64,000 nucleotides of DNA from Plumapathes pennacea. Its lineage: Eukaryota > Cnidaria > Anthozoa > Antipatharia > Myriopathidae. This document shows positions 1-64,000 of the stretch, one piece after another (position 1 is the stretch's first letter; each line of letters opens with the position of its first letter). The stretch covers positions 5,576,501-5,640,500 of the forward strand of contig OZ038468.1 of assembly GCA_964036295.1 (NCBI GenBank), read 5' to 3'. Under the pieces are notes generated by a model, which did not search any database, was not told the origin of the DNA, and saw nothing but the letters and a program-made list of their open reading frames with translations. A program made the position numbers and the translations under genes.

Positions 1-1962
1 CAAGGTTATGGCATACTTCATAGGGTTGACGTGGTTGACCTGTTGGAAGGTTTGACAGAACTTCACCACACCTTTCCGTAAGATGATCACATCATTTCGA
101 CAATAGTCAATCAATTCCTGCTTGAGATTGAAGACATGGTTGGCGTCCACTTGTGCTTTGTACCACGTGGAGAACTCTTTGCGTTTGTCTGGTGACATCG
201 AGTCTGGGTCGTACGTTTCCATTGGAGGCATTGGACCAACGTAATTAGCTTCCATGTTCTCTTTGGTATGGAACAGATGGCAAAAGAAACCTTTAGCCAA
301 CAAGGATTGGTTTTCATCCAGAGTCAGGCCAAACATCTTAGGGAACTCGGCGAGAGAACATTGAACGAAACTTAAACTATCAATAAATCGGAGTTTCTCC
401 TTCCAAGTCAAAGATAGGAGCTTGCATCCATTCATGATCACTTTCGGGGTCTCTCCAGCATCGAGCAAGGTGCGCAATATGAAGTGGCCATCAAAACCTC
501 TAAAATTATGAGCGACTATGGTTGTAGGAACATCACCATAATCATTTACGAGATACTCTAGGAATTGTGCCACACAATCCTCCCCCTCGAAGATCCGTTC
601 ATCGTCTCCGAAGGTAGTTTGAGAGATCAACAATGTGGGTACATGAACACCCGTTTCTTGACGTGTCTCAATGTCAAAAAAGATCATGTTAATACGATTG
701 TCACGATCAACACCTGGCCTTCCAGGGTTTAGAGGGTTAATCAGGTCAACGAGTTCAGGACAATTCTCATCCACCCCATCTTCATCTTCATCTTCATCTT
801 CATCCAATGTTCTTTTACGCTTGCGACGTTTTGGGATGCGTGGGAATTCATGAATCTGAACGTAGCACTTGTGACCTTCCTTACACGTCTTTTGACAGAC
901 CACACAATATCTTGCTCCACAAATATGCTTCTCACGATTTTTCCTCTGGACATACTCTTTTAAACACTTGTCACAGAAATATCGTTCACTGTGACACATA
1001 TGTGTCTTCTTATCCAGATGCTTCTGAAAACATAAGTCACCATAGAAAGTTCGTTTACACCTGTCACATCGTGTGCTTTTGCTTACTGATCGACGACCTG
1101 TACATGCTTCGTCTTTACAAGCTTCACAAACATAGGGACACCGATGTGTTCTGCGGTCATTGAAGGGCATGTCGCAGGCTCGACAGAATTGTCTCTTGCC
1201 AAAGTATGTAGTAATGTTCTTAATGTATAAGTAATGTTCTTTTACCAAGACAAGGTGTATAATCTTGGCTTCTGGAAAAAAGTCTTCCTCTCTCTCCCTA
1301 AAAAAGCACTCATTTTCCAAATCGGCAGCATAAACACGAATAAGGTATCCTTTAGTGAGTAGATGTTGGGCAAACTTTGCTAGTTCTTCGGTACCACAGG
1401 GTTTGTTGGGATCGACATTGCACGTCACACATAGTGCCAAAGCTTCTGTCGTCCAGCGAACTGGATTCTGTATCAGAGTCCGTATCGGTAGATGATAATT
1501 TAACTGTTCAGTACACTGTCGATGAAGCATAGCAAATACGAGACATCGAGCCAAACACATCTGGTCTGGAACGTCTGCAGGGGGTACAACTATATTCTTG
1601 TCTCTCTTTAGATTATCTTCCATGACTAAACTTGTTTTACCTGTCTCACGTCTTACACGTCCACCACCACGTCTATCCTCTAATGCCACAACATTCACCA
1701 ACACATCATCATCCAAAATGAATTCTTCATGTGATTGCATCACACGTTCAAAGGTGGCAGTAATCTTCTCCTCAGTTACTTGATTCACAGGCATCCACGA
1801 AATACGAATGGGATGATTTAGTTGTTTTGATTGCATCGTAATCCCGACGAGAGCCCCCTCTGACAAATTTGCGTTATGGATAACAGCAGGAACCAGTTCA
1901 TCCAAGGAGGATGTGAGTTGACGAAGTTTGTCATCTATTGATAGTCCTTCAAAGGAAGCCAT
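1..1962 (-). CDS. Polinton-type DNA polymerase B, element 1, N-terminal 654 codons (continues past left edge)
   Basis: This is the N-terminal part of a protein-primed family B DNA polymerase, which copies the linear genome of Polinton viruses. Reading leftwards from the ATG at 1962 the frame is open to the window edge. Visible parts are an N-terminal domain with a DQMCLARCLV motif, a Cys/His zinc-ribbon block (about residues 285-390), an acidic linker, and the three exonuclease motifs: Exo I FFDIET (Asp near 430), Exo II HNFRGFD (Asp near 491) and Exo III YCRNDV (Asp near 624). The polymerase palm motifs would lie beyond the edge. The whole stretch aligns by eye with the damaged copy at 12448-16654. 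Homology extends about 16 codons upstream of the ATG without another ATG, so a non-coding or spliced 5' end is possible. Unlike the other copy it shows no breaks. Confidence 0.93.
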   Translation of the reverse strand, partial: MASFEGLSIDDKLRQLTSSLDELVPAVIHNANLSEGALVGITMQSKQLNHPIRISWMPVNQVTEEKITATFERVMQSHEEFILDDDVLVNVVALEDRRGGGRVRRETGKTSLVMEDNLKRDKNIVVPPADVPDQMCLARCLVFAMLHRQCTEQLNYHLPIRTLIQNPVRWTTEALALCVTCNVDPNKPCGTEELAKFAQHLLTKGYLIRVYAADLENECFFREREEDFFPEAKIIHLVLVKEHYLYIKNITTYFGKRQFCRACDMPFNDRRTHRCPYVCEACKDEACTGRRSVSKSTRCDRCKRTFYGDLCFQKHLDKKTHMCHSERYFCDKCLKEYVQRKNREKHICGARYCVVCQKTCKEGHKCYVQIHEFPRIPKRRKRKRTLDEDEDEDEDGVDENCPELVDLINPLNPGRPGVDRDNRINMIFFDIETRQETGVHVPTLLISQTTFGDDERIFEGEDCVAQFLEYLVNDYGDVPTTIVAHNFRGFDGHFILRTLLDAGETPKVIMNGCKLLSLTWKEKLRFIDSLSFVQCSLAEFPKMFGLTLDENQSLLAKGFFCHLFHTKENMEANYVGPMPPMETYDPDSMSPDKRKEFSTWYKAQVDANHVFNLKQELIDYCRNDVIILRKGVVKFCQTFQQVNHVNPMKYAITL

Positions 1963-2096
1963 GTGATGTCGTGATGGATGAAACGTGAAGTCATACTCTG
2001 TTACCCCATACTTCTTTATAAATCTTTCTTTTCAGCATATAAATAGAAATTTTTTAAAAAAATTATCAATCATTTGATGTAAAACCATTTTCTGAC
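1963..2096. promoter_or_regulatory. Divergent promoter between element 1 polymerase and small gene
   Basis: This short AT-rich gap separates the two divergent genes. TATAAATA at 2038-2045 on the plus strand lies about 50 bases before the ATG at 2097 and is a good TATA box for that gene. No equally clear box faces the polymerase. Confidence 0.45.
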
Positions 2097-2501
2097 ATGA
2101 CTAAAAAATCAATGAAACAGGCGCTTAGGCGATTCCTCCACTCAAGAGATGTACATGATTTAATATCATGTGCTTTTACAAATGGCTTGGCATACATAAT
2201 CAAGTTCATCAGAGGTATTCTACCACACAATCTTTTCCACAAAAAGGACTTCTTCGCAAACCGAATGGAGAAAATGTTGGGAATAAAAATGCCACTTTGC
2301 GTGTTCGCTTGCTTCAAGAATGGTATGGAAACTATATATGGTGAAGAATATGTGAGACAAGCCGAAGATGATATCATAACCAAATTGATTGAGAAAATGG
2401 ATGAGAATGAGGCAGAAACGGATGTAATTGATGGTCCAACCACAATACTTGTTGTTTTTTACGAAAACAACTCATATCCATTTTGGAAAAGATGTTCATA
2501 G
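2097..2501 (+). CDS. Small conserved Polinton protein divergent from polymerase (element 1 copy)
   Basis: The 134-residue product has no family I recognise. It is helix-rich, with a basic N-terminus and an acidic C-terminal third. It aligns by eye with the damaged minus-strand gene at 11387-11812: both share KQAL near the N-terminus, a GLA then RGIL block, and a basic stretch ending in LGI. In both elements the gene is transcribed away from the polymerase and lies close upstream of it. That conserved placement argues for a replication-linked or early role, which is inference. The start at 2097 follows a TATA box at 2038, and AATAAA at 2616-2621 could end the transcript. This copy is intact. 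Confidence 0.72.
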   Translation: MTKKSMKQALRRFLHSRDVHDLISCAFTNGLAYIIKFIRGILPHNLFHKKDFFANRMEKMLGIKMPLCVFACFKNGMETIYGEEYVRQAEDDIITKLIEKMDENEAETDVIDGPTTILVVFYENNSYPFWKRCS

Positions 2502-2718
2502 AGACATGTTCATTATAGAAGGAGTTGAAAGACAATAAGTTGTACACCTCTGGAGAAAAACTTTGTAAAAAAGAAAAAGGTGATAACAACAAAGTGTATT
2601 TATTGACATATACTTAATAAAACATGATTTAAAAAAGAAATAACTTTTTTTTATTGTTTTTCCTTCAATACATTTCTTAGAAAAATGGAAAATAAAAAAC
2701 TAAACTTCATCAAACTAC
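2502..2718. other. 3' region between convergent genes
   Basis: The stretch is AT-rich. It carries AATAAA at 2616-2621 for the plus-strand gene and otherwise shows nothing I can name. Confidence 0.4.
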
Positions 2719-2835
2719 TTAGCACAGACCGAAATCAAACATAACATCCTCACGACAACTACAATATTGACAAGCATGATAACATGAACTTTCTAATTCC
2801 TCCTCCTCTTCTTCATCGCTTCCTTCATAAAACAT
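2719..2835 (-). CDS. Terminal exon of a minus-strand early-type gene: acidic run plus Cys-rich tail
   Basis: After a T-rich acceptor ending in AG (rc of 2836-2837) the frame opens with ATG and encodes 38 residues to a stop at 2719. It has a run of six glutamates and then a compact cysteine tail: C-x3-C-x2-C-x-C-R-E, ending FGLC at the last codon. The tail resembles the end of the spliced gene at 7328-8158 (HCFCRAD, ending YGVC at the stop), so the two may be homologous ends of related regulatory proteins. Upstream exons are uncertain. A second acidic/Cys segment of similar style is open on the minus strand around 3365-3500. No function is known to me. Confidence 0.42.
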   Translation of the reverse strand: MFYEGSDEEEEEELESSCYHACQYCSCREDVMFDFGLC

Positions 2836-3517
2836 CTAAAATAAAAAAAATTAATCTAATCATAGTCTATCACGTAACGAAATATGAAAGATCATTTACT
2901 ACACACACACACACAATCATTTAAACAGTATCATTAGTATAAAGGGAAACATTCTCAACGTCATGATAGTGAAGATAAGTTGTTTCTCGTTATTGGCCCT
3001 CCATATAAACCTACTGACAAATTCATTGTCAATTTTATCACCAATCTTTGACATCTAAAAAATTTCAACAGAAAAAAAATACATAAGTATCCTCATCTTC
3101 ATCAACATAGAGCTTGATCACCGTATCCTAATGAAAAAAGAAATACGGGTTCTAACTAAAATATATATGTCGTAAACGAAATAAAATTCAATCACACATC
3201 ACCCGCCGAAGTGTCTGTAAACAAAAATCAATCGTGTAGCACACATCATTCGACCTAGATACTTTCTTCTTCTTTTCATCTCATACGGTCGCGTATCACA
3301 CGTCCTCTTTGCTCTCTTTAAACTCTTAAACTCCTTTCTCTTAAAATGCAAAAGAAAAATTAATTAAATAATAAATCTAAGATTCCTCTACACTCCATCC
3401 ACAATCTATAATCCTATGTTGACATTGCCATGCATAACATATTGGATCCGAACACCACTCTTCTTCTTCTTCTTCCTCTCCTCTGCCCTCTCCTTCTTCT
3501 CTCTTTTAAACACAAGT
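2836..3517 (-). other. Intron-rich minus-strand region with candidate micro-exons
   Basis: No long frame exists here. Several short minus-strand segments are flanked by T-rich acceptors and GT donors. One near 3010-3058 starts MSKIGDKIDN. A short acidic one near 3085-3128 has DEDEDTY. A basic one near 3250-3340 has KRAKR and KRRRK and looks like a nuclear-localisation exon. An acidic/Cys one near 3365-3500 contains EEEEEEE then WCSDPIC. They could join the exons at 3518-4407 and 2719-2835 by alternative splicing. RNA data would be decisive. Confidence 0.3.
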
Positions 3518-4407
3518 TTAGCTATGTAAGCCGTGTATACATCGACATCTCCCTGAATATTGTTTAGGGAAACTCAGCCTCACCATAGTCCCTGTTTCCT
3601 CTATATCATCCTTGATATCATTCTTCTCATCCTTCACATTCACATTCACCTCGTCCTCGTCATTAGCTGGCGAAGAGAGCACCTCCACATTCTGTAAATA
3701 AATAAATAAATAAATAAATAACATAATAAAATAAATAATAAATAAAATAAAAAAATAAAATAAAATAAAATAAAATAAATAAATAAATAAATAAAAGACT
3801 AAAGTGAGCGTGGAATGGGGACAAGTTTTAAAGTGAGCGTGGAATGGGAACTAGTCTTAAAGTGAGCGTGGAATGGGAACTAGTTTTAATATGAGCGTGG
3901 AATGGGAACTAGTTTTAATATGAGCGTGGAATAGGAACTAGTTTTAATATGAGCGTGGAATGGGGGACAAGTTTTAAAGTGAGCGTGAAAATAAAAGCAC
4001 TTTCATTGTACATCAGAAGCAAAATAGAACAATTTCTCACTCACATTTACATCATTAGCCACATCTGCATCTGCTGCTGCCACAGATGAAGTTTGTTCGT
4101 TTGGGCAAAAAGGCTGGAAGGTCGTCGAGTCGGGTAACGTCTGTCCAAGCAAAATATATATTAACAGAAGTAGGGTATAAAAAATACATCTTTTTCCGGA
4201 GACGCTTACCTCAAACTCGATACGTCTCCTGGGCGCAACTTTCTCCACGTCGTTCTCTCCTACTTTCCTTTTCATGAGATCCTAAAAGAACATAAAATGT
4301 TTTGGTTCTTTTTAGAAACACTAAACGTACAAGCATGCAAAGAGATATAGAGAAAATACAACACATACAATCATATAAGCGATACTTACGACAAACGCTT
4401 GAGCCAT
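3518..4407 (-). CDS. Spliced small acidic protein, four exons (element 1)
   Basis: Four minus-strand exons join in phase 0 with GT-AG introns: 4407-4390 (six codons starting MAQAFV), 4281-4210, 4140-4045 and 3691-3518. The product is 119 residues: a basic patch (VAPRRRIEFE), a Ser/Ala/Asp-rich middle and a strongly acidic last exon. The donors are GTAAGT, GTAAGC and GTGAGT, and each acceptor follows a T-rich tract. The third intron contains the AT microsatellite and the 29-bp minisatellite. An optional donor inside the last exon (ATG then GTGAGG) could lead to further exons to the left. Position and style match an early regulatory gene on the polymerase strand. I do not recognise a family. 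Confidence 0.6.
3692..3800. repeat. AAAT/AATA microsatellite
   Basis: Long runs of AAAT and AAAAT units lie in an intron of the minus-strand gene, just beside its T-rich acceptor. Confidence 0.85.
3801..3988. repeat. 29-bp minisatellite, six copies plus a partial
   Basis: The unit reads GTGAGCGTGGAATGGGAACT followed by AGTTTTAAA. Copies differ by single changes such as AAAGTGAG against AATATGAG. On the minus strand the array lies within the third intron of the gene at 3518-4407. Confidence 0.9.
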
Positions 4408-4501
4408 ATTGTAATTGATTAACTCCTTCCTTTCTTTCGACTTCGTACGATTTTTGAAACCTCTCAGTTTCCGTATCACTCATATATGTCATCCTATTTT
4501 T

Positions 4502-5272
4502 GACAGCTTCAAACAAACATTGTTCTTCGCTATGCATTGACAGTTTTGACAGCTTCAAACAAACGCTGTCCGTCGCTATGCATTGACAGTTTGACAGCTT
4601 CAAACAAACGCTGTCCGTCGCTATGCATTGACAGTTTGACAGCTTCAAACAAACGCTGCCCGTCGCTATGCATTGACAGTTTGACAGCTTCAAACAAACG
4701 CTGCCCGTCGCTATGCAATGACAGTTTGACAGCTTCAAACAAACGCTGCCCGTTGCTATGCATTGACAGTTTGACAGCTTCAAACAAACGCTGCCCGTCG
4801 CTATGCATTGACAGTTTGACAGCTTTAAACAAACGCTGCCCGTCGCTATGCATTGACAGTTTGACAGCTTCAAACAAACGCTGCCCGTCGTTATGCATTG
4901 ACAGTTTGACAGCTTCAAACAAACGCTGCCCGTCGCTATGCATTGACAGTTTGACAGCTTCAAACAAACGCTGCCCGTCGCTATGCAATGACAGTTTGAC
5001 AGCTTCAAACAAACGCTGCCCGTCGCTATGCATTGACAGTTTGACAGCTTCAAACAAACGCTGCCCGTCGCTATGCATTGACAGTTTGACAGCTTCAAAC
5101 AAACGCTGCCCGTCGCTATGCATTGACAGTTTGACAGCTTCAAACAAACGCTGCCCGTCGCTATGCATTGACAGTTTGACAGCTTCAAACAAACGCTGCC
5201 CGTCGCTATGCATTGACAGTTTGACAGCTTCAAACAAATGTTGTCCATCGCTATGCATTGAAAGTTTTGGCA
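4502..5272. repeat. 45-bp tandem repeat, about 17 copies, between divergent promoters
   Basis: The 45-base unit contains TTGACAGCTTCAAACAAACG and CTATGCATTGACAG. The copies are nearly identical in the middle and diverged at both edges. Because 45 is divisible by three and the unit lacks stops in several frames, it is open in two minus frames and one plus frame. One of these encodes a 15-residue repeat, which I regard as a by-product. The array lies between the minus-strand gene starting at 4407 and the TATA box at 5424, so an enhancer, origin or element-terminus role is more likely than a protein. Confidence 0.9.
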
Positions 5273-5498
5273 GCTTCAATCCCAGCAAAACGCAATTAAA
5301 CGCCAACAATCATAGCTCAAACGCATACAATGGCCTGTTCTTCCTAGTTACTACTGACAAGCCTTTTGATAAGCAAATTTAAGAAAGAATCATGTAATAA
5401 TTAAAACTAATGAATTTTACAGCTATAAATATATTAGCAAAGCTGCGCGTATTTTCACTTTAATCTTTTGTTCGCAAACGTGAAAAAAGCTCATCAAC
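5273..5498 (+). promoter_or_regulatory. Promoter of the spliced gene at 5499
   Basis: TATAAATA lies at 5424-5431, about 70 bases before the ATG at 5499. The region directly follows the 45-bp repeat array. Confidence 0.6.
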
Positions 5499-6816
5499 AT
5501 GCCTCTGTTCAACGAGAATATCACAGCAATCGAAGAATTGATAAAACGCATCGGCGAAGAACCGATCCCGGTTCAAGATGAAACGGAGACACTCCGTCAA
5601 AAGTTATCTGTCGTGCTAAGCGACATGAAGAAACTGACCCCACAAGAGAAGGACATTCCATTACATAATTCCATATGTAATATGATAACCGTAATCATGT
5701 GCGGGTTGGGCGGACCTGAACCTGAAGACGATGACGACGACATGGAAGACGGGGATAGTAATTGTCCCGATGCAGGCAGGTAAGTTAACAAGCAATCTTG
5801 AATGTTTTTTCCGTTTCGCTTGACTTTTGTTCTCAAAGCCGTATACACAGTTTCAACAAATTATTCACAAGCAATCTTGACTGTTTTTCTGTTTCACTTG
5901 ACTTTGTTCTCAAAGCCGTATACACAGTTTAAACAAATCATTCACAAAATATCTTTCTTTTTCCTCAACAGCACCATACCACAGCACCATACGCCAACGG
6001 CGTCATCCAGCATTGCGGAGAGGTAAGTTAATCAATCTTAATTGTCCTTTCGTTTCTCTTGACTTTTGTTCTCAAAGCCGTATACACAGTTTCAACAAAT
6101 TATTTCACAAGCAATCTTGACTGTTTTTCTGTTTCACTTGACTTTGTTCTCAAAGCCGTATACACAGTTTAAACAAATCATTCACAAAATATCTTTCTTT
6201 TTTCCTCAACAGCACCATACCACAACACCATACGCCAACGGCGTCATCCAGCATTGCGGAGAGGTAAGTTAATCAATCTTGATTGTCCTTTCGTTTCTCT
6301 TGACTTTTGTTCTCAAAGCCGTATACACAGTTTCAACAAATTATTTCACAAGCAATCTTGACTGTTTTTCTGTTTCACTTGACTTTGTTCTCAAAGCCGT
6401 ATACACAGTTTAAACAAATCATTCACAAAATATCTTTCTTTTTTCCTCAAAAGCACCATACCACAACACCATACGCCAACGGCGTCATCCAGCATTGCGG
6501 AGAGGTAAGTTAATCAATCTTGATTGTTCTTTTGTTTCGCTTTGACTTTTGTTCTCAAAGCCGTATACACAGTTTCAACAAATTATTTCACAAGCAATCT
6601 TAAATGTTTTTTCTGTTTCACTTGACTTTTGTTCTCAAAGCCGTATACACAGTTTAAACAAATCATTCACAACCAATCTTTCTTTTCCTCAACAGCACCA
6701 TTCCATCTACAGAATGTTATTGCCCTCCGTCGCAGTTGACAGAATGGTCGGAACCGTCGCAGTTTTCATCTTCCGAATTTAATATTGACGACATTCTTGA
6801 TTCTCTCTTAAATTAA
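5499..6816 (+). CDS. Spliced early-type acidic protein with tandemly triplicated exon
   Basis: Exons are 5499-5779, 5972-6022, 6213-6263, 6454-6504 and 6696-6816. All junctions are phase 2 with GTAAGT donors, and the third repeat's acceptor reads AAAAG rather than ACAG. Exons 2-4 are near-identical 51-base copies that each add 17 residues (TIPQHHTPTASSSIAE plus a junction Ser), so any number can be included without changing frame. Exon 1 encodes 93 residues, helical and then acidic (EPEDDDDDMEDGD). The last exon ends in an acidic-hydrophobic segment (SEFNIDDILDSLLN) resembling a transcription-activation domain. The predicted product is about 184 residues. A nuclear regulator, as at the left end of adenoviruses, is plausible but unproven. 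No known family is recognised. Confidence 0.72.
5780..6695 (+). repeat. Tandem intron-exon duplication, 241-bp period
   Basis: The unit is an intron of about 190 bases plus a 51-base exon, present three times with exon starts at 5972, 6213 and 6454. Each intron itself contains two copies of a block of about 85 bases with CTCAAAGCCGTATACACAGT, including the introns before exon 2 and after exon 4. High identity between units suggests recent duplication or gene conversion. Confidence 0.92.
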
Positions 6817-7327
6817 GAATGTCATCAATATCAAATTGGAAAATTTCATAACACATATCTTTGTTCATTAAAATTTTTTTCAATATCACTTTGTTGTGCA
6901 TTTTCATTTCAATTTCCCCACGGTACCCGTCCCATAAATACCCTGCATCTCAAATTGATCAATCAATCATAACATGAAAGCGAGGCAATCTGTCCCAACT
7001 GGTTACCTAGAAACCACATGTTGACCTTAGAAACGCAAGATATTACGTATCGAACGCGCCAACCAATTTGGCGCCAAAATTATCCCTAACTAAATTAATA
7101 TTTAAATCTTTAAAATTTACCCATAATAATCTATGCATATCGATTACCTAGACACGTCACCTTGAATGCTAATGCCTATATTTACATAACATGAAAGCGA
7201 GGCATTTTGTCCGAATTGGTCAGACCAAACTACTAGTATAAAAACCACTTGCGCGTGAAATTTGACACCTTTTGACTTGGTTCTCGATCTGTTTGATTCG
7301 CTTGGAAGATTATTTCACAAAGAAAAG
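6817..7327 (+). promoter_or_regulatory. Upstream region with a 37-bp direct repeat and TATA box
   Basis: CATAACATGAAAGCGAGGCA begins at 6968 and again at 7185, each followed by a related T(G/T)TCC..A.TGGT segment. The two copies are about 217 bases apart and lie upstream of TATAAAAA at 7237-7244, which precedes the ATG at 7328 by about 85 bases. They are candidate regulatory or replication sites. No gene is seen. Confidence 0.5.
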
Positions 7328-8158
7328 ATGGCAAAGAGTTTGGCCAACATGACGTGGGAGGAAATGGCTCTAGAGGTAGCATACGAGCTGGAGCCATTCC
7401 TCCTCCTAGATGGCAAGCAATCCTACAGCAAACTAATAAGAGTATTGAAGTCACTTGCTCCCGCGAGAATGTGAAGATCCTGCTTGTCCAGCATATGCCG
7501 GACAGCACTATATGGATGAGTGCCCGGTAAAACCGGCCATTGATTCCACCGTCAGGGACGTAGTAAAGGATGCCGTTCGGCGAGCCGGAGACACAATTAC
7601 GACAGATCCAACGGTGATTACGGTTGAGAGCAGCGTTTCTGAAGTGAGCGGAATCAGTCCGTTGCTCAGTTCTGATACCGGCGCGGAGATGATGGCGGCG
7701 CTTGACAATGACCCAATGCTGAGCGAAACAGCAGCACCAGACGGGTCAGAGTTTAGCTTTGACAGTTATGTGTGAGTATTTTGAATTAAGAAATGATGTT
7801 TTATGGTTTATGCCTTTTTTCTTATTCATTTTTATTTTATAGCACTGCAGCATATGTTGACGGAGCACCACTTGTCGATGACGCTGCGGTCAAAGCATGG
7901 TTTGAGGGAGAAAAGTCTGTTGAACAAGGTGGAAGGTCGATCCTTATGGAGTCAGATAATGAGGCAGGTCCGTGGATTATCACGGAAGATGCCTTTAAAG
8001 GAACTGCCGATGCCGTCCAGAATTTGCTAGATGCATTCAATGCCCTAACAGAAAGTCATGAGCAGCCGCGATCCGCTTTCGACTGGCCAACCTGCCAACA
8101 TGGAGCCGAGCATTGTTTTTGTCGCGCCGATTCACAACACAATTATGGTGTTTGCTAA
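7328..8158 (+). pseudogene. Spliced early-type protein with Cys-rich tail; one frame break
   Basis: Exon 1 runs 7328-7771 and exon 2 runs 7843-8158, joined in phase 2 (GT|GTGAGT donor, TTTTATAG acceptor). From the ATG at 7328 the frame stops at 7472-7474, while the adjoining frame, open from about 7455, continues through the splice to 8158. One base change near 7455-7470, or an unseen splice, therefore separates a 48-residue N-terminus from about 210 further residues. The central part is acidic (PDGSEFSFDSYV). The C-terminus has HCFCRAD and ends YGVC, resembling the element 1 exon at 2719-2835. TATAAAAA at 7237 sets the start. A nuclear regulatory protein is my inference, and the family is not recognised. 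Confidence 0.62.
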
Positions 8159-8256
8159 AGTGTATTTTTGTCGTTTTGATATTTGTTGATTTTTGATGTT
8201 TGTTGTTTTTCTGATGTTAAATAAAATAAAAAAAACAAACAACATGTGCACACATG
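8159..8256. terminator. 3' end of the preceding gene
   Basis: AAATAAAATAAA around 8219-8230 offers AATAAA-type poly(A) signals after the stop at 8156-8158. Confidence 0.4.
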
Positions 8257-8339
8257 GACCGCACACAAAAATTTCTCTTCTGGTACTCTCTTCGGAGAGG
8301 TCGGTTCGATTCCGGCGGGAAATCTATAACTTTGCGGTC
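8257..8339 (+). ncRNA. tRNA-like structured RNA with perfect B box (candidate Pol III transcript)
   Basis: Nested pairing is visible. ATTTCTC (8271-8277) pairs with GGGAAAT (8317-8323) like an acceptor stem. CTCTC-TTCG-GAGAG (8286-8299) forms a tetraloop hairpin. GTCGG-TTCGATT-CCGGC (8300-8316) is a perfect T-arm. An outer helix pairs GACCGCA (8257-8263) with TGCGGTC (8333-8339). GGTTCGATTCC at 8303-8313 matches the Pol III B box exactly, and TTTTTTT at 8361-8367 could terminate. There is no D-arm and no normal anticodon arm, and the A box is weak, so this is not a standard tRNA. It lies between two viral genes. A viral Pol III RNA with VA-RNA-like status is possible; a decayed host tRNA insertion is the alternative. 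Confidence 0.6.
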
Positions 8340-8434
8340 TGCTGACACACCATCACATGATTTTTTTGAAAATAGTTCATAAATAGAAATCAGAAAATAA
8401 AATTTGAATCAGTTGATGGTTTCTGTCTTTTGAG

Positions 8435-8908
8435 ATGGAGGTGAACGAGCCAGTTCCGAAGAAAGTTAAAATGGAGAAGGGAGAGGAGACAGAGGAGAAG
8501 AAGGAAAAAATAGTGAAGAAGGAAAAAATAGCGAAGAGAAGAAGGAAAAAGAGAATAATAAGACCTGCTGCGGTCATTGGAAAAGACAGCTTGAAATATG
8601 TGGGGAGACGAAAATACGAAGAGTTGACGGCTAACGATGATTTGGTGGATTTTCGAGAGTTGCATGATCTGATTCATGATCAGCGAAAAAAGTGGAGAGA
8701 AGACGCGGCTATTAACAAACCCTGGGTGAAGGGAAAAGAACGCGACAAGCAGCGATATATCGGGAATGAAATGAGCGCTCTACGGGCTGCACGGTACAGC
8801 GATCGCCAGCTTGAATTGATGAACAAGTACTGGGATGAGAGTGACTGGATGGAGGAGCAACAAGAACTGTTTAAAGAAGCATGTTATAAATTAAGTTTAG
8901 TTGATTAA
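8435..8908 (+). CDS. Basic/charged hypothetical protein with nuclear-localisation signals
   Basis: The 157-residue product has a lysine/glutamate-rich N-terminus with classic basic clusters (PKKVKM; KRRRKKR) and a charged helical remainder rich in Trp, Asp and Glu. CATAAATA at 8378-8385 is a candidate TATA box. The gene converges on the minus-strand gene ending at 8968, and the two 3' ends lie 59 bases apart. Nuclear location is a fair inference; no function is recognised. The frame is intact. Confidence 0.68.
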   Translation: MEVNEPVPKKVKMEKGEETEEKKEKIVKKEKIAKRRRKKRIIRPAAVIGKDSLKYVGRRKYEELTANDDLVDFRELHDLIHDQRKKWREDAAINKPWVKGKERDKQRYIGNEMSALRAARYSDRQLELMNKYWDESDWMEEQQELFKEACYKLSLVD

Positions 8909-8967
8909 GGACGAAGAAATGGTAAACACAAGTTGATTTAAAAACTGTGTTTTTTATTCATGTTTGT

Positions 8968-9899
8968 TTACATGACTTCAAAATAAAACAAACTTGTTTT
9001 ATGCATGATTGTCTTTGTTCTTTTCAAACAATCCATATCCAGGAGGACTTGTAGTTTCTCTTCAAACCACGGCTTCATGTAGTGCTTCTCCACGATTTCT
9101 TCCAGCTCAGGTCTGTCCTTGGCCAGGCCAAACATCCACCATACAAAGTCTTCGCGCGTGGTTGCTTTAGACTCATCGACCCAATCCATCAATTGACGAA
9201 AACGCTCGACTTCATTATCCCAGTCGGGGAAGATGTCTGGAGCTGGATAGAACATATCTTTCATGTCCTCTGCGATCTCTTGTTTCAGCATGCTGATATC
9301 CAGTTCCAATAGTTGCTTCTCTTGGATTAGTCGTTGCTTTTCTTTAGCAATCGTTTTCTTTAGCCATTCTTTCCCTTCCTCGCTTTCTTTTAATTCCTGG
9401 ATTTCTGCCTTCATCTTTTCATGGCTGCTGTCGTTGTAGCAGCTGGGAGGCGTTATTTTTTCCAAGTTCACCCAGTCGATCTCTTCTTGGTAGCGGTCAC
9501 AGTAGGCATTGACTTCATCGTCGGTGAGCGTTTCTTGTTGTCGGTGATAGAGTAGAAGGGATTGATCAATGTGTTTTTCCCAGTTGAAATCGTTGATTGC
9601 ATCTTTTCCCCACTCATTTTGCCAGACAATTTGTTTCTGTTTTTTGGCTGGCGGTTCATTCTCGTCGGGGTGTCGGCGACGTTTCAATGGTTTGAGCGGT
9701 TTGCTCATCTTTGACATTTTTTGGGACATCGCTGTTTCCTTCGTCTTCGTCTGATTTGGAGTCGAAGTTTTTGCCTTATAATTTCTTTTTCGAGTGAATC
9801 AGCGAGAGTTGAGAGTGCTTGTGCTTTCAATCTCAATCGAGTTTGAATTTGTTCTCGCTCTTCTAATCATGTTTGAATCTTCTTTAGCACTTCATCCAT
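8968..9899 (-). pseudogene. Coiled-coil nuclear protein, 5' part broken
   Basis: The intact part, 9729 to 8968, encodes 253 residues with basic clusters (KRRRH; PAKKQKQ) and long Glu/Lys/Leu-rich segments likely to be coiled coil. Coding-like sequence continues upstream. An ATG at 9899 opens a frame in the divergent promoter layout, meets TGA at 9867-9869, then continues as helical coding sequence until a frame change near 9780 connects with the main part. I read this as one gene with one nonsense and one frameshift, although translation from the ATG at 9729 would still give a long product. AATAAA-like T-rich sequence lies at the 3' end. No family is recognised. Confidence 0.62.
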
Positions 9900-10118
9900 G
9901 CTGTGAAAATAATTACAGCGCGTTATTGTATTTATGGAATAAATAATACCACATGGGATGATGTCACAAGAATTTTATTTTTGACAAACAAGATATTTTT
10001 AGACAAATATGTATTTTTAGATAACCCACGTGGGCTGTGTTGCACGTGGGTCTGACGTAAGCATATTATTGTTATAAAAAGAGCGGTTTTTGGAGAAGTC
10101 AGCACAAAAACTGTGATC
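9900..10118. promoter_or_regulatory. Divergent promoter with CACGTG palindrome and CRE-like sites
   Basis: Between divergent genes lie CCACATGGGATGATGTCAC (9949-9967), CCCACGTGGG (10025-10034), GCACGTGGG (10042-10050) and TGACGTAA (10053-10060), then TATAAAAA (10073-10080), 40 bases before the ATG at 10119. The same palindrome plus TGACGT pairing recurs at 29970-30067 and 32309-32365. CACGTG is the core of bHLH sites (USF/Myc type) and TGACGTCA that of CREB/ATF sites. Confidence 0.72.
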
Positions 10119-11329
10119 ATGGCTGATGGAAGAAGAGCAAGAAATCAAGTAAGTGTTTTCTTTTTCCTGATATTTTTTCGCCGACGTTTTCTGCGATCTT
10201 TGCGGCGTTTTTGACTGTTACGGTATAAGCGATCAAAGATATCACTCCATTCATCGTCGGGGCAAATGGCTGTGTAGCGGGCTTTATGTTTGCCTTTTTT
10301 GCTAAAGACACGATTCCATTCGTCATTGCTTTGTTTTCTTTTCTTTTTCTTTGCCGGCGATGGTGTTTTTCGGCGGGGTACGGGGGGTCAAGTCCTCTCA
10401 TTGATGCGTGTTCAATCTCGGGTTGATTATTCGATTGAAGTCCTCGGATTAAGTCGGTGGCAGCATGTTCCATGTTCGTAGTTGCGCGTATATTTTTTGC
10501 GCGTTGTAATCCATCACGAATGATAATAATTGTAAAATGTATTAAATTTATAGACATTCCAAGGACGCAATCAAGGTAGAGGAGGGACCAGTCAAAGTCA
10601 GCCCGCCCAAGATACCATTTCAGATGCCGTGGAGGCAGGGCCGTCCGAAACTATTTTTGAGGTAAATACTTTGCGTATTTTTTATTTTAATTTAAGTTAT
10701 AACAACTAATGCAACTGAAAAATGTTGTAATGTTAATGGTTTGGTTTTCTCGTCTTATTCAGGACGGTCGATGGAAAGCCAATGATCTTCCCCAAATAGA
10801 GATGGGGGATACTTCTAAACCACCACAGGAGTGGAAAGAGTTTAAGTGGGCCAAGGGAAAGCGTCGCAAGTTCTTGAATAATATTGAAGTGTCACGCTTG
10901 GCTTGCGAAAAGCTGTTTCCTGGTGAAAAGCATCTGTGTGAGGTTAAGAAAGATAAGATAGTGGAAAAGGGGCGCTGGGACCGGTGTTGGTGGATGATGA
11001 GTCAGTGTCGCAGCGACTGGGCAGTCCTGGGTTATGACGAGAAGAGTTTTCTGACCTGGCAGCAGTGCGCGCTTTGGATGCGCACGATTTGCGATGTTGT
11101 CGCGCATGTAGTATGTATGATGATGGCACTGTTTGAGTGTCGTCATGATACAGATATAAGCCCTCTGTTGCTTCCACGCCATCTGGGATGCTGTAAATTT
11201 TTTCCAGAAATATGTATGAGAGTGCATGGTGGGTTTGTAAAAGCGAGTGTGAATTTTTTGATGCTGCGTGGTGATGTAAAGGAAGAAGATGATGAAAAGT
11301 CGTCAGCTAAAAAGCAGCGTCGTGTGTGA
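10119..11329 (+). CDS. Spliced viral protein, three exons
   Basis: Exons 10119-10148 (MADGRRARNQ), 10554-10661 and 10763-11329 join in phase 0, using GTAAGT and GTAAAT donors and TTTATAG and TTATTCAG acceptors. The product is about 234 residues. A Gly/Gln/Ser-rich hydrophilic N-terminus is followed by a compact part with many Trp and Cys residues and a basic tail (KKQRRV). TATAAAAA at 10073 fits the start. The frame is intact. Intron 1 contains a nested minus-strand gene (10145-10473). It occupies the polymerase-strand early position, comparable with the spliced gene of element 1. No family is recognised. Confidence 0.72.
10145..10473 (-). pseudogene. Small basic protein nested antisense in an intron; frameshifted
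   Basis: From the ATG at 10473 a frame with MEHAATDLIRGL and a Lys/Arg stretch runs to an A-rich tract near 10325-10340. There the coding-like character moves to the next frame, which carries NDEWNRVFSKK, CPDDEWSDIFDRLY and a very basic tail, ending at 10145-10147. The paired DEW motifs and clean basic tail suggest a real gene of about 108 residues with a single-base shift in a homopolymer-rich stretch. It lies almost wholly inside intron 1 of the opposite-strand gene, and its stop abuts that donor site. The function is unknown; RNA or DNA binding is plausible. Confidence 0.45.
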
Positions 11330-11386
11330 AAAACAGAGTTTGTTCAGTGATTACAGAAAAGCTGTTAATTTTGAAAAAGTTTTTTA

Positions 11387-11812
11387 TTAAACATGTTTTA
11401 CAAGTGATTCAAGTGGAAGTGTCATGTATTCCTGGGGGGTGATGGTGGTGACGTCAAACAAAGTTTCCAGTGGGGGTGGGGTGGGGCCATCGATCTGGTC
11501 GCCATCCAGTACGCTGGGAGAGCGGTCAGTCACATCTAAAATGTTTTGAATGATCGCGTTTTCACGCTCTTGATGGGTTTTTTTCTTCCGTGACGTGACA
11601 ACACGGTGGGGGGATGGTAATGCCCAAATACTTTTTCATGCGGCGAGCCAGAATGCTGATTAAACTGTGATGTATGTTTTTGAGAATACCTCGGCAGTAT
11701 TGGAAAAGAATGGCCAGTCCGCTCGTGCAGGTACGATTGAAAAGTTTTTGGAGATCGCGGCGTGAAGGTAATCGTGCAATGCTTGCTTGAATCGGTACTT
11801 GGCCGTGTCCAT
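11387..11812 (-). pseudogene. Homologue of the element 1 small gene (2097-2501); frameshifted
   Basis: The start ATG is at 11812 and the stop at 11387-11389, overlapped by a reverse AATAAA at 11383-11388. The N-terminus (KYRFKQAL), the central GLA / RGIL block, the basic stretch ending KKYLGI and a Pro/Asp-rich C-terminal part lie in different frames, so two single-base breaks are needed (near 11775 and 11600). The order of motifs matches the intact element 1 protein, as does the placement upstream of and divergent from the polymerase. The role is unknown. Confidence 0.6.
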
Positions 11813-11861
11813 GGCGAAAAAGTGATTTTACTTGTATGTGATGTCTTTTTATGTCCTAGGC

Positions 11862-12188
11862 TTAGGCCGCTCCAGCAGCAAGAGTATTGGGGAGGTTTTT
11901 AAGCGTTTTTCTTATAACGCATTTGCGGGCTTTTCGAGTGGCTCTTTGAGCAGCTTGTCTGGCTTTGAGTCTGCGACGATGCCGCCGTTGTATCTGCCGC
12001 TGGTATATGTGTTGAAAGGGTCTCGGCTGTTGTCGGTATGTTCGTAGTACTGCAAGACGATGGCGTTCTTCCTCGGCACGGCAGGCGGCCATTAGTGGGT
12101 CATCCCAGGGTATGAGAGGTGGTAGACTACTACTACGGCTACGGCTACGTCGTCCATGCGTATTATCATAGTTCCAATCTTCAGACAT
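11862..12188 (-). CDS. Arginine-rich small protein
   Basis: The 108-residue product starts MSEDWNYDNT, followed by an SR-like run and a C-terminal half packed with Arg and Gln (RRHRRRLKARQAAQ). It probably binds nucleic acid. The start at 12188 is supported by TATAAAAG on the minus strand near 12214-12221. The gene lies between the small conserved gene and the polymerase and has no counterpart in element 1, where those two genes are neighbours. No family is recognised. Confidence 0.55.
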   Translation of the reverse strand: MSEDWNYDNTHGRRSRSRSSSLPPLIPWDDPLMAACRAEEERHRLAVLRTYRQQPRPFQHIYQRQIQRRHRRRLKARQAAQRATRKARKCVIRKTLKNLPNTLAAGAA

Positions 12189-12399
12189 GATTGTTTGATG
12201 GTTGTTTTTGTAATTTAACACCTTTTATATCTTCCGGTTTTTTTGAACAATGCATGAGTGGGTAGAAATACGGGGGGTTTTGCAGCGTTTCAGTTGGTTG
12301 AAGCATCATTTGATTTGGGATAACTCCTGGAAAGCTTTTTCCACTTGTTGTTGCGGGTGTTTCTACCTCTGTTACAACAGCGACGGTTATCCTCAAACA
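12181..12399 (-). CDS. Possible small protein upstream of the polymerase
   Basis: An ATG at 12399 opens a short basic frame, but the frame beside it, without an ATG, has better protein character (Thr/Pro-rich, PYFYPLMHC) and runs to 12181. A frameshifted small gene or a leader is possible. The evidence is weak and no function can be given. Confidence 0.25.
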   Translation of the reverse strand, partial: CLRITVAVVTEVETPATTSGKSFPGVIPNQMMLQPTETLQNPPYFYPLMHCSKKPEDIKGVKLQKQPSNNHV

Positions 12400-12447
12400 T
12401 GATCGAAAATATGAGTGTATGATATGAGTCTTTTTTATTTATAGGTT
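12400..12447 (+). promoter_or_regulatory. Polymerase upstream region
   Basis: TTTATTTATAGG at 12432-12443 lies directly before the ATG at 12448. It may be a TATA element or a T-rich splice acceptor ending in TATAG. Confidence 0.3.
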
Positions 12448-15400
12448 ATGAATGATGATGATGATGATGATTGGCTGGAGGAGCTTATAAGAGAAGGTGC
12501 TCTTCTGGAGGAACCACTCGAGATGATGGACCCTTTAGAAGATATGGATATGCGAGTGGGGGGTGGTGAAAGAGAGGAGGCAGCAGCAGCGGGGCATTTG
12601 GAATGGGATTTACGACGCCGAACGGAACGTGAGTCACGTCGATTTGGAGTGCGACAGTATGACATGCAATTTCACCCCGGGGCCCGACAATTAGCGGCCA
12701 TTGAGGCCGGTAATTTGCACACTAACATGGAGCATTTGAACGAGGCATTGATTGCGCTTGTACATCGTGCCATGGCGGAAGCTAATTTAGAGAATGATGA
12801 CTATGCTCTGATAACGTTTCGATCGCGACAATTGCAAATTCCGATTCGCGTTTCGTTTATGCCAGCTTACCGTTTGACCGATACGGTAATCAATGAAACA
12901 TTTGGACGGGTGATGCAATCACATCGTGATTTCAAGATTGACGACACAGTTATTGTCAACGTGACAGCAATGCGACAGCCGGTGGGGGGTGGTGGTGGTA
13001 AACGACTGCGCGGTGTGAACATTATGAACAATCTGAAACGTGACAAAAGTGTTGTGTGTCCCCCTCTTGATGCGGATGATCAGATGTGTTTGGCTCGATG
13101 TTTGGTGTATGGTATGCTCTATTATGAAGAAGGGAGACAAGTGCGTCGGGGCATGAGACGACTGCGTAACAATCCCGAGTTGTGGAAATGGAAAGCGGCC
13201 GAATTGTGTTTGGCCTGTGATGTGGGCGTGTATCAGCGGTCAGGACAAGCTGAACTTGTGAAATTTGCTCAGTATTTGCGGCTCAAAGGATTTATTATTC
13301 GCGTTTATGCTACGAATATGAATCATGCTCTTTTCTTTAAGGAACAGCACGAAGAGGATGTGGGCACGCACAAAATTTTGAATCTAGTATTGTACGATGG
13401 TCATTACGTGTTTATCCCTCGAATGAATGCTTACATGGGGGCTAAACATTTTTGCGAGTTGCAAAACAAACCACACAATCATCGGTTGAATCATCGATGC
13501 TCTCTTCTGTGCGAGGCTTGCAAGAGCAAATGCTGTCAAGACCGTCAAACAAATAAACGGCGTGAACAGCAGTGCGGAATTTGTCGTCGCTATTTTTAAG
13601 GACCGCAGTGTTTGGAAAATCACAAACATCACGGTCAGTGCACTAATCAATGGCGTTTGTGTGAGACGTGTGGTCGTGAGTATGTACAGCGTGCTAATCG
13701 ACCTCCGCACGTGTGTGGAGAGTACTATTGTCGCGTATGTGAAAGCAATCAACCCGAGGGACACTGCTGCTTTGTGCCTACGTTTTCATTTCCCCTTGTC
13801 AAAGTGGACAAGAAGAAACACAAAGACGGTCGCTTGGAACCTGTCAGACGTGTGCCCCCCTTCAATCAACCTATTGATCTTTTGAAAGAGCAAATAGTGG
13901 AGGGAGACATTGACAATTTTGTCAATTTTGTGTTTTATGATATTGAGACACAGCAACAGACGGGTGAACATGAAGCTACTTTGCTGATTGCACAAACAAC
14001 ATTGGGCGAGGAGGAACATGTGTTCGAAGGCGAAGATTGTGTGTATCAATTTCTCGACTATCTGTGTGAGTACCACGAGGATGGGGCTACAGTGATAGCT
14101 CACAATGGGTAGGGGTTTGATTTCCAGTTCATTTTACGAATGTTGCTGGAAAGCGGCCATTGTCCCCAGGTCATCATGAGAGGGGGCAAAATCCTGAGTC
14201 TGTATTGGGAGAGATTCCGGTTTGTGGACAGTCTCTGTTTCATTCTCAAGTCGCTGAGTGAATTTCCCAAAACGTTTGGTTTGCGTTTGGAAGGCGAACA
14301 ATCGCTGCTGGCCAAGGGCTATTTCCCACATCTGTTTCACACCCCCCAGAACATGGACTATGTTGGTCCCATGCCCCCCATCGAATCGTACGACCCGGAT
14401 GGTATGCATCGCGACAAACAGCCCGTGTTTATGGCCTGGTACAAGAAACAGGTAGACGAAGGAGCGGTGTTCAACAAGCGTGAGGCATTGAATACCTACT
14501 GTTCAGTGGACGTGACCATTTTGAGAAAGGGCGTGTTGGAATATTGTCGTAAATTTCAACGCATCAACGGTGTCAACCCTTTCAAGCACAGTATTACGTT
14601 AGCTGGCATATACAACAAAGTCCTTCGCGCCTATCACATGCCGCCTAAAAGTATTCCTCACGTGGAGGAGTCTGGCTATTTCCCGCAACAGAACCAATCC
14701 TACAAGGCGCTGGAGTGGTTGAGTTGGCTCAACCATCAGCATGACGGTCGCATCCAGCACGCATGGAATGGGGGTGAGTATCGACCTCGTGACGCGGGGA
14801 CGGGCCCCGTGGATGGGTACCAGGCCCAGACGCGCTGTTGTTATGAGTTCTTTTCACGGCAGTTATTTTCACGGCTGTGAACAGTGTTATCGTGGTGACG
14901 ATCAAAACACTAAATTGAACGTAAGCATGGGAGAACTTCACCGGCGGACACGGCTTAAGGAAGAGTGTTTGCGAGCGTGCGGTTACCAAGTGGAAACCAT
15001 GTGGGAGTGCGAATGGGAGCGTCGTAAGAAAGAGGACCCTGCTATTCAGACGTGGTGTGAACGTGCGGATTTGGTGTCGCCGTTGCGACTGCGTGATGTG
15101 TTTTTTGGGGGGCGAACAGGCTGTACCAAATTGTATGCAAGCGCAGAAGGTCCTGAGGAAGAAATCAGCTATTTTGATTTTAAGTCGCTGTATCCTGATT
15201 GTAATTTGAACATAAGTTGTGACGAAAGAATGGAAAGAATGGAGCCTTTAGACCCCAGTGTACCCCCCTCAGTGGGCCCCAGTGAACCCATGGGCAGTTG
15301 GGATCCAGACGACCATGACCCCTATCCCATTGGCCACCCAGAAATCCGACAGTACTGGAATCACACGCTGACCGAAGCCGATGTACATCAGACCTATGGG

Positions 15401-16654
15401 TTTGTCAAGGGTGATATCGAACCGCCAGGTGATTTGTACAATGCAGTATTGCCCTATCGATGTAACAACAAGCTAATGTTCCCCCTCTGTGGTATGTGTG
15501 CTCAAGAGTTGAAACAGGGGTATTGTGGCCACACCCCTCGAGAGCGGTGTTTGCGTGGTACCTGGGTCAGTGAAGAGGTGAAATTGGCATTGCGCAAAGG
15601 CTATCGCATCCATAAAGTATGGGAAGTCTGGCACTATCCGCAACGCTCGCGTCATTTGTTTTGCAGCTACATTCAAACGTTTCAGAAATTGAAAGAAGAG
15701 GCCAGCGGATGGCCCGCGGGCGTAGACACAGAAGAAAAACGTGCTGCCTTCATTGCTGCGTACGCAGCGCACTCGGGTGTGTATTTGGACCCCGAGAAGA
15801 TGGAGCGTGACGAAGGCAATCGTGCGATTAACAAACAATCGTTGAATGGCATGTGGGGCAAGGAAGGGCAGCAAACGAACAAGATGCAAACCGAGTACCT
15901 GACGGATGTGTCCGAATGGATGGCTTTGGCCACGAATCCTAAGATTGACATTCATGCTGTGTTTCCCATCGGTCAGACCATGTTGATGGTGGTGTATAAT
16001 TACCGCGAGGAACATGTGGATGATGCTATGTGTCCCGCTCACGTGTCTGTCATCATTGCGGCCTGGACCACTTGGTTGGTGCACAAGAAATTGTATGTGG
16101 AATGTCTAAATCCTCTGGACAAACGTGTCTTGTATATGGACACAGATTCCATCATCTTCACTACGGGTCCAGGAGATCAACGTGACTTGATTAAGACGGG
16201 AGAGTTTTTTGGTGATTTGACAGACGAGATTCAGCCGGGACGCGCTATCAAGATGTTTGTCAGTGCAGGCCCTAAGAATTATGCGTATGAATTAGACAAT
16301 GGGGATTGAGAAGTGAAAGTGCGCGGTATTTCGCAAATGGTGCGCGCTTGTCGCAAACTGACGGCGGACACCATTCGTGACACGATCGTCAATGTGGTCG
16401 AAGATGTCAGTGCTGGTATGGCGCCTCGAGACGCTGCCAATGCGCATACCTTTAACATTGTCTATCCCAACAGCATTGTGCGGGAAAGTCACAATGCTCA
16501 GAAATACGTCTTTGCTCGGGAACGTACCAAGACGTATCGTGCGGTCATTAGCAAGCGAATGATGGTGGCCAGTCTTTTGTCGGACGGAAGTGCTCACCCC
16601 TCCCATTGTAATCCCTATGACACATTGCCTTATGGTACGCAACGTCCTCCATAA
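12448..16654 (+). pseudogene. Polinton protein-primed DNA polymerase B, element 2, broken
   Basis: This is the replicative polymerase of element 2. It has an acidic start, the DQMCLARCLV domain (near 13080), a Cys/His zinc block (13490-13780), Exo I DIET near 13945, Exo II at 14100-14120, Exo III YCSVDV near 14505, palm motif A DFKSLYPD near 15180, motif B NKQSLNG near 15830 and motif C DTDS near 16140. Four breaks interrupt it: TAA at 13597-13599, TAG at 14110-14112 inside the Exo II motif, a one-base frameshift at about 14848-14855 in a T-rich stretch, and TGA at 16307-16309. After each break the correct frame resumes at once, so decay looks recent. Catalytic residues on either side are kept. 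The element 1 copy at the left edge is unbroken over the shared part. Confidence 0.95.
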
Positions 16655-16692
16655 AAGAACGCGTTGTTCTTAAAAAACATGCAGACTAAAAA

Positions 16693-17807
16693 ATGACGGA
16701 GATCCATCGTTCGAAACAATGGACGTACCAGCCCCCACCCCGCAAGAATCGGAATGCGTTTCTCTCTGCGCTGTATACGGATCCGGCCAGCCCTCTAGCG
16801 TTCTCAGGGCTGAACGTGTTTGCTCGTGAGGCCAAGCGTCGCTACGGTATTCCAAATGCTGAAACGAAAGCGTGGCTGCACACGCAGCGCGTCTATACCA
16901 AACAGCGTCCGGGCCCCCGTCACAATCGCTGGGACCCTACCTATGTGACGGGGATGCATGAAACATGGCAGGCAGATCTGTTGGACATGCAAGCTCTGGC
17001 GCCCGACAATGATGGCATACGTTATTTACTGATGGTAGTGGATGTATTGTCACGTCTGGCTTATGTGCGTGCTCTCAAGAACAAAACGGGCAGTGCTTTC
17101 GTGGCTGCGTTCGAGTCCATTGTGGACGAAGCGCAGACCAAGCCACGAACTTGCACACGGATCGGGGCAAAGAATTTTACAACAAGAGTATGCAAGCATG
17201 GTTGAAAGAACAGTCCATCCATCATTATAGCACATTTAGCGACAACAAAGCGGCAATTGCGGAGCGTTTTAATCGAGAATTTAAGCAGATTATTAATTTC
17301 ATCATTCACACACGCGAAATGAACTATGTGAAACAATTGCAGGAGTTTGTAAAAGGTTACAATTCAAGACCACATTCAAGCATTGGTATGGCTCCCCAGG
17401 ATGTGACCACCTGGAATCAATATCAAGTGTACGAGCGTCTGTACAGTATAAAAGGCCGACGTGTTCAACATCCTCAGTTACGTGTGGGTGATTACGTTCG
17501 TTTGAGTATTGCCAAAGCCAACATGTTTCAAAGAAGTTATTACGGGCGCTGGACCGAAGCTCTGTATCGAGTGCGTCGCGTGGTGCACACTTTAGGAAAC
17601 CCGCGCTATTTAGTGGAAGAATTGGATGGTACTCCTATCGAAGGTCGATTTTACGGAGACGAAGTACAAAAGGTTCCCTATAATCCCCAACAGGATTTTG
17701 CTGTAGAAGAAGTTTTAGACGAACGAGGGCGAACCATGAGGGGTAAGAAAGTAACAGGGTATCCGGATAAGTATAACTCGTGGATCCCTAAAAAGAATCT
17801 AAGATGA
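16693..17807 (+). pseudogene. Polinton retrovirus-like integrase with chromodomain, one frameshift
   Basis: This is a DDE integrase (rve fold) that inserts Polinton DNA into host chromosomes. The first catalytic Asp is in WQADLLDM (near 16975), the second in HTDRGKEF (near 17156), and the Glu in AIAERFNREF (near 17262). The C-terminus has a chromodomain-like segment (VEEVLDERGR, then YNSWIPKKN), as in other Polinton integrases, which may direct insertion to particular chromatin. The frame shifts by one base near 17148, just before the second Asp, separating residues 1-170 from the rest. The stop TGA overlaps the next gene's ATG (ATGA). Insertion could only continue if another copy supplied the enzyme. 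Confidence 0.93.
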
Positions 17808-18916
17808 GTGTTCATAATGTGGAGGGACAGACAATGACTTTCTTTAGCAATGGTGAATCGCGTAACGGACAAGTCAACACTCCTGCGAATTTTAATGTGA
17901 AACTGCCCTATCCCATCGATTTGACGGGAATGCAAGTGCAAGTGATGAGTGTCATTATTCCTACCTCGTGGAATGCCATTTCTCGCAAACATCGTGACAT
18001 CAAGGCACCTCGTTGGGTGGTGACTGGCGGATACGATGGCGCCAAAAATATCAGTTGGAAAAATTTGAGAATGAACGAGCATTCAAAATATTTGCGATGT
18101 GAAACAACAGACAGTCAGGGTCAAAAAAAGAAACAGGTACGCTCCGTCCTGTTTACGCTGGAAAACAACAAACCCTACAAAAACGTCTATCTAGTGCTCA
18201 TGCAAATGATGCGACAAACGTACAGCGCCTTCCCTCTAAATCACTTAAAAAAATTACGGTTTACTTTTGAAAATGGAAACGCTGATGGGTCGTTTGTCAA
18301 CAAACAACGCATCACCATTGAAGACACTGATGGACACGATTACAAGATATGGGTGAATGAGACCATGGCAAAACTGCTTCGTTTTGGACAAGACCCTAAT
18401 GACCTGTTGCCGCGACGCTGGTTGGTGACTGATGAAGGGGTGCGGGGAGGTCAACTGGTCAAGGAAAACCAATTGCCAGCACGGGGCGGCTATCTAGACA
18501 GCCCTTTCATGTGCACCTCCGACGGACAAATTGACCGGAGCGGCACTAGACAGTCCATTAAGGAGAACAATGCTATTTTGATGAATGCAAGCGCTACCAC
18601 CATGAGTGACGAACAAATTGGTCGTTTTTTGCTGTATTCCACCCTGGGTAAAAATGTGGTTGTCGGCAGTATCTTGTCAGGTTTGCTGGCCATTGTTCCT
18701 AATCCGGGGGACAAAGAACGATTGAACACTGCGGCATATACACACCGTGTTGCTAATCCTATTCCTATACAGACGGAAGATAAAGTCATTAAAGATATCT
18801 CGTTTCAATTTTTTGACGAGGAAGGAGAAGAAATTGATTTTGGCTGGGGAGCCACCACAGTGATAGTCTATGTCACAAAACGACCTAGCAACAAACGAGC
18901 CTGGGACAGTCTATAA
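17804..18916 (+). CDS. Penton/PY-like virion protein, paralogue 1
   Basis: The 370-residue intact product belongs to a beta-rich family common in Polintons. An N-terminal motif (NTPANFNVKLPYPIDLTG, then IIPTSW) pairs with a C-terminal (FFDEEGEEIDFGWG, then VIVYVTKR) block. Known Polintons usually have one protein of this pattern, thought to be the minor capsid (penton-like, 'PY') protein; I assign that role with moderate confidence. The ATG overlaps the integrase stop. It is the first of three tandem paralogues (17804, 18957, 20199). TATAAAAG at 18912 overlaps its stop and probably drives the next gene. Confidence 0.65.
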   Translation: MSVHNVEGQTMTFFSNGESRNGQVNTPANFNVKLPYPIDLTGMQVQVMSVIIPTSWNAISRKHRDIKAPRWVVTGGYDGAKNISWKNLRMNEHSKYLRCETTDSQGQKKKQVRSVLFTLENNKPYKNVYLVLMQMMRQTYSAFPLNHLKKLRFTFENGNADGSFVNKQRITIEDTDGHDYKIWVNETMAKLLRFGQDPNDLLPRRWLVTDEGVRGGQLVKENQLPARGGYLDSPFMCTSDGQIDRSGTRQSIKENNAILMNASATTMSDEQIGRFLLYSTLGKNVVVGSILSGLLAIVPNPGDKERLNTAAYTHRVANPIPIQTEDKVIKDISFQFFDEEGEEIDFGWGATTVIVYVTKRPSNKRAWDSL

Positions 18917-18956
18917 AAGGAAACCAAAAAAAGGAACACATCATTTTTTAAAAAAC

Positions 18957-20174
18957 ATGGCGACTCCCATCGTTGAGTTGCTCAGTAATGCTCGATATGT
19001 GGGAATAAACACTCCCCAAAAATTTACCAATCAACTGCCCAAACCAGTGGATTTCACAGGCTGGGAAGTAGGTGTCCAAGAATTAAGCTTGCCGACCACC
19101 TGGTTTCAACCTCAAAGACCCATGACATGGGTAGTCACACGCGTGGGTATGGATGCAGGAGAGAGTTCGATAAGCAAACTTCGAAAAGCTGTTCACGGGT
19201 TTCAACAATTTCCCGAGTGGGAGAAAATGAAACTGGGGTCTTATGCCAAATGGAATACTCAACCTGCTGATGATTGGATCAAAAAAGCGCGACCCCTAGG
19301 ACATCTTTTAGTCATGTCGCTGAAGCCGGGACTTTACTTCACAGGCGAGGATGTGGCAGAACAAATAATTCGACAAATCAATGACGTCTACGAGGACCTT
19401 CCTCATCAAAAACCTAGCTTAATGTTCAAGAAAGATTATGTACCTGGATTGGGTCGTATCGAAGAAACCACTCCCGATCAGACAATTGTCATCCAGATCA
19501 ACCGCAACTTGGAACGCTGCCTGCGATTTCCCTCTCGCGATCCCATTAATTATTTTTATGGGGGAACATGGTTTTGGGATCCGTGGGCGCGACATGTAGA
19601 CCCTAAAGGGGCGTATGGTCATTTTCGACCTATCACAAACGCCTTTGTGGCACGTGGAAGACTACATGGCGGGGCTGGGGGTGGATTATTGGGGGATGTA
19701 GCATCCCGTCCACCATACATTTTTCACATGGACCCGCTGGACCATTTTCATGCGGGCCCCTTACTTTTTGACCCCTTTGCCGCCAATTTGAACGAGACAT
19801 TTGGAGAATTAGTCGATGATTTTCATCCCGACCATCAACCACCAGACTGGCCGACTAGTGAACTCTGGGGGCCGCGCGAGGCACAGCGAGTTGGACAGTG
19901 TTTTTATTTGCATGGTGATTTTATTCGAACACAAATAGTCAATAATGCTGAAGATTCTTTATTGGCTGTGGTTAAGAATCCCGGACTAGTACCAGAGGCA
20001 CCTATACAACATTGGGAAGAAATGAACGTATCCTATAAAGCTATGAAACCTGAAATACGGCAGGCTCTTACAGTGTGGTGGGAAGATGATCGCGGTCAAC
20101 CACTAACCTTGGGAGACACAGGTGTCAGCCGTGTACAATTACATTTTCGAAAAAGTATAAATAAACATGCGTAA
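18957..20174 (+). CDS. Penton/PY-like virion protein, paralogue 2
   Basis: The 405-residue intact product starts MATPIVELL. The N-terminal motif is NTPQKFTNQLPKPVDFTG followed by LSLPTTW. The C-terminal block (WWEDDRGQPLTLGDTG, then VQLHFRKS) matches the family pattern of a charged Gly turn and a final LHFR strand. An in-frame ATG at 18870 lies inside the previous gene, but the TATA box at 18912-18918 places transcription downstream of it, so 18957 is preferred. It is probably a capsid-vertex or other structural protein. Its sequence has diverged well away from its neighbours, so the three probably have separate jobs. Confidence 0.65.
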   Translation: MATPIVELLSNARYVGINTPQKFTNQLPKPVDFTGWEVGVQELSLPTTWFQPQRPMTWVVTRVGMDAGESSISKLRKAVHGFQQFPEWEKMKLGSYAKWNTQPADDWIKKARPLGHLLVMSLKPGLYFTGEDVAEQIIRQINDVYEDLPHQKPSLMFKKDYVPGLGRIEETTPDQTIVIQINRNLERCLRFPSRDPINYFYGGTWFWDPWARHVDPKGAYGHFRPITNAFVARGRLHGGAGGGLLGDVASRPPYIFHMDPLDHFHAGPLLFDPFAANLNETFGELVDDFHPDHQPPDWPTSELWGPREAQRVGQCFYLHGDFIRTQIVNNAEDSLLAVVKNPGLVPEAPIQHWEEMNVSYKAMKPEIRQALTVWWEDDRGQPLTLGDTGVSRVQLHFRKSINKHA

Positions 20175-20198
20175 ATAAAAAATTCATTTTTTCTCAGC

Positions 20199-21269
20199 AT
20201 GTCTGATGTTCTCTTTCTAGCCAGCAATGCGGCACACACGCTGTCCTTCACCAACACGCCCGGGAATTTTATTGCACCCTTTCCCCATCGTGTTACGTTT
20301 TCCGAGGATGCAGAAGTGGCTCTCAAATCGCTGACAATTCCCAACTCGTTTATACCTCACAAAAAAACATCAACACTTGGCGTCTTGGACTCATGCAAAG
20401 CACAATGGCTGCTGATGTGGCGCCCTCCTGTGAGCAACCGACCTATACCCCCTCGTCTAGATACTTTGGCCATTGAAGTCAAAGCAGAACCACATGGCAA
20501 ATGGTTAGGGAATCGAAAAGTGGTTTTGTTTACCTTACCTTCAGGAGAGTACGAGGTGGCTGATGTGGTAGATATGATTGTTAAAATTACCACAGATGCT
20601 TGTGGTGATTTTAGACCGCGATTTCTACGCTTATCGTCGAAAGCACACAATCATCAAGATTTTGCACATTATTGCATTCTTCACGATATGTCGAATCAAT
20701 TCATTCTCTTTGTCAACCCGTTTTTAGCCACGCTTCTAGGTGTAGGTATACCTGCCCCTGAATTGTCTGGCTATTACATTCATTTATCCTATGGGGAATT
20801 CCAATATTTGACCAAAGAAAAGGAAACCAGTCTGGGTATCACTTCTCCCCTTGGCGGACTGTTTCAGCCTCTGGACCAATTCTTGCCCCTAACCAAGAAC
20901 GGTCGCTCCACCAGTGCTAACCCTATTGAGCCCATCATACGACGCCATAGCTTGGAATACTATGAAAATCAAAATAATGTGGTCCGTCACCAAATCTGCG
21001 TTTATTCCGATCTCATTCATAACAGTAATGTGAACGGTAAAAAAGAACCTCTCCTCTTCATGGATGTCTTACCACCTCTCAACCCTGACAAGCCGGTCCA
21101 CGAATATGTGGTCTATCACCCTCATTATGTCCCCATTAAAGTGGGTACCTTCCATCACTTTCACATTTGGTTCAAAGATGAAGACGGACATCCACTGGAA
21201 TTTACCCCCAGCGACACTGCCACCACTTTCATGACATTACACATCCAACGAAAAAATATCTATAAATAA
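20199..21269 (+). CDS. Penton/PY-like virion protein, paralogue 3
   Basis: The 356-residue intact product has the N-terminal NTPGNFIAPFPHRVTF then LTIPNSF motif and the C-terminal WFKDEDGHPLEFTPSD then MTLHIQR block. The ATG is preceded by a pyrimidine tract ending TTCTCAGC, a good splice-acceptor shape, and by TATAAATA at 20156-20163. TATAAATA at 21261-21268 overlaps its own stop. The role is as for the other two, with structural function likely but not shown. Confidence 0.65.
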   Translation: MSDVLFLASNAAHTLSFTNTPGNFIAPFPHRVTFSEDAEVALKSLTIPNSFIPHKKTSTLGVLDSCKAQWLLMWRPPVSNRPIPPRLDTLAIEVKAEPHGKWLGNRKVVLFTLPSGEYEVADVVDMIVKITTDACGDFRPRFLRLSSKAHNHQDFAHYCILHDMSNQFILFVNPFLATLLGVGIPAPELSGYYIHLSYGEFQYLTKEKETSLGITSPLGGLFQPLDQFLPLTKNGRSTSANPIEPIIRRHSLEYYENQNNVVRHQICVYSDLIHNSNVNGKKEPLLFMDVLPPLNPDKPVHEYVVYHPHYVPIKVGTFHHFHIWFKDEDGHPLEFTPSDTATTFMTLHIQRKNIYK

Positions 21270-21307
21270 GAGTGTCACCCCTTAATACATTAGCACACAA
21301 AAGCACC

Positions 21308-21541
21308 ATGGTAGAAATCAGTTCAAAGTACAGCCGTCTGCAAGGCGTACCCCTCTACCCTCAAACACGTTCCACAAGGGTGTTGGGAAAAAGAGACGCC
21401 GTCAAGTGGGCTCTGGTACCATTCGTCCCTACCCCGTCCAAGAAAAACGCAAACAGGATGGAGGACGTCGCAAACACAGAACCCGTGTGCGTGTATCACG
21501 CGGTCGCCGCCCCTAAATCATTATGCAGTAAAAACAAATAA
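21308..21541 (+). pseudogene. Small basic protein, probably frameshifted
   Basis: The ATG at 21308 follows TATAAATA at 21261 by 40 bases and opens a frame to 21541. From about 21375 another frame has the stronger character: GKKRRRQVGSG, KRKQDGGRRKHRTR and SRGRRP, ending at 21516. This fits a highly basic DNA-condensing core protein, of the adenovirus protein VII or mu type in style only, with a frame break near 21365-21385. Several neighbours have the same basic, Gly-pair signature. Confidence 0.45.
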
Positions 21542-21572
21542 AAGAGAGAAACGAATGAAAATACTGGTCATT

Positions 21573-21813
21573 ATGCGTAAACAAAAGCAGCGTCGACAAC
21601 ATTGCAAAAAACGACTTGTCCGTCGTTAAACAGAGAGGGGGTGCTGTTCGCAAGTACAAATGCCGAAAAATTGATGATGTGGCCGAAGTCATGTCCATGT
21701 TTTTAAGTGGACCAAGCCCCACCTTTGCCACAGCAGGTCGTCTATTGGCCAAACAAGCCTTTAAAGGTGTTGTTGACAACACCCCGCTACCCAAATACTT
21801 GAACAGCTTGTAA
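21573..21813 (+). pseudogene. Small basic RGG protein, frameshifted
   Basis: The ATG at 21573 opens a very basic N-terminus (MRKQKQRRQHCKKRLVRR) that meets TAA at 21627-21629. The neighbouring frame continues with KQRGGAV and a further 60 residues to 21813, so one base separates them. It has the same N-terminal plan, a basic block then RGG, as the next two genes. It is probably a virion core protein, with RGG a possible maturation cleavage site. Confidence 0.5.
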
Positions 21814-21814
21814 C

Positions 21815-21994
21815 ATGTGTAAACGTAAACAACGCCGTCGAAAGCGTCGACAGCGTGGTGGCAATCCATTCATAGCTGCCTCTATCTGTAAAAAATTTCC
21901 TATTCAGTGTGTCAAAGGCATGTTAAAAGCACAAAGTGCTAATGTAAAAGTGCGTAAAGCGATACTGTCAGCCATGGGGTTAACAAGGATATAA
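21815..21994 (+). CDS. Small basic RGG protein, 59 residues
   Basis: The frame is intact: MCKRKQRRRKRRQRGG, then a moderately hydrophobic helix-like C-terminal part. The start lies two bases after the previous stop and the stop overlaps TATAAATA at 21990. Size and composition recall adenovirus mu/pX-type core peptides, a resemblance of style and not demonstrated homology. It is probably packaged with DNA. Confidence 0.55.
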   Translation: MCKRKQRRRKRRQRGGNPFIAASICKKFPIQCVKGMLKAQSANVKVRKAILSAMGLTRI

Positions 21995-22032
21995 ATAAAA
22001 AGACAAAAAAGTAGAAAGACTTGTTCAAAAAG

Positions 22033-22478
22033 ATGGCTAAAGGACAACAACGGAAGCGCAAGCAGCAGAAACGTGCTCAGCGTGGTGGTATGAGCGATGT
22101 GGAAAAATGGTTTCGGGAAGTTGGCTCTGCCGTTATCCCCAGTCTGGCTGTTGATTCCCAAGAACAAAGACGACAGCGCAGTCTCGGAACGCCGGAACGC
22201 GAGACTTTTCCAAAGGTAAAAACAAGTATCGCTTGGCAGGCAAACTAGCCATAGGTGCTGCCACTGGTCCAGCAGACCTCGCTGTGGCTCTGGGAACAAG
22301 TGCTCCCGAAATTGGTTCGCGATTAGGAAAAAGAAAAAGGAAGAGAAAATATCATGGAAGCACTTGGCGCGTTCGGTCCTGGAAGGCCAAACCCATAGCG
22401 GACCTGTGGGGTGGTGCCTTTTTAGCCGGATCGAATTTTGGACACCTTTCCAAACTCTGGAAAAAAAAAAGACGTTAA
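22033..22478 (+). pseudogene. Basic RGG protein with hydrophobic middle, frameshifted
   Basis: The ATG at 22033 follows TATAAATA at 21990. The N-terminus (QQRKRKQQKRAQRGG) repeats the basic-RGG plan. The frame changes near 22180-22205 into the one encoding KNKYRLAGKLAIG, an Ala/Gly-rich segment, KRKRKRK and a Lys/Arg C-terminus ending at 22478. It is likely a core or cement protein. The intergenic TATA and the tight packing support a real gene despite the break. Confidence 0.52.
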
Positions 22479-22533
22479 TCTGTTTATAAATATGAGGTTC
22501 ACGTTCTTTATTTTTACCATTTTAACCATCATC

Positions 22534-23299
22534 ATGCGATACATGTTCAAGTACCGTCACAATTATGGGGCCTCAGCCTACCCCCAACAGCACGGGGGTG
22601 GATTTTGGAGAGATCTGGCAGGAACTGCCGCCAAAGCCGCTGGACAACAACTTGAAAAACAAGCCAAACAATATGTGTCCAGTGGTCGCTTAGCAAAAGA
22701 TTTAAAAAGTTTATCCGAGGATGCCACTCCATCACCTTCCACGACCACGCCCATTGAACAAGCTGTCCAACCCAAATTCACCCCAGCTGCAACCCCGCCC
22801 ACAGTACCAGCTGCCCGCAAAACAACTGTACCAACAGCACCTCGAATGGCCCCTGCTGTACCAGCTCCCCCTCAAGCAGCCCCCTCTTTACCCATGATGA
22901 CAGCTCCTACACCTGCTACTACCCCCGCTTTACCAACACTTGCCCTAGGCACTGTACCTACAAGCACAACAGCAGGCACCCCTGTACCAGAAACCGCCAC
23001 GGCTACTAAAAAAGAGGGTCCTTCTTGGATGCAAACAGGCAGAGGTCGCAAAAGAAAACGCGCCAAAAAACAAAAAAGTTGTCAATTACAGACGACCACC
23101 CCCCTTCTTGGGAAATTGGCAAAAAGGAAAAGGCTATTTGGGCAGTGTCATGGGGAAAAAAACCAGGGCCAGCGACTTTCTGGAAGGAAAAAAACAGCGC
23201 AGAAAGGGAAAGAAGCTAACAGCCAGAGACTATGCAAAAATGGCAACAATGAAAAAACAGATGAAAAAGGGATACAAAACAAAGAATATCTGGTTGTAA
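22534..23299 (+). pseudogene. pVI-like virion protein, frameshifted
   Basis: The N-terminus YPQQHGGGFWRDLAGTAA has a Gly-Gly-Gly-Phe-Trp site followed by an amphipathic helix, the arrangement of adenovirus-type protein VI (membrane-lytic, protease-matured). A long Pro/Thr/Ala-rich linker and a Lys/Arg-rich C-terminus follow. TATAAATA at 22485-22492 contains the first in-frame ATG, so the start is placed at 22534. Two breaks in A-rich runs (near 23065 and 23120) split the basic C-terminus over three frames, ending at 23299. The pVI assignment is inference from architecture and position just before the major capsid gene. Confidence 0.55.
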
Positions 23300-23343
23300 G
23301 CAAAATGTATAAATAGAATGCTGTCACCGTCATTTTGTTAATC

Positions 23344-24807
23344 ATACCTAAACAGCGTGGAGGAGGTCGCAAGCGAGCCCCATCTCGCCGAAAAGCAGTC
23401 TCGGCTGCACCCATTACTACCTCACTCATGAATCCCGGACTCAATTTGTTCAGCCCTCCCCCCATCAATGACACCTTGTATGCTTTTGAAAGTTAGGAAG
23501 TGTACCCTCTCAATGATTCCATGAAGCCCCTCCATTTTCGTTTGAAAAGAGCACATTGGATTAATTTGCGACGCTCTTCTCTGAGACTACGATTGGGCTT
23601 GGTGTCAGCAGATGGAAAGAAAATCGACGAGGATTGGACCACTCATCTCATTGGAGCAGTTCAAAACACTGCTCCTTCCTCCATTTCGCACATGGAAATA
23701 AAATTGAATGGAGAATCACTTGGGACTCCAACCCCCAAAGATTTTGGCTACAAAGAATGGTGGTACGCCTGGTTTTACATGAGCGAAGCAGACAAAAAGA
23801 GTTGGGGGCGGCAACAGGGCTACACCCCATTCCTAGACATGGATACAAATGACAGTGTGGCAGATGGTACCAGTGTAAATGATGGCACATTAGTATTTAA
23901 ATATCGATGGGAACAGTGGATGACCAAAACGGGTGGTGCTGGTAAAAACAAAACCCGATATTTGGGACCGAGCGATTTTGTCATTCCTTTCAAGCAGATT
24001 CCCGAACTGGCCCGCATTGAATTCCTTCCACCTAACGTGGAAATAGACCTGAAAATTCACTTTCACAACAACAACTGGCCCCTGATGACCGCCAAAGCAT
24101 GGCAAGGCAAACTAGTGCCTATCAATGACGATGAGAAAATCTTCATTGAATTGCATAAAGCCATCATGAACCCAGCCCACGTAGCCCCCATTGAAAAAGA
24201 ACTGACCCACCCCGGCGGCCGCAAAGCCACCTACGTGATCACACGACCGGAACTGAAAGACTACAACATCACAAATGGTGTGAAAAAGTATCACATCCCC
24301 AACGCCCGGGTGGGAGTGATGCCCAATTATGTTGTGCTCATGCTCCAGCCCCAAGTCAATTATGAAAAACCCGATACCGCTACAGATGATGCTGACGGTG
24401 GCAACGGGCGGGAAGAAAACCCCTACACGTTTGGAAAACACAATCTGATAAAAGTGGAAACCAATGGAGATGGTGGCTATGACATAATTGACTTGAAAGA
24501 AAACCCAGCAGAACCCTATCGCAGATTCATGAAAATGTATGAGAACACTGGAGATGGTATTTACATGCCTCAAGAAACATTTGACCAAAAATACCATTTC
24601 ATCATCTTCAACTTCACCCCCGCTGAGAGCCCAGCAGACCCGCAACTCTATAAACAACCCCACGGCACGCAGTCATTCACACTCTACTTTGACGGTCCAG
24701 GCGGAGTAGGTGCCCAAAAGAAACTCAAAGCTTTGCTTCTTTTCTTTGACACTCCTTTACTGAAACTGGACATGTTGGGCTCCGTGGAATTCCAAGATCG
24801 TGTCTGA
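23344..24807 (+). pseudogene. Polinton major capsid protein (double jelly-roll), start and early codon lesions
   Basis: From 23500 to 24807 an open frame encodes 435 residues with the features of the Polinton hexon-like capsid protein: a leading strand region (LNDSMKPLHFRL), the IKLNGESLG segment and beta-rich sequence throughout. Coding sequence clearly begins earlier. The same frame from 23344 has a basic PKQRGGGRKRAPSRRK start, but the first codon reads ATA instead of ATG and TAG interrupts at 23494-23496. The N-terminal RGGG matches the basic-RGG pattern of the neighbouring small proteins. The body of the protein is otherwise undamaged. The protease and ATPase genes follow in usual Polinton company. 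Confidence 0.88.
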
Positions 24808-24819
24808 AAAAACACGAAT

Positions 24820-25355
24820 GTGACTGCCCTCTGGACCGATCAAATCAATCAACTCTTATCCCAACACCCTCTCACACAACACCTGTTTCGAGGCGTGTTT
24901 GCCTGTGATGAACTCCCACCCCCTTTCCCCCTAGACGCACACGGTCACTTTCGACCCTGGCTGCTCGTTGTCAATACTCATCCGGCGTCCAAGTCGGGGG
25001 AGCGGACGACCCCCGTCAATTGCACATCTTTAACAGTTACGGACAAGATCTCCAACAGTATCGCAACCCCTGGTTCAATCGTTTTCAAAAACACTTTTCC
25101 ACTTCCCATCAAAATCAAATTCAATACCAGGGCATGAACAACGCATGTGGTTATTACTGCATCGTGGTGGCTGCTGAACGCGGTCTCAAAGGACGCTATG
25201 ATTTTCATTCTCTACCCTATCTGAAACCTCTCGCATTCGTCCAAAACGACCGTCACATGGCTCACTTGGCCAGCACCGATTTAGACCCCCAGGATGTTAT
25301 TTCTGATATTAGTTTAGCCAAAGGGCAAACCTGTACCTACAAAATGCATAAATAA
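24820..25355 (+). pseudogene. Adenain-like maturation cysteine protease, broken
   Basis: This is the C5/Ulp1-like protease that matures Polinton virion proteins. The N-terminal part (FACDELP, then RPWLLVVNTHP) is in one frame. From about 25000 the next frame carries HIFNSYGQ and the NNACGYYC segment with the catalytic Cys near 25150, ending at 25355. A one-base shift in the G/C-rich stretch 24998-25015 separates them. The GxHW motif that normally supplies the catalytic His is not visible where expected (SGERTT). No ATG opens the frame (GTG at 24820). All three point to a dead copy. CATAAATA overlaps the stop. Confidence 0.85.
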
Positions 25356-25391
25356 AAATGTTCATTTTTTCTTTTCATTCCCAGTGTCATT

Positions 25392-26123
25392 ATGCCTAAA
25401 CGACGTGCAACGTCACAGCTGACGTATCCCAAGACCATCAAAAAACATGCGCATGAACTCGACTTGCGTTTCAAACACCCGGCGCGCATTCTCGTTTCTG
25501 GACCTTCCAACAGTGGTAAGACCACCCTCATTACAGAGATTTTTAAATGGAGAAAAGAGTTTTTCCAATGGCCCATCACAAAAATTGTGTTCCGCTACGG
25601 TTCTTGGCAACCCGCCTACGATTACTTGAAAAAAATGGGCGTGGAATTCAAAGAGGGACTCCCCGAATCCATCGAAGAAGACTTCCCCCAAAAGACACCC
25701 AAGAACGAAGTGCGCATTCTGGTCCTAGACGATCAAATGGGGCCAGCCGTCAATGACCCGAACACTCTACGCCTATTCGTAGAAAAATCACATCATTGGG
25801 GTGTGACTGCCATCATGACCTCTCAAAACCCCTATCACCAAGGAAAACACAATGTAGACATGGCTCGCAATGTGTCTGTAGCTATTTTCATCATTGAACT
25901 TCGCAACATGGACGTCATACGACGATTCTTACACAGCAGTTACACCGCAGAACAAGTACGTGAAATCATGAATTGGCTTCGACGCACCACCCATCGTAAA
26001 CCTTACTCGAACTTTACAATTGATTTCGCCATGGACACTGATGACTGTCGCCTTCGCATCAACTTAATCCCCAACGAACAGCACGGGCCCACTCGACTCT
26101 TTTCCCCGTCCTTAACTCTATAA
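25392..26123 (+). CDS. Polinton genome-packaging ATPase (FtsK/HerA, A32-like)
   Basis: The intact 243-residue frame is the motor that pumps DNA into the capsid. Walker A is GPSNSGKTT (25499-25525) and Walker B is ILVLDDQMG (near 25718), followed by the sensor-like MTSQNPYHQGK, as in other Polinton and PLV ATPases. The start ATG at 25392 follows a strong acceptor-like tract (TTTTCATTCCCAG), so leader splicing is possible. TATAAAAT overlaps the stop. Among the core genes of element 2 this is the one that shows no lesion. Confidence 0.95.
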   Translation: MPKRRATSQLTYPKTIKKHAHELDLRFKHPARILVSGPSNSGKTTLITEIFKWRKEFFQWPITKIVFRYGSWQPAYDYLKKMGVEFKEGLPESIEEDFPQKTPKNEVRILVLDDQMGPAVNDPNTLRLFVEKSHHWGVTAIMTSQNPYHQGKHNVDMARNVSVAIFIIELRNMDVIRRFLHSSYTAEQVREIMNWLRRTTHRKPYSNFTIDFAMDTDDCRLRINLIPNEQHGPTRLFSPSLTL

Positions 26124-26156
26124 AATACCGCACCCCCTTTCCTAAAAACATTAATC

Positions 26157-26504
26157 ATGGCGACCCCGTGACGTGGCCCCACCCCCCTCATGCGAAAACA
26201 CAAGCATTTTTTATGCAACCTCGAACACGACCCCAGCCTCTTGATACCTGCTGGTCCCCAACAGTTGCGTGCTGCCCAAGAAGTCTTGCAAAACATCAAG
26301 ATGGGCACCCTCCCCTTACCCCCCAAATTCATAAAAGGCGTGAAACGACAAATATTGGGACATGCCCTGGAAACCGCCTGTGACCACAGAACGCAGCGCT
26401 GTCGACTCCAGTCTCTCTTCCGAGGCAATAAACAAACAGGAGGATTTCCGTTACACGTGGTCTTGCGTTGGGGTATTCGAAAAGTAGTCAAACACGCTTT
26501 TTAA
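26157..26504 (+). pseudogene. Small basic protein of unknown role, early stop
   Basis: The ATG at 26157 follows TATAAAAT at 26119 by about 30 bases. TGA at 26169-26171 interrupts after four codons, after which the same frame is open to 26504 and codes for about 110 residues. These are basic, with FLCNLEHDPSLL and a C-terminal GGFPLHVVLRWG segment. An internal ATG at 26190 could restart translation. Position in the late cluster suggests a virion protein; no family is recognised. Confidence 0.5.
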
Positions 26505-26507
26505 AAA

Positions 26508-26954
26508 ATGACCGAAACCATTGTGATCCCCTCTTCCCAAAAAAGAAAACGTTATGACACTCCCGAGTGGAGTGCTCCTATGAGCATGACCCCTGATCAA
26601 CGCCACTACAATGCTCAAGCCACAGGCAAACATCTCCAAGCTATCCTGGACAATCCAGCCGCTTCAGTGACCCAAAAACGTGACACCTTTATGCATGAAC
26701 TGAAAAAATTCCAAGAGCATCAAGAACAGCAGCCGGCCGTCTCTCAAGCCCGTGTGGTCATGGCCACAGCCCCGCCCAAGAAACCCTCCCCCAGCACCCC
26801 AGCAGCCACACGCAAACCCCGAAGCCGTCTCGCCCCTCTTCCCCTTACCCCAGTCACTCAAAGAACCCGGAGAAAACGACCACAGATAGGCAAAGGAATC
26901 CACTATGTATCTTTTAATAAAGATCCTCGCAAACGGCGAGTTTACATTTTGTAA
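26508..26954 (+). CDS. Proline-rich basic late protein
   Basis: The 148-residue intact product starts three bases after the preceding stop. It has a basic site KRKRY near the N-terminus, a Gln/Glu-rich helix, a Pro/Ala-rich linker (APPKKPSPSTPAA) and a basic C-terminus. AATAAA overlaps the stop region and closes the plus-strand late cluster, which converges on the large minus-strand gene. Function unknown. Confidence 0.55.
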   Translation: MTETIVIPSSQKRKRYDTPEWSAPMSMTPDQRHYNAQATGKHLQAILDNPAASVTQKRDTFMHELKKFQEHQEQQPAVSQARVVMATAPPKKPSPSTPAATRKPRSRLAPLPLTPVTQRTRRKRPQIGKGIHYVSFNKDPRKRRVYIL

Positions 26955-26978
26955 TAAAAATCTTTTACAAACAACTTT

Positions 26979-29881
26979 TTACTGCCTCTTTTCTGACAAC
27001 TCTTTCACCACATCACTCAAATGCTCATCAAAAAACATGTCTGACACTTTGTAGTCTGACATAAATGCATCCACGCGGCGATTCAGTTGATGAAACAGTT
27101 CCCTTGAAGCACCCCACGTAGTGGGGAAATCCTGAAGTAATGCAGCATCTTCAGAACCTTTGGGGGGAGGGTCAGGCACTTGACACGCAATCACATCATA
27201 CATGGCTGCCTAAGTGACGGGGGGTGGGTCGCAACGTGTTTCCCGCTGCCACATGCGAATCAAATCTGCTGGGGGCGCAATGGTTAAAATACTGTTAGTT
27301 ATTGTCACATCAAGATGGTGCTGTTCCATCACTTCATTCCACATCATCTCCATACTGGCCAGATTCAGTTCATTCAAAATCTGAAACGCATGCTCGCTCC
27401 AGACAGAACGCATGGATTGAGTGCATGCGTCATGCAACCTCCAGGAAGAAGAACGACAACCCAAACAGGCACTGCGACAAAAACGAACAATAGTTGCTCA
27501 CATTTCTTCCAAGATAATTCCCCAAAAGCAATGCATCAAGGGTGGAATGGCGCGACTCCGAATTATTTGCTGGCGCAATGTGCGGCGACGATCCCGACTC
27601 TCGCTCAACTCTAGCGACTTCTTCTTCGCAGCCTCGTCCAACCCCCGATGCCAGTCTTCATAGGCCTTGCTGGGTTTTTCTTTCTTTTCTTTTTTCCATT
27701 CTTCGTAGTCCTCGGTAGCCATACGGGCGATGATGTCTTTTTCTGGGGGTTTCACTACAGGCTTTCCATCATTCAAAAAGATCTCCAATTGCTCTTTCTT
27801 GTAATCCATCTCATGGTACCCCTCCAACAATTCCTCCACGGTTTTGTCTTTCCACATTTTGATATCTCTTAGATTCTTTTCCATCACTTCGATTTCCTCT
27901 CGGATGATTTGACACCATTTCTTGCTACTCTCCACTTGCTGTTTTGTCTTCTCTGACTCAATCATATCTGTTGCATTCAAGATCTCTTCCAGAATGGCAC
28001 ACACATCTTGCACAACATCCAGACCCGTTCTTTTTTTTTCTGGTGATGGAGGGGGAGGGGGAGGGGGTGTTGGAATGGCTTCCAGTGCTGCCACGGCTTC
28101 TTCGACGCTTTCGTAGGTGGATGTGGTTCGATGTGCTAACTCCTGAAAAGCTCTCGACATGGAAAAGAGGGTTGTCTGGCTAGTGGACATGTACACATTG
28201 TACTCATCCACGGTACCCGTAAAGGTGATTTCCTCCAGCAAATCCGTACTCAGATCTGAATATTCCCCATAATACATCATATAGGGTGGTGACTCCATGA
28301 TTATCTGTCGAATCTTCTTTTGAATCTCCTTTCGAATCTCCTTGTCATCGGTGCTGGACAGAAAATCTCTTGCCATCACCAGTTCCTGTAGATCAACAGG
28401 ATACAACTTTTGGTACGCAACCGTGGCCATTTTTCGAAAATACTTCTTTGTCGTGAACGTGAAATAATACACGCTCTCGTCGTCGGACCCCTTGAGAATC
28501 ATTTCCAAAAACTCTTTGGGAATATCCTCATAATCGCCAAACACACCGCGGAATTGTGATTTCCACTAGGTGGTTTCCTCGGGGGTGGCATCTCGGCTGT
28601 GCAACACTTCACATCCTGGCTCACCATCGGGACATACAGTGTTCACATACAGTTTGCGCGTTCCGTTGATGTCTTCGTACTGGATTCTTTCTTGATCCTT
28701 TTCACTGCGCATCCATTTCTTGCGCTTCGCATGAATCTGCTTTTCAGATAGCGCTCGAAAGCCTATCCCTTTCATGGGCTCCACTTTATTCTTTTTTCTC
28801 AGTTTAGGCATCTCCTCCTTCTCCCGCTCTTTAACTTTGGCCAACGACACATTGTACCAATCACCCTCACCAGGCGCATTCAATTCGGGGGGGTACACTT
28901 CTTGTCCGTTGATCACATTCGCGCGACGAAATGGGTCGTGCGTCAAATCGGGCGTGTGAGGATCCACATAGGCAATCTTCACCCACCGCCTCCGCTTCTG
29001 ACTCGGGCACTAAGGCTGAATAAGGATAAGGATAAGGATCATCGCAAGGACGATCGCGTAATTCCGGAGGCTGACACGTTTTCCCGTTCAACACGTTGTA
29101 CCGCTCCCATCGCATTATGGGCGTTATGCTACTCGCAGGACCAATGGTCGAGAACGGAAAGCGATTGAACCACTCCGGTTTGTCTTCGAACAACTCGCGA
29201 ATCACCACAATCTCTTTCAACAGTTTGTGATACCGTTCGCAGGGATGCAAAGTGCGCCAGAATGAAATAGGCCCCGTCTCTGAATACGGTTCTTCATTGT
29301 ACCACTGAGGACTTTGCCGTAGATCAGGGTCACTGGGGGGTACTTTCAGCCAAGCCGCTGCACGCTTCTTCATTTCATTTTCATAATATCCAACACCTAA
29401 AGGCGGGCTAGGACCAAAGGGGGCTAAAATACTGATCTTCAAGGCGTGATTATTTCTTCGGTAATTTTCCTGGGGTGCTCTTAACCACGAAGGCGCCACT
29501 TGTACCAGGGCATATATTTGCATGGATCATTGAACGAAGATAGGCTTGTATAAGGATCACTAAACACACCTTTCGACGTCTCAATCAGATCACCGGTCAT
29601 GCCATGCATTCGTTTTCCTTCGGACTTGTAGACCCAGGGCCAGTCGTCATACCAGGAGACGCTTCTCTTTTTGTAGACGAGCATGTCAATCGGTATAACT
29701 TTTCCAAGAGGGGGCCATCACTGGCTCCGGCAACGCCGGATATCTTCTTCTCCACCTTTTTCTTCTTTCCCGCTGCTTTCTTTGTTGACTTTTTCGCCGC
29801 CGACCCATTTGGCATTTTTCGTTTACGCGGTGTCTTATTCAAAGGAATAAAATCACTCGCATCCAGCATCGCCTGAGCCAT
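26979..29881 (-). pseudogene. Very large minus-strand gene of unknown function, multiply broken
   Basis: One long coding region can be followed from the ATG at 29881 to 26979, close to 960 codons. The start is Lys-rich (KKSTKKAAGKKKKVEKK). The middle has a loosely repeated motif (R..N.I/LNG..C/VYPPEL) at about 28880-28930 and 29040-29110. Then come long helical charged segments, an eight-proline run near 28050 and a Leu-rich end. Breaks are frame changes near 29690, 29500 and 28985, then in-frame stops at 28566-28568 (TAG), 27498-27500 (TGA) and 27210-27212 (TAG), after each of which the same frame resumes. It could be two or three genes rather than one. It reads from the divergent promoter at 29882-30140. 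I recognise no domain; a large structural or tegument-like protein is only a guess. Confidence 0.55.
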
Positions 29882-30140
29882 GTCACTGAATAATTTTTTC
29901 TTTTGTAGCATCGCGCTTTTTAAGATATTTTTCCAAGGGATTCGTCAGCATGTTGTTTATTTTTATCGCCCCACGTGGGATGACGTCACCTAGTACCACG
30001 TGCATCATCCCACGTGGGGGTCAATGTCAACAACAACGGAAAAACCTATATACATCATCCCACGTGGTGCAACCTATTTTTAGCGGGAAAAACCCTATAT
30101 AAATCGCGTTTTTTCTACTTTTTTCCACATCGCGCCGCTG
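29882..30140. promoter_or_regulatory. Divergent promoter: three CCCACGTGG boxes plus a perfect CRE
   Basis: CCCACGTGGG at 29970-29979 is followed at once by TGACGTCA at 29981-29988. More copies lie at 30009-30018 and 30059-30067, each within CATCATCCCACGTGG, plus CCACGTGC near 29996. TATATAAA at 30096-30103 serves the plus-strand gene. The region separates the large minus-strand gene from 30171. Confidence 0.75.
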
Positions 30141-30170
30141 ATGTTTTTTCTCTCCACTGCTTTCATCACT

Positions 30171-30793
30171 ATGACCAATTCTAAACCTCGCACCGTATTT
30201 CCAAAATACACTCAAAACTCTTTCATTCGTTACAAACCCTGTGATGAAGATTGGAAAAAAATCTATGACTGGATCAACGAACAATATCACAACTGATACA
30301 CAGAAAGGGACCAAGAAGAGCATGAACAAGAACAAAACGAAGCGCAACAAAAAGAGTTTGAACGAACTCTCTTGGAAGAAGCGATCGTCGCTCTCAACTT
30401 TGTTCCCCAAAAAAGCTTATTGCAGACCGCCAGCCAACGCAGCTTCGTCCTCTTCGACGCCATTGCCAAGTACGTGATGCACAATGAGCAAAGCAGCGAA
30501 TGTTGCCCAGACTTTCATACGGCCTCAACTCGAGCTTGGACCAAAGAATTAGTGTGTGGCGCCATTGACTACCCTCATTGGCATGAAGTCTACACACGGA
30601 TGAAAACCAAGTGGGCGAATATGGAACGAAAAGAACTGCCAAAACGAAAGGTGCTAGCGACCAAAACGCCTATCTCATCGAACAGCGGTGGAAACAGCTA
30701 GAAGAAACCTTGTTCAAAGAAACACTGGAAGAACTGAACTTGACCACCACCACTACCACTCTGTATGTAACTACATTTGTAAAGAAATCATAA
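30171..30793 (+). pseudogene. Helical hypothetical protein with stop and frameshift
   Basis: ATGs at 30141 and 30171 share one frame, and TATATAAA at 30096 favours 30171 or both. The frame has WKKIYDWINEQ, meets TGA at 30294-30296, continues with a Glu/Gln-rich helix and conserved-looking Trp/His segments (YPHWHEVYTRMKTKW), and changes frame near 30645 to end at 30793 with LIEQRWKQLEE. About 205 codons are involved. It is the first gene of the accessory end. Family unknown. Confidence 0.5.
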
Positions 30794-30846
30794 ATAAAAA
30801 CATTTTTTTACTTTTATTCTCATTCGACATCTATCTTTCGGCGAGC

Positions 30847-30951
30847 ATGTTGTATTTTCTTAAATGTGACCGCTACGATACCTACATAGCTGAATACGCT
30901 GAATACAACGCTGAATACAAGTATCAAGTAGAAAGCGTCGTGGTCGGGTAA
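30847..30951 (+). CDS. Possible short Tyr/Glu-rich exon or peptide
   Basis: An ATG at 30847 opens 34 codons with a repeated AEY motif and ends in GGGTAAG, where the stop TAA lies within a GTAAGTT donor-like site. It may be a first exon rather than a full gene. Weak. Confidence 0.3.
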   Translation: MLYFLKCDRYDTYIAEYAEYNAEYKYQVESVVVG

Positions 30952-30961
30952 GTTAAAAACC

Positions 30962-31219
30962 ATGAATTTTAGACAAGAAATGAAAATAGCGCGTCAAAAC
31001 ATTGCAGACCGTCACCAACAATTTCAAGACTACATGGCCACACATCACCCCAAATATTCCTACAGTTGGAATTATCTCACTCCACAAAGCAAACAAGGCT
31101 TTATTGAAGACCGGCGGCGGGAACTTATCAAGACTTACTCCCCACGCATGCAAGAACTGATATTTTATTATATGACAAGCGAAAAACAACAACAAGAAAT
31201 GGCCACACTATACCGCTAA
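30962..31219 (+). CDS. Small helical hypothetical protein, 85 residues
   Basis: The intact frame starts MNFRQEMKIARQN, is rich in Gln, Arg and Tyr, and has no transmembrane segment. It sits ten bases after the preceding short frame. Function unknown. Confidence 0.45.
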   Translation: MNFRQEMKIARQNIADRHQQFQDYMATHHPKYSYSWNYLTPQSKQGFIEDRRRELIKTYSPRMQELIFYYMTSEKQQQEMATLYR

Positions 31220-31262
31220 GCTGAACACAATGTGCGCTGTGCATTTGATGGTGTTGTTATAA

Positions 31263-31412
31263 AAGCAAAAGAAGAAGCAAAAGAAACAGAGTGACGGAAG
31301 CCTCTGGATTACCAAAGCAGAGCAAGAAAGGCGAGAAAAAGAACAACAAAGACAATTTGATAACAGTTTCTTTGGTCGCTTTCTTCACAAGGCATTCGAT
31401 AAACAAAAATAA
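31263..31412 (+). CDS. Possible charged peptide after a TATA-like site
   Basis: The frame without an ATG contains LWITKAEQERREKEQQ and NSFFGRFLHKAF, ending at 31410-31412 next to AATAAAA. TTATAAAAG lies directly before it. It could be a terminal exon. Weak. Confidence 0.25.
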   Translation, partial: KQKKKQKKQSDGSLWITKAEQERREKEQQRQFDNSFFGRFLHKAFDKQK

Positions 31413-31501
31413 AACATGTAAAAACATTGAACAATAAAAAATCTTTATTTCAAAACATGGTGTTTTTAAAATACACTTTTAACACCGCTTTTTCAAAAAG
31501 T

Positions 31502-32235
31502 TCAAAGTTCCTGACACGGAATGTCATAGCGAAGAACCACATCACTATTAAGCAACATAGATGGATCGCATTCACCTCGCATACCCGCATTATTACAAGG
31601 CCAATCCTTCTTGTCCCAGCCCTTGTCGAATATCTCCACGGCTTTTCGCCACCGCATCCATTCCGCCACTTGCTGCAATTGTGCATTGAAATCCGTCCGC
31701 AGAAACAGTTTGCGAATGAAAATGGTCGCACCGGCTCCGGCAAGCGCATCAGCCAAATCTTGAACTCGCTTATGGACTCAGACTCGAACTTTTGCCAGGC
31801 CTCGCTGCGACAAAAGAGAATCAGCAATGACTCGTGACCGGTAATCGGTGGCTGTGTTGGTGATGGTATCTTGACGAGCGGTAGTAATGATCCGAGAATT
31901 CGACGCCGCTTTCTAGTTGACTTCTTCTGGGTTACATTCTGTAGCTTCTTAAACGCCGCCAATGCTGCATCCAATGAGTCAAAGGTTCCAAGCGACTCGA
32001 CTGAACCATTCTTGACAGGAATCGTTTTGTTCGGACCCACTCGCAACTGTACATAACCCGGCGGAGTTATTACAGTTTTCTTCGTACCATTCTGCATCTT
32101 CTGCATATTCTGCGTATTCTTCATCTTTTGAAATGCGGCCAATGCTGCATCGCGAGAGCTGAACTTTTGACCATTGTTCGGAACAAAAAAGACATACAGA
32201 AACAGCGCAACTACGAGCAGCACAATCGACTTCAT
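31502..32235 (-). pseudogene. Signal-anchored membrane protein with AALAAF repeats, frameshifted
   Basis: From the ATG at 32235 (another in frame at 32253) the product begins MKSIVLLVVALFLYVFF, a signal peptide or type II anchor. Two related motifs follow, DAALAAFQKMKN and DAALAAFKKLQN, then a basic KRKRRR patch. Near 31760 the frame changes by one base, and a Trp/Cys-bearing C-terminal domain (WDKKDWPC, then GECDPSMLL) runs to 31502. Total length is about 245 residues. It reads away from the CACGTG promoter at 32254-32425. A virus-encoded membrane or secreted protein is likely; no family is recognised. Confidence 0.55.
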
Positions 32236-32253
32236 TTTCGTGTATGCATTCAT

Positions 32254-32425
32254 TCTCCCCCGCTTCCTGTTTTTATAAACAAATCAACACAACTATTTTT
32301 ATCTTTGCTTACGTCACCCCACGTGGGATACCAACGTGATGGCATCCCACGTGGGGGTGACGAATCATTTTTCAATTATAAATAGTGTTTCACTTTTTAA
32401 TATTTTTCACTCAAGCATAACAACT
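32254..32425. promoter_or_regulatory. Divergent promoter with paired CCCACGTGGG and TGACG sites
   Basis: TTACGTCA at 32309-32316, CCCACGTGGG at 32318-32327 and 32346-32355, and TGACGAAT at 32358-32365 form a near-symmetrical array. TATAAATA follows at 32377-32384. It stands between the membrane-protein gene and the FAM72-like gene. Confidence 0.75.
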
Positions 32426-32478
32426 ATGGCAAACATATGCCTTCATGATTGGCAGACTATACCAGACCACAAAAACTG

Positions 32479-33153
32479 ATGCGAATAAGCGCATGGAACA
32501 ATCAAGAAAAACTCGTTAAAAGACGGGGTTACGGTCCTATTCAAGCTGGCATTGACTGGCAAGTTTTTCGAGACGAAGCCGTCGTGGTTATTTGCTGCAA
32601 AACCTGCGAGCATGTTTTGAGCGTGAAAGGTTTACGCGATCAACACTGGGCCATGTCCACACACGATCGTTATAACTGTCAACCGTGGTACTACACCTCT
32701 AGCATGCCTCTAAAAAAGTAGGTTTTTATTTTACCATTTTTCAATTCATTGTTTTCATCTACTTACATTATTTTTATTTTTATTTTTTGTTTCAGTTCCG
32801 TACAACTTACAGGTGATTGGCAGTGGGGTCCAAACTGCTATTGTGTGATTCAAAACATCCAATGCACCAACTGCAACCACTACGTAGGCTACAACGTTCG
32901 CATGCCTTGTTTCGAATGTCTTGAAACCACGCACAGCGGCAATCAATGGATCTTTCACCCGGACTCAGTCGTAGCCATTCCCCGTACCCGACGTGACTCT
33001 ACCACTCTAACTCACGGGCTACACCATTGCATCGTCGATTCAGAACAAGAAACCGAGGACATCAAGCGTGACATTCAAGCACAATTAAAGGCACCCCGCG
33101 ACTCTGCCACTCTCGTTGGACGGCTAAGACAACTAAAAGAAACCGAAGTTTAA
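32479..33153 (+). CDS. FAM72-like zinc-binding protein, spliced
   Basis: Exon 1 runs to 32717 and exon 2 from 32796 to 33153, joined in phase 2 (GTAGGT donor, TTTGTTTCAG acceptor). The product has the order of motifs of animal FAM72 proteins: ICCKTC then VLS, a TG, CYCVIQNIQCTNC, VGYNV, PCFEC and W-x-FH. FAM72A binds nuclear uracil-DNA glycosylase UNG2 and promotes its loss, so a viral copy could lower uracil repair; that is inference. The cysteine pattern is complete and the Trp before FH is kept. The start is uncertain: an ATG at 32426 lies in another frame and stops quickly, so 32479 is chosen. TATAAATA at 32377 precedes both. Host capture is likely. Confidence 0.7.
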
Positions 33154-33170
33154 CTTCATTTACCCTCATC

Positions 33171-33932
33171 ATGTCAGTCGTGGCGGACGTGCTAAACTTT
33201 GAAGCGTCTATTGAATTTGGCATCACAGGGCAGCATTTAGCTGACCAAATTCAAGCTTTGATGTCTGAAAAAATAGCTCCCAAATCGTATTGTCATGATG
33301 ATAGAATGACAGATTTCCTCCATCACATCCAAGATACAGAAGAAAAAACCACACGTCTTCATGATCTCCTGCTGGCTTATAAATTTCTTCGACAAGAGTT
33401 CTTCCACGACAAACAGTACGATTTTGTAGTATAACCGCCACTGATGACACCTGACTTCATCTGCGAAGTGCATTCCCGTATTTTTGGTAACAATCACCCC
33501 AGCCAATTCAGTCCATACGTACGCTGCACTACCTTTGGCGGAAAAGAGTACACCTACTCATCCCCCAAAGAAATTAAACATCAGCTGGAAACACTCTGTG
33601 ATCGCTTCAATGATCTCCACGAATTTATTCTCCTAACACTCTACGAATCCTCCAAACTCTGTGCCTGGTTCATCTATAAACTCCTGGACATTCACCCCTT
33701 CGGCGATGGCAATGGTCGTCTCGCCAGACTTCTAACCAGCCACATTCTCCAACATGTCATCAAAGCTCCCTTCCCTATCTCCATCCTAGGATCCTCAGAT
33801 AACTTCACTGAAACTCTGGTCGACGCGCGAAGCTGCAATGGTGAACCCAAAACCCTGACCACTCTACTCCTCCGTTCTGCTCTTGATGCCTTGAAAACCT
33901 ACAAACAATGCATTTCAACATGCAGTCAATAA
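33171..33932 (+). pseudogene. Fic-domain protein (AMPylator type) with in-frame stop
   Basis: The catalytic motif HPFGDGNGRLAR (33692-33727) matches the Fic signature HxFx(D/E)GNGRxxR in full. Fic enzymes transfer AMP from ATP to hydroxyl side chains. Upstream, TYSSP resembles the target-binding flap, and the N-terminal ASIEFG near 33207 resembles the inhibitory helix (IEG type), with its Glu kept. TAA at 33432-33434 splits the frame, and an ATG at 33444 in the same frame could still give the catalytic half. That product would lack the inhibitory segment. AATAAA overlaps the final stop. A virus-borne Fic would probably modify host signalling or stress proteins; the target is unknown. Confidence 0.82.
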
Positions 33933-34040
33933 AACACGTTATTTCATATCAATTGTTTTTCTTAATTGTATTTTCATCTTGCTGTCATTAAAAGCACGTT
34001 ATTTCATATCTATTGTTTTTCTTAATTGTATTTCATCTTA
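33931..34040. repeat. Tandem duplication of a unit of about 59 bp after the Fic gene
   Basis: CACGTTATTTCATATC(A/T)ATTG, then TTTTTCTTAATTGTATTT, occurs twice in direct order (from 33931 and from 33990). The first copy contains the Fic gene's AATAAA. Confidence 0.85.
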
Positions 34041-34225
34041 CTTCCGGTCAACCCTTCTCCCCACCCTCCCCTACCCCTCAATTCCCCTCCTACAGTGACA
34101 AAATTCACCCCACCCCCACCCCCTCAGTTCCCGTTTTTAGGGTGACAAAAACCATCCCCAGGGGGTGGGGGTAAGGCATCTCATTAGTATGCAAAGTGGG
34201 GCATTTTCCGGACACCATACTACTA
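34041..34225. other. Probable right edge of element 2, C-rich
   Basis: The sequence is pyrimidine-rich (CCCCACCCCC) and has no coding frame. I could not find its inverted copy near 5 kb, so the terminal inverted repeat expected of a Polinton is not shown. Confidence 0.35.
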
Positions 34226-34614
34226 ATAGGGTCCAAAATCGCAAATTTTGGGGTCTTTACCCAGTACGTCCAATCAAAGCAATCGAACGGGCCTTGTGTA
34301 TGAAGCTGTCATTTTCAACCGCCAACACATTCAGACCTTTGTTTAATTCCTCACACCGCGTTTTCCAAACATGTATCCGGAAGTACACTGTTTTGGCACC
34401 GAGTAAGAACAGACACTATACACCAACATTTTCCGGGTTTTGTTCAAGATTATGTTGTTAGATCACTACATCCCTGAAAAATAAGGGAAGGAACCCTAAC
34501 CCTAATTATCGCGACTATATACCATCTGTAAAAAAACACAGCTCTAAAAATCTGGTAAAAAGTTCTAAATAATGCAGCCTTCCGCATTTTGCTGTAAGGA
34601 TGGGCAATCTGCTG
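34226..34614 (-). repeat. Dispersed repeat, inverted partner of 60448-60837
   Basis: About 390 bases match 60448-60837 in opposite orientation with few differences. The repeat contains two telomere-like CCCTAA units. Coding-like stretches inside it are shared by both copies but carry no known domain. Confidence 0.9.
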
Positions 34615-34858
34615 TCTGCTTCCAATGTCCACAAATTTCTTTGCATCACACCGCAAATGAGTTTACTGTTCTCTGTCTGCCAGATTATCCCGCAAGCTGG
34701 AAATTTGGGGGTGTGGTTAACAATAACTTTGTTTTTATAACGCCGATTACACTGCGTTTGGGTCGCAGTAGGAAATCTAGACCATGACTTTGACGTTGGG
34801 CACATAGCAAACTTCCGCTCTTTTCGTGATGGGGAATGTGTGTGCAACTAGGAGAGAG

Positions 34859-35126
34859 CTACAATCAAATGCAAAAGTAGTTGAGACACTGTGCATATTT
34901 TGAGCAATTTATCGGCTTTTAAGTTTTGTTCATTTCGGCCCCCCCTCCCCCCGTCTCAATGTTGTTCGGGCCTGAAATCTCGTTGTGCGATATCGGATAC
35001 TCAACATTGAAACGGGGGAGGGGGGGAAAGATGTTGTCAAACGAAATCCAGATGAGAGTGAGGGAATTGAAGAGAAGATTGGGTCTTTTTTTGCGAGTGT
35101 CTCAACCATTTTGCATTTGATTGTAG
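34859..35126. mobile_element. Short inverted-repeat element (MITE-like), about 270 bp
   Basis: CTACAATCAAATGCAAAA followed by AGTTGAGACACT at the left is repeated inverted at the right end (AGTGTCTCAACC, then TTTGCATTTGATTGTAG). A second inner inverted pair, CCCCCGTCTCAATGTTG and CAACATTGAAACGGGGG, lies within it. Confidence 0.75.
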
Positions 35127-35253
35127 ATTGAGTCGGCTTTTGAAAGCTGCCAAACAAGGATCAAATTAAAGATCTTTGCCGATCACTGAAAGCTGGGGTT
35201 CCAGCGAATGCCTGCCCAAGGCTTTGCACGAAGCGGTGAGGCACGGTCATTTA

Positions 35254-36003
35254 CAGTGGCTGTGGTCACATTACAAAGTTAAATCACGATTTAGCAGTGC
35301 TTAATCGCGATTTAACCAAAATCTGTGTGTGACCGTAAAAACTGCCCAGTGGGAGACCGCACTGTTTAATGTTGTAAAGTGATATCGAAAGGGGCTTAGT
35401 TAAAAGAAATAACTCTCCTTCTAAATCATCTCAAAAGTACAATTTAAAAGGTGATTTATTTAACTCTTGTTGCATGAACCAATCGCATGCTTGATCGAAT
35501 TGCCGACGTCAGCCCCCGTATTGATCGTAATCATGCATCACAACTCACTTTTATCAGTTCCCGCACTTTTTTCGCAACTTCTCTCAAGATGTCCAATCGA
35601 CCTCCGTTTAACTTTAACGTTCCAGCAGATTCGGAAAGCACTATGATGTGCAAGCCAACAATGAGCCTTCTCCTCCGTTGTCTCTGGAGCATGAACATCC
35701 TGATTCTTTTCAGTCGTATGGATTGGGCTTTCCGTATTAATTTTTTAGCAAAACAAGGCAAAGAGACCAATGATAACGTTTGCAAAGGCCATAGTTTTTA
35801 CAACTCCAAAGTTCAGATGCTGCCCTTTCAAAACGTGTTATTTCATTTATCTAATCGGATTAGGAAGTTAGCTGTCATGTTTGATACATTCAGGAGAGCA
35901 CGAATGCCGCCTCTTCTAAATCACGATTTATCTTGCGGTTTCCTTAATCAAGATTTAGGGTGCGAAATCATGATTTAGCTTTCTAGTGTGACCACAGCCA
36001 GTG
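35254..36003. mobile_element. Non-autonomous DNA transposon (about 750 bp)
   Basis: The ends are inverted: CAGTGGCTGTGGTCACATTA at 35254 and the reverse of CACTGGCTGTGGTCACACTA ending near 36003, continuing as TAAATCA(C/T)GATTT. The GTGGTCACA termini resemble those of the element at 39431-40219. Internal frames show no intact transposase. Confidence 0.75.
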
Positions 36004-36327
36004 TATCAAGATCCCTCAGGCCGGAAATTCGATTGAGTGGTTAAATAACATCGGTTTACACAATAATCAACTGCAGGCAATTTAAAAGGCATTCCGTCAC
36101 AACCTCGCAGTCAACACTTCCTAGTGTCCGCTTTTAGGGGTACAGTATTTTTTAACCATTTTTGTGCTAAAAAAGTGTCCACCTCACAATGGTGTCCGCT
36201 TTGAGGGAAAGAAAGTGGTAACCAAGTTAACACAATAATGGCGCCTGTGAGACGCCACAAATATTGTGATTGACGTACAGGAATACCAAATGTCCTAACT
36301 TTAGTTTAGTGAGTCAGACTGGTCGAG

Positions 36328-37353
36328 ATGGGGAATTGTGTGGCGGGGCAATGTGAAGAGCCAAATAGAGCACACGTGCTGGAAGAGGCGCTAAGAGCTG
36401 GATCTCCAGCAGATAGATTCTTTGAGTATGCCCTACAGCAAGCGGCCAGGCACGGCGATGTACAAAGCGTAGAAACACTTGAACATAATGTGAACATTAG
36501 CACAGCCACCTACGATGGCTTAACGGCGGTACATGAAGCTTCAGCGAACGGATTTGTCGATTGTTTGGTCGCCTTGTTAAACCATGGCGCAGAAGTCAAT
36601 GTGCCAATGAGGACGACTCGCTCGACTCCAATTCACTACGCAGCAAGGAACGGCCACTTCGATTGCTTGCAAGTTCTGTTCCAGAGTCAAGCGGATGTTA
36701 ATGCAAGCGCACAAGGAGGCTGGACACCTCTACATGCAGCTGTTCGCCATGGACATACTAGTTGCGTTGAACTATTACTGCCAAACAACGCTGAAGTCGA
36801 CCCTCCCATTGTTCCTGCACAATGGATCCTTCAGGTTCCTCTGCATCATGCTGCAGAGCTTGGTTATTTGACATGTTTGGAAGCCCTTTTGGCCAAAGGG
36901 GCGGACGTCAACTCAGCCACAGGAGAGGGTTGGACGGCGCTCCATTCTGCCGCATTGTATGGACACACATTTTGTGTCAACTCTCTAATCAGATATGGGG
37001 CAAATGTGAATGCAACAACGGTACTCCTTGAAGAAAGTACGTCATACAACGACACGCCTTTGCATCTCGCGTCAAGGCACAACCACGGTTATTGCATAAA
37101 GAGGCTTATACAAGCAAATGCAAATTTATATGCGGAGAATTGTCTTGGACTTACACCGGAGCGCTTTGCAACCAACAGCAGACTTTGTAAATGGATGGAG
37201 AACATTAAACGACAGCCTCGGTCTCTTCAGCTGCAGTGCTCTGCATCTGTGAGGAAACACCTCAAGCCTGACAAGATGAAAAATGCGTTAAAACTGCCGC
37301 TGCCGGCTAATCTGCTCGGACTGGTTCTTTTTGAGCAAAATGTAAAAATTTAA
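36328..37353 (+). CDS. ASB-like protein: ankyrin repeats and SOCS box
   Basis: The single-exon frame of 341 residues begins MGNCV, a possible N-myristoylation and palmitoylation site. At least six ankyrin repeats follow (about residues 35-285), with GLTAVHEASANG, WTPLHAAVRHGH, WTALHSAALYGH and DTPLHLASRHNH. The C-terminus (PRSLQLQCSASVRKHL, then LPLPANLLGLVLFE) resembles a SOCS box. ASB proteins are substrate receptors of Cullin-5 ubiquitin ligases, with ankyrin repeats holding the substrate. The absence of introns and the many flanking mobile elements suggest a retroposed or expanded family member. It is host, not viral, by style. The frame is intact. Confidence 0.85.
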   Translation: MGNCVAGQCEEPNRAHVLEEALRAGSPADRFFEYALQQAARHGDVQSVETLEHNVNISTATYDGLTAVHEASANGFVDCLVALLNHGAEVNVPMRTTRSTPIHYAARNGHFDCLQVLFQSQADVNASAQGGWTPLHAAVRHGHTSCVELLLPNNAEVDPPIVPAQWILQVPLHHAAELGYLTCLEALLAKGADVNSATGEGWTALHSAALYGHTFCVNSLIRYGANVNATTVLLEESTSYNDTPLHLASRHNHGYCIKRLIQANANLYAENCLGLTPERFATNSRLCKWMENIKRQPRSLQLQCSASVRKHLKPDKMKNALKLPLPANLLGLVLFEQNVKI

Positions 37354-38569
37354 AATTAGCAAATTGAGTCGAATTTTCATCTGTGTTGGCCTAACACCAG
37401 CACATTATGTCAGACAGTTTCTTCACTTTTTATAGTTGCTGTTCCAATTTACTTTAGATAGGTTTTTCTTTTTAAAGCTTTTATCTTTTATTTTACATTT
37501 AAATCTATAAAATGGCAAATGTGATAAATTCGGAAAGCAAATCTTCATTACATTTTGAAGAGGTGGAATTTGAAGCTGGTTCTTTTCGAGTAAGATACGA
37601 AAATTCTATAGTAGACAAATTTTGTATCAGTTTTAGACGATAATATTTTTGCAAACAGGCCGCAATATTTATTTTGGCGAAGGCTGTTTTCAACCATGTT
37701 TTTCACAGTTGCTGTTCGAAGTTGTTTTTTTTCTTCTCAAACTTTTTCTTTCTGTTCAATCATGTTTCTTATAGTTGCTGTTCGAAGCTGTGCTTTTAAG
37801 AAAGACAGCATTGATTTTTAGATTTTTGTACATATTTGACGTAATGTAATGTAATGCGTTTTTATAACTCTGAAATATAAACAGCCGCTGGATGCCCACT
37901 GTTTGTCACTCAATGATCTGGTCGTTTGTCTGATAATTTTACTTTGCCAAAAAAAAGTAAAACCAGAAAAAAAAAAAGAAACCTGATGCCTGGGTGGGAA
38001 GAAAAAGAAAAAGAGAAGAAAGAAAAAAAAAAAGAAAAAAGTGGAGTGAAAGTTCCGGAGATCTTCGCTCCACTGTGCACTGTTCGGAAACCCGCATCAC
38101 GCTAACAGTGTCACGTAAATTCTCGGTGTGAAAATTAGAGTTTGACTATGTTCGTGGGTCGGTCGTGGGTACAAGTCGTGGGTGTAGAAATAGGTCGTGG
38201 GTACCTAAAAACTTGTTAATTAATAAGAGTTAATACTTAGTTGGCAGCCACCCTTTGCGTTGTGCAGATTGTGATAGCATTGGACATTTGCTCCATTTAA
38301 TCTTTAATGAAACCACCAAAAAATATCCCCGTTAACATACACAAAATTTAATATGAAATTCAAGTGTATTTACCAGGAGCGGATTGCTCTCGTATTTGAA
38401 CGAGGAATAAAAGTTCCTCTTTAGTATGAAGAGTCGATCGAAATTCATCACGACATGGTTCGCTTTCTCTTCACGCTCGTCACACGGATGTTCCGATGAA
38501 AGGCACCTAATTAGGGATTAGGAACCTGAACCCAGACCCCCAACCGTCTATTCCCTGGGATCGACAAAC
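37354..38569. other. Non-coding host sequence with A-rich low complexity
   Basis: The stretch holds the 3' region of the ankyrin gene and an A/G-rich run at 37950-38042. Two similar T-rich segments with CATGTTT..TCA(C/T)AGTTGCTGTTCGAAG lie near 37690 and 37755. I see no gene until the exon at 38570. Confidence 0.4.
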
Positions 38570-40538
38570 ATGGTAAGTTGATTTGGTTCGTCCGTGTTAT
38601 GCTTTTTGTTTAATACTCAATGACTTTGCTCTAATTTATCTTTCAGCCAGACGTCAGCATGGGTATTCCCTCGCCCACCAGTGCCCCACCTAAATGGGTT
38701 GTGAAGGCCCTTTTGGAGGCTTATGCATTTGTAAGTTTGCTCGAAGCGGTTCGTTATAACCTATGATTTGATGTAGGAATACTGAACGCCTTTGAAGAAT
38801 TTTAAGGTGATTCCATCGAAAAAGAAATAGTAATTGAATTTTCTTAAAACTTTGCACAATTATTAATTACTTCTAGTACATTAAAAAAGTAAAAATAGGG
38901 GGTCACCATGAAATAATAGGCAATTTGATCATCTACACGCTTGCACTGAAACACCTAAAAACATATTGTAATAGTGATTCAATAATTGAGTAAAGAAATT
39001 TTGTTTAAATTTGGATATATCATGGGGAGTCGTATTTTCTTAAAATACATGAAATAAAAAAGGGGGGTCACCATGCTCGTTTTTGCGCAATTGTCCAGGA
39101 AAGGGCGAATTCACTTCAAAATACGTCTTTCCGAGAGGGGACTGGGACGAGTTTCAACTTTCAAGGTGGCTGCTTCCACAAGGAACGACGAAAAATAAAA
39201 CTTATTTGCGTAACGAGTATAAAGAACTTTAGATCTTGAAATTTCGGTGGTTCTTAAATTCCACCATCTCAAAAGTGTTGTGCGCACTAAAGATGTGCAA
39301 TGCAAAACTAGGGAATCACCTTAAGCACGTTTCGAGCATTTCGGGGTTCAATTCCGGCGCCACATCGTCCTCATTATATCTATCATCAACCTCTATATTT
39401 ATATACGTTTTATCTCCACACCGACGCAATAGTCATGGTCACACTACACACTTTTCCTCAGGGAAATACGATTTACCGAGGGTGAAATGTGAAAAAATTT
39501 TCCCAAAGGAAAGTATCTCAGGTTTCATTTTCCTCAGGTAATCACCGGTCACACCGTAACCAGATTGACCTCGGGGTGTTGCTTTCTTTCCTGCGAGTAT
39601 ATGCAATAACATGTCCGATAATCAACGTGAAGAGTTTACTCTTATTCGCTCACTTTTAGTCACTTTATTTCAACGAGCAAGGCAATCAAGAGCACTGCTA
39701 TTACACTGTTGATTGCCTCAGGGACGTGGACGAAGACAACAAGTGGGATTATTTCGATTTATGACCATTTTGGCTTGGCAAGCAGGGCACCGGTCCACGC
39801 AAAACGCTTGGGTTCTTCCCAGGCTGCTCTGGTTTGCAAACATGCTGCAATCAGATATTTTGAATATGTGGTGGAAGGAGAACTTTCGTGTTTCAAGACA
39901 TACTTTTGACTTCATTTGTGCGCCATCTCTGCGTGGCAAATGTATCCCACGTACTTAGTCTTCACTTCATGATCTGTCACTAGCACATTAAGCGACGAGC
40001 CCCTATTGGTTAAGATGCTGGGGAAATGAATTTACCCTTGCTGTTTCTTATGGGTTGCTGTCAGGGGAAACTCTATTGTTCGCATGACATATTCAAGGTC
40101 CAGAGGGTGAAATTTCCCCTTGGTAATTTAGCTGGGGTAAACTCGGTCACACTTAAAAATTTTAGTTACCCTTGGTAAAGTGAGGTTTCCCTAGGGTAAA
40201 AGTGTCTAGTGTGACCACGAACAAGAATTGTAAACAAGAACTAATAAACATTCGATTATGTTATATCTGTGTCTTCACGAAAGAAAACAAACGTATTTTT
40301 GTTTAATTTGTAGATGTACCCTCATATGACGGAAGAACAGAGATCGTAAGTGTGTTAAAGTCTTTTGTGTTGATGTTATTTTGCTTCAAATAGCCTGACT
40401 TTTCTGTCCTGCCAATCTTCAAGTTTTTGTCACTGGTAGTCTTTATCATAGCGTCCAGGAGGATCACATACTGTACCTTTATTTTGTTTTAGGGTAGTGG
40501 CAATGGAGCAAATTTACCTCCATAAACCTGATGTGCAG
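38570..40538 (+). CDS. Host gene with small exons (5' part), starting with an ATG-only coding exon
   Basis: Four coding segments splice consistently: ATG at 38570-38572 before GTAAGTTG, 38647-38730 (PDVSMGIPSPTSAPPKWVVK..), 40314-40345 (MYPHMTEEQRS) and 40493-40538 (VVAMEQIYLHKPDVQ). Donors are GTAAGT, GTAAGT, GTAAGT and GTATGT; acceptors are TTTCAG, TTTGTAG and TTTTAG, and all phases agree. The gene runs on past 40538, where I find no further exon with confidence. No family is recognised from 55 residues. A Harbinger-like element sits in the second intron. Confidence 0.55.
39431..40219. mobile_element. Harbinger-like transposon remnant in an intron
   Basis: Inverted ends are TCATGGTCACACTACACACT at 39431 and the reverse of TCGTGGTCACACTAGACACT ending at about 40219, followed by inverted TTTCC/CAGGGAAA stretches. 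Inside, near 39720-39940, short coding traces (WWKENFRVSRHTFDFIC) match the N-terminal style of Harbinger nuclease proteins, with frames broken. Confidence 0.72.
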
Positions 40539-41086
40539 GTATGTCGGTGTGTTTTCGACATTGACCAGATGTGCAAACAGTGTGTTCACATAAGAAAAAA
40601 AAGCTTCTGCGTTCACATTCGGAAATAAAACAGAAACTGCTCTCTTCTCGTCGTCATCACGTTTTTGTGTAATCACTAAGCGGTCAGTGTAAAAGGCAGA
40701 CTGCATTTTATCATTATTTTATCGATAACTGAGTTTCATCGACATGGGTGGTACAGTAGCACCACCTCACGTCCACCGACCAAAAGCCCACCTTATTTTC
40801 TTATTAATTAACCCTGTCAGATTGTTATGGCTTGTTGGTGATCGTATGAATTAACGACGTTCCACTGGCACTCATGTTTCTTTTTCATGTTTTTAAAATA
40901 TCCATCTTCAACAACATCTCGATTGAGATCTGCTATTATAAATCGCGCCAAAATAGAAAACTGAAGTTTCCACGCATTAACATAAGAGACGAGTTACAGA
41001 ATCTGTAGTAATTGTCTTCAGTCCAATGTTGGGATTCATTTCGTTTCACATCGAAGGGCAAAATTTAGGCTGAAGAGCAAGCGGAA
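40539..41086. other. Intronic or intergenic sequence
   Basis: No coding frame or repeat structure is seen before the inverted-repeat element at 41087. Confidence 0.35.
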
Positions 41087-42074
41087 AGTTGTTACGAAAA
41101 CTAAGACCCATGAAAACTAAGACCTAAGACCCAAAAACGAAGACCCCCCTAAAACTCTCGCAAGATGGCTCATAGGAGCCGCGCTGTGTTCTGTTACTTT
41201 GTGCGAGTGTCTGTTTGATTCCATGTGCGTTTTAATGGGGGGGTCTTAGTTTTCGTAATAACCCCTTCGTTTTACGAAAACTAAGACCCTATCACAAATT
41301 AGCCATAACAAGCACATCCTATTAGTACCAACCTATTCTAGATGTGCTTGTTATGGCAAAGTTGTGATAGGGTCTTAGTTTTCGTAAAACGAAGGGGATA
41401 TTACGAAAACTAAGACCCCTGTCAAAACGCATGTGGAATCAAACAGACACCTCCGTTTGACTTTATTCGTTTCACTATTCGCCTCGGTCGCAGCAAAGAA
41501 GCAGATATGCTTGTTATGACTAATTTGTGATAGGGTCTTAGTTTTCGTAAAACGAAGGGGCTATTATGAAAACTAAGACCCCCTTAAAACGCACGTAGAA
41601 TCAAACAGACACCTCCATTTGACTTTATTAGTTTCACTGTTCGCCTCGGTCGCAGCAAAGAAGCAGATATGCTTGTTACGACTAATTTGTGATAGGGTCT
41701 TAGTTTTCGTAAAACGAAGGGGCTATTACGAAAACTAAGACCCCCTCTTAAAATGCACGTGGAATCAAACAGACACCTCCGCTTGACCTTATTCGTTTCA
41801 CTGTTCGCCTCGGTCGCTACACGGAGGCACATGTGCTTGTTACGACTAATTTGTGATAGGTCTTAGTTTTCGTAAAACGAAGGGGTTATTACGAAAACTA
41901 AGACTCCCCATTAAAACGCACGTGGAATCAAACAGACACTCGCACAAAGTAACAGAACACAGCGCGGGCTGCTATGAGCCGTCTTACGAGAGTTTTAGGG
42001 GGGTCTTCGTTTTTGGGTCTTAGGTCTTAGGTCTTAGGTCTTCGTTTTCATGGGTCTTAGTTTTCGTAGCAACC
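41087..42074. mobile_element. Long-inverted-repeat (foldback/MULE-like) element with 10-bp direct repeat
   Basis: About 190-200 bases at the two ends are inverted copies (for example TTACGAAAACTAAGACCC and its reverse). Between them are repeated blocks of about 170 bases with GGTCTTAGTTTTCGTAAA. GCAAGCGGAA occurs directly outside both ends (41077-41086 and 42075-42084), as expected of a 10-bp target duplication. There is no coding capacity. Confidence 0.85.
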
Positions 42075-42084
42075 GCAAGCGGAA

Positions 42085-44689
42085 TGCAGATGGAACGTAT
42101 CACAATGTGAGTGGCCGCTCATTCTATTGGTAGAATCATCCTAATGTGAACACTTTATATACCAACAGGATCAAGGAACTCAAACCGAATGAAACTGAAG
42201 GAATGAAGATCAAAGATCAAACACAAATGATTACAAAATAATGATCACCAATAATAAAGAGATCATTAATCAAATCAAATCAACTGTAGCCCTTGGTCTC
42301 ATATTTGACTGTCTTCACTTTCTCCATTTATTTCTCTGGTCTTGAAACAACTCTTTCAAGAAGAAAGAAAACATGAAAAGAAAAAATAACAGGAGCGAAA
42401 GCTCTTGGAAGAAGTTTGCCTAATGGCCGTGCTAACTTTTTGTTTACACTTTACCAACACGTACGTAAAGGCATCAGATGAAAAAGCGACTGTTTCTATT
42501 TTGCGAACTGACACAGAACTGTGCCTTCTTTGTCGATTTTCGTCTCAAATTTTGCTACCTAAGCTCAATAAAAGGTGTCCCAAAGACAATCGGTAGTTAG
42601 AAAAATCGAGGGTTGCATCGTTAAAGAAGCAACCAAGGGAAGCGAGTTCCTGGACTCGGGAGGGGGGGTACTCAGTAAAGTTTTATGCGGGGAGGCTCCG
42701 CCCCGAGGTCCAAACCCTTACCCTTTCATATACCATTTTTGAGCAGTGGCTTTTACAAGGAGAACTTTTGTGCATCAAGAGAAGTCGGGCGAAAGTACGC
42801 ACTGATAAATGGCTGTTTCGAGCAGCAACGTGTTTTCAACAACGAACACTAAAGCATGTTCATTCATCGTTGGTTGCAAAATACATTCGCAACGCCATGC
42901 ATTTGTCTAAATCTCGATTTCGATACATAAATGCACCCTGGTACCTGGGTAAAATAATTTTAGAAAAAAAAAGCCTACGTCAGGTAAATGATTTAACACT
43001 CACTCCAAACAAGACATTGTCTCATGTACAGTTCGGCTTTAAGTTGTCGCCTGCTGATTAAACAGATCAAGTATCCACTCGCATAAAGAATGTGTGTTGT
43101 GGATTGCTTTTTACCGCCGAGGGCTCTTTGTCTTTGATTAAAAAAATATACAAATGAATAAGAAAAAAAAACTACAAAAACAAAAAACAACAGTGATCAC
43201 CAGCATTTACATTTTATTTTTTCACATCATGATTAAATCAAAAACAATATTTTTCTCATAACAATCACATGGCTGGGATGCATCTTCTCAATCATTCTGT
43301 TGATAGAAACATGAATCCAGAGTTAGACACAGCTACTCCATGTCAATACCTCTTTCCATTGAATCAATACAAACAAGAACAAGAACTTGACCTGTCTGTG
43401 TTCCTTTTTCCTGTTTATTAGGAAAAAAATAAAGCAGTGACAATGTAAGATTTTGACAGGGCAGGGGGTAGTTTTGGCAAAGATTTTTTCCTCTGATAAG
43501 ATCTGATTAGAATAGCAATGTAAACACGATTTCGGGCAGGCACTGTTTTCGCTCGAGATCAGTACGTTCAAGATACGTGTTATTATCTATCCCAGCCGTA
43601 TTACTTATGAGTGACATTCTGGAAGGTTCATACAGTGTTCGAGTGCAGTAACGTCCGCTTTGAAGCGAGTGGATTTCAACGTACTGTGCTATTGGTGGTG
43701 GCGGGCGTCGTATTGCCCTCCATGATGTCAGTAACAAGTGAGCTAAAGAAAAACAAAGTATACTTGTGGACGAAAGAACAATGAAGACAACAGAAACAAT
43801 GTAAACAAGGCAGACCGTGATGGAAAGCACGTGCTACGTGCAAACATCACAAGGCGAACATCGGCTAAATGAATCTTGGCAAAATGAGAATATGATGGCG
43901 AAAAAACAGTCCCCGATACAATCACCTCAGCACAAAATGCTTACTTACTATATTTCGTTTGAGATCATTCCAGGATATCTCTGCAGATGGAACAAAATCG
44001 TACAGTTCGCAGGAGGCAAATCAGTTAATTCGACAAGAGAACGAACTTACCCGGGTGAAAAACGCCACCAAGAACTCAAATTGGGCAGTATACTGCTCGA
44101 TATCAAATTCATCATCCTGAATTATTCACAACGATGAAGAGAGAGAGAGAGAGAGAGATTAAACTTGAAGCTGTCAAAAATTAATGTGCGGCAAACAAAC
44201 TGTCACCTACCATGTTCAGTGTTCAACACAGATTGATGGCCTGGGTCTGAGTGACTTAATAATATTAAGTCAATTTAATTTAATTTATTTATTTGGCTTT
44301 CTTTTCATCAGAGCAGTTGCTTTGCACTCCTCCCGGGGATTTGATTTAGCATAAGATTCGAGCTGAAAGCAAGCTATCTAAACAAACCGATGATTTCTCA
44401 GCATGCTATCAATGAAATGCCGTGTGACCGGATGAAATATGACATTTTAGCGCACTCAAAGATTCGACCGTTGCATGGACGAGACGAATAGGTGCGCGCT
44501 GCCTACCATTTTGAGACACGCACCAGTGAATACCTTCCTCAAAGATAGCGCGGTCCTTATCGATCGACAAACAAACCACGCGGCCACAGACACAGCAGCA
44601 CGCTCGAGCGCTCACCAGCACCACCAGCGACACGGCATATCAAAAAGCTGAAGTCTAAAAGCAACCGGCTTTAGCTCATTATGTTTACC
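42085..44689. other. Host sequence without recognisable genes
   Basis: A (GA)n microsatellite lies at 44140-44158. Short frames on both strands show no convincing domains or splice structure. Confidence 0.35.
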
Positions 44690-44926
44690 TCATATTTACT
44701 CCTCCACCCCAACCCCCTCTTCCTTTTTATTTTTGCTTTGTTGGGGGAGGCCCTGAGGCCCCCCCGTGAAGCCCAGTTGAGTGGCAGTCAACCGGGCTTT
44801 TTGCGCTTTTTAAGCGCTTCCAGCTCTTTACCCGAAAGTGCGTTTTGTCTCTTTAGAGCTGGCTTTAGCAGCGGAGGCGGTTTAGGCACTTTGAACTCGT
44901 CCATATTTAAACCTCGTTTACATTGA
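44690..44926. repeat. Dispersed repeat related to 61021-61190
   Basis: Shared features are GGGAGGC..(A/T)GGCCCCCCGT, an inverted-pair region AGCC(C/T)AG(T/C)TGAGTG with CAGTCA.C..GGCTTTTT, and an AAGCGCT...TTTAGA tail. On the minus strand both copies encode a KR(Q/E).AL.GKEL segment, so they may be remnants of one small coding element. Confidence 0.55.
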
Positions 44927-45285
44927 AAATGTCAACTACGCTCATCCGGCTCTGTTACTTGTGGGATGGTAATAATAAAGTTGAAATGTTTTGGAAAGAA
45001 AAACTTTGAAATTCAGACGCAAGCATTTTTCAGTTAGCTACGAGCATCGACCCACGGCTTTGTTGTCACAGTATTCAAACTTCCGAAGCTCCCGCTAGAG
45101 ATTTTGTACTGACCTGTGCACAAAGGCTTTGCAATCATTATTTTGATTACAAAACCCTTTTTCATTTTGGAGTCCAGACCAGCATCCCGAACAGGTTTAA
45201 TGATGTATTGGTCATCAACTTTTCGAGTTTGGTGGCTTTTAGAAAAGCCGTTTTTTTTTAGTTTTTGGTTTGTGTTTACTGCCTC
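44927..45285. other. No gene seen
   Basis: AT-rich sequence between a repeat and the zinc-finger frame shows nothing I can support. Confidence 0.3.
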
Positions 45286-45771
45286 CTACAAGCTCTTGAT
45301 GATCTCTTCAATGGTCGCACTTGTACTGTCGTTTTTCTCTTTGTCAGAAGAAAATGAACAACCGACGGGGTCTTCGAGAGGCAAGAAGTTTGATTGACTG
45401 CTGCCAATAAATTCTTTTACTTCTTTGTGAGCTTTCTTCATGTGTCTTTCTAGTCGGGACATCATAACTCCATAATACCGGCAGCTGCTAACTGGGCATG
45501 GACGGCGTTCTCGGTCACTTTTTCCAGGCAGCACATGCCCTTGCTGTTTTGGAATGGGGTACTTGAAGTTTTCTTTGCGAGTTTTTCCTGGATGGCAGCG
45601 CTTTAAGTGCTTGTCAAGTCTTACGAAGTATAAACCAAGTTGAGTACAAGAAGGCACGCGACACTGGCCTTCAACAGGCATTTTTGAATTACCGTTGACA
45701 GTCAGCTGCAGCCGTTTATTTTTGTTATTGGTTCTGTATCCCTGGGGACTGTGTATGGGATTCCGGGCCAC
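45286..45771 (-). CDS. Two-finger C2H2-like protein, probably element-derived
   Basis: The 161-residue frame has two similar finger-like units. The first is CRVPSCTQLGLYF then HLKRCH; the second is CPVSSCRYYGVMM then HMKKAH. Spacing is C-x4-C-x12-H-x4-C/H, close to C2H2 fingers. A degenerate copy of its 5' end occurs near 48745-48870 (TCAACAGGCAT..TTGAAT, then GGGACTGTG(T/C)ATGGGATT), showing a dispersed family, probably the N-terminal domain of a mobile-element protein. No catalytic domain follows. Confidence 0.5.
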   Translation of the reverse strand: MARNPIHSPQGYRTNNKNKRLQLTVNGNSKMPVEGQCRVPSCTQLGLYFVRLDKHLKRCHPGKTRKENFKYPIPKQQGHVLPGKSDRERRPCPVSSCRYYGVMMSRLERHMKKAHKEVKEFIGSSQSNFLPLEDPVGCSFSSDKEKNDSTSATIEEIIKSL

Positions 45772-46944
45772 AGTAATGATTTCGATCCAAATGATCTATT
45801 TTTGATACCGGCACATACAGCGGTAAATTGTGCATCACTTTGTGTAATCACTTATATTAAAGCGCATAAATCTGGTATCAGGTCGATTTTGAGTGGCAAT
45901 GGCTGAATTGACACAACTTGTTTCACCATCAGCTCTTCAAGCAAAGCCATGCTGTTTTCAAAGCGAAAATATTCCTTCAGGCGATCTCGAGTTTATATTA
46001 ACATAAATATATCCCGCAAGTCCAGCAAACACATTTTCAAACGTTCATGCAAACACTAGAATTAAATCTTGGGAGAGATTCAACTAGAACACAAGCACGA
46101 ACACAAAGAAACACAAGCACATTAAGCGTCTATTGAAACGGTATTTACTGTTTCAATAGACGTTTAGCCCTAATGAGCCGAAGGAGGCGTTGAGGTGTCA
46201 AGTCCAAAAACTCCATGATAACAAGAGAACTTTATGAAAAGAAATTGGGTGGAGCATAAGTAACCTTCCAATCAAAACAAACTGCTGGGTGCTTTGTTCT
46301 CGAGCTAGTTGTAAACAAACACTGAAGTCAGATCTCGAGTGATGACTGATGGTGAATATGTTTAAGATGAATGAAGAAACAAATTTATATGCATCCGGGA
46401 TGAGCGGTAATCTCCCTTAACCCTTTCACTCTCAAGAGTGATCAACTTCAATTTTCTCTTTTCAGTCTCCCACCTGAGATATATCATATAGTATGGAGAA
46501 TTTGGCATTTGATACCTTGCTCAAATGACAGCTGATTAAGACATAAATTCTCTTTTCTTCACCCATACATTTTCTTATTTTATGGTTGGGAGAATTTGTA
46601 CTTTGCAATAATATACAACAGCCTTCGAGCATTTCTCTTTTTTACTGCACAAATTTCTTCGGCGATTCATCATTTGGCACCTACTGTAGTACCATACTTC
46701 ATAAACGGTATTAATGCGTTAAAGTTTTTTAACGGACCAAATGTGTGCGCTTCGTACTGTTTCTTATGGCATTCTAAGAATAGTTATTGTTCTTCTGAAG
46801 CTTTAATTTTGCGCCATTGGTAAAAATGAAACGGCAGATTGATGTTCCCCAGGCTCTCGCCCCAGTTCAGTTCACCAGGCATGTGAAAGGAACTCTGGGA
46901 ATCAATATTAAATAGCAAGAGCATCATTGTAACTTGACGGAGAA
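45772..46944. other. Upstream region of the Frizzled-CRD gene
   Basis: No gene is seen. A short inverted pair, AAACG..TATTTACTGTTTCAATAGACG, lies near 46125-46165. Confidence 0.35.
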
Positions 46945-47856
46945 ATGGAGTATGCTATTCTTTTCGTCGCGATTTTTGCGAGTGTGATTGTGGCGCAGTT
47001 GAAGCCACAGTGCCACTCTCTGATTGATGTCAGTGGATGTTCAAGATATTATAACGCGACAACTTCAACTCCAGATCAGCAGATCGGAAGTCTACCGCTC
47101 CTCCTGAAATTTCGTCACCTCCTTAAGAACTGCTCCGAGTCCACCACTATTCTGCTTTGCTCTTTCTACGTCCCGTATTGTTCTCCAAATCATCCCGAGT
47201 ATCGTGTTCAACCCTGTCGTCGCCTTTGTCGTCAAGTGAAGTCCTCATGTGTTCCTGTTCTCTTGGAGTCTAACGAGTCATTACCCATAAACTGCAACTC
47301 ACTACCAAAACCCAAGTCTTCTGTCATCTGTATGCAACCACCTCGCCGCAAACATTTCTCCATCTCTTCAAGCTTTGCAACTCTAACGTCTTCCGCACCA
47401 GCCAGCACTTCTACAACGCCGCAATTTAGTTCCCTTGCCACGGCCAGCATCATCACCGCCATATCCGCTCGAAGTTTGTCACCTTCCACAACGCACATCT
47501 TGTTTACATCATCGATTTCTTTGGTACCGCCTTCACCATCCTGTCGTCCTGACGAATCTTCGCCGAACTTGATTTATTTTTACACCACGATCCTGCTGGC
47601 TTTCTTCGCGTGCATCCTTCTGGCCGTTACTATCATATCTTGCTGCTACTTTAAACATCTTCTTGCTGCCGCTCTCCATCAACGATACCGTGTCCGCTTC
47701 ATCCCCGATCAACTCGCTGAACCACTCGCCGTACTCGAATCCATCAACCAACTTCCATCCATCAACCAACTTCCATCCACCCACCCGTCCTCTGCACCTT
47801 CTACGCCAAGTACACTCACTCCATCTCTGCCTCCAAGTTTTGATTTGGAACTGTAA
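46945..47856 (+). CDS. Single-pass membrane protein with Frizzled-type cysteine-rich domain
   Basis: The intact 303-residue frame begins with a signal peptide (MEYAILFVAIFASVIVA). A Frizzled CRD follows at about residues 22-130, with its ordered cysteines (CHSLIDVSGC, CSESTTILLCSFYVPYC, CRRLCRQVKSSC). Then come a Ser/Thr/Pro-rich stalk, one transmembrane helix (about 212-235, ILLAFFACILLAVTII) and a cytoplasmic tail with SINQLPSINQLPS duplicated. It lacks the seven helices of a receptor, so it may act as a Wnt or lipid-binding decoy or co-receptor. AATAAA at 48210-48215 fits the 3' end. It is related to the broken gene at 61701. Confidence 0.85.
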   Translation: MEYAILFVAIFASVIVAQLKPQCHSLIDVSGCSRYYNATTSTPDQQIGSLPLLLKFRHLLKNCSESTTILLCSFYVPYCSPNHPEYRVQPCRRLCRQVKSSCVPVLLESNESLPINCNSLPKPKSSVICMQPPRRKHFSISSSFATLTSSAPASTSTTPQFSSLATASIITAISARSLSPSTTHILFTSSISLVPPSPSCRPDESSPNLIYFYTTILLAFFACILLAVTIISCCYFKHLLAAALHQRYRVRFIPDQLAEPLAVLESINQLPSINQLPSTHPSSAPSTPSTLTPSLPPSFDLEL

Positions 47857-50820
47857 CTGCACCATATCCATACTGAAGCATTTCAAGTTTGCTTTTGTAA
47901 CATTTATGTTTCTCTGAGTAAGTTAGTGTCAGGTAGTATTTGCTTGAAACAGCCTTTGCATGTAAAGTGTTCGTGTTTCTAAGCCGAACTGAACCCGTCC
48001 AAATGACAACATTCAATAACTTGTTAGTTCCGTTTTCGCAAATTTCTCCGTCCATAGTATTACGATCGTTTGTGCGAGATTCTGATTTAAGATGACACTA
48101 TGGTTCTGCTGTGTTAAGAACCCGTTAATTTTTTTAGCAATTAGCTTGTAGGTTATGATTTCTCGGAGATATTGGCTTAAGTTTTAGCTACACTGTAAAT
48201 CTGAATTGAAATAAAGTTTATGTATGTATGTTTATTGAACTTTTTAAAGTTTGTATTAATTCACTTGTTCTTTAAGACGTTTTGAGGACACTCGTGAAAC
48301 GCTCGCTGAAAGCACACGCCAAGATTCTGCACGATGATACTGTGATTCTTCCTTGCGACGAGCCCTCTTGAACTTTACATGTAAAAATTTTTAAAGGACA
48401 CTCATTGAAGTTGCTATAAATGTCATTCTATAATAAAAGACACCTGGTGTTTATTCATGTGATACTTCTCTTTGTTTCTTTGTTTCTTTCTTAAATATTT
48501 TTCTGATTGCGACCACGGATGGCCTGTGATAAGTTGTAGTCTTTGCAAAGCATAAACAAATATACTGAATTGCAAACGGGGTTTGGGTTGTCCAAGCATT
48601 CATACCAGACCCATTTCTTGACACAACATATCGTAGTTTAATAACATCATACTACATGGGCGGCTGTGATTGCAATCACTTTGAGATAAATCTGTTTGCA
48701 GACTGAAAGTGTATTTGATGAACCAAGTTGTTTACAACTAAGCACGGCAAACGGGCCGTCAACAGGCATATTTGAATATGTGCTTCTTGAGTCGGCCAAA
48801 TTGAGCCGATGGTTATGGGTCCCTTGGGACTGTGCATGGGATTAAGGGCCATACTACTCTTTGATCCAATCGGCAGGCAAACAGCTTACTATAAAATGGT
48901 AGGTTGGTTGTGATCGTCCGGGTTAGAGTAGTCTCCAGAAAGACTGTTGTTGGTGACTGAGCGGAAGTCATCTTCAGAGTTCAAACCATTTGCCATGTTA
49001 CTGTAAATGGTCCATCAGAATATTGGCGCGTGGTGGGAGCCTCGCTCCAAATTTTCTATCTTCTTAAAAGATTACTAGCAAGTACTAGAGTACTTGCAAA
49101 GATGCTCGCACGGTCTGAGATAAAACTTACTTGGGGCGGGTTAATACTGCATGCACTCAAAAGAAATCGCTTGTGTCGCAAAGGAAACACGTTCGATGCG
49201 CTTTTGTCGCAAATACAATAAAAACAAATTGCCTCGATCTGAATCGATCTATTTGAAGTCATTCGAATCAAAGTTGTTTTTTCGTTTTTGAAAAAGCAAA
49301 GAAACTAAAGATGGCACAGTACACTGTATTTTTATATTGACAAAAAGTATCCATGTTTCAAAATTGCTCAATCATAAGAGATCTTACTCGATCCTTCCAA
49401 GCATAGCTTTTTTGTTTCAGCAATTTGCAATCAGTTAGTGCCCTCCCTCCAATCTGCAAATCTTACACCAAAGTTTATTAAAACCATTCTCGAAAGTTTT
49501 GCCAAAACCTACTAGAGACTTTACTCGCTCCAAGTTTTTTCTCTTTTTTCTGTCACGATCAAATACTGCTAAACAAACACAGGGTCTGATTCGTATACAA
49601 ATAAAGATCTTCCCGCAGTTATTGGCGACGGAAGCCTCATTTTTATAGTGCTCAATCAAGAGACCTTATTCAATCCTTGGAACCCGCCTTGTTGTTTGTG
49701 TTAAACAATAACTGTCGGTTTGTGCCCTCCCTCCTTTCAGTTTTCTGTTTTGAAAACAAAAGAGCACTTAGCTGGAACGAAAACAAAACAGCGCGGAAAC
49801 ATTGAAGTGACACAAGAGACACACTTCTTTACTTCGTCCTTTCTAAAAAAAGATCAGTGAATTTGTAAAGGGGCGGTACATAGATGGCGTTGACAACTTC
49901 GCTCTGTGGAAACACTTTTGAAGAAGCACTATACAATGTCTCAGAACTGAAATATGAAATGAGAATATATGGTGCTGCCTTTTGTTTATATCTGGTCCTT
50001 GTTTTTGGCGCGAAAAGTACGGTATAAATTCTACAACATAAGATGCCACTTCACATCAGCTATTTTAAAAGGAAAACTTTCTTGCGCAAAAACACTACAG
50101 AAGAGAATGTTAAAAGTCGAAATACAAAACGAACTGTTTATAAGGTAACCGGTCATTCACAATCAGGCACTTTCTCTCTCTTTCTTTTCGGCTTCTGCAA
50201 TACAAGCAACAATCATTACCAATACACTCAGTAAATTTTTTGTTCGGATAGCTTAACAATGGGTTTTGGAAGCAACTCAACCGTTGCAAACGATTTGGCG
50301 TCATTGTTCCAAGCTCATATCGACTTTGGAGCGTGTAGAAAAAATTTAAAACTTTTGGAATACTGGCAGTCGAGCCTGTATTTTCTAACGATTATCACAA
50401 CGGAGTGCATTCACCGTTAAATTCCAAGGAAAACGCTTTCACAGTTGATGCGTGTCTGTCTCTTTTCGGAAGACTTAATTTGCAGTCTTTTGTTCTCGTC
50501 CTGGTCAAGTGCTCTTTTGTTTGCTTTTTGATACGACAGTACGGAATAAACTCTTCCGCATAAGTCCATTTTAAGACAGCCATGAACTTTGTTTGCTTTT
50601 TTCTGCTTTCCAGGCATGTATGATAAACTTTGAAAATATCTCAATGCTTCGCTGTGTTTATGCTCAATCAAAATGTTGAAAGGGCCACTCATTGAATCGC
50701 TTTCAACCTACTGATGGTTATTCATACCATACACTTACTGCAGAGGAGACACCCAGTTTGGTTATATAAACGGCAAAATGTCCATTTTCTTCGTACATCT
50801 TGTGCAAGTAACTATGGCAA
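47857..50820. other. 3' UTR of the CRD gene, then gene-poor DNA
   Basis: AATAAA at 48210-48215 marks the probable 3' end. A degenerate copy of the 45.7-kb sequence lies at 48745-48870. Two similar segments around 49370-49460 and 49630-49740 (TCAATCA..AGA, TTATTCAATCCTTGGAA type, GTGCCCTCCCTCC) repeat each other. No gene is supported. Confidence 0.4.
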
Positions 50821-52077
50821 GTGCAGATCCTTTTACGGGCGAAGAAAGTGGTCTCTCTACCGGAGGTTTTTCAAGACTCCGAGTCCGAAGAAGAATTTCT
50901 GGGGTTCGAACCCCAAGATATAAAGTTCGGAGTCAACAGTCGCGTTGAACGCTTCCACCGCAGGCGGGACGTCGACCTCTTCGTTGCGAAGCAAAAAGAG
51001 AATGTGGCTGATCCAGCTCTCACGAGTTCAAGAAAGAGGACTCGAAAACCTGGAAGGTAGTTGTCTTGTTTTTTGTTTGGGCCAGATTATTAACGTCTTG
51101 TTTCCACAGTCCAGTGCCTACATACTTCTAAATGAACATCTATTCATTTTCTTTTTTCTTTTTTATAGGTGGAAGAGAAACATCAGAAAAAAAGCGTTGC
51201 TGTGTGGCCAGCAGTTTACGAACAGCGTGGGAAATTTAATGCCTGCGAGAAAAACGGGTCCCCCTTGCACCTGTAAGAACCAGTGCTTCGAAAAAGTTGA
51301 CGCAGAACTACAGCATCACGTCCTGACCTGCTTCAACGCGTTGGGTAGCACAGAAACCCAGAACATGTACCTTCGTGGGCTGATCATCGGGAAAAATCCA
51401 CTTCGCGTCGGCTGCCAAGGCAAAGGTGGACAATTTCAAGGGAGCAACTCCGTCCGCCGAACGACAACCTATGAATATTTCATTTGTGACGAGGCCAACC
51501 GAAGGATATCAGTTTGCCAAAAAGCATTCCTCGCCATACATGGCATCGGGGAAAGAAGGATGAGAACGGCTTGGTCGGCGTCCATTACAAACGTGGCGGA
51601 CAGACGTGGAAAACACCACAACAGACCCAACAAAGTACCCACCGAGCTTATGAACCAGGTATGCACTATTATTCTTGCTAAACTAGTTACCATAATTTTC
51701 GGTGTAAGACATAAGTAATACAAGGAACTTAACGGCAGTGCTGTTTAAATTACCACTAAGACAAGACATCATTTCGTTCCTTCGACAAGCCAATGTTTAC
51801 AATTTTCTAAACCGTTCACTAATTGATAGAAATTAATCTACTTAACATCATAGGTACCAATCTTCCTTCTTTTTTCTCAAATTGGCATTTTCGTTTTTTT
51901 ATTATACTTGGGAGCTTTTCGAATAGAGCAAAAGACAAACGATTGATTTTGCGAGCAGGCGCATTTTCAAAACTTCAACGTTCTCGAAGCGTCAACGATA
52001 GCCTGAACATAGAACGAATCAAATAGACCTTCCAGCGTTTTTCTTAGCCTAACATCGGGGAAAACTTTAGCCTTTAG

Positions 52078-52329
52078 CAATAATCAAATTTAAACTTAAT
52101 GGGTACATTAAGAAAACTACTTCAATTTAAGACCTTTTCTGAAGCCCGATAAGCCGTCGATAGCCAAATTTGGTCATCCTTCAGTCGTCCTGAGTATCAC
52201 TTGTCAGAGCAGAAAGAATGTATTTCGAACATCGGCAATAATCGAATTTAAACATAATGGGTACATTAAGAAAACTACTTTAATTTAAGACCTTTTCTGA
52301 GGCCCAATAAGCCGTCGATAGCCATTTTT
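52078..52329. repeat. Direct repeat pair in the large intron
   Basis: About 95 bases with AATGGGTACATTAAGAAAAC and CCTTTTCTGA.GCCC.ATAAG occur at 52078-52172 and again at 52235-52329. Shorter blocks with TTAGCCTAACA recur at 52045, 52950 and 53100. Confidence 0.8.
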
Positions 52330-53699
52330 GCAGCTTCTTGAAGGCTACCATGACCGATTTTAGTGTCCGCTGGAGTGGAAAAGTGGATTTTTAAAATCCA
52401 ATTTTATGATTTTTTTAATATTATCTAGAGGATCGGTAAAGAGAGTTATTTACCGAAGGAAAAGTAGGTATCACCAGAGGTTTAAGAGTTATTTTTACAA
52501 ACATTATCCAAGAACCATGTTTTGTTAACATCTGCGCCGCGCGTGCATGACGTTGCATTGCATCACCCATTGTTTATATGTGCGCATAAACAATCTGCGC
52601 GAACGTGAGTGGAGGGAACGTTTCGGGACCCGTTTTTTATACAAACTGTTCAATAACATAGGAACAAAAAGACATCGAAAATCGCTGACACGGGATTTGA
52701 GAAAAGCTCGTCTTTAACATCTCATGAAAATTAAAGTGATATCGATCAAACCGCTCATACGTTTTATTTCCCGAAAGACCTACTTTTTCGCGAAAATCTT
52801 TCATCGATTTGATCTAGATTGCACTCGACAAAGGAAATCACGAAAAGAAAGTGTTTTAAGAGCGGTGTGTAACAAGGAAGTCAATCTAATGAACGGTGTT
52901 TATGGTAACGTTAGCGAAATCAGAATCAAATAGACCTTTCCAGCGTTTTACTTAGCCTAACATCAGAGAAAACTTTAGCCTGTTGAGTTTTGAGTCGATT
53001 GATTTTGCGAGCAGGTGCACTTTCAAAACTTCAACGTTGTCGAAGCGTTAACGATAGCCTGAACATAGAACGAGTCAAATAGACCTTCCAGCGTTTTACT
53101 TAGCCTAACAGCGGGAAAAACTTTGAATGATTCTTGCAAGCTTTTAACGTGGTTCATCACCCGTTAACAAGACACTTCGTGCAACTCCGCTTTTGAAATG
53201 TTGTAAGATTTTTGGAAACATGCAAGTGGATCATGCACGTTCAAAACTTTGTTTATGCAAACCTCCACCAAATTACTCGATCATATCTTATTGGATCATA
53301 TCGGATCTTATTTGATCCGTGACTTTGTTTCAATACTTCTTAATTACTGCCCTCCTGTCTGCATTGTGCTTTAAAACGTAAACTAGACTGGCCTTGCCAG
53401 TGAGCTCGCGGCGTGAGTTGGGTCGAGACCAGAATATAAAATGGAAAGTAGGGGACAAGAGCGGAACTCCCAAGAGAGACTTCCAATTTCTCACCATAAA
53501 AATATCACAGTATAGAGAACTTGGCTTTTGACACCTTGATTAAACTAAAAATTATTATTACAACACTCATACACTTGCTTCTTAAAGGTTGAGCGACCCT
53601 GCATCTTGAGAATGCGTGACATATCTTTTTATGCACAATCGATTTTGACAGTTTGACCTTGACTCATTTCTAATCAGAGGCCACGATTAATCCAGCCTT

Positions 53700-54935
53700 C
53701 GCTTCACTACTTATGTGTTTTCTTTTCTTAACTCAATACGTTTCTTCTATCAGGCTTTCGAGTATTCGTGCTCTGTAACAAATATAAAATTGACAGCGAG
53801 GAATGTCACACGAGAGATGTTTACAATATTATTGCGCTTTTGTTCACAGTGTGTTCAGTCCATTTGTGACTGCAAACTCAATCCTCAGAATTATTTCGGT
53901 GTATTTTTCATTTCTGGTATTTAATGAACATTGCGAAACAAAGACTACATGATCGAATGAAAAAAACACTTCAACAGTCAATGTACGATACGCAGAAGAA
54001 TTTTATGAGGCAACAGATGTCATGTACAGAGTAAAGCATAAAGTGTCATTGTTTTACGGCTAAAGCTCACCGTAGCTTTGGTTTCTGTTTTCGCCCTGTT
54101 ATCTTCCCAAAAGTATTTCATGTCGCCACAGAAAGTTTCGTCGGGACTAAATACTTATCGGCGACAAAGATATTTGCAATACCCCAGAAGTACCATCAAA
54201 CATTTGTTTACGGCTATTCTCAAAGCTTGTGCGGTGAACGCGAGCCAAAATCTTTTCCTAAAATCCAGTTTATCCGTGCCTATTCCACAGAGCCAAATGG
54301 CGTTGAATTTGAATGGATGCAGTTTACTTTTTCGCTTCACTACTTATATGTTTTCTTTTATTAACTCAATACGTTTCTTTCTATCAGGCTTTCGAGTATT
54401 CGTGCTCTGTAACAAATATAAAATTGACAGCGAGGAATGTCACACGAGAGATGTTTACAATATTATTGCGCTTTTGTTCAGTCCATTTGTGACTGCAAAC
54501 TCAATCCTCAGAATTATTTCGGTGTATTTTTTATTTCTGGTATTCACTGACCATTGCGAAACAAAGGCTACATGATCGAATGAAAGAAACACTTCAACAG
54601 GCAATGTACGATACGCAGAAGAATTTTATGAGGCAACAGATGTCATGTACAGAGTAAAGCATAAAGCGTCATTGTTTTACGGCTAAAGCTCACCGTAGCT
54701 TTGGTTTCTGCTTTCGCCCTGTTATCTTCCCAAAAGTATTTCGTGTCGCCACAGAAAGTTTCGTCGGACTAAATATTTATCGGCGACAGCGGTACCATCA
54801 AATATTTGTTTACGGCTATTCTCAAAGTTTCTGCTGTGAACGCGAGCCAAAATCGTTCCCAAAAATCCAGTTTATCCGTGCCTATTCCACAGAGCCAAAT
54901 GGTGTTGAGTTTGGATGGGATGCAGTTAACTTTTA
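53700..54935. repeat. Tandem duplication, two copies of about 630 bp
   Basis: Copy A (53700-54328) and copy B (54331-54935) read in the same direction. They share CAGGCTTTCGAGTATTCGTG, CAATGTACGATACGCAGAAG and CAGTTTATCCGTGCCTATTC, with small indels between them. They are non-coding and lie inside the large intron of the gene at 50821. Confidence 0.9.
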
Positions 54936-56597
54936 CACACAAGTAACGAGCAATTCACTGGCCACATCTCGAGTTGTTGAGCGAAGTCAATTACGTCATC
55001 GCCCAGCACGTGATAATATGAACCAATCACCGTGTGCTGATTCTCAACCCACAAAAAGGAAAAATAAATAAATAAAAATTTCCATTTTCCCCGAGTGAAG
55101 CGAAGTGAGGGTAATAATCACGGCGCTAATGCAGCAAATTCGCTTTGTGTGGAGACTCCAAGCCAGTCGCCATCTCGAAATCTAATGTTCGTCAGTCAGT
55201 CTGTCATGGGGCGACCTCTAAGGCAATGACGTAATAATAATTATCGATTAGCGTCAAAGCGAGGTCAAACAAAGGTTTGAACGAAGCAACAACTGTACGT
55301 AACTGCGTTCACGAAGATGAATTTGAAAACTGGAAAACTTGACACAGCACGGTCTCGCGAAGCTCGTCTGCAAAAGAGAAGGGAACTAGCCGGGCAAAGC
55401 GAAATCGTGAAACAATCGAACAGCGCCAAATAAATACGTCTAGAGAAAAGACGACAAACATTTGATAACCGACAGCATCATGAACGGAAGCGTGCCGAAG
55501 AAGATCAAGCAAATCGGGAGCTTCAGACGCCGTCTTGTGTTAAACTCAGATCCTTATTCAGAAAGGACAAACAACAAAGGTTAGTCAGTGGAAAGCGAAC
55601 AATCACCGTGACAAATATATTCTACCCGTATCTTGTAACTCGATCACTTCAAGAATGTATTAAAATCTGTATGCTGATCATTTTCCCTTGAAGTATTCTT
55701 TTAATACGCTTCTGTCGCCAGTTTCGGCTACTGTATTGGCTCAGAGCAATCGGAACTTGGGGTCTTGAATGATTTAGTCAGATGTCTTATTATTTCTTTC
55801 AAGACTAAAACTAACAAATACTGTAATTTGACATGCGGTGATTGCAGCGAGAATCGTTCACAAGCCCTTAGAAGTATGACTAGGTCTGAAGCCCGTGCAT
55901 AATTTGAAGTAAACCGTTCAAGTTATGCTTTGATTCTGGGAGAAATCATGTTGTTTTGAGCGCGTTCACGTACAAAACAATTCGAGCTCATTAAACATGC
56001 ATGCCTGAGTCTTGTTCATGCAACCCAGAGTAAAAACACATTGCACAGGAAGCCTATTTAATTGTACTACCTATGAATTCAAAATTGGAGAATCAGTGTT
56101 TGTTTTTCTCCCGTACTACGACGGCCGACAAACTTCAAAATTTGAGTATTAGATTTTGAGAACGTGCTTGGCAGACTGTATAAATTAATTTGTCGTGCCG
56201 ACCGACCGTGGGAAATACGTACTTCGTCACGCAATCGATTCTTTTTTCAACGCAAAAGTATAACACACCATTCTTTTTCTCCTTCCTCACGTGTGTAGCA
56301 TTTGACTTCGAAGGAAAGATTGAGTCAACATTTCGGTAAAACAAAGGCTACTCTTCTTGGGAGTACCAAAGTAAAAGTCCCTTCAATGTCAGAGCGAGGG
56401 GAATCTGCGATTATCGTATTTCTAGTTAAGCTCTCGTGGGCCCCAGGCCCCCGCGAGCAAATAGCATTTAGCTGGAATGAAAACAAAACAGTGCCAATTT
56501 TATTCAACGGACAAACAAACGTAAAAAAAAACACGGCCCCCAGCAGCTCCCACTTCCATCGCCGATTGCGCCACGTGTAAGCGAGTTTATATACAGA
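54936..56597. other. Remainder of the large intron
   Basis: A GTGAAGCGAAGTGAGGGTAA stretch near 55093 resembles repeat-element sequence. A possible short coding piece (SSSHFHRRLRH) near 56535-56580 may be a lost exon of the surrounding gene. Confidence 0.3.
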
Positions 56598-58765
56598 CTC
56601 GTGTTCAACAACAACTTCAACCTTGGATTTGGCCTGCCACGGACGGATACGTGCGCAACGTGCGACAGATTGACGTTGGCAATAAAAGGGAACCCTAACG
56701 CGACTGATGCAGAAGAACTTAGGAAGCACCAAAAAGTCGCAGAGCAGGGTTACCAGAGTATGAGGAGCGACCAAAAACCGCCATCGCCAGCTGGTCGGGA
56801 AGAAGCAGAATCCTGGGCGAGGCAGCATACCGGACCAAGGACGCTGTTGATATGATCAGTTATGATTTTCAACAAAACCTCCCAACGCCGACGCTGTGTC
56901 ATAATGTTTTTTATGCAAGGCAACTATGGACGTATAATTTTGGTATCCACGATTGTGTTGCTGGTAAAGGTAAGTTATTTTACGGTACCAATCGTTTCTT
57001 TGTGCACACACTATTTTGTATCTTTTCTATCATTTAGTAAAACCGACTTAACAAATTGAGGTCAGTGTCATAACAATGTTAGAAAGATGTGGATCCACGA
57101 GGCACTTCGTCATGATCAAAAAGAGGACAGACAAAAACCTGACGTCAGTTTGATCTTGTTAGTTTGAAACTAAAACCAAAACTTATCAGGCAAACAATAG
57201 TGTTTACTTGCATTGGCGATTGGTTGAACTCTTCGTCCGCCTCCAACACGAAACGCGAATTACCTGACCTGATTGGTTGGTTTCTTTTTCGTCTCTTTTT
57301 CTTCTTTATTTTTTGCAGGCCATATGATTGGCGACATAACTACTTTTCCTTGTTTGCTTGTTTGTTTCTTTTGTTTGTTTGTTTGTTTTGTTTTGTCTTC
57401 ATCCGAAAACTTTAATACATATTTTTTTACTCTTTTATCTAAAGGATTCATGTACACGTGGAATGAAACTACGGTAAAGCGTGGGTCATCGGAGGTGGCA
57501 TCATGCCTCCAAAAGCACATCACAAACTTCCACACCGGCACGAAGTCCCTTATTGCGTACTCAGACGGCTGCGGTGGCCAAAACAAAAACCTCACGATAT
57601 TCGGCCCATACAGCGAGCTCCACCAGAATGGGACGTATGACATAATAAACCACAAGTTTCTGACCAGGGGGCACACGTTTCTCAGGAACAACAGCGACTT
57701 CACACAGATTAAGAAGCGCAAAAAGAGTGCAGTCGTCCACCTTCCGGAAGATTGGTGCCAGGTCGTGCGGAAGGCAAACAGGAGAACCCATTCGAAGTTG
57801 TGTCGGATGACACAAGATAATTTCAAGGCCTACAAGGAATTCATAGCCAGCAGGTACGCGCGGCTACTAATTAAAACTTCAAAACCTACAAGCAGATCTT
57901 AGCCAGCCCACTTCTTAGCCAACAAACTGCAGTGTTTCGTAATCAAAGGCAAAGCAATGAAGCCGTTTTGTAAACAAAAACGTCAACAAAGTTTAAAACC
58001 TTAGCCTAGCAAGTCTTGTAAACTTCCGCAAAGAGCCGATATTTTGAACAAGGTTTTGATCGTGGTTCAGAAAGTCCTAGTCTAAGCAAGGTTTAAAGAA
58101 CAGCCACGGCTAAACGAGGTCTTTATAAGCCGACGCTGATCTCTGTTCTAAAACTGCAATTTGGCCTACGGTTTATGGATTCCGTCTAAACTTCAACTCA
58201 GCGATAAACCAGGTCTAAGTTAGGCTTTGTTTAAAAGATCGGCCTAAAGAGTTAATATGTTTGCTGTTAGCAGTTATGCTTCATTTTTTTAAGTTTTCAC
58301 GCTGATTCATATTTAGTGTATTTTTTATTAACTAATGCTACCATTATTATGTTGTGTTATATAACACTAATAACAATAATATTTTTTTTATCAGATACAC
58401 CAACAGAAATCTTCAAGCCAATAAAGTAAACTTCCGGAAGATGCATTGGCTGAACTTTGGGTGGGGGGAGAAAGTTAGCCCAACGACTGGAAAGATGACT
58501 TTGGTGCACCATCCGGATGAAGTCTGGATCCGGTATTCATATTCAGACCAGGAGCCTTGGAAAAAGGTAATATTGCTGAAAAAGAAAGCCAACCCCGCAC
58601 CGTTAGAGTCCTTGTACCAGCGTCCGTTGAAGCTAAACCCCGCAAAAGTGCGCGACCAAGAAGATGGCACATGACTACCTGCCAGCAACCGTGCGCAACT
58701 TTTACCTCAACATGCCTGATGCGGGCAATGGCGCTGACAAGGAAACAGATGACGACGGCAACTGA

Positions 58766-60447
58766 TGACGCCATTGGTCTGCTGCCATTCCTCCTTCAAA
58801 GGTTACAGAGGTTCACAAAGGTTCCTGTACAGTTCCTTATCGCTACTGTTCCAGTCCCTTGTAGCCTGCCGTTCCAAAGTCCCAGCTCCGCCTCATGGCG
58901 TGACGTGCATGGCTGTCCACCATCACAGCTGTGTTAGAGCACCAACGGCTTCTTTAGAAGCCACCACACCAGCAAAAGTCATGACCATAAAACTCAATAG
59001 TGCGCAAATGTTTACACCAGTCCTTTCTGTTCTAATATGTCAGCCCATGAAAATGGGCACGCATTATTCTTGACTCAGTCGTAACACAGTTCGTCAACAA
59101 CTTCACAATGCATGTTTACTATTAATTTGCAATGCTACACCGTTGCATTTATTTTATCACAACAAATATTTTTAAAGACAGATGGGACTTTCGATGCGAC
59201 TGTAAATCTGAAATTATAAAACACTATCTTCTTCGCTTGCTTTACGGCCTGAATTTTGCCCTTTGACGTGAAATGAAATCCGGGAAGGCCATATAATACT
59301 ATAGCTTGGTAGTTTCTCCAGGGCTTTCACAGCTTTTCGTCACCATCGTGGTCCTCATCACCAGGGAAAATGTGTGCTTGATCCGCAATTTTATCCTTTT
59401 CTCCTTGTGCTCCGGCTTTGGACCTGAAGTTAAAACACATAAAATGCGAAGGATCAACATGTATCATCTACACCTTAAAAGATCACACGCAGTTTCTTTC
59501 TAAAACACAATGTGCAAGTGCAAGTTCAACACGACGTGCAGTGTGAAAGGTTGCACCGAGTGCCTTGTTGAAAACAGAACATTTGTATAACATAACTGTT
59601 CCAATACACTTCCCTCCTGAATCGTTCCGGTGACTACAGAATAATTTGCAATACCTAAAACTTAGTCAAATATTGCACGTATCATATTTGAATCGCAAGA
59701 AAAACACAAGGCGGTGTTTCAGATATTTGGCAAGCAGTTAGGGTGGATAGGGAAGTTCCATTTCAAAAACGTAATGGGTGGTGCCCTCTTACCCCATTCA
59801 CATCATTCAGGATCCGCTCCATTACGAAATCCCTAAAACAGAAGAATCCAAAATGATTGCTGCACTCCATGAAGACAGTCATCTTCTCAGTGTACCAACG
59901 GTGAGTATGATACCAAGCGATGCCTGGATAGCAATAAGCAAGCACCAGTTCAGGCAAAATTCCGTCCCCATCACTTATATATCTTACTTACACTCTCTCC
60001 TGAGGGTCAATCTCGGGGAAGTACTGCAAGATAATAAAAAATCCTTCGTTTACTAAAGTATCATGTATGCTGAAATGTCACCCGAACGTAGTAAACTCAC
60101 ATGAGCAAAGAGCTCCAACAACGGATCAAACCGTTCATCAACCAGCCACTGGAGGTTTTCCAGTGGGCTAACAGTTCGTCTTGCAAATTCTGGGTAGAAC
60201 AAAATAAGGACTGTTAAGTAAAACCATAAGAACACACACGAAACTATTGAAATACTACTTACCATTTTGGGATCGACGTGTGATGCCCGAAGAGTGTGAA
60301 CAGCGGCTTTTCTCAAACTACTAATCCAATTAAACTTTGACCTGCAACAAGTTCTCGAGCCGCGAGAATAAAAATCAGGCAGAACAGAGCTTTGAAGAAT
60401 CGACGCAAAAGTACTTCCGAGTTTACTTCTGGCTCTCTCCTTTCAGG
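58766..60447. other. No gene supported
   Basis: Sequence after the transposase-like gene holds a short CAGAGGTTCACAAAGGTTCC-type repeat near 58803-58830 and scattered short frames without domains. Confidence 0.35.
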
Positions 60448-60837
60448 CAACAGATTGCCCATCCTTACAGCAAAATGCGGAAGGCTGCATTATTTAGAAC
60501 TTTTTACCAGATTTTTAGAGCTGTGTTTTTTTACAGATGGTATATAGTCGCAATACATTAGGGTTAGGGTTCCTTCCCTTTTTTTTCAGGGATGTAGTGA
60601 TCTAACAACATAATCTCGAACAAAACCCGGAAAATGTTGGTGTATAGTGTCTGTTCTTACTCGGTGCCAAAACAGTGTACTTCCGGATACATGTTTGGAA
60701 AACGCGGTGTGAGGAATTAAACAAAGGTCTGAATGTGTTGGCGGTTGAAAATGACAGCTTCATACACAAGGCCCGTTCGATTGCTTTGATTGGACGTACT
60801 GGGTAAAGACCCCAAAATTTGCGATTTTGGACCCTAT
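60448..60837 (+). repeat. Dispersed repeat, inverted partner of 34226-34614
   Basis: Near-identical to the earlier copy in reverse, including TTAGGGTTAGGG. The two copies bracket about 26 kb of host-like DNA. Confidence 0.9.
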
Positions 60838-61700
60838 TTCAAACCAAAATGTGCGATTTAATAATATCCTTGCAGCAGACTAAGCCGTAGAGCCGTTCAC
60901 ACGACCGCATTTTCTACTTTGAGCGTTCACTGACAATATCGGAATTATTATTATGTTGATCAAAAAGCTCTGGAGTCGAAAATCGAACGGCCTCTTACCT
61001 TCGACCTTTCTTTTTCTCTTTTTTTGTCAGGAGGGAGGCCAAAAGGCCCCCCGTAAAAGCCTAGCTGAGTGCAGTCAGCCTGGCTTTTTGGATTTGTTCA
61101 TAGCTTCCAGAAGCTCCTTTCCCCAAAGCGCTTTCTCCCTTTTTAGACGCAGCATTGGCGGGGGAGGCGGATGCGCTTGTAACTGCTAACTAAATCTCAG
61201 CACTCTCAAGCCCATAAATAGAGTGCTGAGTTTTAGCAGTTACAAGCGCTTCTTGGTCATTTAAGGTAAACTCAATAACTTCCGACTGCTGACAACTGAC
61301 GTAAGTCATATGTTAAGCCGTAAATAAGTGAGCTTTCCATACTTATGGTCAGCTTTATGGACAATTTAAAATCTTGTAAAACTTTAAGCATTATTTAAAA
61401 TAGCTGGCGAAGTGAACGCAACACGGCAGTTCACATTTCGAAAGACTCTTCTCACGCTGCCATACTATTCCTCCAATGTTGCTACTTTTTTGGTACTCGG
61501 AAGTTCTATCGGAAGTGCGGTTGGTTGTGATAGCTCTTTCGCTGTGGTAGGTGAACAACACAATATTGGCTTTCAGTGCTTTATCCAATGCTTTTAACAG
61601 TTGACAGGTAACAAAAATTCCTTTGCACATTGCATCTGAGCTCATTACGTTCTGACCACCGTAAAGTTCGGAGTTACTGATCAACGTCGTCCTGAAAGTC
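60838..61700. other. Repeat copy and upstream region of the second CRD gene
   Basis: Positions 61021-61190 are related to 44690-44926. CTCAGCACTCTC at 61197-61208 and GAGTGCTGAG at 61220-61229, with a larger inverted AGCGCTTGTAACTGCTAA-type pair, form a local palindrome. No gene is seen before 61701. Confidence 0.45.
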
Positions 61701-62553
61701 ATGTCTTGGTTTATGCTCATTTTCTTCGCTTGCTTCACTGTCACTTCTGCTCGTCGCTGTTCGCCAATCCTGCCATCCGCCACCACGCTATGTCCGCTTT
61801 ACAACTTTACATCGCTATCGCCTACAGATCAAAACGCCACATTGTACCACCTTCGCCACTTTGTACCGCTCCACGACGCTGCCTGCTTCTCGCTGTCCAA
61901 AACCCTCGTCTGCGCTGCCTTCCTTCCCTTCTGCCATCCTGTTCATCCTGATGTCCACGTGCCGCCCTGCCGCCATCTCTGCCTTAACGTTAAATCTGCC
62001 TGCCTTCACCTTTTCCATTCTGCTCACCTGCCCTGGCCAGCCAAGCTAAATTGCTCCACTCTGCCAAACCCACCACAGCTCTGTTTCGCATCCGCAAGAT
62101 CCACACCACACCCATCAACACAGCCAGCAACTGTACATTCCACAAGATCCACACCACAATCATCGCCATCGTCGCCCTCTGTGCCATCGTCGCCTTATTC
62201 GCCTTCATCGCCATCGTCGCCCTCTCTGTCCACTCCTCCTGCTCCATCACCACTCGCACCATGGCACATCGCACTCATCATTGGCCTCCTATCTGCTTTC
62301 TGTGTCTTGCCGGTATCTTTTTTGGTTTAACTGCATCCATCGCCGTCAGCCGATCCCTCAGCCTGGACAAGCCACCACTGTTTTCACTCGGCCAGCTTCC
62401 CCATCTCCTGTTCGAACGCCTGCTTGAACGCCTGCCCCATCTCCTGCTCCATTTCCACGTCATCAACCACTGCCAACACCACCACTGCCGCCCAAGCTTT
62501 ATTCTTATGCTGTCTACTATGAACCAACTTACGAAACCGTCACCATCCTTTGA
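61701..62553 (+). pseudogene. Second Frizzled-CRD membrane protein, broken after the membrane helix
   Basis: The ATG at 61701 opens a signal peptide (MSWFMLIFFACFTVTSA) and a compact CRD with ordered cysteines (CSPILPSATTLC, LVCAAFLPFC, CRHLCLNVKSAC). A Ser/Pro-rich stalk and a membrane helix (HIALIIGLLSAFCVLP) follow, and the frame stops at 62330. A proline-rich tail in another frame, with one in-frame TGA near 62430, ends in a Tyr-rich YSYAVYYEP segment at 62553, matching the layout of the intact gene at 46945. A frameshift near 62310 plus a nonsense change would explain this. A shorter membrane-ended product is still possible. Confidence 0.65.
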
Positions 62554-63513
62554 ACATTTTTCTTTTTTCTCCCGGAGAGGAGAGTGTAAATATTTCCTGT
62601 ATATAGTTGTTGCTAAGGTTCCAGTTCCAGTTCCAGTTCCGCTTTTGGTGGCACTTACTGTATATAGTTCCTGTGCCCAAGTTCCAGTTGTTGTTCCTGT
62701 TGCCTTCTTGTCTCGTTCCTGGCAACAAAGAGTTGGGCTGGTTACCCGATGACACCCCCCATGTAAGCCCTAAGTTGGACTTCAATCTTTTCTTTCGGGA
62801 GTTATACGAGCTTGGGACCAACCCCAGGGGAGTGCCCGATTGCAAAAGTTTGGTGTTCTGCACTTGAGGTCGGGATAATACCCTCTTCTGCTGGCTTCAT
62901 CTTTGACGAAGAGGGGGGGACCAGGAAACCATTTGTATGTAATCTCTGAGCCCTTAGGCAAGGTAATAATATTAAAACCATTCTCCAAGTTTCGGCAAAT
63001 ATAAGCAAAGTGATCGTAGTACAAGACAAACTTTTTAAGAAATCACTGGCAAAGAAGTACAAGTACGAATATCATGGCCACTCTTCCTCCGGAGCTTTCG
63101 CTCCATCCTTTTCCATTTTGCCTTTCGTTTCGTTATTCCTTCTTCCTTTGGCTTTTTAGTCTTCTGCCATAGCAGAATTTACATGCAATCAGATTATTGG
63201 GTGGCAAAACAGGAAAGCTGGGGTTTGAGTCTACGCACCAGAGTTTTTTTTCTAAAGTTATTTATACGTCAATTCTTTTTTTTTCATTTCCCTGCTAAAT
63301 CCGCCTGTTTTTTTTTATTTAAACAATATTTGTTCTTTACATTTGCTCCAGGAGCTAGAGCTCAATGAGGGAGCTTACGTAAATTTGATACACAACAAAC
63401 GCTGCTTAAAACGGGATAACAAAAAGACAAAATAAAAGCAAAAAGGAAAAAGGAAAAAGCAGAGCAAGAGAATTATGAGCTTAGATAACTATGTGACTTG
63501 CAATATAAAGTGA
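62554..63513. other. 3' region with a TTCCAG microsatellite
   Basis: GTTCCAGTTCCAGTTCCAG lies near 62618-62640 and related blocks continue to 62710. No gene is seen. Confidence 0.4.
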
Positions 63514-64000
63514 TTAAGATGTGAAACGAGCAGACTGCAAGATGTACGATTGCACGGCTTTGAAAAGGCCTACATTAGCCTGAAAATCGAGATGTGGACA
63601 TCCATTTAAAAGCCATTGAATTTTTTGAGCTTTTGTCGAATGTAGCCAAGTGCTTTGTAGTTTCTGAGCAGCATAGGTAAGCAATGGATCGCGCAGAGCA
63701 GCAAATCGTGGACACGACAAAAGAAAGTGCGCAACGGTTTCGATTGAGCCACCGCAAGCACACAATGGTGAAGAAATGCAACCCTTTTTAAATAAGTGAG
63801 CATTTAAAGAGCTGTTACCTAGCCTGAGTCTTGTATGAAGAACTGAAGGATATCGGTCGCCAACATAAAATAAGTAATTGCGATTTGTTGAGTGGGAAAA
63901 TGTTGTAAGTATTTGTTTTTTGAAGGAAGCTAATGAATTGCATTGTCTGACCCTGTCTGGCAGACTGTTCCATAAGCGGGGTGGAGTAAATAAACTATTT
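63514..64000 (-). mobile_element. LINE (non-LTR retrotransposon) ORF2 C-terminus, running off the right edge
   Basis: The minus-strand frame is open from the edge (64000) to a stop at 63514, about 160 codons. It contains WNSLPDRVR then SLASFKKQ, SVLHTRLRLGNSSLN and the terminal zinc motif CACGGSIETVAHFLLSCP followed by R, typical of the C-terminal end of LINE reverse-transcriptase proteins. No lesion is visible in this part. The reverse transcriptase itself would lie beyond the window. Confidence 0.85.

Follow-up and report, generated by a model that had tools for sequence, protein, structure and literature searches.

The stretch of DNA analysed here (the window, 64,000 nucleotides of Plumapathes pennacea) holds a Polinton copy that carries, near its right end, a spliced FAM72-like gene followed by a Fic gene (Table 1). 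Its DNA polymerase is of the protein-primed type (PF03175, 33.2 and 46 bits, cut-off 25.8). The integrase-like matches (rve, E 0.0014; rve_3, E 7.8e-6) and the Pox_A32 match of the ATPase ORF (E 0.00077, 19.4 bits, cut-off 22.8) fall below the curated cut-offs. The ORF that we take, from its position, to encode the putative major capsid protein gave no match to Pfam and an unusable predicted model (pLDDT 29.5), and has one database relative (P0001). Three consecutive ORFs of 370, 434 and 356 aa at 17804-21269, with N termini alike by eye and no Pfam match, are perhaps tandem minor-capsid genes. In six relatives the Fic gene is open over 285-297 aa. The family has PolB, terminal repeats in inverted orientation and 6-bp duplications in common with known Polinton/Maverick elements, including the adintoviruses, as it may also have the integrase-like and ATPase-like genes; to these it adds two accessory genes, FAM72 and Fic. 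Adintoviruses are described, in the available text of PMC11071296, as having a PolB with an N-terminal OTU-like domain, a hexon recognisable by BLASTP and an integrase with a chromodomain.

Table 1. Features of the Polinton copy and its FAM72-like gene, in window coordinates
Feature	Position	Strand	Remarks
Polinton copy	7233..34224	+	left end missing, ~1.6 kb compared with two sister copies
DNA polymerase B	14140..16309	+	PF03175 above cut-off in both ORFs; several frames
rve-type integrase	16693..17807	+	two ORFs; Pfam matches slightly below curated cut-offs
Putative major capsid ORF	23500..24807	+	presumed from position; no Pfam match
Packaging-type ATPase	25392..26123	+	weak Pox_A32 match
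Divergent ORF, 267 aa	31450..32253	-	shares promoter segment with FAM72; no Pfam match
Near-palindromic promoter segment	32306..32365	.	two CCCACGTGGG boxes and flanking CRE-like half sites; between FAM72 and the divergent gene
TATA-like string TATAAATA	32377..32384	+	begins where the original prediction placed the start, 32377
FAM72-like exon 1	32479..32717	+	ATG at 32479; first zinc-type Cys pair, C40 and C43
FAM72-like intron	32718..32795	+	78 nt, GT-AG, phase 2; aligned position and phase of host FAM72 intron 1
FAM72-like exon 2	32796..33153	+	C94, C96, C103, C106, C118, C121; WIF; virus-specific tail EDIKRDI
Fic gene	33171..33932	+	PF02661 in 33444-33932; HPFGDGNGR; two pieces in this copy
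Right terminal inverted repeat	34083..34224	.	similarity among copies stops here

The right border of the element was read from its relatives. When the right arm was compared by BLAST with the 25 other non-host FAM72 loci of the genome, similarity stopped at 34222-34233 in 20 of them, the right end of L026, L027, L029, L033 and L034 not being common by DNA similarity, and the flanks past the shared end differ among the 19 copies compared. Two sister copies that carry FAM72 are bounded by terminal inverted repeats and 6-bp target duplications: on C2 the element opens with a stretch that repeats the right end in inverted orientation (95.8% identity over 143 bp) and is flanked on either side by GACGTG, and on C8 the duplication is AGCAAG; their coordinates give these elements lengths of ~28.9 and 29.0 kb. 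Beginning at 7233, the window copy retains the right end only, and a search for terminal inverted repeats inside the window found no pair because the left end of the element is missing.

Several further features were seen around the element. Tandem arrays with units of 45 bp and ~241 bp (4410-5384 and 5787-6691) adjoin the missing left end. On the other side, the base next to the right end of the element opens the first arm of an inverted repeat of 282 bp (99%; 34225-34506 and 60557-60838), and 2.1 kb past that end lies an ankyrin-repeat ORF (36328-37353) with a weak SOCS-box match. Two short stretches at 1526-1764 are similar to 12889-13118 read in the inverse direction; the PolB of a second Polinton family lies on the opposite strand immediately left of the window (C7:5574764-5576248), and this second element probably reaches into the window.

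The gene had been named FAM72-like from an ordered set of motifs, and the full set is present in the spliced product, which is 198 aa long and is the sole uninterrupted outcome among six combinations of donors and acceptors. This product matches PF14976 (FAM72; Pfam name YPEH2ZP) with E 2.6e-20 and 73.5 bits, above the curated cut-off of 27 bits, which confirms the assignment and excludes a chance occurrence of the motifs; a second viral protein, from L033, reaches 75.7 bits. Comparison of a profile of four viral proteins with one of 17 cellular FAM72s gave a probability of 99.8% (E 2.4e-27). YPEL5/Moh1 and Mis18, whose Yippee-type domain is described as being of the same fold class in the accessible parts of PMC12687426 and PMC11377751, resemble it weakly in sequence; the Yippee-Mis18 profile gave just E 0.023, and a PDB search with the viral FAM72 returned weak Mis18 matches only. 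As a lone query against 5.8 billion proteins, the 198-aa protein gave 21 candidates, none of them significant.

The window copy is degraded, and more complete copies exist elsewhere in the genome. Its PolB is spread over several frames, its Fic gene is in two pieces and the start region of its FAM72 is altered. The N terminus of this FAM72 copy is probably shortened or damaged, since the upstream in-frame start of its relatives is, as read by eye, out of frame here.

A promoter of the CACGTG/CRE type had also been proposed, and it is matched both by the two boxes with their CRE-like half sites and by the enrichment of CCCACGTG in the window, where 12 matches at 7 places were found against 1.25 expected and a maximum of 5 in 100 shuffles. 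All 12 are within the element, and CCCACGTG palindromes occupy three of its intergenic places (10025-10050, 29970-30066 and 32318-32355); they are candidates for a shared E-box-type control of the genes of the element. Among 24 copies (L029 and L034 being left out), the region up to 420 bp upstream of FAM72 contains CACGTG in 22, CCCACGTG in 21 and a TATA-like string in 22. Judged by these motifs, FAM72 seems to come under the regulatory system of the element itself.

Is FAM72 linked to Polintons elsewhere in this genome? PF14976 gave 29 matches in the 290 Mb, three of which belong, as exons, to a single gene on C4, and the resulting 27 loci comprise one ordinary host gene and 26 others, including the window. 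The host gene, as we read it, has four exons and encodes 150 aa (224 bits), and neither capsid, ATPase, Fic nor PolB was found near it. With fragmented matches merged, a putative capsid or ATPase match lies within 25 kb upstream on the same strand at 22 of the 26 non-host loci, compared with 0.65% when 20,000 places were drawn at random from nine contigs; PolB adds two loci, so that 24 of 26 have a Polinton core gene within this distance, and Fic follows downstream on the same strand at 25 of 26. The two loci lacking a core gene within 25 kb are C2:28681111, which has Fic at 4 kb and other element pieces ~41 kb off, and C8:6161556, which has neither core gene nor Fic.

FAM72 characterises a single Polinton family of this genome, since 16 ATPase matches of another family (56-58% identity, from query residues 21-23 on) have no FAM72 within 30 kb; Fic occurs within 15 kb in 4 of these 16. 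It is also missing or undetectable in some members of its own family, because six listed ATPase loci outside the FAM72-less family, such as C11:8922065, have no FAM72 within 30 kb. In viral contigs, no FAM72 was found by one scan with the spliced protein and two scans with alignments; the putative capsid ORF gave no match there, and PolB one weak match (35%). The proposed linkage is supported as repeated within this genome (24 of 26 loci); the scans of viral contigs showed none. The original prediction knew of no described Polinton FAM72; no report of one was found in the open-licence literature, none of the papers listed there on FAM72 and viruses concerns a viral FAM72 by its title, and the main text of the adintovirus survey PMC11071296 has no occurrence of FAM72. 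The placement of the gene inside a Polinton, as originally proposed, is borne out by the common right end, by the terminal repeats and target duplications of the sister copies and by the repeated linkage. Two contrary outcomes, the absence of a profile match and a host gene outside the element, were both tested for and neither was seen.

With the host gene added to the query alignment, a search retrieved 245 proteins, and each of the 120 matches listed scores at least as close to the host protein as to the viral ones. For the tree, 12 of the 26 viral loci were sampled together with the host protein and 24 database proteins out of the 120 listed (26 were taken, P0022 and P0056 being dropped). 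The 12 viral sequences make up a single clade (100/99) that excludes the 25 cellular FAM72s, and the host protein groups with FAM72 of Nematostella, Actinia, Montipora and Acropora (91/84, not starred), which fits an anthozoan host. L033 and L019 were marked as long-branched, and the root and inner order of the viral clade are unsure owing to long branches. In the alignment, the viral intron and intron 1 of the host gene interrupt the same codon, both in phase 2, which suggests that a cellular FAM72 was captured as genomic DNA with its intron 1, not from mRNA. Viral genes have one intron or none, in contrast with the four exons of the host gene. The intron is absent from L033 and L034; the viral FAM72 of L033 (2154-2957) is also extended by a long stretch at its N terminus and keeps VW at the W125 column.

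Among the 19 intron-type copies scored (L019, L020, L027, L029, L030, L033 and L034 lie outside this scoring), 12 have open frames and 7 are broken. The 12 open copies, picked because they are open, have a median dN/dS of 0.45 (range 0.23-1.06, 66 pairs), and none of 300 neutral simulations on their tree (mean 0.96) gave a value as low. The simulated number of open frames (mean 2.1, maximum 8 of 12) is a biased comparison, because the copies used are the open ones of the 19 scored. The open viral FAM72 copies evolve under constraint.

Which parts of the protein have been kept? The eight zinc-type cysteines are present in all 12 viral and all 25 cellular proteins, and each of these columns is retained in 117-120 of the 120 listed database matches. 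The columns of W102 and F104 (the FWMF motif) are likewise kept in 11 of the 12 viral proteins. By contrast, Trp125, found in 25 of 25 cellular proteins in the tree and in 107 of the 120 listed matches (10 of the 13 exceptions are labelled isoform or partial), occurs in a single one of the 12 viral proteins and is replaced by histidine in the window copy. Near-invariant columns, with one residue common to 24 or all 25 of the cellular proteins, number 46. Of these, 18 are retained in 11 or all 12 of the viral proteins, a C-terminal Arg among them being a possible alignment artefact, and 12 are lost in every viral protein; on this ground we regard the Polinton gene as a divergent viral homologue of FAM72, not an orthologue. 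Most viral copies have lost RGM, LLAD, STDxPP and NNGH, which are invariant in cellular FAM72 and lie away from the zinc scaffold, and the C-terminal Cys of ECxR is not kept in the alignment used. The viral proteins have a tail of their own: EDIKRDI, near the C terminus, is common to four aligned viral proteins, and the motif D[IV]K[RH]DI occurs in none of the 120 listed cellular matches. Taken as a whole, these comparisons indicate that one Polinton family carries FAM72 as a stable accessory gene, derived from a cellular FAM72 taken up with intron 1.

FAM72A (Ugene), known from antibody maturation and cancer, connects an E3 ligase with a DNA-repair enzyme. According to the portions available of PMC12223117 and PMC12687426, it bridges UNG2 to muskelin (MKLN1) of the GID/CTLH ligase, and the former reports that UNG2 degradation results. 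All human FAM72 paralogues bind MKLN1 and only FAM72A binds UNG2 robustly (PMC12223117, in part), so the two activities are separable; the statement in PMC11377751, as excerpted, that FAM72B is bound to UNG is partly in conflict with this. W125 and F104 have been named as important for the contact between FAM72A and UNG2 (excerpts of a modelling study, PMC8616359).

We suggest, with a probability of roughly 45%, that the viral protein serves the GID/CTLH ligase as an adaptor, either retargeted or as a decoy. It would act through the host partners of FAM72 and would dock on this ligase through muskelin, as cellular FAM72A does, while no longer presenting UNG2 in the known way. From there two routes can be envisaged: the viral tail and changed surface may bring another protein for destruction, or the viral protein may fill the adaptor site and so block host FAM72. 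We favour an adaptor with a kept fold, perhaps a kept E3 side, and either a new target or a decoy role because the eight cysteines are kept, W125 is mostly lost and the tail is specific to the viral proteins. The losses of RGM, LLAD, STDxPP and NNGH could also have removed CTLH binding. It is possible, if doubtful, that the element codes for a substrate receptor of GID/CTLH (muskelin) in which the UNG2-facing part has been replaced and a new target, from the host or from a rival virus, is taken.

The function originally proposed was different, namely that viral FAM72 removes or inhibits host UNG2 and thereby spares uracil in the DNA of the element from base-excision repair. Family membership through the PF14976 match, the published degradation of UNG2 caused by FAM72A (PMC12223117, as available) and the kept W102 and F104 columns speak for this proposal, and VW is retained at the W125 position in L029 (a fragment), L033 and L034 (which has a stop). 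Nevertheless, it is not supported for the lineage of the window copy, because W125 is missing from the window copy and from 11 of 12 viral proteins, as opposed to its presence in every cellular protein of the tree, and we now consider it unlikely.

Might the viral protein instead serve as a replication or chromatin factor of the Mis18/Yippee type, binding RPA or single-stranded DNA where the element replicates and having no part in protein destruction? The accessible parts of PMC11377751 treat FAM72 as a paralogue of MIS18 (Yippee) and report that RPA is recovered in pull-downs of FAM72B, which gathers on chromatin; the weak Mis18 matches fit this, and the zinc scaffold is the part that has been kept. 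The other Polinton family of the same genome, however, does without FAM72, and we give this alternative a low likelihood.

That FAM72 is a captured passenger without function, simply copied along with the element, would account for the 7 broken frames among the 19 scored, for the degraded state of the window copy and for the several elements of the same type that have no FAM72 match. It is hard to reconcile with a median dN/dS, among copies picked as open, lower than in any of the 300 neutral simulations, with the eight cysteines kept across 12 divergent proteins and with the promoter motif found in 21 of 24 copies; we regard it as very improbable. Finally, a host FAM72 gene merely adjoining the element, which has nothing more than the position near the right end in its favour, can be set aside with near certainty given the true four-exon host gene on C4, the common right end, the linkage and the location of FAM72 inside the terminal inverted repeats of two sister copies.

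The viral FAM72 branch, read as that of a retargeted or decoy adaptor or otherwise, is deep, constrained and altered at a named functional residue. Because the scaffold is kept, the Trp linked to UNG2 is lost in most copies and evolution has been constrained, it constitutes a natural experiment on which surface of FAM72 does what. It also suggests that a Polinton family of animals acts on, and may interfere with, the ubiquitin or repair machinery of its host.
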